A stretch of 64,000 bases of DNA from Urechis unicinctus. Its lineage: Eukaryota; Annelida; Polychaeta; Xenopneusta; Urechidae. The DNA lies in contig JAXDRA010000551.1 of NCBI GenBank assembly GCA_034190875.2, positions 62,001 to 126,000 of the forward strand, given 5' to 3'. The stretch's first letter is position 1; the number at the start of each line of letters is the position of its first letter. Shown here one piece after another: positions 1 to 64,000 of this stretch. A model generated the notes under the pieces. It was not told where the DNA came from, did no database searches, and worked only from the letters and a program-made list of their open reading frames with translations. The position numbers and the translations under genes are program-made.

Positions 1-1490
1 TCGTCCGCTGTTTATATATTTCGCTACACTGACATCATCGTCTGCTGAATATAGAGTTCGCTACATTGACATCTCAGTCAGCTGTATATGAAGTTCTCTA
101 CGCTGACAACATAGTCAGCTGTACAGAGATTTTACTACACTGACATCTCAGTCAGCTATACATAGAGTTCGCATCGCTTCGATCATAGTCCGCGGTTTAT
201 AGATTTCTCTACACTGACATGATCGTCCGCTGTATATAAAGTTCGCTAGACTGACATCATCGTCAGCCGTATATAGAGTTCGCTACACTGACACATCATC
301 GTCCGCAGTATATAGAGTTCACTACATTGACATCTCAGTCAGCTGTGTATAGAGTTCGCTACACTAACATCATCGTCCGCAGTATATAGAGTGCGCTACA
401 CAGACATAATCATATGTATAAAGACTGCTCACACTGACATAAAAGTCTGCTGTATGAAGAATAAGGTACAGCGACATCATAGTCAACTGTGTAAAAACTG
501 CGCTACGCAGACCTCATAGTCAGTTTTATGCAGATTTCGCTACGCTGACATCATAGTCAGTTGTATGAAGATTTCGCTCCACTGACATTATAGTCGTCTA
601 TGCAGAACTACGTTCCATTGACATGCTATTCAGATGTATATAGAGTACGCTACACTGACATCATCGTGCGCTGTATATAGAGTTCACTACACTGACATCA
701 TATTCCGCTGTATTTAGAGTTCATTACATGGACATCGCAGTCAGCTGTGTTTGAAGTTCGCTATGCTAACATCATCGTCCGCTCTATATAGAGATCGCTA
801 CACTGACATCATCGTCCGCTCTATATATAGATCACTACATTGACATCTCAGTCAGCTGTATATGAAGTTCGCAACGCTGACATCATTTTCCGCTGTATAT
901 AAAGTTCGCTACACTAACATCATCGTCCGCAGTACATAGAGTTCGCTACATTGACATCTCAGTCAGCTGTATATGAAGTTCGCTACGCCGACATCATCGT
1001 CCCCTGTATATAGTGATCACTATATTGACAGCTCAGTCAGCTGTATATGAAGTTTGCTACGCTGACATTATCGTCCGCTGTATATAGAGTTTACATTGAC
1101 ATCTCAGTCAGCTGTGTAGAGAGTTCGCTAATATGACAAATCAGTCAGCTGTTTTTAAGTTCGTTACACTAACATCATCGTCCGCTTTTGATCGAGTTCG
1201 CTACACCGACATCATCGTCCGCTTTATGTAGAGTTCACCACACTGACATCATCGTGTGCTTTATATAGAGTTCACTATATTGACATCTCAGTCAGCAGTA
1301 TATGAAGTTAGCTACGCTGACATCATCGTGCGCTGTATATAGAGTTTACTACACTGACAACATCGTGCGCTGTATATAGAGTTCACTACATTGACATCTC
1401 AGTCAGCTGTATACAAAGTTCGCTACACTAACATCATCGTCCGCTGTTGATCGAGTTCCCTACACTGACATCATCGTCCGCTGTATATAG
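1..1490 (+). repeat. 4.27 kb higher-order unit, first copy, 5' part
   Basis: This stretch is repeated almost base for base at 4,273-5,760. The offset is 4,272 at the left end and 4,270 after a 2 bp difference near 291 (GACACATC here, GACATC there). It contains a flavour iv M block starting near 383 and an 18 bp perfect palindrome at 1,008-1,025. The match switches near 1,490, where the second copy instead follows the sequence found from 2,281 onward. Confidence 0.9.
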
Positions 1491-4272
1491 AGTACCCTAC
1501 GTTGATATTTCAGTCAGCTGTATGTATAGTTCGCTACACTGACATCATCGTCCGCTTTATGTAGAGTTCACCACACTGACATCATCGTGTGCTGTATATA
1601 GAGTTCACTACGCAGACATCTCGGTCAGCTGTATAATGAGTACACTACGTTGACATCATCGTCCGCTGTATATAGAGTTCGCTACACTGACATCATCGTG
1701 CGCTGTATAAAATGTTCACTACACCGACATCAGCGTCCGCTGTATATAGAGTTTTCTACATTCACATCTCAGCTGTAAACAAAGTTCGATACACTAACAT
1801 CATCGTCCGCTGAATATAGCTTTCGCTACACTGACATCATCGTCTGGTGAATATTGAGTTCGCTACATTGACATCTCAGTCAGCTGCATATGAAGTTCGC
1901 TACGCCGACATCATCGTCCCCTGTATATAGAGTTTACATTGACATCTCAGTCAGCTGTTTAGAGAGTTCGCTACACTAACATCATCGTTCGCAGTTTATA
2001 GAGTGCGCTACACAGACATCATAATCATATTTGTAAAGCCTGCTCAACACTGACATAAAAGTCTGCTGTATGAAGAATTAGGTACAATGACATCATAGTC
2101 AACTGTGTAAAAACTGCGCTACGCAGACCTCATAGTCAGTTGTTTGTAGATTTCGCTACGCTGATGTCATAGTCAGTTGTATGTAGATTTCGCTACACTG
2201 ACATTATAGTCGTAAATGCAAAAACTACTTTTCACTGACATGCTATTCAGCTGTATATAGAGTTCGCTACACTGACATCATCGTCCGCTGTTGATCGAGT
2301 TCCCTACACTGACATCATCGTCCGCTGTATATACAGTACCCTACGTTGATATTTCAGTCAGCTGTATGTATAGTTCGCTACACTGACATCATCGTCCGCT
2401 TTATGTAAAGTTCACCACACTGACATCATCGTGTGCTGCATATAGAGTTCACTACGCAGACATCTCGGTCAGCTGTATAATGAGTACACTACGTTGACAT
2501 CATCGTCCGCTGTATATAGAGTTCGCTACACTGACATTATCGTGCGCTGTATAAAATGTTCACTACACCGACATCAGCGTCCGCTGTATATAGAGTTTTC
2601 TACATTGACATCTCAGTCAGCTGTAAACAAAGTTCGATACACTAACATCATCGTCCGCTGCATATAGATTTCGCTACACTGACATCATCGTCTGGTGAAT
2701 ATAGAGTTCGCTACATTGACATCTCCGTCAGCTGTATATGAAGTTCGCTACGCCGACATCATCGTCCCCTGTATTATGAGATCACTATGTTGATATCTCA
2801 GTCAGCTGTATATGAAGTTCTCTACGCTGACAACATAGTCAGCTGTACAGAGATTTTACTACACTAACATCTCAGTGAGCTATATAAAGAGTTCGCATCG
2901 CTTCGATCATAGTCCGCGGTTTACAGATTTCGCTAAACTGACATAATCGTCCGCTGTATATAGATTTCGCTACACTGACATCATCGTCTGCTGAATATAG
3001 AGTTCACTACATTGACATCTCAGTCAGCTGTATATAGAGTTCGCTACGCTGATATCATATTCAGCTGTATTTAGAGTTCACTACATGGACATCTCAGTCA
3101 GCTGTGTTTGAAGTTCACTATGCTAACATCATCGTCCGCTCTATATAGAGTTCGCTACACTGACATCATCGTGCGCTGTATATAGAGTTCACTACATTGA
3201 CATCTCAGTCAGCAGTATATGAAGTTCGCAACGCTGACATCATTTTCCGCTGTATATAGAGTTCGCTACACTAACATCATCGTCCGCAGTACATAGAGTT
3301 CGCTACATTGACATCTCAGTCAGCTGTATATGAAGTTCGCTACGCCGACATCATCGTCCCCTGTATATAGCGATCACTATATTGACATCTCAGTCAGCTG
3401 TATATGAAGTTCGCTACGCTGACATTATCGTCCGCTGTATATAGAGTTTACATTGACATCTCAGTCAGCTGTGTAGAGAGTTCGCTAATCTGACATCATC
3501 GTCCGCTGTATATAGAGTTCACTACATTGACATTTCAGTCATTTGTATATAGGGTTCGCTACACTGACATCATCGTCCGCTGTATGTAGGGTTCACCACA
3601 CTGACATCATCATGCGCTGTATATAGAGTTCACTACGCAGCATCTCTGTCAGCTGTATATAGAGTACACTACGTTGACATCATCGTCCGCTGTATATTGA
3701 GTTCGCTACACTAACATCATCGTACGCAGTACATAGAGTTCGCTACATTGACATCTCAGTCAGCTGTATATGAAGTTCGCCACGCTGACATCATCTTCCG
3801 CTGTATATAGAGTTTACATTGACATCTCAGTCAGCTGTATAGAGAGTTCGCTACACTAACATCATCGTTCGCAGTTTATAGAGTGCGCTACACAGACATC
3901 ATAATCATATTTGTAAAGCCTGCTAAACACTGACATAAAAGTCTGCTGTATGAAGAATTAGGTACAATGTCATCATAGTCAACTGTGTAAAAACTGAGCT
4001 ACGCAGACCTCATAGTCAGTTGTATGCAGATTTCGCTACGTTGACAACATAGTCAGTTGTATGAAGATTTCGCTACACTGACATTATAGTCGTCTATGCA
4101 AAAAACTACGTTCCACTGACATGCTATTCAGCTGTATATAGAGTACGCTACACTAACATCATCGTGCGCTGTATATAGAGTTCACCACACTGACATCATC
4201 GTGTGCTGTATATAGAGTTCAATACATTGACATCTCAGTCAGCTTTAAACAATGTTCGATACACTAACATCA
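1491..4272 (+). repeat. Remainder of the first 4.27 kb unit
   Basis: A and B monomers with flavour i M blocks at about 1,995 and 3,875. The part from 2,281 to about 3,060 is repeated at 5,707-6,483 (offset 3,426, then 3,421 after a 5 bp deletion in the later copy near 6,079). The longer part 2,281-3,990 is repeated near the far end of the window at 60,550-62,255. Nothing other than satellite is visible. Confidence 0.88.
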
Positions 4273-6482
4273 TCGTCCGCTGTTTATATATTTCGCTACA
4301 CTGACATCATCGTCTGCTGAATATAGAGTTCGCTACATTGACATCTCAGTCAGCTGTATATGAAGTTCTCTACGCTGACAACATAGTCAGCTGTACAGAG
4401 ATTTTACTACACTGACATCTCAGTCAGCTATACATAGAGTTCGCATCGCTTCGATCATAGTCCGCTGTTTATAGATTTCTCTACACTGACATGATCGTCC
4501 GCTGTATATAAAGTTCGCTAGACTGACATCATCGTCAGCCGTATATAGAGTTCGCTACACTGACATCATCGTCCGCAGTATATAGAGTTCACTACATTGA
4601 CATCTCAGTCAGCTGTGTATAGAGTTCGCTACACTAACATCATCGTCCGCAGTATATAGAGTGCGCTACACAGACATAATCATATGTATAAAGACTGCTC
4701 ACACTGACATAAAAGTCTGCTGTATGAAGAATAAGGTACAGCGACATCATAGTCAACTGTGTAAAAACTGCGCTACGCAGACCTCATAGTCAGTTTTATG
4801 CAGATTTCGCTACGCTGACATCATAGTCAGTTGTATGAAGATTTCGCTCCACTGACATTATAGTCGTCTATGCAAAACTACGTTCCATTGACATGCTATT
4901 CAGATGTATATAGAGTACGCTACACTGACATCATCGTGCGCTGTATATAGAGTTCACCACACTGACATCATATTCCGCTGTATTTAGAGTTCATTACATG
5001 GACATCGCAGTCAGCTGTGTTTGAAGTTCGCTATGCTAACATCATCGTCCGCTCTATATAGAGATCGCTACACTGACATCATCGTCCGCTCTATATATAG
5101 ATCACTACATTGACATCTCAGTCAGCTGTATATGAAGTTCGCAACGCTGACATCATTTTCCGCTGTATATAAAGTTAGCTACACTAACATCATCGTCCGC
5201 AGTACATAGAGTTCGCTACATTGACATCTCAGTCAGCTGTATATGAAGTTCGCTACGCCGACATCATCGTCCCCTGTATATAGTGATCACTATATTGACA
5301 GCTCAGTCAGCTGTATATGAAGTTTGCTACGCTGACATTATCGTCCGCTGTATATAGAGTTTACATTGACATCTCAGTCAGCTGTGTAGAGAGTTCGCTA
5401 ATATGACAAATCAGTCAGCTGTTTTTAAGTTCGTTACACTAACATCATCGTCCGCTTTTGATCGAGTTCGCTACACCGACATCATCGTCCGCTTTATGTA
5501 GAGTTCACCACACTGACATCATCGTGTGCTTTATATAGAGTTCACTATATTGAAATCTCAGTCAGCAGTATATGAAGTTAGCTACGCTGACATCATCGTG
5601 CGCTGTATATAGAGTTTACTACACTGACAACATCGTGCGCTGTATATAGAGTTCACTACATTGACATCTCAGTCAGCTGTATACAAAGTTCGCTACACTA
5701 ACATCATCGTCCGCTGTTGATCGAGTTCCCTACACTGACATCATCGTCCGCTGTATATACAGTACCCTACGTTGATATTTCAGTCAGCTGTATGTATAGT
5801 TCGCTACACTGACATCATCGTCCGCTTTATGTAAAGTTCACCACACTGACATCATCGTGTGCTGCATATAGAGTTCACTACGCAGACATCTCGGTCAGCT
5901 GTATAATGAGTACACTACGTTGACATCATCGTCCGCTGTATATAGAGTTCGCTACACTGACATTATCGTGCGCTGTATAAAATGTTCACTACACCGACAT
6001 CAGCGTCCGCTGTATATAGAGTTTTCTACATTGACATCTCAGTCAGCTGTAAACAAAGTTCGATACACTAACATCATCATGCATATAGATTTCGCTACAC
6101 TGACATCATCGTCTGGTGAATATAGAGTTCGCTACATTGACATCTCCGTCAGCTGTATATGAAGTTCGCTACGCCGACATCATCGTCCCCTGTATTATGA
6201 GATCACTATGTTGATATCTCAGTCAGCTGTATATGAAGTTCTCTACGCTGACAACATAGTCAGCTGTACAGAGATTTTACTACACTAACATCTCAGTGAG
6301 CTATATAAAGAGTTCGCATCGCTTCGATCATAGTCCGCGGTTTACAGATTTCGCTAAACTGACATAATCGTCCGCTGTATATAGATTTCGCTACACTGAC
6401 ATCATCGTCTGCTGAATATAGAGTTCACTACATTGACATCTCAGTCAGCTGTATATAGAGTTCGCTACGCTGATATCATATT
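4273..6482 (+). repeat. Second, truncated copy of the 4.27 kb unit
   Basis: The first 1.49 kb copies window positions 1-1,490, including the flavour iv M block (here from about 4,653). The sequence then jumps to match 2,281 onward, skipping about 0.8 kb present in the first copy. The switch lies before the diagnostic TATATACAGTACC at about 5,754, within the shared TTGATCGAGTTCCC monomer. This is what unequal recombination between non-allelic monomers would leave. The match to the first copy is lost near 6,483. Confidence 0.86.
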
Positions 6483-6610
6483 CCGCTGTATTTAGAGTTC
6501 ACTTCATTGACATCTCAGTCAGCTTTATATAGAGTTCGCTACGCTGATATCATATTCCGCTGTATTTAGAGTTCACTTCATTGACATCTCAGTCAGCGGT
6601 ATATAAAGTT
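6463..6610 (+). repeat. Tandem duplication of a 74 bp dimer
   Basis: A two-monomer block starting CGCTACGCTGATATC at 6,463 recurs immediately at 6,537, exactly 74 bp later. The corresponding point in the following 1,767 bp units has one dimer only. It marks the left edge of the clean higher-order run. Confidence 0.9.
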
Positions 6611-8285
6611 CGATACACTAACATCATCGTCCGCTGTTTATAGATTTCGCTACTCTGACATCTTCCGCTGAATATAGAATTCGCTACATTGACATCACAT
6701 TCAGCTGTATATGAAGTTCGCTAAGCCGACATCATCGTCCCCTGTATATAGATATCACTATATTGACATCTCAGTCAGCTGTATATGAAGTTCGCTACGC
6801 TGACATCATCGTCCGCTGTATGTAGAGTTTACATTGACATCTCAGTCAGCAGTATAGAGAGTTCGCTAATCTGACATCTTCGTCCGCTGTATATAGAGTT
6901 CACTACATTGACATTTCAGTCATTTGTATATAGGGTTCGCTACACTGACATCATCGTCCGCTGTATGTAGGGTTCACCACACTGACATCATCATGCGCTG
7001 TATATAGAGTTCACTACGCAGCATCTCTGTCAGCTGTATATAGAGTACACTACGTTGACATCATCGTCCGCTGTATATTGAGTTCGCTACACTAACATCA
7101 TCGTACGCAGTACATAGAGTTCGCTACATTGACATCTCAGTCAGCTGTATATGAAGTTCGCCACGCTGACATCATCTTCCGCTGTATATAGAGTTTACAT
7201 TGACATCTCAGTCAGCTGTATAGAGAGTTCGCTACACTAACATCATCGTTCGCAGTTTATAGAGTGCGCTACACAGACATCATAATCATATTTGTAAAGC
7301 CTGCTCAACACTGACATAAAAGTCTGCTGTATGAAGAATTAGGTACAATGACACCATTGTCAACTGTGTAAAAACTGCGCTACGCAGACCTCATAGTCAG
7401 TTGTTTGTAGATTTCGCTACGCTGATGTCATAGTCAGTTGTATGTAGATTTCGCTACACTGACATTATAGCCGTCTATGCAAAAACTACTTTTCACTGAC
7501 ATGCAATTCAGCTATATAGAGTTCGCTACACTGACATCATCGTGCGCTGTTGATCGAGTTCCCTACACTGACATCATCGTCCGCTGTATATAGAGTACCC
7601 TACGTTGATATTTCAGTCAGCTGTATGTATAGTTCGCTACACTGACATCATCGTCCGCTTTATGTAGAGTTCACCACACTGACATCATCGTGTGCTGTAT
7701 ATAGAGTTTACTACGCAGACATCTCGGTCAGCTGTATAATGAGTACACTACGTTGACATCATCGTCCGCTGTATATAGAGTTCGCTACACTGACTTTATC
7801 GTGAGCTGTATAAAATGTTCACTACACCGATATCAGCGTCCGCTGTATATAGAGTTTTCTACATTGACATCTCAGTCAGCTGTAAACCAAGTTCGATACA
7901 CTAACATCATCGTCCGCTGCATATAGATTTCGCTACACTGACATCATCGTCTGGTGAATATAGAGTTCGCTACATTGACATCTCAGTCAGCTGTATATGA
8001 AGTTCGCTACGCCGACAGCATCGTCCCCTGTATAATGAGATCACTATGTTGATATCTCAGTCAGCTGTATATGAAGTTCTCTACGCTGACAACATAGTCA
8101 GCTGTACAGAGATTTTACTACACTGACATCTCAGTGAGCTATATAAAGAGTTCGCATCGCTTCGATCATAGTCCGCGGTTTATCGATTTCGCTAAACTGA
8201 CATAATCGACCGCTGTATATAGATTTCGCTACACTGACATCATCGTCTGCTGAATATAGAGTTCACTACACTGACATCTCAGTCA
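6522..8285 (+). repeat. 1,767 bp 48-mer unit, copy 1 (1,764 bp)
   Basis: First copy of the 48-monomer unit, using GCTTTATATAGAG as the phase mark. It is 3 bp short because of GACATCTTCC near 6,660 where other copies read GACATCATCTTCC. Its flavour i M block is at 7,256-7,512. It keeps CCCCTG near 6,740 where later copies have CCACTG, so it is slightly more divergent than copies 2 to 5, as expected for an edge copy. Confidence 0.93.
7256..7512 (+). repeat. M block, representative of a recurring divergent 7-monomer block
   Basis: Seven consecutive monomers (36, 38, 37, 37, 37, 35 and 37 bp) that lack the A and B cores. Landmarks are ATAATCATAT, ACATAAAAGTCTGCTG, GTGTAAAAACTG and TGCAAAAACTAC. 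The AGAG at the start of each block lies at the following positions. Flavour i (CATATTTGTAAAGCC): 2000, 3880, 7261, 9029, 10795, 12563, 14331, 16103, 17468, 27357, 31144, 38378, 40441, 54091, 60047, 62146, 63764. Flavour ii (CATATATGTAAAGAC): 18608, 22274, 24451, 28241, 42582, 50199, 56158. Flavour iii (CTTCATA then GTGTRAAGAC): 19430, 21072, 25343, 29131, 33651, 35595, 51014, 56973. Flavour iv (CATATGTATAAAGAC): 388, 4658, 23641, 32920, 36434, 51854, 57812. Blurred copies: 44658, 46817, 48047. The function is unknown. Confidence 0.9.
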
Positions 8286-10052
8286 GCTTTATATAGAGTT
8301 CGCTACGCTGATATCATATTCCGCTGTATTTAGAGTTCACTTCATTGACATCTCAGTCAGCGGTATATAAAGTTCGATACACTAACATCATCGTCCGCTG
8401 TTTATAGATTTCGCTACTCTGACATCATCTTCCGCTGAATATAGAATTCGCTACATTGACATCACATTCAGCTGTATATGAAGTTCGCTAAGCCGACATC
8501 ATCGTCCACTGTATATAGATATCACTCTATTGACATCTCAGTCAGCTGTATATGAAGTTCGCTACGCTGACATCATCGTCCGCTGTATGTAGAGTTTACA
8601 TTGACATCTCAGTCAGCAGTATAGAGAGTTCGCTAATCTGACATCTTCGTCCGCTGTATATAGAGTTCACTACATTGACATTTCAGTCATTTGTATATAG
8701 GGTTCGCTACACTGACATCATCGTCCGCTGTATGTAGGGTTCACCACACTGACATCATCATGCGCTGTATATAGAGTTCACTACGCAGCATCTCTGTCAG
8801 CTGTATATAGAGTACACTACGTTGACATCATCGTCCGCTGTATATTGAGTTCGCTACACTAACATCATCGTACGCAGTACATAGAGTTCGCTACATTGAC
8901 ATCTCAGTCAGCTGTATATGAAGTTCGCCACGCTGACATCATCCTTCCGCTGTATATAGAGTTTACATTGACATCTCAGTCAGCTGTATAGAGAGTTCGC
9001 TACACTAACATCATCGTTCGCAGTTTATAGAGTGCGCTACAAGACATCATAATCATATTTGTAAAGCCTGCTCAACACTGACATAAAAGTCTGCTGTATG
9101 AAGAATTAGGTACAATGACACCATAGTCAACTGTGTAAAAACTGCGCTACGCAGACCTCATAGTCAGTTGTTTGTAGATTTCGCTACGCTGATGTCATAG
9201 TCAGTTGTATGTAGATTTCGCTACACTGACATTATAGCCGTCTATGCAAAAACTACTTTTCACTGACATGCAATTCAGCTATATAGAGTTCGCTACACTG
9301 ACATCATCGTGCGCTGTTGATCGAGTTCCCTACACTGACATCATCGTCCGCTGTATATAGAGTACCCTACGTTGATATTTCAGTCAGCTGTATGTATAGT
9401 TCGCTACACTGACATCATCGTCCGCTTTATGTAGAGTTCACCACACTGACATCATCGTGTGCTGTATATAGAGTTTACTACGCAGACATCTCGGTCAGCT
9501 GTATAATGAGTACACTACGTTGACATCATCGTCCGCTGTATATAGAGTTCGCTACACTGACTTTATCGTGAGCTGTATAAAATGTTCACTACACCGATAT
9601 CAGCGTCCGCTGTATATAGAGTTTTCTACATTGACATCTCAGTCAGCTGTAAACCAAGTTCGATACACTAACATCATCGTCCGCTGCATATAGATTTCGC
9701 TACACTGACATCATCGTCTGGTGAATATAGAGTTCGCTACATTGACATCTCAGTCAGCTGTATATGAAGTTCGCTACGCCGACAGCATCGTCCCCTGTAT
9801 AATGAGATCACTATGTTGATATCTCAGTCAGCTGTATATGAAGTTCTCTACGCTGACAACATAGTCAGCTGTACAGAGATTTTACTACACTGACATCTCA
9901 GTGAGCTATATAAAGAGTTCGCATCGCTTCGATCATAGTCCGCGGTTTATAGATTTCGCTAAACTGACATAATCGACCGCTGTATATAGATTTCGCTACA
10001 CTGACATCATCGTCTGCTGAATATAGAGTTCACTACATTGACATCTCAGTCA
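8286..10052 (+). repeat. 1,767 bp 48-mer unit, copy 2
   Basis: A 1,767 bp copy. Private changes include TATCGATTTC near 8,182 (TATAGATTTC in the others) just before its start and a 1 bp loss in the M block near 9,040 (CTACAAGAC instead of CTACACAGAC). I segment the unit as 48 monomers: 40 of 37 bp, plus eight variants (34, 36, 34, 36, 38, 35, 35 and 39 bp). The sum is 1,776 minus 9, or 1,767, matching the observed period. Confidence 0.95.
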
Positions 10053-11820
10053 GCTTTATATAGAGTTCGCTACGCTGATATCATATTCCGCTGTATTTAG
10101 AGTTCACTTCATTGACATCTCAGTCAGCGGTATATAAAGTTCGATACACTAACATCATCGTCCGCTGTTTATAGATTTCGCTACTCTGACATCATCTTCC
10201 GCTGAATATAGAATTCGCTACATTGACATCACATTCAGCTGTATATGAAGTTCGCTAAGCCGACATCATCGTCCACTGTATATAGATATCACTCTATTGA
10301 CATCTCAGTCAGCTGTATATGAAGTTCGCTACGCTGACATCATCGTCCGCTGTATGTAGAGTTTACATTGACATCTCAGTCAGCAGTATAGAGAGTTCTC
10401 TAATCTGACATCTTCGTCCGCTGTATATAGAGTTCACTACATTGACATTTCAGTCATTTGTATATAGGGTTCGCTACACTGACATCATCGTCCGCTGTAT
10501 GTAGGGTTCACCACACTGACATCATCATGCGCTGTATATAGAGTTCACTACGCAGCATCTCTGTCAGCTGTATATAGAGTACACTACGTTGACATCATCG
10601 TCCGCTGTATATTGAGTTCGCTACACTAACATCATCGTACGCAGTACATAGAGTTCGCTACATTGACATCTCAGTCAGCTGTATATGAAGTTCGCCACGC
10701 TGACATCATCTTCCGCTGTATATAGAGTTTACATTGACATCTCAGTCAGCTGTATAGAGAGTTCGCTACACTAACATCATCGTTCGCAGTTTATAGAGTG
10801 CGCTACACAGACATCATAATCATATTTGTAAAGCCTGCTCAACACTGACATAAAAGTCTGCTGTATGAAGAATTAGGTACAATGACACCATAGTCAACTG
10901 TGTAAAAACTGCGCTACGCAGACCTCATAGTCAGTTGTTTGTAGATTTCGCTACGCTGATGTCATAGTCAGTTGTATGTAGATTTCGCTACACTGACATT
11001 ATAGCCGTCTATGCAAAAACTACTTTTCACTGACATGCAATTCAGCTATATAGAGTTCGCTACACTGACATCATCGTGCGCTGTTGATCGAGTTCCCTAC
11101 ACTGACATCATCGTCCGCTGTATATAGAGTACCCTACGTTGATATTTCAGTCAGCTGTATGTATAGTTCGCTACACTGACATCATCGTCCGCTTTATGTA
11201 GAGTTCACCACACTGACATCATCGTGTGCTGTATATAGAGTTTACTACGCAGACATCTCGGTCAGCTGTATAATGAGTACACTACGTTGACATCATCGTC
11301 CGCTGTATATAGAGTTCGCTACACTGACTTTATCGTGAGCTGTATAAAATGTTCACTACACCGATATCAGCGTCCGCTGTATATAGAGTTTTTCTACATT
11401 GACATCTCAGTCAGCTGTAAACCAAGTTCGATACACTAACATCATCGTCCGCTGCATATAGATTTCGCTACACTGACATCATCGTCTGGTGAATATAGAG
11501 TTCGCTACATTGACATCTCAGTCAGCTGTATATGAAGTTCGCTACGCCGACAGCATCGTCCCCTGTATAATGAGATCACTATGTTGATATCTCAGTCAGC
11601 TGTATATGAAGTTCTCTACGCTGACAACATAGTCAGCTGTACAGAGATTTTACTACACTGACATCTCAGTGAGCTATATAAAGAGTTCGCATCGCTTCGA
11701 TCATAGTCCGCGGTTTATAGATTTCGCTAAACTGACATAATCGACCGCTGTATATAGATTTCGCTACACTGACATCATCGTCTGCTGAATATAGAGTTCA
11801 CTACATTGACATCTCAGTCA
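10053..11820 (+). repeat. 1,767 bp 48-mer unit, copy 3
   Basis: A 1,768 bp copy with private changes GTTCTCTAATC near 10,395 and an extra T near 11,390 (GAGTTTTTCTAC). It is otherwise nearly identical to its neighbours. The M block starts at about 10,790. Confidence 0.95.
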
Positions 11821-13588
11821 GCTTTATATAGAGTTCGCTACGCTGATATCATATTCCGCTGTATTTAGAGTTCACTTCATTGACATCTCAGTCAGCGGTA
11901 TATAAAGTTCGATACACTAACATCATCGTCCGCTGTTTATAGATTTCGCTACTCTGACATCATCTTCCGCTGAATATAGAATTCGCTACATTGACATCAC
12001 ATTCAGCTGTATATGAAGTTCGCTAAACCGACATCATCGTCCACTGTATATAGATATCACTATATTGACATCTCAGTCAGCTGTATATGAAGTTCGCTAC
12101 GCTGACATCATCGTCCGCTGTATGTAGAGTTTACATTGACATCTCAGTCAGCAGTATAGAGAGTTCGCTAATCTGACATCTTCGTCCGCTGTATATAGAG
12201 TTCACTACATTGACATTTCAGTCATTTGTATATAGGGTTCGCTACACTGACATCATCGTCCGCTGTATGTAGGGTTCACCACACTGACATCATCATGCGC
12301 TGTATATAGAGTTCACTACGCAGCATCTCTGTCAGCTGTATATAGAGTACACTACGTTGACATCATCGTCCGCTGTATATTGAGTTCGCTACACTAACAT
12401 CATCGTACGCAGTACATAGAGTTCGCTACATTGACATCTCAGTCAGCTGTATATGAAGTTCGCCACGCTGACATCATCTTCCGCTGTATATAGAGTTTAC
12501 ATTGACATCTCAGTCAGCTGTATAGAGAGTTCGCTACACTAACATCATCGTTCGCAGTTTATAGAGTGCGCTACACAGACATCATAATCATATTTGTAAA
12601 GCCTGCTCAACACTGACATAAAAGTCTGCTGTATGAAGATTTAGGTACAATGACACCATAGTCAACTGTGTAAAAACTGCGCTACGCAGACCTCATAGTC
12701 AGTTGTTTGTAGATTTCGCTACGCTGATGTCATAGTCAGTTGTATGTAGATTTCGCTACACTGACATTATAGCCGTCTATGCAAAAAACTACTTTTCACT
12801 GACATGCAATTCAGCTATATAGAGTTCGCTACACTGACATCATCGTGCGCTGTTGATCGAGTTCCCTACACTGACATCATCGTCCGCTGTATATAGAGTA
12901 CCCTACGTTGATATTTCAGTCAGCTGTATGTATAGTTCGCTACACTGACATCATCGTCCGCTTTATGTAGAGTTCACCACACTGACATCATCGTGTGCTG
13001 TATATAGAGTTTACTACGCAGACATCTCGGTCAGCTGTATAATGAGTACACTACGTTGACATCATCGTCCGCTGTATATAGAGTTCGCTACACTGACTTT
13101 ATCGTGAGCTGTATAAAATGTTCACTACACCGATATCAGCGTCCGCTGTATATAGAGTTTTCTACATTGACATCTCAGTCAGCTGTAAACCAAGTTCGAT
13201 ACACTAACATCATCGTCCGCTGCATATAGATTTCGCTACACTGACATCATCGTCTGGTGAATATAGAGTTCGCTACATTGACATCTCAGTCAGCTGTATA
13301 TGAAGTTCGCTACGCCGACAGCATCGTCCCCTGTATAATGAGATCACTATGTTGATATCTCAGTCAGCTGTATATGAAGTTCTCTACGCTGACAACATAG
13401 TCAGCTGTACAGAGATTTTACTACACTGACATCTCAGTGAGCTATATAAAGAGTTCGCATCGCTTCGATCATAGTCCGCGGTTTATAGATTTCGCTAAAC
13501 TGACATAATCGACCGCTGTATATAGATTTCGCTACACTGACATCATCGTCTGCTGAATATAGAGTTCACTACATTGACATCTCAGTCA
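11821..13588 (+). repeat. 1,767 bp 48-mer unit, copy 4
   Basis: A 1,768 bp copy. It carries CTAAACCGAC near 12,024 (CTAAGCCGAC elsewhere), one extra A in the TGCAAAAAACTAC tract near 12,785, and GAAGATTTAGG near 12,636. The last is shared only with copy 5. Confidence 0.95.
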
Positions 13589-15358
13589 GCTTTATATAGA
13601 GTTCGCTCCGCTGATATCATATTCCGCTGTATTTAGAGTTCACTTCATTGACATCTCAGTCAGCGGTGTATAAAGTTCGATACACTAACATCATCGTCCG
13701 CTGTTTATAGATTTCGCTACTCTGACATCATCTTCCGCTGAATATAGAATTCGCTACATTGACATCACATTCAGCTGTATATGAAGTTCGCTAAGCCGAC
13801 ATCATCGTCCACTGTATATAGATATCACTCTATTGACATCTCAGTCAGCTGTATATGAAGTTCGCTACGCTGACATCATCGTCCGCTGTATGTAGAGTTT
13901 ACATTGACATCTCAGTCAGCAGTATAGAGAGTTCGCTAATCTGACATCTTCGTCCGCTGTATATAGAGTTCACTACATTGACATTTCAGTCATTTGTATA
14001 TAGGGTTCGCTACACTGACATCATCGTCCGCTGTATGTAGGGTTCACCACACTGACATCATCATGCGCTGTATATAGAGTTCACTACGCAGCATCTCTGT
14101 CAGCTGTATATAGAGTACACTACGTTGACATCATCGTCCGCTGTATATTGAGTTCGCTACACTAACATCATCGTACGCAGTACATAGAGTTCGCTACATT
14201 GACATCTCAGTCAGCTGTATATGAAGTTCGCCACGCTGACATCATCTTCCGCTGTATATAGAGTTTACATTGACATCTCAGTCAGCTGTATAGAGAGTTC
14301 GCTACACTAACATCATCGTTCGCAGTTTATAGAGTGCGCTACACAGACATCATAATCATATTTGTAAAGCCTGCTCAACACTGACATAAAAGTCTGCTGT
14401 ATGAAGATTTAGGTACAATGACACCATAGTCAACTGTGTAAAAACTGCGCTACGCAGACCTCATCATAGTCAGTTGTTTGTAGATTTCGCTACGCTGATG
14501 TCATAGTCAGTTGTATGTAGATTTCGCTACACTGACATTATAGCCGTCTATGCAAAAACTACTTTTCACTGACATGCAATTCAGCTATATAGAGTTCGCT
14601 ACACTGACATCATCGTGCGCTGTTGATCGAGTTCCCTACACTGACATCATCGTCCGCTGTATATAGAGTACCCTACGTTGATATTTCAGTCAGCTGTATG
14701 TATAGTTCGCTACACTGACATCATCGTCCGCTTTATGTAGAGTTCACCACACTGACATCATCGTGTGCTGTATATAGAGTTTACTACGCAGACATCTCGG
14801 TCAGCTGTATAATGAGTACACTACGTTGACATCATCGTCCGCTGTATATAGAGTTCGCTACACTGACTTTATCGTGAGCTGTATAAAATGTTCACTACAC
14901 CGATATCAGCGTCCGCTGTATATAGAGTTTTCTACATTGACATCTCAGTCAGCTGTAAACCAAGTTCGATACACTAACATCATCGTCCGCTGCATATAGA
15001 TTTCGCTACACTGACATCATCGTCTGGTGAATATAGAGTTCGCTACATTGACATCTCAGTCAGCTGTATATGAAGTTCGCTACGCCGACAGCATCGTCCC
15101 CTGTATAATGAGATCACTATGTTGATATCTCAGTCAGCTGTATATGAAGTTCTCTACGCTGACAACATAGTCAGCTGTACAGAGATTTTACTACACTGAC
15201 ATCTCAGTGAGCTATATAAAGAGTTCGCATCGCTTCGATCATAGTCCGCGGTTTATAGATTTCGCTAAACTGACATAATCGACCGCTGTATATAGATTTC
15301 GCTACACTGACATCATCGTCTGCTGAATATAGAGTTCACTACATTGACATCTCAGTCA
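13589..15358 (+). repeat. 1,767 bp 48-mer unit, copy 5
   Basis: A 1,770 bp copy with a 3 bp insertion near 14,462 (CCTCATCATAG). It shares GAAGATTTAGG near 14,402 with copy 4 and CAGCGGTGTATAAAG near 13,661 with the following partial copy. The two shared variants overlap in a staggered way, which records the order of duplication. Confidence 0.95.
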
Positions 15359-16310
15359 GCTTTATATAGAGTTCGCTACGCTGATATCATATTCCGCTGT
15401 ATTTAGAGTTCACTTCATTGACATCTCAGTCAGCGGTGTATAAAGTTCGATACACTAACATCATCGTCCGCTGTTTATAGATTTCGCTACTCTGACATCA
15501 TCTTCCGCTGAATATAGAATTCGCTACATTGACATCACATTCAGCTGTATATGAAGTTCGCTAAGCCGACATCATCGTCCACTGTATATAGATATCACTC
15601 TATTGACATCTCAGTCAGCTGTATATGAAGTTCGCTACGCTGACATCATCGTCCGCTGTATGTAGAGTTTACATTGACATCTCAGTAAGCAGTATAGAGA
15701 GTTCGCTAATCTGACATCTTCGTCCGCTGTATATAGAGTTCACTACATTGACATTTCAGTCATTTGTATATAGGGTTCGCTACACTGACATCATCGTCCG
15801 CTGTATGTAGGGTTCACCACACTGACATCATCATGCGCTGTATATAGAGTTCACTACGCAGCATCTCTCTGTCAGCTGTATATAGAGTACACTACGTTGA
15901 CATCATCGTCCGCTGTATATTGAGTTCGCTACACTAACATCATCGTACGCAGTACATAGAGTTCGCTACATTGACATCTCAGTCAGCTGTATATGAAGTT
16001 CGCCACGCTGACATCATCTTCCGCTGTATATAGAGTTTACATTGACATCTCAGTCAGCTGTATAGAGAGTTCGCTACACTAACATCATCGTTCGCAGTTT
16101 ATAGAGTGCGCTACACAGACATCATAATCATATTTGTAAAGCCTGCTCAACACTGATATAAAAGTCTGCTGTATGAAGAATTAGGTACAATGACACCATA
16201 GTCAACTGTGTAAAAACTGCGCTACGCAGACCTCATAGTCAGTTGTTTGTAGATTTCGCTACGCTGATGTCATAGTCAGTTGTATGTAGATTTCGCTACA
16301 CTGACATTAT
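15359..16310 (+). repeat. 1,767 bp 48-mer unit, partial copy 6
   Basis: The first half of a sixth copy. It has AGTAAGC near 15,686 and a CT dinucleotide gain near 15,866. It ends inside the M block: from 16,311 the text reads GTCGTCAATGCAAAAACTAC where earlier copies read GCCGTCTATGCAAAAACTAC, and the following monomers belong to a different unit. Confidence 0.92.
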
Positions 16311-18817
16311 AGTCGTCAATGCAAAAACTACTTTTCATTGACATGATATTCAGCTGTATATAGAGTTCGCTACACTGACATCATCGTCCGCTGTACATAG
16401 AGTTCGCTACACTACCATCATCGTCCGCTGTATATAGAGTTCGCTACACTGATATCATCGTCCGCTGTATATAGAATTCGCTACATTGACATCTCAGTCC
16501 GCTGTATATAGAGTTCGTGAAGCTAACATTATTGTCCGCTGTATATAGAGTTTTCTACATTAACTTCTCAGTCGGCTGGATATGAATTTCGCTACACTGA
16601 CATCATCGTGCGCTGTATATAGAGTTTACTACACTGACAACATCGTGCGCTGTATATAGAGTTCACTACATGGACATCTCAGTCAGCTGTGTTTGAAGTT
16701 CGCAATGCTAACATCATCGTCCGCTCTATATAGAGATCGCTACACTAACATCATCGTCCGCGGTACATAGAGTTCGCTACATTGACATCTCAGTCAGCTG
16801 TATATGAAGTTCGCTACGCCGACATCATCGTCCCCTGTATATAGTGATCACTATATTGACATCTCAGTCAGCTGTATATGAAGTTCGCTACGCTGACATT
16901 ATCGTCCGCTGGATATAGAGTTTACATTGACATCTCAGTCAGCTTTGAAGAGAGTTCGCTAATATGACATCATCGTCCGCTGTATATAGAGTTCACTACA
17001 TTGACATTTCAGTCAGTTGTATATAGAGTTCGCTACACTGACATCATCGTCCGCTATATGTAGAGTTCACCCCACTGACATCATCATGCGCTGTATATAG
17101 AGTTTACTATGCAGCATCTCAGTCAGCTGTATATAGAGTACACTACGTTGACATCATCGTCCGCTGTACATAGAGTTCGCTACACTGACATCATCGTCCA
17201 CTGTATATAGAGTTCACTTCATTGACATCTCAGGCAGCGGTATATAAAGTTCGATACACTAACATCATCGTCCGCTGTTTATCGATTTCGCTACTCTAAC
17301 ATCATCTTCCGCTGAATATAGAATTCGCTACATTGACATCTCAGTCAGCTGTATATGAAGTTCGCTAAGCCGACATCATCGTCCCCTGTATATAGATATC
17401 ACTATATTGACATCTCTGTCAGCTGTATAGAGAGTTCGCTGCACTAACATCATCGTTCGCAGTTTATAGAGTGCGCTACACAGACATCATAATCATATTT
17501 GTAAAGCCTGCTCAACACTGACATAAAAGTCTGCTGTATGAAGAATTAGGTACAATGACATCATAGTCAACTGTGTAAAAACTGCGCTACGCAGACCTCA
17601 TAGTCAGTTGTTTGTAGATTTCGCTACGCTGATGTCATAGTCAGTTGTATGTAGATTTCGCTACACTGACATTATAGCCGTCTATGCAAAAACTACTTTT
17701 CACTGACATGCTATTCAGCTGTATATAGAGTTCGCTACACTGACATCATCGTGCGCTGTTGATCGAGTTCCCTACACTGACATCATCGTCCGCTGTATGT
17801 AGAGTACCCTACGTTGATATTTCAGTCAGCTGTATGTATAGTTCGCTACACTGACATCATCGTCCGCTTTATGTAGAGTTCACCACACTGACATCATCGT
17901 GTGCTGTATATAGAGTTTACTTCGCAGACATCTCGGTCAGCTGTATAATGAGTACACTACGTTGACATCATCGTCCGCTGTATATAGAGTTCGCTACACT
18001 GACATTATCGTGAGCTGTATAAAATGTTCACTACACTGACATCAGCGTCCGCTGTATATAGAATTCACTACATTGACATCTCAGTCAGCTGTATATGAAG
18101 CTCGCTACGCTGACATCATCGTCCGCTGTATATAGAGTTTACATTGACATCTCAGTCAGCTGTATAGAGAGTTCGCTAATCTGACATCATCATGCGCTGT
18201 ATATAGAGTTCACTACGCAGCATCTCAGTCAGCTGTATATAGAGTACACTACGTTGACATCATCGTCCGCTGTATATAGAGTTCACTTCATTGACATCTC
18301 AGTCAGCTGTATATAAAGTTCGATACACTAACATCATCGTCCGCTGTTTATAGATTTCGCTACACTGACATCATCTCCCGCTGAATATTGAATTCTCTAC
18401 ATTGACATCTCAGTCAGCTGTATATGAAGTTCGCTACGTCGACATCATCGTCCCCTGTATATAGAGATCACTATATTGACATCTCTGTCAGCCGTATATG
18501 AAGTTCGCTACACTGACATCATCGTCCGCCTTATATTGAGTTTACATTGACATCTCAGTCAGCTGTATAGAGAGTTCGCTAATCTGACATCATCTTCCGC
18601 AGTAAATAGAGTTCACTACACAGACATCATAATCATATATGTAAAGACTGCTCAACACACTGACATAAAAGTCTGCTATATGAAGAATAAGGTACAATGC
18701 CATCATAGTCAACTGTGTAAAAACTCCGCTACGCAGACCTCATAGTCAGTTGTATGTAGATTTCGCTACGCTGACGTCATAGTCAGTTGTATGTAGATTT
18801 CGCTACACTGACATTAT
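16311..18817 (+). repeat. Mosaic segment between the 48-mer run and the next units
   Basis: Satellite monomers with a flavour i M block at about 17,463 and a flavour ii block at about 18,603. The first 290 bp or so (16,311-16,600) is repeated from 18,818 at an offset of 2,507, including the unusual CACTACCATCATCG monomer and the TTCTCAGTCGGCTGG monomer. The interval 16,311-18,817 is therefore one roughly 2.5 kb unit bounded by its own repeat. An 18 bp palindrome lies near 16,840. Confidence 0.82.
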
Positions 18818-20826
18818 AGTCGTCAATGCAAAAACTACTTTTCATTGACATGCTATTCAGCTGTATATAGAGTTCGCTACACTGACATCATCGTCCGCTG
18901 TACATAGAGTTCGCTACACTACCATCATCGTCCGCTGTATATAGAGTTCGCTACACTGATATCATCGTCCGCTGTATATAGAATTCGCAACATTGACATC
19001 TCAGTCCGCTGTATATAGAGTTCGCTAAGCTAACATTATTGTCCGCTGTATATAGAGTTTTCTACATTAACTTCTCAGTCGGCTGGATATGAATTTCGCT
19101 ACGCTGGCCTCATCGTCCGCTGTATATAGAGTTCACTACATTGACATCTCAGTCAGCTGTATATGACGTTCGCTACGCTGACAACATAGTCAGCTGTATA
19201 TGGAGTTCGCATCGCTTACATCATAGTCCGCGGTTTGTAGATTTCGCTACACTGACATAATCGTCCGCTGTATATTTAGTTCGCTAGACTGACATCATCG
19301 TCAGCCGTATATAGAGTTCGCTACAATGACATCTCAGTCAGCTGTATATAGAGTTCACTACATTGACATCTCAGTCAGTTGTATATATAGTTCGCTTCGC
19401 TACACTAATCATCATCGTCCGCAGTATATAGAGTGCGCTACTTCATATGTGTAAAGACTGCTCAACACTGACTTAAAAGTCTGCTGTATGAAGAATTAGG
19501 TACAATGACATCATAGTCAACTGTGTAAAAACTGCGCTACGCAGACGTCATAGTCAGTCGTATGCAGATTTCGCTTCGCTGACAACATAGTCAGTTGTAT
19601 GAAGATTTCGCTACACTGACATTATAGTCGTCTATGCAAAAACTACGTTTCACTGACCTGCTAATCAGATGTATATAGAGTTCGCAACACTGACACCATC
19701 GTCCGCTGTATATAGAATACCCTACGTTGATATTTCAGCCAGCTGTATATATAGTTCGGTAGTACACTGACATCATAGTCCGCTGTATATAGAGTACCCT
19801 ACGTTGATATTTCAGTCAGCTGTATATATAGTTCGCTACACTGCCATCATCGTCCGCTTTATGTAGACTTCACCACACTGACATCATCGTGTGCTCTATA
19901 TAGAGTTCACTACATTGACATCTCAGTCAGCTGTATATAGAGTTCTCTACATTGACATCTCAGTCAGCTATATATAGAGTTCGCTACGCAGATATCATAT
20001 TCCGCTGTGTTTAGAGTTCACTACATTGACATCTCAGTCAGCTGTATACAAAGTTCGCTACAGTAACATCATCGTCCTCTGTTGATCGAGTTCCCTACAC
20101 TTACATCATCGTCCGCTGTATATAGAGTACCCTGCGTTGATATTTCAGTCAGCTGTATGTATAGTTCGCTACACTGACATCATCGTCCGCTTTATGTAGA
20201 GTTCACCACACTGACATCATCGTGTGCTGTATATAGAGTTCACTATGCAGACATCTCGGTCAGCTGTATAAAGAGTACACTACGTTGACATCAACGTCCG
20301 CTGTATATAGAGTTCGCATCGCTTTGATCATAGTCCGCGGTTTATAGATTGCGCTAAACTGACATAATCGTCCGCTGTATATAGATTTCGCTACACTGAC
20401 ATCATCGTCTGCTGAATATAGAGTTCACTACATTGACATCTCAGTCAGTTGTGTATAGAGTTCGCTACACTAACATCATCGTCCGCAGTATATAGATTTC
20501 GCTACACTGACATCATCGTCTGGTGAATAAAGAGTTCGCTACATTGACATCTCAGTCAGCTGTATATGAAGTTCGCTACGCCGACATCATCGTCCCCTGT
20601 ATAATGAGATCACTATGTTGATATCTCAGTCAGCTGTATATGAAGTTCTCTACGCTGACAACATAGTCAGCTGTACAGAGATTTTACTACACTGACATCT
20701 CAGTGAGCTATATAAAGAGTTCGCATCGCTTTGATCATAGTCCGCGGTTTACAGATTGCGCTAAACTGACATAATCGTCCGCTGTATATAGATTTCGCTA
20801 CACTGACATCATCGTCTGCTGAATAT
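18818..20826 (+). repeat. Mosaic segment with flavour iii M block
   Basis: Opens with the repeat of 16,311-16,600, then runs into a flavour iii M block at about 19,425. A small irregular expansion sits at 19,391-19,415 (TTCGCTTCGCTACACTAATC). The stretch from about 19,180 is repeated from about 20,838 at offsets of 1,658 to 1,642. The segment ends at an abnormal junction near 20,827. Confidence 0.8.
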
Positions 20827-20840
20827 AGAAGTGTTAGTCA
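20827..20840 (+). other. Abnormal monomer junction
   Basis: After GCTGAATATAGA, where a full monomer would continue GTTCACTACATTGACATCTC, the sequence reads AGTGTTAGTCAGCTG and re-enters a class B end. Most of one monomer is missing and the bridging bases match neither side's normal phase. It looks like a non-homologous or microhomology-mediated break repair scar. Confidence 0.7.
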
Positions 20841-23800
20841 GCTGTATATGGAGTTCGCATCGCTTACATCATAGTCCGCGGTTTATAGATTTCGCTACAC
20901 TGACATTATCGTCCGCTGTATATTGAGTTCGCTAGACTGACATCATCGTCAGCCGTATATAGAGTTCGCTACAATGACATCTCAGTCAGCTGTATATAGA
21001 GTTCACTACATTGACATCTCAGTCTGTTGTATATAAAGTTCGCTACACTAACATCATCGTCCGCAGTATATAGAGTGCGCTACTTCATATGTGTAAAGAC
21101 TGCTCAACACTGACTTAAAAGTCTGCTGTATGAAGAATTAGGTACAATGACATCATAGTCAACTGTGTAAAAACTGCGCTACGCAGACCTCATAGTCAGT
21201 TGTATGCAGATTTCGCTTCGCTGACAACAGAGTCAGTTGTATGAAGATTTCGCTACACTGACATTATAGTCGTCTATGCAAAAACTACTTTTCACTGACA
21301 TGCTAATCAGATGTATATAGAGTTCGCAACACTGACACCATCGTCCGCTGTATATAGATTACCCTACGTTGATATTTCAGCCAGCTGTATATATAGTTCG
21401 GTACACTGACATCATCTTCCGCTGTATATAGAGTACCCTACGTTGATATTTCAGTCAGCTGTATATATAGTTCGCTACACTGCCATTATCGTCCGCTTTA
21501 TGTAGACTTCACCACACTGACATCATCGTGTGCTCTATATAGAGTTCACTACATTGACATCTCAGTCAGCTGTATATAGAGTTCTCTACATTGACATCTC
21601 AGTCAGCTATATATAGAGTTTTCTACGCAGATATCATATTCCGCTGTGTTTAGAGTTCACTACATTGACATCTCAGTCAGCTGTATATGAAGCTCGCTAC
21701 GCTGACATCATCGTCCGCTGTATATAGAGTTTACATTGACATCTCAGTCAGCTGTATAGAGAGTTCGCTAATCTGACATCATCATGCGCTGTATATAGAG
21801 TTCACTACGCAGCATCTCAGTCAGCTGTATATAGAGTACACTACGTTGACATCATTGTCCGCTGTACATAGAGTTCGCTACACTGACATCATCGTGCGCT
21901 TTATATAATCATCACTACACTGACATCATCGTCCGCTGTATATAGAGTTCACTTCATTGACATCTCAGTCAGCTGTATATAAAGTTCGATACACTAACAT
22001 CATCGTCCGCTGTTTATAGATTTCGCTACACTGACATCATCTCCCGCTGAATATTGAATTCGCTACGTTGACATCTCAGTCAGCTGTATATGAAGTTCGC
22101 TACGTCGACATCATCGTCCCCTGTATATAGAGATCACTATATTGACATCTCTGTCAGCCGTATATGAAGTTCGCTACACTGACATCATCGTCCGCCTTAT
22201 ATTGAGTTTACATTGACATCTCAGTCAGCTGTATAGAGAGTTCGCTAATCTGACATCATCGTCCGCAGTATATAGAGTTCACTACACAGACATCATAATC
22301 ATATATGTAAAGACTGCTCAACACTGACATAAAAGTCTGCTGTATGAAGAATAAGGTACAATGCCATCATAGTCAACTGTGTAAAATCTCCGCTACGCAG
22401 ACCTCATAGTCAGTTGTCAGCGTAGCGAAATCTGCATACAACATAGTCAGTTGTATGAAGATTTCGCTACACTGACATTATAGTCGTCTATACAAAAACT
22501 ACTTTTCACTGACATGCTAATCAGATGTATATAGAGTTCGCAACACTGACACCATCGTCCGCTGTATATAGAATACCCTACGTTGATATTTCAGTCAGCT
22601 GTATATATAGTTCGGTACACTGACATCATAGTCCGCTGTATATAGAGTACCCTACCTTGATATTTCAGTCAGCTGTATTTGTAGTTCGCTACACTGCCAT
22701 CATCGTCCGCTTTATGTAGACTTCACCACACTGACCTCATCGTGTGCTCTATATAGATTTCACTACATTGACATCTCAGTCAGCTGTATATAGAGTTCTC
22801 TACATTGACATCTCAGTCAGCTATATATAGAGTTCGCTACGCAGATATCATATTCCGCTGTGTTTAGAGTTCACTACATTGACATCTCAGTCAGCTGTAT
22901 ACAAAGTTCGCTACACTAACATCATCGTCCGCTGTTGATCGAGTTCCCTACACTTACATCATCGTCCGCTGTATATAGAGTACCCTACGTTGATATTTCA
23001 GTCAGCTGTATGTATAGTTCGCTACACTGACATCATCGTCCGCTTTATGTAGAGTTTACCACACTGACATCATCGTGTGCTGTATATAGAGTTCGCTACA
23101 CTGACATCATCGTGCACTGTATCAAATGTTCACTGCACTGACATCAGCGTCCGCTGTATATAGTTTTCTACATTGACATCTCAGTCAGCTGTAAACAAAG
23201 TTCGATACACTAACATCATCGTCCGCTGTATATAGATTACCCTACACTGACATCATGGTCTGCTGAATATAGATTTCGCTACATTGACATCTCAGTCAGC
23301 TGTATATGAAGTTCGCTACGCCGACATCATCGTCTCCTGTATAATGAGATCACTATGTTGATATCTCAGTCAGCTGTATATGAAGTTCTCTACGCTGACA
23401 ACATAGTCAGCTGTACAGAGATTTTACTACGCTGACATCTCAGTGAGCTATATAAAGAGTTTGCATCGCTTCGATCATAGTCCGCGGTTTATAGATTTCG
23501 CTAAACTGACATAATCGTCCGCTGTAAATAGATTTCGCTACACTGACATCATCGTCTGTTGAATATAGAGTTCACTACATTGACATCTCAGTCAGCTGTG
23601 TATTCAGTTCGCTACGCTAACATCATCGTCCGCACTATATAGAGTGCGCTACACAGACATCATAATCATATGTATAAAGACTGCTCACACTGACATAAAA
23701 GTCTGCTGTATGAAGAATAAGGCACAATGACATCATAGTCAACTGTGCAAAAACTACGTTTCACCGAGATGCTTATCAGCTGTATATAGAGTTCGCTACA

Positions 23801-24160
23801 ATGATATCATCGAGCGCTGTATATAGAGTTCACTACACTGACATCACCGTGCGCTGTATATAGAGTTCACTACACTGACATCATTTGTCCGCTGTATGTA
23901 GAGTTCACCACACTGACATCATCGTGCGCTGTATATAGAGTACACTACACTGACATCATCGTGCGCTGTATATAGAGTTCACTACGCAGCATCTCAGTCA
24001 GCTGTATATAGAGTACACTACGTTGACATCATTGTCCGCTGTACGTAGAGTTCGCTACACTGACATCATCGTGCGCTTTATATAATGTTCACTACACTGA
24101 CATCATCGTCCGCTGTATATAGAGTTCACTTCATTGACATCTCAGTCAGCTGTATATAAA
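20841..24160 (+). repeat. Mosaic segment with flavours iii, ii, iv
   Basis: A second copy of the 19.2-20.0 kb material occupies about 20,841-21,660. A third partial copy follows at about 22,439-22,880, directly after the microinversion. M blocks are flavour iii (about 21,067), ii (about 22,269, disrupted by the inversion) and iv (about 23,636, shortened: after the AACTGTGCAAAAACTACG fusion the block's later monomers are missing). Only satellite is visible. Confidence 0.82.
22417..22438 (-). other. 22 bp microinversion within an M block
   Basis: Sister copies read CAGTTG, then TATGCAGATTTCGCTACGC, then TGA, then CAACATAG. Here the 22 bases between CAGTTG and CAACATAG are the exact reverse complement, beginning TCAGCGTAGCG. 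The inverted piece is bracketed by GTTG (22,413-22,416) and CAAC (22,439-22,442), which are inverted repeats of each other. This is the only reverse-oriented satellite sequence I found in the window. Confidence 0.92.
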
Positions 24161-24612
24161 GTTCGATACACTAACATCATCGTCAGCTGTTTATTGATTT
24201 CGCTACACTGACATCATCGTCCGCTGTATATAGAGTTCACTTCATTGACATCTCAGTCAGCTGTATATGAAGTTCGCTACGTCGACATCATCGTCCCCTG
24301 TATATAGAGATCACTATATTGACATCTCTGTCAGCCGTATATGAAGTTCGCTACACTGACATCATCGTCCGCCTTTTATAGAGTTTACATTGACATCTCA
24401 GTCAGCTGTATAGATAGTTCGCTAATCTAACATCATCGTCCGCAGTATATAGAGTTCACTACACAGACATCATAATCATATATGTAAAGACTGCTCAACA
24501 CTGACATAAAAGTCTGCTGTATGAAGAATAAGGTACAATGCCATCATAGTCAACTGTGTAAAAACTCCGCTACGCAGACCTCATAGTCAGTTGTATGTAG
24601 ATTTCGCTACGC

Positions 24613-24620
24613 TGACGTCA
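24613..24620. other. CRE-like octamer TGACGTCA in flavour ii M blocks
   Basis: The palindromic octamer TGACGTCA, the consensus site of CREB/ATF bZIP proteins, sits 162-164 bp after the start of flavour ii M blocks. It is at 18,772, 24,613, 28,403, 42,744, 50,361 and 56,320, plus 33,078 in a flavour iv block. The same position reads TGATGTCA in flavour i, TGACATCA in flavour iv and TGACAACA in flavour iii. Binding is not implied by the match alone. Confidence 0.75.
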
Positions 24621-26028
24621 TAGTCAGTTGTATGTAGATTTCGCTACACTGACATTATAGTCGTCAATGCAAAAACTACTTTTTTCACTGACATGCTATT
24701 CAGCTGTATATAGAGTTCGCTACACTGACATCATCGTGCGCTGTATATAGAGTTCACTACACTGACATCATCGTGCGCTGTATATAGAGTTCACTACATT
24801 GACATCTCAGTCAGCTGTATATGAAGTTAGCTACGCTGACATCATCGTGCGCTGTATATAGAGTTTACTACACTGACAACATCGTGCGCTGTATATAGAG
24901 TTCACTACATTGACATCTCAGTCCGCTGTATATAGAGTTCGCTATGCTAACATTATTGTCCGCTGTATATAGAGTTTTTCTACATTAACATCTCAGTCGG
25001 CTGGATATGAATTTCGCTACGCTGACCTCATCGTCCGCTGTATATAGAGTTCACTACATTGACATCTCAGTCAGCTGTATATGACGTTCGCTACGCTGAC
25101 AACATAGTCAGCTGTATATGGAGTTCGCATCGCTTACATCATAGTCCGCGGTTTATAGATTTCGCTACACTGACATAATCGTCCGCTGTATATTGAGTTC
25201 GCTAGACTGACATCATAGTCAGCCGTATATAGAGTTCGCTACAATGACAATCTCAGTCAGCTGTATATAGAGTTCACTACATTGACATCTCAGTCAGCTG
25301 TATATAGAGTTCGCTACACTTACATCATCGTCCGCAGTATATAGAGTGCGCTACTTCATAAGTGTGAAGACTGCTCAACACTGACTTAAAAGTCTGCTGT
25401 ATGAAGAAATAGATACAATGACATCATAGTCAACTGTGTAAAAACTGAGCTACGCAGACCTCATAGTCAGTTGTATGCAGATTTCGCTACACTGACAACA
25501 TAGTCAGTTGTATGAAGATTTCGCTACACTGACATTATAGTCGTCTATGCAAAAACTACGTTCCACTGACATGCTATTCAGCTGTATATAGAGTACGCTA
25601 CACTAACATCATCGTCCGCTGTATATAGAGTTCACCACACTGACATCATCGTGTGCTGTATATAGAGTTCAATACATTGACATCTCAGTCAGCTTTAAAC
25701 AATGTTCGATACACTAACATCATCGTCCGCTGTTTATATATTTCGCTACACTGACATCATCGTCTGCTGAATATAGAGTTCGCTACATTGACATCTCAGT
25801 CAGCTGTATATGAAGTTCGCTACGCCGACATCATCGTCCCCTGTATAATGAGATCACTATGTTGACATCTCAGTCAGCTGTATATGAAGTTCGCAACGCT
25901 GACATCATTTTCCGCTGTATATAAAGTTCGCTACACTAACATCATCGTCCGCAGTACATAGAGTTCGCTACATTGACATCTCAGTCAGCTGTATATGAAG
26001 TTCGCTACGCCGACATCATCGTCCCCTG

Positions 26029-26048
26029 TATATAGTGATCACTATATA
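26029..26048. repeat. 20 bp perfect palindrome in a satellite monomer
   Basis: TATATAGTGATCACTATATA is its own reverse complement. Identical 20 bp copies lie at 29,818-29,837 and 34,338-34,357. An 18 bp form (ATATAGTGATCACTATAT), in copies followed by TGAC rather than AGAC, is at 1,008-1,025 and near 5,278, 16,842, 37,050, 39,777, 41,917, 49,528, 52,475 and 58,433. It could extrude as a short cruciform or bind a dimeric protein; neither is shown. Confidence 0.9.
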
Positions 26049-27950
26049 GACAGCTCAGTCAGCTATATATGAAGTTTGCTACGCTGACATTATCGTCCGC
26101 TGTATATAGAGTTTACATTGACATCTCAGTCAGCTGTGTAGAGAGTTCCCTAATATGACAAATCAGTCAGCTGTTTTTAAGTTCGTTACACTAACATCAT
26201 CGTCCGCTTTTGATCGAGTTCGCTACAACCGACATCATCGTCCGCTTTATGTAGAGTTCACCACACTGACATCATCGTGTGCTTTATATAGAGTTCACTA
26301 TATTGACATCTCAGTCAGCAGTATATGAAGTTAGCTACGCTGACATCATCGTGCGCTGTATATAGAGTTTACTACACTGACAACATCGTGCGCTGTATAT
26401 AGAGTTTCACTACATTGACATCTCAGTCAGCTGTATACAAAGTTCGCTACACTAACATCATCGTCCGCTGTTGATCGAGTTCCCTACACTGACATCATCG
26501 TCCGCTGTATATAGAGTACCCTACGTTGATATTTCAGTCAGCTGTATGTATAGTTCGCTACACTGACATCATCGTCCGCTTTATGTAGAGTTCACCACAC
26601 TGACATCATCGTGTGCTGTATATAGAGTTCACTACGCAGACATCTCGGTCAGCTGTTTAATGAGTACACTACGTTGACATCATCGTCCGCTGTATATAGA
26701 GTTCGCTACACTGACATCATCGTGCGCTGTTTATAGATTTCGCTACTCTGACATCATCTTCCGCTGAATATAGAATTCGCTACATTGACATCTCAGTCAG
26801 CTGTATAAGAAGTTCGCTAAGCCGACCTCATCGTCCCCTGTACATAGATATCACTATATTGACATCTCAGTCAGCTGTATATGAAGTTCGCTACGCTGAC
26901 ATCATCGTCCGCTGTATGTAGAGTTTACATTGACATCTCAGTCAGCTGTATAGAGAGTTCGCTAATCTGACATCATCGTCCGCTGTATATAGAGTTCACT
27001 ACATTGACATTTCAGTCATTTGTATATAGGGTTCGCTACACTGACATCATCGTCCGCTATATGTAGAGTTCACCACACTGACATCATCTTGCGCTGTATA
27101 TAGAGTTTACTACGCAGCATCTCAGTCAGCTGTATATAGAGTACACTACGTTGACATCATCGTCCGCTGTATATTGAGTTCGCTACACTAACATCATCGT
27201 CCGCAGTACATAGAGTTCGCTAGATTGACATCTCAGTCAGCTGTATATGAAGTTCGCCACGCTGACATCATCTTCCGCTGTATATAGAGTTTACATTGAC
27301 ATCTCAGTCAGCTGTATAGAGAGTTCGCTACAATAACATCATCGTTCGCAGTTTATAGAGTGCGCTACACAGACATCATAATCATATTTGTAAAGCCTGC
27401 TCAACACTGACATAAAAGTCTGCTGTATGAAGAATTAGGTACAATGACATCATAGTCAACTGTGTAAAAATGCGCTACGCAGACCTCATAGTCAGTTGTT
27501 TGTAGATTTCGCTACGCTGATGTCATTGTCAGTTGTATGTAGATTTCGCTACACTGACATTATAGCCGTCTATGCAAAAACTACTTTTCACTGACATGCT
27601 ATTCAGCTGTATATAGAGTTCGCTACACTGACATCATCGTGCGCTGTATATAGAGTTCACTACACTTACATCATCGTGCGCTGTATTTAGAGTTCACTAC
27701 ATTGACATCTCAGTCAGCTGTATACAAAGTTCGCTACACTAACATCATCGTCCGCTGTTGATCGAGTTCCCTACACTGACATCATCGTCCGCTGTATATA
27801 GAGTACCCTACGTTGATATTTCAGTCAGCTGTATGTATAGTTCGCTACACTGACATTATCGTGCGCTGTATAAAATGTTCACTACACCGACATCAGCGTC
27901 CGCTGTATATAGAGTTTTCTACATTGACATCTCAGTCAGCTGTAAACAAA

Positions 27951-30900
27951 GTTCGATACACTAACATCATCGTCAGCTGTTTATTGATTTCGCTACACTG
28001 ACATCATCTCCTGCTGAATATTGAATTCTCTACATTGACATCTCAGTCAGCTGTATATGAAGTTCGCTACGTCGACATCATCGTCCCCTGTATATAGAGA
28101 TCACTATATTGACATCTCTGTCAGCCGTATATGAAGTTCGCTACACTGACATCATCGTCCGCCTTTTATAGAGTTTACATTGACATCTCAGTCAGCTGTA
28201 TAGATAGTTCGCTAATCTAACATCATCGTCCGCAGTATATAGAGTTCACTACACAGACATCATAATCATATATGTAAAGACTGCTCAACACTGACATAAA
28301 TGTCTGCTGTATGAAGAATAAGGTACAATGCCATCATAGTCAACTGTGTAAAAACTCCGCTACGCAGACCTCATAGTCAGTTGTATGTAGATTTCGCTAC
28401 GCTGACGTCATAGTCAGTTGTATGTAGATTTCGCTACACTGACATTATAGTCGTCAATGCAAAAACTACTTTTTCACTGACATGCTATTCAGCTGTATAT
28501 AGAGTTCGCTACACTGACATCATCGTGCGCTGTATATAGAGTTCACTACACTGACATCATCGTGCGCTGTATATAGAGTTCACTACATTGACATCTCAGT
28601 CAGCTGTATATGAAGTTAGCTACGCTGACATCATCGTGCGCTGTATATAGAGTTTACTACACTGACAACATCGTGCGCTGTATATAGAGTTCACTACATT
28701 GACATCTCAGTCCGCTGTATATAGAGTTCGCTATGCTAACATTATTGTCCGCTGTATATAGAGTTTTCTACATTAACATCTCAGTCGGCTGGATATGAAT
28801 TTCGCTACGCTGACCTCATCGTCCGCTGTATATAGAGTTCACTACATTGACATCTCAGTCAGCTGTATATGACGTTCGCTACGCTGACAACATAGTCAGC
28901 TGTATATGGAGTTCGCATCGCTTACATCATAGTCCGCGGTTTATAGATTTCGCTACACTGACATAATCGTCCGCTGTATATTGAGTTCGCTAGACTGACA
29001 TCATCGTCAGCCGTATATAGAGTTCGCTACAATGACAATCTCAGTCAGCTGTATATAGAGTTCACTACATTGACATCTCAGTCAGCTGTATATAGAGTTC
29101 GCTACACTTACATCATCGTCCGCAGTATATAGAGTGCGCTACTTCATAAGTGTGAAGACTGCTCAACACTGACTTAAAAGTCTGCTGTATGAAGAAATAG
29201 ATACAATGACATCATAGTCAACTGTGTAAAAACTGAGCTACGCAGACCTCATAGTCAGTTGTATGCAGATTTCGCTACACTGACAACATAGTCAGTTGTA
29301 TGAAGATTTCGCTACACTGACATTATAGTCGTCTATGCAAAAACTACGTTCCACTGACATGCTATTCAGCTGTATATAGAGTACGCTACACTAACATCAT
29401 CGTCCGCTGTATATAGAGTTCACCACACTGACATCATCGTGTGCTGTATATAGAGTTCAATACATTGACATCTCAGTCAGCTTTTAAACAATGTTCGATA
29501 CACTAACATCATCGTCCGCTGTTTATATATTTCGCTACACTGACATCATCGTCTGCTGAATATAGAGTTCGCTACATTGACATCTCAGTCAGCTGTATAT
29601 GAAGTTCGCTACGCCGACATCATCGTCCCCTGTATAATGAGATCACTATGTTGACATCTCAGTCAGCTGTATATGAAGTTCGCAACGCTGACATCATTTT
29701 CCGCTGTATATAAAGTTCGCTACACTAACATCATCGTCCGCAGTACATAGAGTTCGCTACATTGACATCTCAGTCAGCTGTATATGAAGTTCGCTACGCC
29801 GACATCATCGTCCCCTGTATATAGTGATCACTATATAGACAGCTCAGTCAGCTATATATGAAGTTTGCTACACTGACATTATCGTCCGCTGTATATAGAG
29901 TTTACATTGACATCTCAGTCAGCTGTGTAGAGAGTTCCCTAATATGACAAATCAGTCAGCTGTTTTTAAGTTCGTTACACTAACATCATCGTCCGCTTTT
30001 GATCGAGTTCGCTACACCGACATCATCGTCCGCTTTATGTAGAGTTCACCACACTGACATCATCGTGTGCTTTATATAGAGTTCACTATATTGACATCTC
30101 AGTCAGCAGTATATGAAGTTAGCTACGCTGACATCATCGTGCGCTGTATATAGAGTTTACTACACTGACAACATCGTGCGCTGTATATAGAGTTCACTAC
30201 ATTGACATCTCAGTCAGCTGTATACAAAGTTCGCTACACTAACATCATCGTCCGCTGTTGATCGAGTTCCCTACACTGACATCATCGTCCGCTGTATATA
30301 GAGTACCCTACGTTGATATTTCAGTCAGCTGTATGTATAGTTCGCTACACTGACATCATCGTCCGCTTTATGTAGAGTTCACCACACTGACATCATCGTG
30401 TGCTGTATATAGAGTTCACTACGCAGACATCTCGGTCAGCTGTTTAATGAGTACACTACGTTGACATCATCGTCCGCTGTATATAGAGTTCGCTACACTG
30501 ACATCATCGTGCGCTGTTTATAGATTTCGCTACTCTGACATCATCTTCCGCTGAATATAGAATTCGCTACATTGACATCTCAGTCAGCTGTATAAGAAGT
30601 TCGCTAAGCCGACCTCATCGTCCCCTGTACATAGATATCACTATATTGACATCTCAGTCAGCTGTATATGAAGTTCGCTACGCTGACATCATCGTCCGCT
30701 GTATGTAGAGTTTACATTGACATCTCAGTCAGCTGTATAGAGAGTTCGCTAATCTGACATCATCGTCCGCTGTATATAGAGTTCACTACATTGACATTTC
30801 AGTCATTTGTATATAGGGTTCGCTACACTGACATCATCGTCCGCTATATGTAGAGTTCACCACACTGACATCATCTTGCGCTGTATATAGAGTTTACTAC

Positions 30901-31760
30901 GCAGCATCTCAGTCAGCTGTATATAGAGTACACTACGTTGACATCATCGTCCGCTGTATATTGAGTTCGCTACACTAACATCATCGTCCGCAGTACATAG
31001 AGTTCGCTAGATTGACATCTCAGTCAGCTGTATATGAAGTTCGCCACGCTGACATCATCTTCCGCTGTATATAGAGTTTACATTGACATCTCAGTCAGCT
31101 GTATAGAGAGTTCGCTACAATAACATCATCGTTCGCAGTTTATAGAGTGCGCTACACAGACATCATAATCATATTTGTAAAGCCTGCTCAACACTGACAT
31201 AAAAGTCTGCTGTATGAAGAATTAGGTACAATGACATCATAGTCAACTGTGTAAAAATGCGCTACGCAGACCTCATAGTCAGTTGTTTGTAGATTTCGCT
31301 ACGCTGATGTCATTGTCAGTTGTATGTAGATTTCGCTACACTGACATTATAGCCGTCTATGCAAAAACTACTTTTCACTGACATGCTATTCAGCTGTATA
31401 TAGAGTTCGCTACACTGACATCATCGTGCGCTGTATATAGAGTTCACTACACTTACATCATCGTGCGCTGTATTTAGAGTTCACTACATTGACATCTCAG
31501 TCAGCTGTATACAAAGTTCGCTACACTAACATCATCGTCCGCTGTTGATCGAGTTCCCTACACTGACATCATCGTCCGCTGTATATAGAGTACCCTACGT
31601 TGATATTTCAGTCAGCTGTATGTATAGTTCGCTACACTGACATTATCGTGCGCTGTATAAAATGTTCACTACACCGACATCAGCGTCCGCTGTATATAGA
31701 GTTTTCTACATTGACATCTCAGTCAGCTGTAAACAAAGTTCGATACACTAACATCATCGT
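27951..31760 (+). repeat. 3.79 kb higher-order unit, copy B
   Basis: Tandem partner of 24,161-27,950 with M blocks at 28,241 (ii), 29,131 (iii) and 31,144 (i). Differences are sparse single-base changes such as ACATAAATGTCTG near 28,300. Both copies share the same four-monomer deletion near 27,850 and 31,635, so that deletion predates the duplication. The match ends at 31,761, where TCCGCTGCATATAG replaces the TCAGCTGTTTATTG of copy A's end. Confidence 0.92.
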
Positions 31761-32515
31761 CCGCTGCATATAGATTTCGCTACACTGACATCATCGTCTG
31801 CTGAATATTGAAATCGCTACATTGACATCTCAGTCAGCTGTATATGAAGTTCGCTACGCCGACATCATCGTCCCCTGTATTATGAGATCACTATGTTGAT
31901 ATCTCAGTCAGCTGGATATGAAGTTCTCTACGCTGACAATATAGTCAGCTGTACAGAGATTTTACTACACTGACATCTCAGTGAGCTATATAAAGAGTAC
32001 GCATCGCTTCGATCATAGTCCGCGGTTTATAGATTTCGCTACACTGATATAATCGTCCGCTGTATATAGATTTCGCTACACTGACATCATCGTCTGCTGA
32101 ATATAGAGTTCACTACATTGATATCATAGTCCGCTGTATATAGAGTTCGCTGCATTGACATCTCAGTCCGCTGTATATAGAGTTCGCTATGCTAACATTA
32201 TTGTCCGCTGTATATAGAGTTTTCTACATTAACATCTCAGTCGGCTGGATATGAATTTCGCTACGCTGACCTCATCGTCCGCTGTATATAGAGTTCACTA
32301 CATTGACATCTCAGTCAGCTGTATATGACGTTCGCTACGCTGACAACATAGTCAGCTGTATATGGAGTTCGCATCGCTTACATCATAGTCCGCGGTTTAT
32401 AGATTTCGCTACACTGACATAATCGTCCGCTGTATATTGAGTTCGCTAGACTGACATCATCGTCAGCCGTATATAGAGTTCGCTACAATGACAATCTCAG
32501 TCAGCTGTATATAGA
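31761..32515 (+). repeat. Mosaic linker segment
   Basis: The first part (to about 32,120) resembles 39,120-39,490 and 41,200-41,560, with the diagnostic GAATATTGAAATCGC. The second part (about 32,130-32,500) resembles 28,720-29,060 and 50,590-50,930, with CTCAGTCGGCTGG and GTATATGACGTTCGC. No M block is present. Confidence 0.8.
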
Positions 32516-33396
32516 GTTCGCTACATTGACATCTCAGTCAGCTGTATATGAAGTTCGCTACGCCGACATCATCGTCCCCTGTATAATGAGATCACTATGT
32601 TGACATCTCAGTCAGCTGTATATGAAGTTCTCTACGCTGACAACATAGTCAGCTGTACAGAGATTTTACTACACTGACATCTCAGTCAGCTATACATAGA
32701 GTTCGCATCGCTTCGATCATAGTCCGCGGTTTATAGATTTCTCTACACTGACATGATCTTCCGCTGTATATAAATTTCGCTAGACTGACATCATCGTCAG
32801 CCGTATATAGAGTTCGCTACACTGACATCATCGTCCGCAGTATATAGAGTTCACTACATTGACATCTCAGTCAGCTGTGTATAGAGTTCGCTACACTAAC
32901 ATCATCGTCCGCAGTATATAGAGTGCGCTACACAGACATAATCATATGTATAAAGACTGCTCACACTAACATAAAAGTCTGCTGTATGAAGAATAAGGTA
33001 CAGCGACATGATAGTCAACTGTGTAAAAACTGCGCTACGCAGACCTCATAGTCAGTTTTATGCAGATTTCGCTACGCTGACGTCATAGTCAGTTGTATGA
33101 AGATTTCGCTCCACTGACATTATAGTCGTCAAAACTACGTTCCATTGACTTGCTATTCAAATGTATATAGAGTACGCTACACTGACATCATCGTGCGCTG
33201 TATATAGAGTTCACCACACTGACATCATATTCCGCTGTATTTAGAGTTCATTACATGGACATCGCAGTCAGCTGTGTTTGAAGTTCGCTATGCTAACATC
33301 ATCGTCCGCTCTATATAGAGTTCGCTACACTGACATCATCGTCCGCTCTATATATAGATCACCACATTGACATCTCAGTCAGCTGTATATGACGTT
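32516..33396 (+). repeat. Segmental copy containing a flavour iv M block
   Basis: Matches 36,030-36,910 at an offset of about 3,514, including a shortened M block end (GTCGTCAAAACTACG near 33,126, a loss of TATGC relative to 4,866). It ends where GTATATGACGTTCGC replaces GTATATGAAGTTCGC near 33,388. The CRE octamer TGACGTCA occurs at 33,078-33,085; the partner copy at 36,59x has TGACATCA. Confidence 0.85.
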
Positions 33397-35340
33397 CGCT
33401 ACGCTGACAACATAGTCAGCTGTATATGGAGTTCGCATCGCTTACATCATAGTCCGCGGTTTATAGATTTCGCTACACTGACATAATCGTCCGCTGTATA
33501 TTGAGTTCGCTAGACTGACATCATCGTCAGCCGTATATAGAGTTCGCTACAATGACAATCTCAGTCAGCTGTATATAGAGTTCACTACATTGACATCTCA
33601 GTCAGCTGTATATAGAGTTCGCTACACTTACATCATCGTCCGCAGTATATAGAGTGCGCTACTTCATAAGTGTGAAGACTGCTCAACACTGACTTAAAAG
33701 TCTGCTGTATGAAGAAATAGATACAATGACATCATAGTCAACTGTGTAAAAACTGAGCTACGCAGACCTCATAGTCAGTTGTATGCAGATTTCGCTACGC
33801 TGACAACATAGTCAGTTGTATGAAGATTTCGCTACACTGACATTATAGTCGTCTATGCAAAAACTACGTTCCACTGACATGCTATTCAGCTGTATATAGA
33901 GTACGCTACACTAACATCATCGTGCGCTGTATATAGAGTTCACCACACTGACATCATCGTGTGCTGTATATAGAGTTCAATACATTGACATCTCAGTCAG
34001 CTTTTAAACAATGTTCGATACACTAACATCATCGTCCGCTGTTTATATATTTCGCTACACTGACATCATCGTCTGCTGAATATAGAGTTCGCTACATTGA
34101 CATCTCAGTCAGCTGTATATGAAGTTCGCTACGCCGACATCATCGTCCCCTGTATAATGAGATCACTATGTTGACATCTCAGTCAGCTGTATATGAAGTT
34201 CGCAACGCTGACATCATTTTCCGCTGTATATAAAGTTCGCTACACTAACATCATCGTCCGCAGTACATAGAGTTCGCTACATTGACATCTCAGTCAGCTG
34301 TATATGAAGTTCGCTACGCCGACATCATCGTCCCCTGTATATAGTGATCACTATATAGACAGCTCAGTCAGCTATATATGAAGTTTGCTACGCTGACATT
34401 ATCGTCCGCTGTATATAGAGTTTACACTGACATCTCAGTCAGCTGTGTAGAGAGTTCCCTAATATGACAAATCAGTCAGCTGTTTTTAAGTTCGTTACAC
34501 TAACATCATCGTCCGCTTTTGATCGAGTTCGCTACACCGACATCATCGTCCGCTTTATGTAGAGTTCACCACACTGACATCATCGTGTGCTTTATATAGA
34601 GTTCACTATATTGACATCTCAGTCAGCAGTATATGAAGTTAGCTACGCTGACATCATCGTGCGCTGTATATAGAGTTTACTACACTGACAACATCGTGCG
34701 CTGTATATAGAGTTCACTACATTGACATCTCAGTCAGCTGTATACAAAGTTCGCTACACTAACATCATCGTCCGCTGTTGATCGAGTTCCCTACACTGAC
34801 ATCATCGTCCGCTGTATATAGAGTACCCTACGTTGATATTTCAGTCAGCTGTATGTATAGTTCGCTACACTGACATCATCGTCCGCTTTATGTAGAGTTC
34901 ACCACACTGACATCATCGTGTGCTGTATATAGAGTTCACTACGCAGACATCTCGGTCAGCTGTTTAATGAGTACACTACGTTGACATCATCGTCCGCTGT
35001 ATATAGAGTTCGCTACACTGACATCATCGTGCGCTGTTTATAGATTTCGCTACTCTGACATCATCTTCCGCTGAATATAGAATTCGCTACATTGACATCT
35101 CAGTCAGCTGTATAAGAAGTTCGCTAAGCCGACCTCATCGTCCCCTGTACATAGATATCACTATATTGACATCTCAGTCAGCTGTATATGAAGTTCGCTA
35201 CGCTGACATCATCGTCCGCTGTATGTAGAGTTTACATTGACATCTCAGTCAGCTGTATAGAGAGTTCGCTAATCTGACATCATCGTCCGCTGTATATAGA
35301 GTTCACTACATTGACATTTCAGTCATTTGTATATAGGGTT
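33397..35340 (+). repeat. 1.94 kb segment with flavour iii M block
   Basis: The left part (33,397-34,199) is repeated directly at 35,341-36,141 (offset 1,944, then 1,942). The right part (34,200-35,338) is repeated at 36,910-38,050 (offset 2,710). The junction at 35,338 sits inside GGGTTCGCTACG: a class B-derived GGGTTCGCTAC fuses to GCTGACAACATAG. A 20 bp palindrome lies at 34,338-34,357. Confidence 0.86.
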
Positions 35341-38244
35341 CGCTACGCTGACAACATAGTCAGCTGTATATGGAGTTCGCATCGCTTACATCATAGTCCG
35401 CGGTTTATAGATTTCGCTACACTGACATAATCGTCCGCTGTATATTGAGTTCGCTAGACTGACATCATCGTCAGCCGTATATAGAGTTCGCTACAATGAC
35501 AATCTCAGTCAGCTGTATATAGAGTTCACTACATTGACATCTCAGTCAGCTGTATATAGAGTTCGCTACACTTACATCATCGTCCGCAGTATATAGAGTG
35601 CGCTACTTCATAAGTGTGAAGACTGCTCAACACTGACTTAAAAGTCTGCTGTATGAAGAAATAGATACAATGACATCATAGTCAACTGTGTAAAAACTGA
35701 GCTACGCAGACCTCATAGTCAGTTGTATGCAGATTTCGCTACGCTGACAACATAGTCAGTTGTATGAAGATTTCGCTACACTGACATTATAGTCGTCTAT
35801 GCAAAAACTACGTTCCACTGACATGCTATTCAGCTGTATATAGAGTACGCTACACTAACATCATCGTGCGCTGTATATAGAGTTCACCACACTGACATCA
35901 TCGTGTGCTGTATATAGAGTTCAATACATTGACATCTCAGTCAGCTTTAAACAATGTTCGATACACTAACATCATCGTCCGCTGTTTATATATTTCGCTA
36001 CACTGACATCATCGTCTGCTGAATATAGAGTTCGCTACATTGACATCTCAGTCAGCTGTATATGAAGTTCGCTACGCCGACATCATCGTCCCCTGTATAA
36101 TGAGATCACTATGTTGACATCTCAGTCAGCTGTATATGAAGTTCTCTACGCTGACAACATAGTCAGCTGTACAGAGATTTTACTACACTGACATCTCAGT
36201 CAGCTATACATAGAGTTCGCATCGCTTCGATCATAGTCCGCGGTTTATAGATTTCTCTACACTGACATGATCTTCCGCTGTATATAAATTTCGCTAGACT
36301 GACATCATCGTCAGCCGTATATAGAGTTCGCTACACTGACATCATCGTCCGCAGTATATAGAGTTCACTACATTGACATCTCAGTCAGCTGTGTATAGAG
36401 TTCGCTACACTAACATCATCGTCCGCAGTATATAGAGTGCGCTACACAGACATAATCATATGTATAAAGACTGCTCACACTAACATAAAAGTCTGCTGTA
36501 TGAAGAATAAGGTACAGCGACATGATAGTCAACTGTGTAAAAACTGCGCTACGCAGACCTCATAGTCAGTTTTATGCAGATTTCGCTACGCTGACATCAT
36601 AGTCAGTTGTATGAAGATTTCGCTCCACTGACATTATAGTCGTCAAAACTACGTTCCATTGACTTGCTATTCAGATGTATATAGAGTACGCTACACTGAC
36701 ATCATCGTGCGCTGTATATAGAGTTCACCACACTGACATCATATTCCGCTGTATTTAGAGTTCATTACATGGACATCGCAGTCAGCTGTGTTTGAAGTTC
36801 GCTATGCTAACATCATCGTCCGCTCTATATAGAGTTCGCTACACTGACATCATCGTCCGCTCTATATATAGATCACCACATTGACATCTCAGTCAGCTGT
36901 ATATGAAGTTCGCAACGCTGACATCATTTTCCGCTGTATATAAAGTTCGCTACAATAACATCATCGTCCGCAGTACATAGAGTTCGCTACATTGACATCT
37001 CAGTCAGCTGTATATGAAGTTCGCTACGCCGACATCATCGTCCCCTGTATATAGTGATCACTATATTGACAGCTCAGTCAGCTATATATGAAGTTTGCTA
37101 CGCTGACATTATCGTCCGCTGTATATAGAGTTTACATTGACATCTCAGTCAGCTGTGTAGAGAGTTCCCTAATATGACAAATCAGTCAGCTGTTTTTAAG
37201 TTCGTTACACTAACATCATCGTCCGCTTTTGATCGAGTTCGCTACACCGACATCATCGTCCGCTTTATGTAGAGTTCACCACACTGACATCATCGTGTGG
37301 CTTTTATATAGAGTTCACTATATTGACATCTCAGTCAGCAGTATATGAAGTTAGCTACGCTGACATCATCGTGCGCTGTATATAGAGTTTGCTACACTGA
37401 CAACATCGTGCGCTGTATATAGAGTTCACTACATTGACATCTCAGTCAGCTGTATACAAAGTTCGCTACACTAACATCATCGTCCGCTGTTGATCGAGTT
37501 CCCTACACTGACATCATCGTCCGCTGTATATAGAGTACCCTATGTTGATATTTCAGTCAGCTGTATGTATAGTTCGCTACACTGACATCATCGTCCGCTT
37601 TATGTAGAGTTCACCACACGGACATCATCGTGTGCTGTATATAGAGTTCACTACGCAGACATCTCGGTCAGCTGTTTAATGAGTACACTACGTTGACATC
37701 ATCGTCCGCTGTATATAGAGTTCGCTACACTGACATCATCGTGCGCTGTTTATAGATTTCGCTACTCTGACATCATCTTCCGCTGAATATAGAATTCGCT
37801 ACATTGACATCTCAGTCAGCTGTATAAGAAGTTCGCTAAGCCGACCCCTCATCGTCCCCTGTACATAGATATCACTATATTGACATCTCAGTCAGCTGTA
37901 TATGAAGTTCGCTACGCTGACATCATCGTCCGCTGTATGTAGAGTTTACATTGACATCTCAGTCAGCTGTATAGAGAGTTCGCTAATCTGACATCATCGT
38001 CCGCTGTATATAGAGTTCACTACATTGACATTTCAGTCATTTGTATATAGGGTTCGCTACACTGACATCATCGTCCGCTATATGTAGAGTTCACCACACT
38101 GACATCATCATGCGCTGTATATAGAGTTTACTACGCAGCATCTCAGTCAGCTGTATATAGAGTACACTACGTTGACATCATCGTCCGCTGTATATTGAGT
38201 TCGCTACACTAACATCAACGTCCGCAGTACATAGAGTTCGCTAG
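35341..38244 (+). repeat. Patchwork of three segmental copies
   Basis: 35,341-36,141 copies 33,397-34,199 (flavour iii M block at 35,595). 36,030-36,910 copies 32,516-33,396 (flavour iv at 36,434). 36,910-38,050 copies 34,200-35,338. The ancestral order was therefore reshuffled by at least two unequal exchanges. Private indels include GTGTGGCTTTTATATAG near 37,298 and CCGACCCCTCATCG near 37,842. Confidence 0.85.
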
Positions 38245-40315
38245 ATTGACATCTCAGTCAGCTGTATATGAAGTTCGCCACGCTGACATCATCTTCCGCT
38301 GTATATAGAGTTTACATTGACATCTCATTCAGCTGTATAGAGAGTTCGCTACACTAACATCATCGTTCGCAGTTTATAGAGTGCGCTACACAGACATCAT
38401 AATCATATTTGTAAAGCCTGCTCAACACTGACATAAAAGTCTGCTGTATGAAGAATTAGGTACAATGACATCATAGTCAACTGTGTAAAAATGCGCTACG
38501 CAGACCTCATAGTCAGTTGTTTGTAGATTTCGCTACGCTGATGTCATTGTCAGTTGTATGTAGATTTCGCTACACTGACATTATAGCCGTCTATGCAAAA
38601 ACTACTTTTCACTGACATGCTATTCAGCTGTATATAGAGTTCGCTACACTGACATCATCGTGCGCTGTATATAGAGTTCACTACACTTACATCATCGTGC
38701 GCTGTATTTAGAGTTCACTACATTGACATCTCAGTCAGCTGTATACAAAGTTCGCTACACTAACATCATCGTCCGCTGTTGATCGAGTTCCCTACACTGA
38801 CATCATCGTCCGCTGTATATAGAGTACCCTACGTTGATATTTCAGTCAGCTGTATGTATAGTTCGCTACACTGACATCATCGTCCGCTTTATGTAGAGTT
38901 CACCACACTGACATCATCGTGTGCTGCATATAGAGTTCACTACGCAGACATCTCGGTCAGCTGTATAATGAGTACACTACGTTGACATCATCGTCCGCTG
39001 TACATAGAGTTCGCTACACTGACATTATCGTGCGCTGTATAAAATGTTCACTACACCGACATCAGCGTCCGCTGTATATAGTTTTCTACATTGACATCTC
39101 AGTCAGCTGTAAACAAAGTTCGATACACTAACATCATCGTCCGCTGCATATAGATTTCGCTACACTGACATCATCGTCTGCTGAATATTGAAATCGCTAC
39201 ATTGACATCTCAGTCAGCTGTATATGAAGTTCGCTACGCCGACATCATCGTCCCCTGTATTATGAGATCACTATGTTGATATCTCAGTCAGCTGTATATG
39301 AAGTTCTCTACGCTGACAACATAGTCAGCTGTACAGAGATTTTACTACACTGACATCTCAGTGAGCTATATAAAGAGTACGCATCGCTTCGATCATAGTC
39401 CGCGGTTTATAGATTTCGCTACACTGATATAATCGTCCGCTGTATATAGATTTCGCTACACTGACATAATCGTCTGCTGAATATAGAGTTCACTACATGG
39501 ACATCTCAGTCAGCTGTGTTTGAAGTACGCTAAGCTAACATCATCGTCCGCTCTATATAGTTCGCTACACTGACATCATCGTGCGCTGTATATAGAGTTC
39601 TCTACATTGACATCTCAGTCAGCTGTATATGAAGTTCGCAACGCTGACATCATTTTCCGATGTATATAGAGTTCGCTACACTAACATCATCGTCTGCAGT
39701 ACATAGAGTTCGCTACATTGACATCTCAGTCAGCTGTATATGAATTTCGCTACGCCGACATCATCGTCCCCTGTATATAGTGATCACTATATTGACATCT
39801 CAGTCAGCTGTATATGAAGTTCGCTACACTAACATCATCGTCCGCTGTATATAGAGTTCACTACATTGACATTTCAGTCAGTTGAATATAGAGTTCGCTA
39901 CACTGACATCATCGTCCGCTATATGTAGAGTTCACCACACTGACATCATCATGCGCTGTATATAGAGTTTATTACGCAGCATCTCAGTCAGCTGTATATA
40001 GAGTACACTACGTTGACATCCTCGTCCGCTGTACATAGAGTTCGCTACACTGACATCATCGTGCGCTTTATATAATGTTCACTACACTGACATCATCGTC
40101 CGCTGTATATAGAGTTCACTTCATTGACACCTCAGTCAGCTGTATATAAAGTTCGATACACTAACATCATCGTCAGCTGTTTATTGATTTCGCTACACTG
40201 ACATCATCTCCCGCTGAATATTGAATTCGCTACATTGACATCTCAGTCAGCTGTATATGAAGTTCGCTACGTCGACATCATCGTCCCCTGTATATAGAGA
40301 TCACTATATTGACAT
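38245..40315 (+). repeat. About 2.06 kb unit, copy 1
   Basis: Contains a flavour i M block at 38,378. It repeats directly at an offset of 2,063 (left) growing to 2,141 (right). The growth is due to two 2 bp differences and one 74 bp dimer that copy 2 has and this copy lacks (insertion point near 39,491). An 18 bp palindrome lies near 39,777. Confidence 0.88.
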
Positions 40316-42460
40316 CTCTGTCAGCTGTATATGAAGTTCGCCACGCTGACATCATCTTCCGCTGTATATAGAGTTTACATTGACATCTCAGTCAGCTGTA
40401 TAGAGAGTTCGCTACACTAACATCATCGTTCGCAGTTTATAGAGTGCGCTACACAGACATCATAATCATATTTGTAAAGCCTGCTCAACACTGACATAAA
40501 AGTCTGCTGTATGAAGAATTAGGTACAATGACATCATAGTCAACTGTGTAAAAATGCGCTACGCAGACCTCATAGTCAGTTGTTTGTAGATTTCGCTACG
40601 CTGATGTCATTGTCAGTTGTATGTAGATTTCGCTACACTGACATTATTGCCGTCTATGCAAAGACTACTTTTCACTGACATGCTATTCAGCTGTATATAG
40701 AGTTCGCTACACTGACATCATCGTGCGCTGTATATAGAGTTCACTACACTTACATCATCGTGCGCTGTATTTAGAGTTCACTACATTGACATCTCAGTCA
40801 GCTGTATACAAAGTTCGCTACACTAACATCATCGTCCGCTGTTGATCGAGTTCCCTACACTGACATCATCGTCCGCTGTATATAGAGTACCCTACGTTGA
40901 TATTTCAGTCAGCTGTATGTATAGTTCGCTACACTGACATCATCGTCCGCTTTATGTAGAGTTCACCACACTGACATCATCGTGTGCTGCATATAGAGTT
41001 CACTACGCAGACATCTCGGTCAGCTGTATAATGAGTACACTACGTTGACATCATCGTCCGCTGTACATAGAGTTCGCTACACTGACATTATCGTGCGCTG
41101 TATAAAATGTTCACTACACCGACATCAGCGTCCGCTGTATATAGAGTTTTCTACATTGACATCTCAGTCAGCTGTAAACAAAGTTCGATACACTAACATC
41201 ATCGTCCGCTGCATATAGATTTCGCTACACTGACATCATCGTCTGCTGAATATTGAAATCGCTACATTGACATCTCAGTCAGCTGTATATGAAGTTCGCT
41301 ACGCCGACATCATCGTCCCCTGTATTATGAGATCACTATGTTGATATCTCAGTCAGCTGTATATGAAGTTCTCTACGCTGACAACATAGTCAGCTGTACA
41401 GAGATTTTACTACACTGACATCTCAGTGAGCTATATAAAGAGTACGCATCGCTTCGATCATAGTCCGCGGTTTATAGATTTCGCTACACTGATATAATCG
41501 TCCGCTGTATATAGATTTCGCTACACTGACATCATCGTCTGCTGAATATAGAGTTCACTACATTGACATCTCAGTCAGCTGTATATAGAGTTCGCTACGC
41601 TGATATCATATTCCGCTGTACTTAGAGTTCACTACATGGACATCTCAGTCAGCTGTGTTTGAAGTACGCTATGCTAACATCATCGTCCGCTCTATATAGA
41701 GTTCGCTACACTGACATCATCGTGCGCTGTATATAGAGTTCACTACATTGACATCTCAGTCAGCTGTATATGAAGTTCGCAACGCCGACATCATTTTCCG
41801 ATGTATATAGAGTTCGCTACACTAACATCATCGTCTGCAGTACATAGAGTTCGCTACATTGACATCTCAGTCAGCTGTATATGAAGTTCGCTACGCCGAC
41901 ATCATCGTCCCCTGTATATAGTGATCACTATATTGACATCTCAGTCAGCTGTATATGAAGTTCGCTACACTAACATCATCGTCCGCTGTATATAGAGTTC
42001 ATTACATTGACATTTCAGTCAGTTGAATATAGAGTTCGCTACACTGACATCATCGTCCGCTATATGTAGAGTTCACCACACTGACATCATCATGCGCTGT
42101 ATATAGAGTTTATTACGCAGCATCTCAGTCAGCTGTATATAGAGTACACTACGTTGACATCCTCGTCCGCTGTACATAGAGTTCGCTACACTGACATCAT
42201 CGTGCGCTTTATATAATGTTCACTACACTGACATCATCGTCCGCTGTATATAGAGTTCACTTCATTGACACCTCAGTCAGCTGTATATAAAGTTCGATAC
42301 ACTAACATCATCGTCAGCTGTTTATTGATTTCGCTACACTGACATCATCTCCCGCTGAATATTGAATTCGCTACATTGACATCTCAGTCAGCTGTATATG
42401 AAGTTCGCTACGTCGACATCATCGTCCCCTGTATATAGAGATCACTATATTGACATCTCT
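40316..42460 (+). repeat. About 2.14 kb unit, copy 2
   Basis: Tandem partner of 38,245-40,315, with the crossover inside GTCAGCTGTATATGAAGTTCG near 40,320-40,343. Its M block (40,441) carries a private TATTGCCG and TGCAAAGACTAC near 40,645-40,665. The TGCAAAGACT change is also found at 48,28x, linking this copy to the right edge of the irregular zone. Confidence 0.88.
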
Positions 42461-43079
42461 GTCAGCCGTATATGAAGTTCGCTACACTGACATCATCGTC
42501 CGCCTTTTATAGAGTTTACATTGACATCTCAGTGAGCTGTATAGAGAGTTCGCTAATCTGACATCATCGTCCGCTGTATATAGAGTTCACTACACAGACA
42601 TCATAATCATATATGTAAAGACTGCTCAACGCTGACATAAAAGTCTGCTGTATGAAGAATAAGGTACAATGCCATCATAGTCAACTGTGTAAAAACTCCG
42701 CTACGCATACCTCATAGTCAGTTGTATGTAGATTTCGCTACGCTGACGTCATAGTCAGTTGTATGTAGATTTCGCTACACTGACATTATAGTCGTCAATG
42801 CAAAAACTACTTTTCACTGACATGCTATTCAGCTGTATATAGAGTTCGCTACACTGACATCATCGTCCGCTGTACATAGAGTTCGCTACACTACATCATC
42901 GTCCGCTGTATATAGAGTTCGCTACACTGATATCATAGTCCGCTGTATATAGAGTTCGCTACATTGACATCTCAGTCCCGCTGTATATAGAGTTCGCTAT
43001 GCTAACATTATCGTCCGCTGTATATAGAGTTTTCTACATTAACATCTCAGTCGGCTGGATATGAATTTCGCTACGCTGA
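42461..43079 (+). repeat. Flavour ii segment leading into the irregular zone
   Basis: Contains the flavour ii M block at 42,582 with TGACGTCA at 42,744-42,751. It matches 50,078-50,696 at an offset of about 7,617. Small indels begin here: CACTACATCATCG near 42,890 (one C lost) and CAGTCCCGCTG near 42,975 (one C gained). Confidence 0.88.
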
Positions 43080-46000
43080 CCTCATCGTCCGCTGTAATAT
43101 AGAGTTCACTACATTGACATCTCAGTCAGCTGTATATATGAGTTCGCTACGCTGACAACATAGTCAGCTGTATATGGAGTTCGCATCGCTGACATCATAG
43201 TCCGCGCTGTTTATAGATTTCGCTACACTGACATAATCGTCCGCTTTATATAGAGTTCGCTAGACTGACATGACATCAATGTCAGCTGCTGTATATAAAG
43301 TTCGCTATACACTGACATCATCGTCCGCTGTATATAGAGTTCGCTACATTGACATCATCGTCAGCTGTATATAGAGTTCGCTACATTGACATCTCAGTCA
43401 GCTGTATATAAGTTCGCTACACTGACATCATAGTCCGCTGTATATAGAGTTCGCTACGCTGACATCATATTAGTCAGTTGTATATGAAGATTTCGCTACT
43501 ACGCTGACATCATGCAAAAGTCGTCCCCTGTGTATAGAGTTTTTACTACACTGACATCATCGTGCGCTGTATAAGAGAGCTACGCTTGACATCATAGTCG
43601 CTGTATATAGAGAGTTCGCTACATTGACATCATCGTCAGCTGTATATAGAGTTCGCTACACTGACATCATCGTCCGCGTATATATAGAGTTCAACCTACA
43701 CTGACATCTCAGTCAGCTGTATATAGAGTTCGACTACACTGACATCATCGTCAGCTGTATATAGAGTTCGCTACACTGACATCATCGTCGCTGTATATAG
43801 AGTTCGCTACATTGACATCTCAGTCAGCTGTATATGAAGTTCGCTACGCTGACATCATCGTCCGCTGTATATATGAGTTCGCTACACTGACACATCAGTC
43901 AGTCAGCTATATATAGAGTTCGCTACGCTGACATCTCAGTCAGCTGTATATAGAGTTCGCTACGCTGACATCATCGTGTCCTGTGTATAGAGATCACGCA
44001 TTGACATCATCAGTCAGCTGTATATAGAGTTCGCTACACTGACATCATCGTCCGCTGTATATAGAGTTCACTACCTTGACATCTCAGTCAGTTGTATATA
44101 GAGTTCGCTACACTGACATCATCGTCCGCTATATAGAGTTCACTACACTGACATCATCGTGCGCTGTATATAGAGTTCAACTACGCTGACATCTCAGTCA
44201 GCTGTATATAGAGTACATACGTTGACATCATCGTCCGCTGTATATAGAGTTCGCTACACTGACATCATCGTCGCTGTATATAAGAGTTCACTACACTGAC
44301 ATCATCGTCCGCTGTATATAGAGTTCACTACACTGACATCAGTCTATCAGCTGTATATAGAGTTCGCTACACTGACATCATCGTCGCTGTATATAGAGTT
44401 CGCTACACTGACATCATATTCCGCTGTATATGAGTTCGCTACATTGACATCTCAGTCAGCTTGTATATAGAGTTCGCTACGCTGACATCATCGTCCGCTG
44501 TATATATAGAGTTCGCTACATTGACATCTCAGTCAGCTGTATATGAAGTTCGCACTACACTGACATCATCGTCCGCTGTATATAGAGTTCACTACATTGA
44601 CATCATCAGTCAGCTGTATATAGAGTTCGCTACACTGACATCATCGTTCGCAGTTATAGAGTTCGCTACACAGACATCATCGTCAGCTGTATATGTAAAT
44701 CCTGCTCAACACTGACATCAAAGTCGCTGTATGAAGAGTTCGGTACACATGACATCATCAGTCAACTGTGTAAAAAGTTCGCTACGCTGACATCATCGTA
44801 CAGTCAGCTGTATGTAGATTTCGCTACACTGACATCATCGTCAGCTGTATGTAGAGTTCGCTACACTGACATCATTCCGTCTATATATAGAGTTCGCTAC
44901 ACTGACATCTAGTCAGCTGTATATAGAGTTCGCTACACTGACATCATCGTCCGCTGTATATAGAGTTCGCTACACTGACATCATCGTGCGCTGTATTAGA
45001 GTTCACTACATTGACATCTCAGTCAGCTGTATATAAAGTTCGCTACGCTGACATCATCGTCCGCTGTTATATAGAGTTCCCTACACTGACATCATCGTCG
45101 CGCTGTATATAGAGTTCCCTACGTTGACATTTCAGTCAGCTGTATACAAAGTTCGCTACACTGACATCATCGTCCGCTTTATGTAGAGTTCACCACACTG
45201 ACATCATCGTGTGCTGTATATAGAGTTCACTACGCAGACATCTCGGTCAGCTGTATATAGAGTACACTACGTTGACATCATCGTCCGCTGTAATAGAGTT
45301 CGCTACACTGACATCATCGTGCGCTGTATATAGTTCGCTACACTGACATCATCGTCCGCTGTATATAGAGTTTCTACATTGACATCTCAGTCAGCTGTAT
45401 ATAAAGTTCGCTACACTAACATCATCGTCCGCAGTATATAGAGTTCGCTACACTGACATCATCGTCCGCTGTATATAGAGTTCGCTACATTGACATCTCA
45501 GTCAGCTGTATATGAAGTTCGCTACGCTGACATCATCGTCCCCTGTATATAGAGATTCACTACATTGACATCTCAGTCAGCTGTATATGAAGTTCGCTAC
45601 GCTGACATCATCGTCCGCTGTATATAGAGTTTACTACACTGACATCTCAGTGAGCTGTATATAGAGTTCGCTACTGCTGATCATCATCGTCCGCTGTATA
45701 TAGAGTTCACTACATTGACATCATCGTCCGCTGTATATAGAGTTCGCTACACTGACATCATCGTCCGCTGTATATAGAGTTCACTACATTGACATCTCAG
45801 TCAGCTGTATATAGAGTTCGCTACGCTGACATTATAGTCCGCCGTAAATAGGGTTCACTACATTGGCATCTTAGTCAGCTGTATATGAGAGTTCGCTACA
45901 CTGACATCATCGTCCGCTGTATATAGAGTTCGCTACACTGACATCATCGTCCGCTGTATATAGAGTTCGCTACACACTGACATCATCAGTCAGCTGTATA

Positions 46001-49000
46001 TAGAGTTCGCTACACTGACATCATTCGTCGTCGCTGTATATAGAGTTCGCTACACTGACATCATCGTCCGCTGTACATAGAGTTCGCTACACTGACATCT
46101 CAGTCAGCTGTATATAGAGTTCGCTACACTGACATCATAGTCAGCTGTATATAGAGTCGCTATTGACATCATCGTCAGCTGTATATGAGTTCGCTACACT
46201 GACATCATCGTCCGCTTGTATATAGAGTTCACTACATTGACATTTCGTCAGCTGTAATAGAGTTCGCTACACTGACATCATCGTCAGCTGTATATGTAGA
46301 GTTCACTACACTGACATCATCGTGCGCTGTATATAGAGTTCACTACACTGACATCATCGTCCGCTGTATATAGAGTTCACTACATTGACATCATCAGTCA
46401 GCTGTATATAGAGTTCGCTACACTGACATCATCGTCCGCTGTATATAAGAGTTCACTACACTGACATCATCGTCCGCTGTATATAGAGTTCACTACATTG
46501 ACATTTCAGTCAGCTGTATATAGAGTTCGATACACTGACATCATCGTCCGCTGTACATAGAGTTCGCTACACTGACATCATCGTCGCTGTTATATAGAGT
46601 TCACTACATTGACATCTCAGTCAGCTGTATATAGTTCGCTACATTGACATCATCGTCCGCTGTATATAGAGTTCGCTACATTGACATCATCGTCAGCTGT
46701 ATAGAGAGTTCGCTACACTGACATCATCGTCCGCTATAATATAGAGTTCGCTACATTGACATCTCAGTCAGCTGTATATAGAGTTCGCTACACTGACATC
46801 ATCGTCCGCTGTATATAGAGTTCGCTACACAGACATCATAATCATATGTGTAAAGAAGTTCTCTACACTGACATAAAAGTCTGCTGTATGAAGAGTTTCG
46901 CTACAATGACATCATAGTGTCCAACTGTATAAAAAGTGCGCTACGCAGACATCATAGTCAGTTGTATATAGATTTCGCTACGCTGACATCATAGTCAGTT
47001 GTATGTAGATTTCGCTACACTGACATTATTGTCGCTATATAAAAAAGTACTTTTCACTGACATGCTAGTCAGCTGTATATAGAGTTCGCTACACTGACAT
47101 CATCGTCGTCGCTGTATATAGAGTTCGCTACATTTGACATCATCGTGCGCTGTATATAGAGTTCACTACATTGACATCATCGTCCGCTGTATATAGAGTT
47201 CGCTACACGCTGACATCATCAGTCCGCTGTATATAGAGTTCGCTACACTGACATCATCGTCCGCTGTATATAGAGTTCGCTACATTGACATCTCAGTCAG
47301 CTGTATATGAATTCGCTACACTGACATCATCGTCCGCTGTATATAGAGTTCACTACATTGACATCTCAGTCAGCTGTATATGAGTTCGCTACGCTGACAT
47401 CATCGTCAGCTGTATATAGAGTTCGCACTACGCTTGACATCATCGTCCGTTGTATATAGAGTTCGCTACACTGACATCATCGTCCGCTGTATATTGAGTC
47501 GCTACACTGACATCATCGTCCGCTGTATATAGAGTTCGCTACATTGACATCTCAGTCAGCTGTATATAGAGTTCACTACATTGACATCATCGTCCGCTGT
47601 ATATAGAGTTCGCTACACTGACATCATCGTCGTTCGCTGTATATAGAGTATTATTGACATTCATCATTTGTATATAAGACTGCTCAACACTATCATCGTC
47701 CGCTGTATATAGAGTTCACTACATTGACATCATAGTCAGCTGTATATAAAGTTGCTACACTGACATCATAGTCAGCTTGTATGTAGATTTCGCTACACTG
47801 ACATCATAGTCCAGCTGTATATAGATTTCGCTACACTGACATCATAGTCAGCTGTATATGAAGTTCGCTACACTGACATCATCGTCAGCTGTATATAGAG
47901 TTCACTACATTGACATCATCGTGCAGCTGTATATGAAGTTCGCTACACTGACATCATCGTCCGCTGTATATAGAGTCACTACATTGACATCTCAGTCAGC
48001 TGTATATAGAGAGTTCGCTACACTAACATCATCGTCCGCTGTATATAGAGTTCGCTACACTGACATCATAATCATGTATTTAGTAAAGCCTGCACAGACA
48101 TCATCAGTCAGCTGTATAAAAGTCTGCTGTCCCCCTGTATATAGAGGTACAATGACATCATAGTCGCTGTGTAAAAGTTCGCTACGCAGACCTCATAGTC
48201 AGTTGTTTGTAGATTTCGCTACGCTGACATCATCGTCGTTGTATGTAGATTTCGCTACACTGACATCATGCCGTCCGCTGTATGCAAAGACTTCTTTTCA
48301 CTGACATGCTATTCAGCACGTGTATATAGAGTTCGATACACTGACATCATCGTGCGCTGTGTATATAGAGTTCACCCCACTTACATCATCGTGCGCTGTA
48401 TATAGAGTTCACTACATTGACATCATCAGTCAGCTGTATATAGAGTTCGCTACACTGACATCATCGTCCGCTGTTTATAGAGAGTTCCCTACACTGACAT
48501 CATCGTCCGCTGTATATAGAGTTCCCTACGTTGACATTCAGTCAGCTGTATGTAGAGTTCACTACACTGACATCATCGTCGCGCTGTATATAAGAGTTCA
48601 TCGTGTGCTACACTGACATCAGACATCTCGGTCAGCTGTATAATGAGTTACACTACGTTGACATCATCGTCCGCTGTACATAGAGTTCGCTACACTGACA
48701 TTATCGTGCGCTGTATAAAATGTTTCACTACACCGACATCATCGTCGCTGTGTATATAGAGTTTTCTACATTGACATCTCAGTCAGCTGTTAAACAAAGT
48801 CGCTACACTACACATCATCGTCCGCTGCATATAGATGTTCGCTACACTGACATCATCGTCTGAATATATAGAGTTCGCTACATTGACATCTCAGTCAGCT
48901 GTATATGAAGTTCGCTACGCCGACATCATCGTCCCTGTATATTGAGATCACTATGTTGATATCTCAGTCAGCTGTATATGAAGTTCTCTACGCTGACAAC

Positions 49001-49130
49001 ATAGTCAGCTGTACAGAGATTTTACTACACTGACATCTCAGGAGCTATATAAAGAGTACGCATCGCTTCGATCATAGTCCGCGGTTATAGATTTCGCTAC
49101 ACTGATATAATCGTCCGCCTGTATATAGAT
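43080..49130 (+). repeat. Irregular, indel-rich, consensus-like satellite zone
   Basis: Monomers here are mostly the plain A or B consensus, and many have 1-3 bp gains or losses: GTAATATAG (43,095), GACATGACATCAATG (43,268), TCATTCGTCGTCGCTG (46,021), GTCCCCCTG (48,130). The variant linkers that label positions elsewhere are largely gone. Blurred M blocks survive at about 44,653, 46,812 and 48,042, and a compressed relic lies at about 43,478-43,530 (GAAGATTTCGCTACTACGC, then CATGCAAAAGTCG). Flanks on both sides match the normal units in order, and indels taper off by 49,130. It is either a decayed old segment or a poorly resolved assembly stretch; the sequence alone cannot decide. Confidence 0.85.
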
Positions 49131-52100
49131 TTCGCTACACTGACATCATCGTCTGCTGAATATAGAGTTCACTACATTGACATCTCAGTCAGCTGTATAT
49201 AGAGTTCGCTACGCTGATATCATATTCCGCTGTACTTAGAGTTCACTACATGGACATCTCAGTCAGCTGTGTTTGAAGTACGCTATGCTAACATCATCGT
49301 CCGCTCTATATAGAGTTCGCTACACTGACATCATCGTGCGCTGTATATAGAGTTCACTACATTGACATCTCAGTCAGCTGTATATGAAGTTCGCAACGCC
49401 GACATCATTTTCCGATGTATATAGAGTTCGCTACACTAACATCATCGTCTGCAGTACATAGAGTTCGCTACATTGACATCTCAGTCAGCTGTATATGAAG
49501 TTCGCTACGCCGACATCATCGTCCCCTGTATATAGTGATCACTATATTGACATCTCAGTCAGCTGTATATGAAGTTCGCTACACTAACATCATCGTCCGC
49601 TGTATATAGAGTTCATTACATTGACATTTCAGTCAGTTGAATATAGAGTTCGCTACACTGACATCATCGTCCGCTATATGTAGAGTTCACCACACTGACA
49701 TCATCATGCGCTGTATATAGAGTTTATTACGCAGCATCTCAGTCAGCTGTATATATAGAGTACACTACGTTGACATCCTCGTCCGCTGTACATAGAGTTC
49801 GCTACACTGACATCATCGTGCGCTTTATATAATGTTCACTACACTGACATCATCGTCCGCTGTATATAGAGTTCACTTCATTGACACCTCAGTCAGCTGT
49901 ATATAAAGTTCGATACACTAACATCATCGTCAGCTGTTTATTGATTTCGCTACACTGACATCATCTCCCGCTGAATATTGAATTCGCTACATTGACATCT
50001 CAGTCAGCTGTATATGAAGTTCGCTACGTCGACATCATCGTCCCCCTGTATATAGAGATCACTATATTGACATCTCTGTCAGCCGTATATGAAGTTCGCT
50101 ACACTGACATCATCGTCCGCCTTTTATAGAGTTTACATTGACATCTCAGTGAGCTGTATAGAGAGTTCGCTAATCTGACATCATCGTCCGCTGTATATAG
50201 AGTTCACTACACAGACATCATAATCATATATGTAAAGACTGCTCAACGCTGACATAAAAGTCTGCTGTATGAAGAATAAGGTACAATGCCATCATAGTCA
50301 ACTGTGTAAAAACTCCGCTACGCATACCTCATAGTCAGTTGTATGTAGATTTCGCTACGCTGACGTCATAGTTAGTTGTATGTAGATTTCGCTACACTGA
50401 CATTATAGTCGTCAATGCAAAAACTACTTTTCACTGACATGCTATTCAGCTGTATATAGAGTTCGCTACACTGACATCATCGTCCGCTGTACATAGAGTT
50501 CGCTACACTACCATCACCGTCCGCTGTATATAGAGTTCGCTACACTGATATCATAGTCCGCTGTATATAGAGTTCGCTACATTGACATCTCAGTCCGCTG
50601 TATATAGAGTTCGCTATGCTAACATTATTGTCCGCTGTATATAGAGTTTTCTACATTAACATCTCAGTCGGCTGGATATGAATTTCGCTACGCTGACCTC
50701 ATCGTCCGCTGTATATAGAGTTCACTACATTGACATCTCAGTCAGCTGTATATGACGTTCGCTACGCTGACAACATAGTCAGCTGTATATGGAGTTCGCA
50801 TCGCTTACATCATAGTCCGCGGTTTATAGATTTCGCTACACTGACATAATCGTCCGCTTTATATTGAGTTCGCTAGACTGACATCATCGTCAGCCGTATA
50901 TAGAGTTCGCTACAATGACAATCTCAGTCAGCTGTATATAGAGTTCACTACATTGACATCTCAGTCAGCTGTATATAGAGTTCGCTACACTTACATCATC
51001 GTCCGCAGTATATAGAGTGCGCTACTTCATAAGTGTGAAGACTGCTCAACACTGACTTAAAAGTCTGCTGTATGAAGAAATAGATACAATGACATCATAG
51101 TCAACTGTGTAAAAACTGAGCTACGCAGACCTCATAGTCAGTTGTATGCAGATTTCGCTACGCTGACAACATAGTCAGTTGTATGAAGATTTCGCTACAC
51201 TGACATTATAGTCGTCTATGCAAAAACTACGTTCCACTGACATGCTATTCAGCTGTATATAGAGTACGCTACACTAACATCATCGTGCGCTGTATATAGA
51301 GTTCACCACACTGACATCATCGTGTGCTGTATATAGAGTTCAATACATTGACATCTCAGTCAGCTTTAAACAAAGTTCGATACACTAACATCATCGTCCG
51401 CTGTTTATATATTTCGCTACACTGACATCATCGTCTGCTGAATATAGAGTTCGCTACATTGACATCTCAGTCAGCTGTATATGAAGTTCGCTACGCCGAC
51501 ATCATCGTCCCTGTATAATGAGATCACTATGTTGACATCTCAGTCAGCTGTATATGAAGTTCTCTACGCTGACAACATAGTCAGCTGTACAGAGATTTTA
51601 CTACACTGACGTCTCAGTCAGCTATACATAGAGTTCGCATCGCTTCGATCATAGTCCGCAGTTTATAGATTTCTCTACACTGACATGATCGTCCGCTGTA
51701 TATAAAGTTCGCTAGACTGACATCATCGTCAGCCGTATATAGAGTTCGCTACACTGACATCATCGTCCGCGCAGTATATAGAGTTCACTACATTGACATC
51801 TCAGTCAGCTGTGTATAGAGTTCTCTACACTAACATCATCGTCCGCAGTATATAGAGTGCGCTACACAGACATATTCATATGTATAAAGACTGCTCACAC
51901 TGACATAAAAGTCTGCTGTATGAAGAATAAGGTACAGCGACATCATAGTCAACTGTGTAAAAACTGCGCTACGCAGACCTCATAGTCAGTTTTATGCAGA
52001 TTTCGCTACGCTGACATCATAGTCAGTTGTATGAAGATTTCGCTCCACTGACATTATAGTCGTCTATGCAAAACTACGTTCCATTGACATGCTATTCAGA

Positions 52101-54850
52101 TGTATATAGAGTACGCTACACTGACATCATCGTGCGCTGTATATAGAGTTCACCACACTGACATCATATTCCGCTGTATTTAGAGTTCATTACATGGACA
52201 TCGCAGTCAGCTGTGTTTGAAGTTCGCTATGCTAACATCATCGTCCGCTCTATATAGAGTTCGCTACACTGACATCATCGTCCGCTCTATATATAGATCA
52301 CTACATTGATATCACAGTCAGCTGTATATGAAGCTCGCAACGCTGACATCATTTTCCGCTGTATATAAAGTTCGCTACACTAACATCATCGTCCGCAGTA
52401 CATAGAGTTCGCTACATTGACATCTCAGTCAGCTGTATATGAAGTTCGCTACGCCGACATCATCGTCCCCTGTATATAGTGATCACTATATTGACAGCTC
52501 AGTCAGCTGTATATGAAGTTTGCTACGCTGACATTATCGTCCGCTGTATATAGAGTTTACATTGACATCTCAGTCAGCTGTGTAGAGAGTTCGGTAATAT
52601 GACAAATCAGTCAGCTGTTTTTAAGTTCGTTACACTAACCTCATCGTCCGCTTTTGATCGAGTTCGCTACACCGACATCATCGTCCGCTTTATGTAGAGT
52701 TCACCACACTGACATCATCGTGTGCTTTATATAGAGTTCACTATATTGACATCTCAGTCAGCAGTATATGAAGTTAGCTACGCTGACATCATCGTCCGCT
52801 GTATATAGAGTTTACTACACTGACAACATCGTGCGCTGTATATAGAGTTCACTACATTGACATCTCAGTCAGCTGTATACAAAGTTCGCTACACTAACAT
52901 CATCGTCCGCTGTTGATCGAGTTCCCTACACTGACATCATCGTCCGCTGTATATAGAGTACCCTACGTTGATATTTCAGTCAGCTGTATGTATAGTTCGC
53001 TACACTGACATCATCGTCCGCTTTATGTAGAGTTCACCACACTGACATCATCGTGTGCTGTATATAGAGTTCACTACGCAGACATCTCGGTCAGCTGTAT
53101 AATGAGTACACTACGTTGACATCATCGTCCGCTGTATATAGAGTTCGCTACACTGACATCATTGTGCGCTGTATAAAATGTTCACTACACCGACATCAGC
53201 GTCCGCTGGATATAGAGTTTTCTACATTCACATCTCAGCTGTAAACAAAGTTCGATACACTAACATCATCGTCCGCTGAATATAGATTTCGCAACACTGA
53301 CATCATCGTCTGGTGAATATAGAGTTCACTACATTGACATCTCAGTCAGCTTTATATAGAGTTCGCTACGCTGATATCATATTCCGCTGTATTTAGAGTT
53401 CACTTCATTGACATCTCAGTCAGCGGTATATAAAGTTCGATACACTAACATCATCGTCCGCTGTTTATAGATTTCGCTACTCTGACATCATCTTCCGCTG
53501 AATATAGAATTCGCTACATTGACATCTCAGTCAGCTGTATAAGATGTTCGCTAAGCCGACCTCATCGTCCCCTGTACATAGATATCACTATATTGACATC
53601 TCAGTCAGCTGTATATGAAGTTCGCTACGCTGACATCATCGTCCGCTGTATGTAGAGTTTACATTGACATCTCAGTCAGCTGTATAGAGAGTTCGCTAAT
53701 CTGACATCATCGTCCGCTGTATATAGAGTTCACTACATTGACATTTCAGTCATTTGTATATAGGGTTCGCTACACTGACATCATCGTCCGCTATATGTAG
53801 AGTTCACCACACTGACATCATCATGCGCTGTATATAGAGTTTACTACGCAGCATCTCAGTCAGCTGTATATAGAGTACACTACGTTGACATCATCGTCCG
53901 CTGTATATTGAGTTCGCTACACTAACATCATCGTCCGCAGTACATAGAGTTCGCTAGATTGACATCTCAGTCAGCTGTATATGAAGTTCGCCACGCTGAC
54001 ATCATCTTCCGCTGTATATAGAGTTTACATTGACATCTCAGTCAGCTGTATAGAGAGTTCGCTACACTAACATCATCGTTCGCAGTTTATAGAGTGCGCT
54101 ACACAGACATCATAATCATATTTGTAAAGCCTGCTCAACACTGACATAAAAGTCTGCTGTATGAAGAATTAGGTACAATGACATCATAGTCAACTGTGTA
54201 AAAATGCGCTACGCAGACCTCATAGTCAGTTGTTTGTAGATTTCGCTACGCTGATGTCATTGTCAGTTGTATGTAGATTTCGCTACACTGACATTATAGC
54301 CGTCTATGCAAAAACTACTTTTCACTGACATGCTATTCAGCTGTATATAGAGTTCGCTACACTGACATCATCGTGCGCTGTATATAGAGTTCACTACACT
54401 TACATCATCGTGCGCTGTATTTAGAGTTCACTACATTGACATCTCAGTCAGCTGTATACAAAGTTCGCTACACTAACATCATCGTCCGCTGTTGATCGAG
54501 TTCCCTACACTGACATCATCGTCCGCTGTATATAGAGTACCCTACGTTGATATTTCAGTCAGCTGTATGTATAGTTCGCTACACTGACATCATCGTCCGC
54601 TTTATGTAGAGTTCACCACACTGACATCATCGTGTGCTGCATATAGAGTTCACTACGCAGACATCTCGGTCAGCTGTATAATGAGTACACTACCTTGACA
54701 TCATCGTCCGCTGTACATAGAGTTCGCTACACTGACATTATCGTGCGCTGTATAAAATGTTCACTACACCGACATCAGCGTCCGCTGTATATAGAGTTTT
54801 CTACATTGACATCTCAGTCAGCTGTAAACAAAGTTCGATACACTAACATC
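49131..54850 (+). repeat. 5.96 kb higher-order unit, copy 1
   Basis: A composite unit with M blocks ii (50,199), iii (51,014), iv (51,854) and i (54,091). It repeats at an offset of about 5,960. The true left end probably lies near 48,890 inside the irregular zone. The stretch to 50,690 also matches 41,520-43,080 at an offset of 7,614. Private changes include GCGCAGTATATAG near 51,770. CRE octamer at 50,361-50,368; 18 bp palindrome near 52,475. Confidence 0.9.
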
Positions 54851-57800
54851 ATCGTCCGCTGCATATAGATTTCGCTACACTGACATCATCGTCTACTGAA
54901 TATTGAAATCGCTACATTGACATCTCAGTCAGCTGTATATGAAGTTCGCTACGCCGACATCATCGTCCCCTGTATTATGAGATCACTATGTTGATATCTC
55001 AGTCAGCTGTATATGAAGTTCTCTACGCTGACAACATAGTCAGCTGTACAGAGATTTTACTACACTGACATCTCAGTGAGCTATATAAAGAGTACGCATC
55101 GCTTCGATCATAGTCCGCGGTTTATAGATTTCGCTGCACTGATATAATCGTCCGCTGTATATAGATTTCGCTACACTGACATCATCGTCTGCTGAATATA
55201 GAGTTCACTACATGGACATCTCAGTCAGCTGTGTTTGAAGTACGCTATACTAACATCATCGTCCGCTCTATATAGAGTTCGCTACACTGACATCATCGTG
55301 CGCTGTATAAAGAGTTCACTACATTGACATCTCAGTAAGCTGTATATGAAGTTCGCAACGCTGACATCATTTTCCGATGTATATAGAGTTCGCTACACTA
55401 ACATCATCGTCTGCAGTACATAGAGTTCGCTACATTGACATCTCAGTCAGCTGTATATGAAGTTCGCTACGCCGACATCATCGTCCCCTGTAAATAGTGA
55501 TCACTATATTGACATCTCAGTCAGCTGTATATGAAGTTCGCTACACTAACATCATCGTCCGCTGTATATAGAGTTCACTACATTGACATTTCAGTCAGTT
55601 GAATATAGAGTTCGCTACACTGACATCATCGTCCGCTATATGTAGAGTTAACCACACTGACATCATCATGCGCTGTATATAGAGTTTATTACGCAGCATC
55701 TCAGTCAGCTGTATATAGAGTACACTACGTTGACATCCTCGTCCGCTGTACATAGAGTTCGCTACACTGACATCATCGTGCGCTTTATATAATGTTCACT
55801 ACACTGACATCATCGTCCGCTGTATATAGAGTTCACTTCATTGACACCTCAGTCAGCTGTATATAAAGTTCGATACACTAACATCATCGTCAGCTGTTAA
55901 TTCATTTCGCTACACTGACATCATCTCCCGCTGAATATTGAATTCGCTACATTGACATCTCAGTCAGCTGTATATGAAGTTCGCTACGTCGACATCATCG
56001 TCCCCTGTATATAGAGATCACTATATTGACATCTCTGTCAGCCGTATATGAAGTTCGATACACTGACATCATCGTCCGCCTTTTATAGAGTATACATTGA
56101 CATCTCAGTCAGCTGTATAGAGAGTTCGCTAATCTGACATCATCGTCCGCTGTATATAGAGTTCACTACACAGACATCATAATCATATATGTAAAGACTG
56201 CTCAACGCTGACATAAAAGTCTGCTGTATGAAGAATAAGGTACAATGCCATCATAGTCAACTGTGTAAAAACTCCGCTACGCAGACCTCATAGTCAGTTG
56301 TATGTAGATTTCGCTACGCTGACGTCATAGTCAGTTGTATGTAGATTTCGCTACACTGACATTATAGTCGTCAATGCAAAAACTACTTTTCACTGACATG
56401 CTATTCAGCTGTATATAGAGTTCGCTACACTGACATCATCGTCCGCTGTACATAGATTTCGCTACACTACCATCATCGTCCGCTGTACATAGAGTTCGCT
56501 ACACTGATATCATAGTCCGCTGTATATAGAGTTCGCTGCATTGACATCTCAGTCCGCTGTATATAGAGTTCGCTATGCTAACATTATTGTCCGCTGTATA
56601 TAGAGTTTTCAACATTAACATCTCAGTCGGCTGGATATGAATTTTGCTACGCTGACCTCATCGTCCGCTGTATATAGAGTTCACTACATTGACATCTCAG
56701 TCAGCTGTATATGACGTTCGCTACGCTGACAACATAGTCAGCTGTATATGGAGTTCGCATCGCTTACATCATAGTCCGCGGTTTATAGATTTCGCTACAC
56801 TGACATAATCGTCCGCTTTATATTGAGTTCGCTAGACTGACATCATCGTCAGCCGTATATAGAGTTCGCTACAATGACAATCTCAGTCAGCTGTATATAG
56901 AGTTCACTACATTGACATCTCAGTCAGCTGTATATAGAGTTCGCTACACTTACATCATCGTCCGCAGTATATAGAGTGCGCTACTTCATAAGTGTGAAGA
57001 CTGCTCAACACTGACTTAAAAGTCTGCTGTATGAAGAAATAGATACAATGACATCATAGTCAACTGTGTAAAACCTGAGCTACGCAGACCTCATAGTCAG
57101 TTGTATGCAGATTTCGCTACGCTGACAACATAGTCAGTTGTATGAAGATTTCGCTACACTGACATTATAGTCGTCTATGCAAAAACTACGTTCCACTGAC
57201 ATGCTATTCAGCTGTATATAGAGTACGCTACACTAACATCATCGTGCGCTGTATATAGAGTTCACCACACTGACATCATCGTGTGCTGTATATAGAGTTC
57301 AATACATTGACATCTCAGTCAGCTTTAAACAAAGTTCGATACACTAACATCATCGTCCGCTGTTTATATATTTCGCTACACTGACATCATCGTCTGCTGA
57401 ATATAGAGTTCGCTACATTGACATCTCAATCAGCTGTATATGAAGTTCGCTACGCCGACATCATCGTCCCCTGTATAATGAGATCACTATGTTGACATCT
57501 CAGTCAGCTGTATATGAAGTTCTCTACGCTGACAACATAGTCAGCTGTACAGAGATTTTACTACACTGACGTCTCAGTCAGCTATACATAGAGTTCGCAT
57601 CGCTTCGATCATAGTCCGCAGTTTATAGATTTCTCTACACTGACATGATCGTCCGCTGTATATAAAGTTCGCTAGACTGACATCATCGTCAGCCGTATAT
57701 AGAGTTCGCTACACTGACATCATCGTCCGCAGTATATAGAGTTCACTACATTGACATCTCAGTCAGCTGTGTATAGAGTTCTCTACACTAACATCATCGT

Positions 57801-60549
57801 CCGCAGTATATAGAGTGCGCTACACAGACATATTCATATGTATAAAGACTGCTCACACTGACATAAAAGTCTGCTGTATGAAGAATAAGGTACAGCGACA
57901 TCATAGTCAACTGTGTAAAAACTGCGCTACGCAGACCTCATAGTCAGTTTTATGCAGATTTCGCTACGCTGACATCATAGTCAGTTGTATGAAGATTTCG
58001 CTCCACTGACATTATAGTCGTCTATGCAAAACTACGTTCCATTGACATGCTATTCAGATGTATATAGAGTACGCTACACTGACATCATCGTGCGCTGTAT
58101 ATAGAGTTCACCACACTGACATCATATTCCGCTGTATTTAGAGTTCATTACATGGACATCGCAGTCAGCTGTGTTTGAAGTTCGCTATGCTAACATCATC
58201 GTCCGCTCTATATAGAGTTCGCTACACTGACATCATCGTCCGCTCTATATATAGATCACTACATTGATATCTCAGTCAGCTGTATATGAAGCTCGCAACG
58301 CTGACATCATTTTCCGCTGTATATAAAGTTCGCTACACTAACATCATCGTCCGCAGTACATAGAGTTCGCTACATTGACATCTCAGTCAGCTGTATATGA
58401 AGTTCGCTACGCCGACATCATCGTCCCCTGTATATAGTGATCACTATATTGACAGCTCAGTCAGCTGTATATGAAGTTTGCTACGCTGACATTATCGTCC
58501 GCTGTATATAGAGTTTACATTGACATCTCAGTCAGCTGTGTAGAGAGTTCGGTAATATGACAAATCAGTCAGCTGTTTTTAAGTTCGTTACACTAACCTC
58601 ATCGTCCGCTTTTGATCGAGTTCGCTACACCGACATCATCGTCCGCTTTATGTAGAGTTCACCACACTGACATCATCGTGTGCTTTATATAGAGTTCACT
58701 ATATTGACATCTCAGTCAGCAGTATATGAAGTTAGCTACGCTGACATCATCGTGCGCTGTATATAGAGTTTACTACACTGACAACATCGTGCGCTGTATA
58801 TAGAGTTCACTACATTGACATCTCAGTCAGCTGTATACAAAGTTCGCTACACTAACATCATCGTCCGCTGTTGATCGAGTTCCCTACACTGACATCATCG
58901 TCCGCTGTATATAGAGTACCCTACGTTGATATTTCAGTCAGCTGTATGTATAGTTCGCTACACTGACATCATCGTCCGCTTTATGTAGAGTTCACCACAG
59001 TGACATCATCGTGTGCTGTATATAGAGTTCACTACGCAGACATCTCGGTCAGCTGTATAATGAGTACACTACGTTGACATCATCGTCCGCTGTATATAGA
59101 GTTCGCTACACTGACATCATTGTGCGCTGTATAAAATGTTCACTACACCGACATCAGCGTCCGCTGGATATAGAGTTTTCTACATTCACATCTCAGCTGT
59201 AAACAAAGTTCGATACACTAACATCATCGTCCGCTGAATATAGATTTCGCTACACTGACATCATCGTCTGGTGAATATAGAGTTCACTACATTGACATCT
59301 CAGTCAGCTTTATATAGAGTTCGCTACGCTGATATCATATTCCGCTGTATTTAGAGTTCACTTCATTGACATCTCAGTCAGCGGTATATAAAGTTCGATA
59401 CACTAACATCATCTTCCGCTGTTTATAGATTTCGCTACTCTGACATCATCTTCCGCTGAATATAGAATTCGCTACATTGACATCACATTCAGCTGTATAT
59501 GAAGTTCGCTAAGCCGACATCATCGTCCACTGTATATAGATATCACTATATTGACATCTCAGTCAGCTGTATATGAAGTTCGCTACGCTGACATCATCGT
59601 CCGCTGTATGTAGAGTTTACATTGACATCTCAGTCAGCAGTATAGAGAGTTCGCTAATCTGACATCATCGTCCGCTGTATATAGAGTTCACTACATTGAC
59701 ATTTCAGTCATTTGTATATAGGGTTCGCTACACTGACATCATCGTCCGCTGTATGTAGGGTTCACCACACTGACATCATCAGGCGCTGTATATAGAGTTC
59801 ACTACGCAGCATCTCAGTCAGCTGTATATAGAGTACACTACGCTGACATCTTCGTCCGCTGTATATTGAGTTCGCTACACTAACATCATCGTCCGCAGTA
59901 CATAGTTCGCTACATTGACAACTCAGTCAGCTGTATATGAAGTTCGCCACGCTGACATCATCTTCCGCTGTATATAGAGTTTACATTGACATCTCAGTCA
60001 GCTGTTTAGAGAGTTCGCTACACTAACATCATCGTTCGCAGTTTATAGAGTGCGCTACACAGACATCATAATCATATTTGTAAAGCCTGCTCAACACTGA
60101 CATAAAAGTCTGCTGTATGAATAATTAGGTACAATGACATCATAGTCAACTGTGTAAAAACTGCGCTACGCAGACCTCATAGTCAGTTGTTTGTAGATTT
60201 CGCTACGCTGATGTCATAGTCAGTTGTATGTAGATTTCGCTACACTGACATTATAGCCGTCTATGCAAAAACTACTTTTCACTGACATGCTATTCAGCTG
60301 TATATAGAGTTCGCTACACTGACATCATCGTGCGCTGTATATAGAGTTCACTACACTTACATCATCGTGCGCTGTATTTAGAGTTCACTACATTGACATC
60401 TCAGTCAGCTGTATATGAAGTTAGCTACGCTGACATCATCGTGCGCTTTATATAGAGTTTTCTACACTGACAACATCGTGCGCTGTATATAGAGTTCACT
60501 ACATTGACATCTCGGTCAGCTGTATACAAAGTTCGCTACACTAACATCA
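54851..60549 (+). repeat. 5.96 kb higher-order unit, copy 2
   Basis: Same flavour order as copy 1: ii (56,158), iii (56,973), iv (57,812), i (60,047). Identity is very high up to about 59,485. There this copy reads GACATCACATTCAGCTG, as in the 1,767 bp units, while copy 1 reads GACATCTCAGTCAGCTG with GTATAAGATG, so the 3' part comes from a different source. A three-monomer (111 bp) insertion occurs at 60,412-60,522. Confidence 0.88.
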
Positions 60550-62255
60550 TCGTCCGCTGTTGATCGAGTTCCCTACACTGACATCATCGTCCGCTGTATA
60601 TAGAGTACCCTACGTTGATATTTCAGTCAGCTGTATGTATAGTTCGCTACACTGACATCATCGTCCGCTTTATGTAAAGTTCACCACACTGACATCATCG
60701 TGTGCTGCATATAGAGTTCACTACGCAGACATCTCGGTCAGCTGTATAATGAGTACACTACGTTGACATCATCGTCCGCTGTATATAGAGTTCGCTACAC
60801 TGACATTATCGTGCGCTGCATAAAATGTTCACTACACCGACATCAGCGTCCGCTGTATATAGTTTTCTACATTGACATCTCAGTCAGCTGTAAACAAAGT
60901 TCGATACACTAACATCATCGTCCGCTGCATATAGATTTCGCTACACTGACATCATCGTCTGGTGAATATAGAGTTCGCTACATTGACATCTCAGTCAGCT
61001 GTATATGAAGTTTGCTACGCCGACATCATCGTCCCCTGTATTATGAGATCACTATGTTGATATCTCAGTCAGCTGTATATGAAGTTCTCTACGCTGACAA
61101 CATAGTCAGCTGTACAGAGATTTTACTACACTAACATCTCAGTGAGCTATATAAAGAGTTCGCATCGCTTCGATCATAGTCCGCGGTTTATAGATTTCGC
61201 TAAACTGACATAATCGTCCGCTGTATATAGATTTCGCTACACTGACATCATCGTCTGCTGAATATAGAGTTCACTACATTGACATCTCAGTCAGCTGTAT
61301 ATAGAGTTCGCTACGCAGATATCATATTCAGCTGTATTTAGAGTTCACTACATGGACATCTCACTCAGCTGTGTTTGAAGTTCACTATGCTAACATCATC
61401 GTCCGCTCTATATAGAGTTCGCTACACTGACATCATCGTGCGCTGTATATAGAGTTCACTACATTGACATCTCAGTCAGCAGTATATGAAGTTCGCAACG
61501 CTGACATCATTTTCCGCTGTATATAGAGTTCGCTACACTAACATCATCGTCCGCAGTACATAGAGTTCGCTACATTGACATCTCAGTCAGCTGTATATGA
61601 AGTTCGCTACGCCGACATCATCGTCCCCTGTATATAGCGATCACTATATTGACATCTCAGTCAGCTGTATATGAAGTTCGCTACGCTGACATTATCGTCC
61701 GCTGTATATAGAGTTTACATTGACATCTCAGTCAGCTGTGTAGAGAGTTCGCTAATCTGACATCATCGTCCGCTGTATATAGAGTTCACTACATTGACAT
61801 TTCAGTCATTTGTATATAGGGTTCGCTACACTGACATCATCGTCCGCTGTATGTAGGGTTCACCACACTGACATCATCATGCGCTGTATATAGAGTTCAC
61901 TACGCAGCATCTCTGTCAGCTGTATATAGAGTACACTACGTTGACATCATCGTCCGCTGTATATTGAGTTCGCTACACTAACATCATCGTACGCAGTACA
62001 TAGAGTTCGCTACATTGACATCTCAGTCAGCTGTATATGAAGTTTCCCACGCTGACATCATCTTCCGCTGTATATAGAGTTTACATTGACATCTCAGTCT
62101 GCTGTATAGAGAGTTCGCTACACTAACATCATCGTTCGCAGTTATAGAGTGCGCTACACAGACATCATAATCATATTTGTAAAGCCTGCTCAACACTGAC
62201 ATAAAAGTCTGCTGTATGAAGAATTAGGTACAATGACACCATAGTCAACTGTGTA
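60550..62255 (+). repeat. Distant copy of 2,281-3,990
   Basis: Matches the left end of the window at an offset of 58,267-58,271 with few differences, including the rare TATATAGCGATCAC variant (61,634; 3,367) and CATATTCAGCTGTATTTAG (61,325; 3,058). The M block is flavour i at 62,146. The match ends in the M block, where this copy continues with GTTTGTAGATTTCGC and the left one with GTATGCAGATTTCGC. Confidence 0.9.
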
Positions 62256-64000
62256 AAAACTGCGCTACGCAGACCTCATAGTCAGTTGTTTGTAGATTTC
62301 GCTACGCTGAAGTCATAGTCAGTTGTATGTAGATTTCGCTACACTGACATTATAGCCGTCTATGCAAAAACTACTTTTCACTGACATGCTATTCAGCTGT
62401 ATATAGAGTTCGCTACACTGACATCATCGTGCGCTGTTGATCGAGTTCCCTACACTGACATCATCGTCCGCTGTATATAGAGTTCGCTACACTGACATTA
62501 TCGTGAGCTGTAAAAAATGTTCACTACACCGACATCAGCGTCCGCTGTATATAGAGTTTTCTACATTGACATCTCAGTCAGCTGTAAACCAAGTTCGATA
62601 CACTAACATCATCGTCCGCTGCATATAGATTTCGCTACACTGACATCATCGTCTGGTGAATATAGAGTTCGCTACATTGACATCTCAGTCAGCTGTATAT
62701 GAAGTTCGCTACGCCGACATCATCGTCCCCTGTATAATGAGATCACTATGTTGATATCTCAGTCAGCTGTATATGAAGTTCTCTACGCTGACAACATAGT
62801 CAGCTGTACAGAGATTTTACTACACTGACATCTCAGTGAGCTATATAAAGAGTACGCATCGCTTCGATCATAGTCCGCGGTTTATAGATTTCGCTAAACT
62901 GACATAATCGTCCGCTGTATATTGATTTCGCTACACTGACATCATCGTCTGCTGAATATAGAGTTCACTACATTGACATCTCAGTCAGCTGTATATAGAG
63001 TTCGCTACGCTGATATCAAATTCCGCTGTATTTAGAGTTCACTACATGGACATCTCAGTCAGCTGTGTTTGAAGTTCGCTATGCTAACATCATCGTCCGC
63101 TCTATATAGAGTTCTCTACACTGACATCATCGTCCGCTCTATATATAGATCACTACATTGGCATCTCAGTCAGCTGTATATGAAGTTCGCAACGCTGACA
63201 TCATTATCCGCTGTATATAGAGTTTGCTACACTAACATCATCGTCCGCAGTACATTGAGTTCGCTACATTGACATCTCAGTCAGCTGTATATGAAGTTCG
63301 CCACGCTGACATCATCTTCCGCTGTATATAGAGTTTACATTGACATCTCAGTCAGCTGTATAGAGAGTTCGCTAATCTGACATCATCGTCCGCTGTATAT
63401 AGAGTTCACTACATTGACATTTCAGTCATTTGTATATAGGGTTCGCTACACTGACATCATCGTCCGCTGTATGTAGGGTTCACCACACTGACATCATCAT
63501 GCGCTGTATATAGAGTTTACTACGCAGCATCTCAGTCAGCTGTATATAGAGTACACTACGTTGACATCGTCCGTTGTATATTGAGTTCGCTACACTAACA
63601 TCATCGTCCGCGGTACATAGAGTTCGCTACATTGACATCTCAGTCAGCTGTATATGAAGTTCGCCACGCTGACATCATCTTCCGCTGTATATAGAGTTTA
63701 CATTGACATCTCAGTCAGCTGTATATTGAGTTCGCTACACTAACATCATCGTTCGCAGTTTATAGAGTGCGCTACTGAGACATCATAATCATATTTGTAA
63801 AGCCTGCTCAACTCTGACATAAAAGTCTGCTGTATGAAGAATTAGGTACAATGACATCATAGTCAACTGTGTAAAAACTGCGCTACGCAGACCTCATAAT
63901 CAGTTGTTTGTAGATTTCGCTACGATGATGTCATAGTCAGTTGTATGTAGATTTCGCTACACTGACATTATAGCCGTCTATGCAAAAACTACTTTTCAAT
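62256..64000 (+). repeat. Right-end segment, array continues
   Basis: Resembles the 1,767 bp unit but lacks five monomers at about 62,472, where the TTGATCGAGTTCCC monomer is followed directly by the one ending ACATTATCGTGAGCTG. It also contains a CTATATATAGATC monomer (63,140) like the flavour iv-containing units. The last M block starts at 63,759 and is cut by the window end. Confidence 0.85.

Follow-up and report, generated by a model that had tools for sequence, protein, structure and literature searches.

A consensus-like, indel-rich patch inside a higher-order 37-bp satellite array of Urechis unicinctus

The host array, the patch and its flanks

The window analysed here is a 64,000-base stretch of Urechis unicinctus DNA, bases 62,001-126,000 of contig C361, which is 156,728 bases (156.7 kb) long and belongs to an assembly of 1.19 Gb in 926 contigs. 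A 37-bp satellite array with higher-order copies fills the whole window on the forward strand (1..64,000) and hosts the patch described below. Tandem Repeats Finder reported the window as one array of 1,734.9 copies, and the satellite extends to about 138 kb of the contig, with a diverged edge at 126-138 kb. Private monomer variants repeat within larger units, for example at offsets of 1,767, 3,787 and 5,958, and the 31-mers of the array are typically present several times each. In these multi-monomer units (1.77, 3.79 and 5.96 kb) and in its diverged edge, the array resembles higher-order repeat satellites, of which divergent edges are typical; in human arrays, according to an excerpt of PMC7545148, divergent monomeric tracts lie alongside. 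An exact search with a 29-base satellite word returned no match in viral_contigs or genome_contigs, the term "37-bp satellite" was absent from the text of the satellite and higher-order repeat papers among the matches listed, and an Rfam scan of contig 136-156.7 kb gave nothing at the gathering score.

Repeat alignments, k-mers and the direction of change delimit a consensus-like, indel-rich patch at 43,096..49,118, without assigned strand, which we read as a probable merged or under-corrected assembly consensus. Measured against the clean copies at a distance of 7.6 kb, the densely altered stretch spans 43,096 to 49,118, and to its right no further change follows before 49,750. The clean left flank (41,008..43,095) and the clean right flank (49,119..50,883), both in forward orientation, are collinear with each other at a distance of about 7.61 kb: 41,900-43,270 corresponds to 49,514-50,883, and 48,620-50,000 to 41,008-42,384. 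A preliminary description had marked 43,080-49,130 (hereafter the zone) as anomalous, with order markers at both ends that still align with neighbouring units. The sharp edges and collinear flanks bear this out, the coordinates being correct to about 16 bases. The same description had linked the right edge to the copy at 40.66 kb through a change near 48,285; indeed TGCAAAGACT, a private variant retained in the patch at 48,283..48,292 (forward strand), occurs exactly twice in the contig, the other site being 40,657.

The M blocks of the zone are blurred, as had been noted. Three of them, all on the forward strand, could be placed, with ends calculated as start plus block length: 44,690..44,912 (188/231 to the block at 42,610), 46,845..47,067 (199/229) and 48,090..48,312, which is also incomplete (179/212, block columns 21-223). 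Weaker M-like matches begin at 45,882 (168/231) and 47,671 (149/186). The majority of the remaining M copies in the window have 198-223 matches over 219-227 positions, and weak copies are also found outside the zone, at 20,337 (160/222) and 23,667 (148/181). However, an M "relic" proposed at 43,478-43,530 was not recovered: the nearest M-like match begins at 43,290 (141/188), and its score of 140 is no higher than those of array-edge matches (131-147). The word GCAAAAGTCG at 43,514 is a single occurrence in the contig.

Substitutions, indels and fused words

When the window was aligned cyclically to the 37-mer, kilobases 43-48 had 59-102 substitutions and 17-50 inserted bases per kb, compared with 116-185 substitutions and 5-19 inserted bases elsewhere in the window. 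With one common alignment shift left out, the exact zone and the left core differ from the consensus by 74.4 and 148.4 substitutions, 21.9 and 1.7 inserted bases, and 12.6 and 8.5 deleted bases per kb, respectively; the zone thus has half the substitutions and about 13 times the inserted bases of the left core. In 600-base windows the means were 42.1 substitutions and 14.9 indel runs in the zone (n=55), against 87.7 and 4.5 in the background (n=1,177). Indel runs alone are not diagnostic of the zone, because single background windows, beside a minor patch described at the end, reach 21.

We also compared each stretch with its paralogues by a mosaic alignment to whichever clean copies fitted best, the reference being the contig up to 140 kb for the zone and the window outside the zone for ordinary blocks. 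Against their best clean templates, the 6,051 bases of the zone carry 373 substitutions and 201 indel bases (157 inserted, 44 deleted), the indels falling into 114 insertion and 42 deletion runs. For the 24 ordinary 2-kb blocks (24 of 32, the eight at 16-24 kb and 42-50 kb being omitted) the totals over 48 kb are 267 substitutions (5.6 per kb) and 76 indel bases (1.6 per kb). The loss of private variants and the frequent small indels that had been noticed are therefore both measurable. Contig-unique 31-mers make up 42-69% per kb in the zone and mostly 0-20% in the clean array, and 4020 of the 5992 zone 31-mers do not occur in the remaining contig array.

The zone sequence is otherwise generic, yet most of its insertions are private, an unusual state for an array whose 31-mers typically recur. 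While 2,356 of 2,661 event-free zone words are present in the clean contig array and 2,234 in 39 kb from five other satellite loci, only 11 of the 114 insertion contexts are found in the former and 20 in the latter, and 90 distinct contexts are absent from both. Of the indel-bearing words, one of 38 and one of 40 bases, selected as single in the contig, are each present once in 1.19 Gb, whereas a clean M block supplied a 40-base word with 84 occurrences. Taken together, these comparisons describe a bounded patch that retains part of the local higher-order order, has lost many private variants and carries indels that are mostly its own.

Part of the indels appear as fusions of alleles. We use "union word" for a sequence missing from the clean array that is a common supersequence of a pair of frequent monomer alleles. 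The zone contains 40 union-word sites, against 24.6 (sd 4.2, max 38) when random indels of equal number were placed, and none of 300 random-indel runs reached 40. For intersection (common-subsequence) words the excess is modest: they occupy 31 sites, where the shuffles gave 22.8 (sd 3.6) and at most 36. In 10 kb of the diverged edge there are 9 union and 13 intersection words. Individual words point the same way: GTCGCTG is found 10 times in the zone and TATATGAGTTC five times, neither occurring in the clean array, and CATCATCAGTCAG occurs six times in the zone and nowhere in the remainder of the window. The zone thus holds words foreign to the clean array, two-allele fusions among them, as overcorrection would produce. 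A split-allele origin could be assigned to 65 of 69 insertions when the flanks were 9 bases long (null 56.5, sd 2.8, max 64) and to 56 of 58 when they were 11 bases long (null 44.2, sd 3.0, max 51); 45 and 56 insertions, respectively, had a flank absent from the clean array and were dropped. We give this result less weight than the union words. As a raw count without a null, 24 of the 114 insertion runs are tandem duplicates of their neighbour.

Old sequence in the array and the direction of change

The preliminary description had considered an old degraded segment and a merged assembly stretch. The first would be genuine array sequence that homogenisation had bypassed and in which mutations had built up, and the position of the zone between collinear clean copies, with some private order markers retained, agrees with this. 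However, the older parts of the array look different. Over 10 kb, the array edge at contig 126-136 kb departs from its best copies by 455 substitutions and by 10 inserted plus 16 deleted bases; over 8 kb, the older-looking part of the window at 16-24 kb shows 211 substitutions with 32 indel bases. Both are substitution-heavy, and decay in this array therefore proceeds mainly by substitution (455/26 and 211/32, against 373/201 in the 6.05 kb of the zone). Random decay, moreover, leads away from the consensus, while the zone moves toward it; the substitution-dominated divergence from the consensus that an old segment should display is not what the zone presents. We regard a relic as very improbable. 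Nearness to the consensus is not decisive by itself, since the old edge, at 111.8 substitutions per kb, is also nearer than the core; the patch differs from that edge in being nearer still and full of private indels, whereas the edge is not indel-rich.

A point against the merging account is that window 18,001-20,000, which belongs to this older-looking part and lies outside the zone, also has many indel bases relative to substitutions (12 and 15, with the whole contig as reference).

The direction of change was read from the template sites. Of 683 sites with a private base in the template, the zone shows the consensus base at 249, another base at 18 and the private base at 416; of 5,162 sites with the consensus base in the template, it differs at 103. 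Copy-specific variants have thus been lost to the repeat consensus, as expected of overcorrection, and with 416 of 683 private bases kept the local template is still visible. The ratio of changes toward and away from the consensus is 249/103 = 2.42. In the three controls it is 0.74 (array edge), 0.52 (18-20 and 22-24 kb combined) and 0.78 (12 kb of clean array). The drift that had been held to favour merging is thereby upheld. By 500-base bin, kept private bases range from 16/44 (47,080) up to 67/75 (48,580), and the left-end bin, with 24/36 kept, is not special.

Simulations agree with merging in direction. In a toy backbone vote, voters in the wrong register gave 94-131 substitutions per kb with indels raised in all six settings, while voters in the correct register gave 138-156. 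The simulated values fall short of those of the zone, as substitutions never dropped below 94 per kb, and in the ONT-like runs and the CLR-like run at depth 15 deletions outnumbered insertions, the opposite of the zone. Random decay of clean copies raised substitutions to 179 per kb, and a simulated single noisy read gave 145.6, without drift to the consensus.

The zone could also derive from one noisy long read or gap fill in a coverage gap that was then polished by multi-mapping short reads, which would still be an artefact, with the merging at the polishing step. Such a history would fit the excess of inserted over deleted bases (157 vs 44), the mostly private insertions, the last full bin on the right, which keeps 67/75 against 16/44-59/80 in the bins before it, as if anchored in the flank, and the recurrence of the same pattern on short contigs (13.8 and 27.3 kb). 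However, a lone noisy read shows no drift to the consensus (145.6 per kb in the simulation), and this account must therefore assume a second step; union words exceed the random-indel level, and the left end shows no clear anchoring (24/36 kept). We consider it unlikely, though worth keeping in mind.

An earlier simulation, in which mixed reads were merged by MAFFT voting, gave 178.6, 146.2 and 140.6 substitutions per kb at depths 3, 5 and 8, against 166.9, 161.0 and 159.2 for reads of the same locus; its effect was weak, it was replaced by backbone voting, and the two agree in direction only.

Recurrence in the assembly and probable origin

Comparable patches are present at other places in this assembly. 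Genome-wide counts of three fused words, with sites on large and on short contigs, are 647 for CATCATCAGTCAGCTGTATAT, 204 for a second and 17 for a third. The places of the first two words are clustered among the matches listed (100 each), and on contigs up to C468 the third word lies within 5 kb of these listed matches at 10 of 12 places. Fused words were used to pick the five other loci (39 kb), and the satellite loci sampled outside C361 are thus all word-selected. All five contain kilobases with 57-97 substitutions and elevated indels; two are contigs of only 27,324 and 13,753 bases, and on contig C5 (53.398-53.412 Mb) the order is clean, patch, clean, patch, clean. Recurrence in repeat arrays of the same assembly, another mark of overcorrection, is therefore observed at these word-selected loci. 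Exact stretches common to the patches reach 151 bases and are longer than those shared with the clean C361 array. Furthermore, 599 of the 4,020 novel zone 31-mers occur in the other loci, and 180 of 6,693 do so for the clean blocks (n=11). Such sharing is expected if the patches converged on one consensus, and also if they form a real subfamily.

An alternative to be weighed here is that the patches belong to a genuine consensus-like satellite subfamily, dispersed and interrupting many arrays. Similar patches on several large contigs, the exact inter-patch matches of up to 151 bases, the 599 shared 31-mers and the word TTGACATCATCAGTCAG, found four times in the zone and 19 times in the other loci, are all compatible with it. 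Against it stand the 90 distinct insertion contexts found neither in the clean contig array nor in the other loci, the 38- and 40-base indel words that are single in 1.19 Gb when a clean M-block word occurs 84 times, and the embedding of the zone in otherwise collinear copies. Both the relic and the subfamily are disfavoured, the subfamily being less well excluded than the relic, and we hold it to be quite unlikely.

Given the measured drift, the low indel content of the old parts and the recurrent patches, the slight preference for merging over an old degraded segment in the preliminary description becomes a strong one. The zone is very probably an assembly artefact of some kind, judging from its sequence, and we put the probability that it is a patch merged by wrong-register reads from other monomers or copies at roughly 0.7. 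Under this reading, too few accurate, placeable reads would have been available at the locus, and correction, gap filling or polishing would have voted with reads of other monomers or satellite copies. Disputed bases may then have been set to the majority base, dropped, as where GTCCGCTG and GTCAGCTG would yield GTCGCTG, or doubled, as where CATCATCGTC and CATCTCAGTC would yield CATCATCAGTC, with ordinary sequencing noise added on top. The step that failed may have been any of these three. If the patch is merged, its length and copy number are therefore also untrustworthy.

Published accounts offer precedents in excerpt: read correction may draw on reads from other repeats (PMC12667832), overcorrection can be induced by satellite arrays (PMC12016036), and reads may map to wrong repeat copies during polishing (PMC7545148). 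The zone resembles the overcorrection or consensus collapse of long-read assembly described in those excerpts in that the majority base replaces private variants in tandem repeats. The excerpted passages do not include this satellite or fused words, and unlike the overcorrection that they describe, the high residual indel rate of the zone points to low depth or noisy reads as a further factor.

If the patches were real, template-switching repair or copying would have to rewrite kilobases toward the consensus and leave allele-fusion indels in many arrays of one genome, which would be an unusual mode of satellite turnover; we think this highly doubtful. Read as a merged consensus, such a patch is liable to be mistaken for a relic or a conversion tract in studies of higher-order structure, copy number or mutation rate. 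Its signature, in which substitutions against the consensus go down, private indels go up and allele-fusion words appear, is easily computed and can flag patches in an assembly without reads.

A second, small patch of like character lies in the same contig at 35.58-36.55 kb, with 66.0 substitutions, 14.4 inserted and 22.7 deleted bases per kb. A filter for minor patches (no more than 60 substitutions together with 8 or more indel runs in 600 bases) selected 14 overlapping windows of the 1,177 in the background. Eight of these lie at -26.6 to -25.3 kb in window coordinates and three at -54.4 to -53.6 kb; the other three are isolated, with starts at -56.3, -18.6 and -15.3 kb.

A smaller patch and a possible further one on the same contig, and a fused-word cluster elsewhere

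A second patch, resembling the consensus-like, indel-rich main patch but smaller, lies on contig C361 at 35,580-36,550 (window about -26,420 to -25,450, negative values being left of the window). Relative to the 37-mer monomer consensus, it carries 66.0 substitutions, 14.4 inserted bases and 22.7 deleted bases per kb, and CATCATCAGTCAG is present once in its sequence. Further left, the stretch at contig position ~7,600-8,600 (window -54,400 to -53,400) is a possible third patch, with 11-19 indel runs and 49-64 substitutions per 600-base window.

On contig C9 of the same genome assembly, the fused word, which joins two monomer alleles and marks such patches, is clustered over 32 kb (7.138-7.170 Mb). 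This is the longest dense cluster of the word among the matches listed, and the 6 kb of it that we examined resemble the main patch in part.

M-block spacing and older-looking sequence in the window

The M blocks, recurrent blocks of ~223 bases in the higher-order array, form a regular run at window 7,289-16,131, with a spacing of 1,767-1,772 bases. Beyond this run, window 16,500-24,000 looks older, with substitutions present and not many indels; its matches within the array consist only of many short pieces.

Array edge and satellite-free end of the contig

The array has a diverged edge at contig C361 126,000-138,000. Its 126-136 kb portion differs from the best copies by ~4.6% substitutions, with few indels, and on this side no M-like match with a score of at least 130 was found in window 63,792-74,659. 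The 37-bp satellite is absent from contig 138.4-156.7 kb, a region that includes a run of TCTCTC as well as TA repeated 34 times. Similar ORFs occur there in two pairs and, together with the large number of repeated 31-mers at 143-152 kb, point to a putative local duplication.
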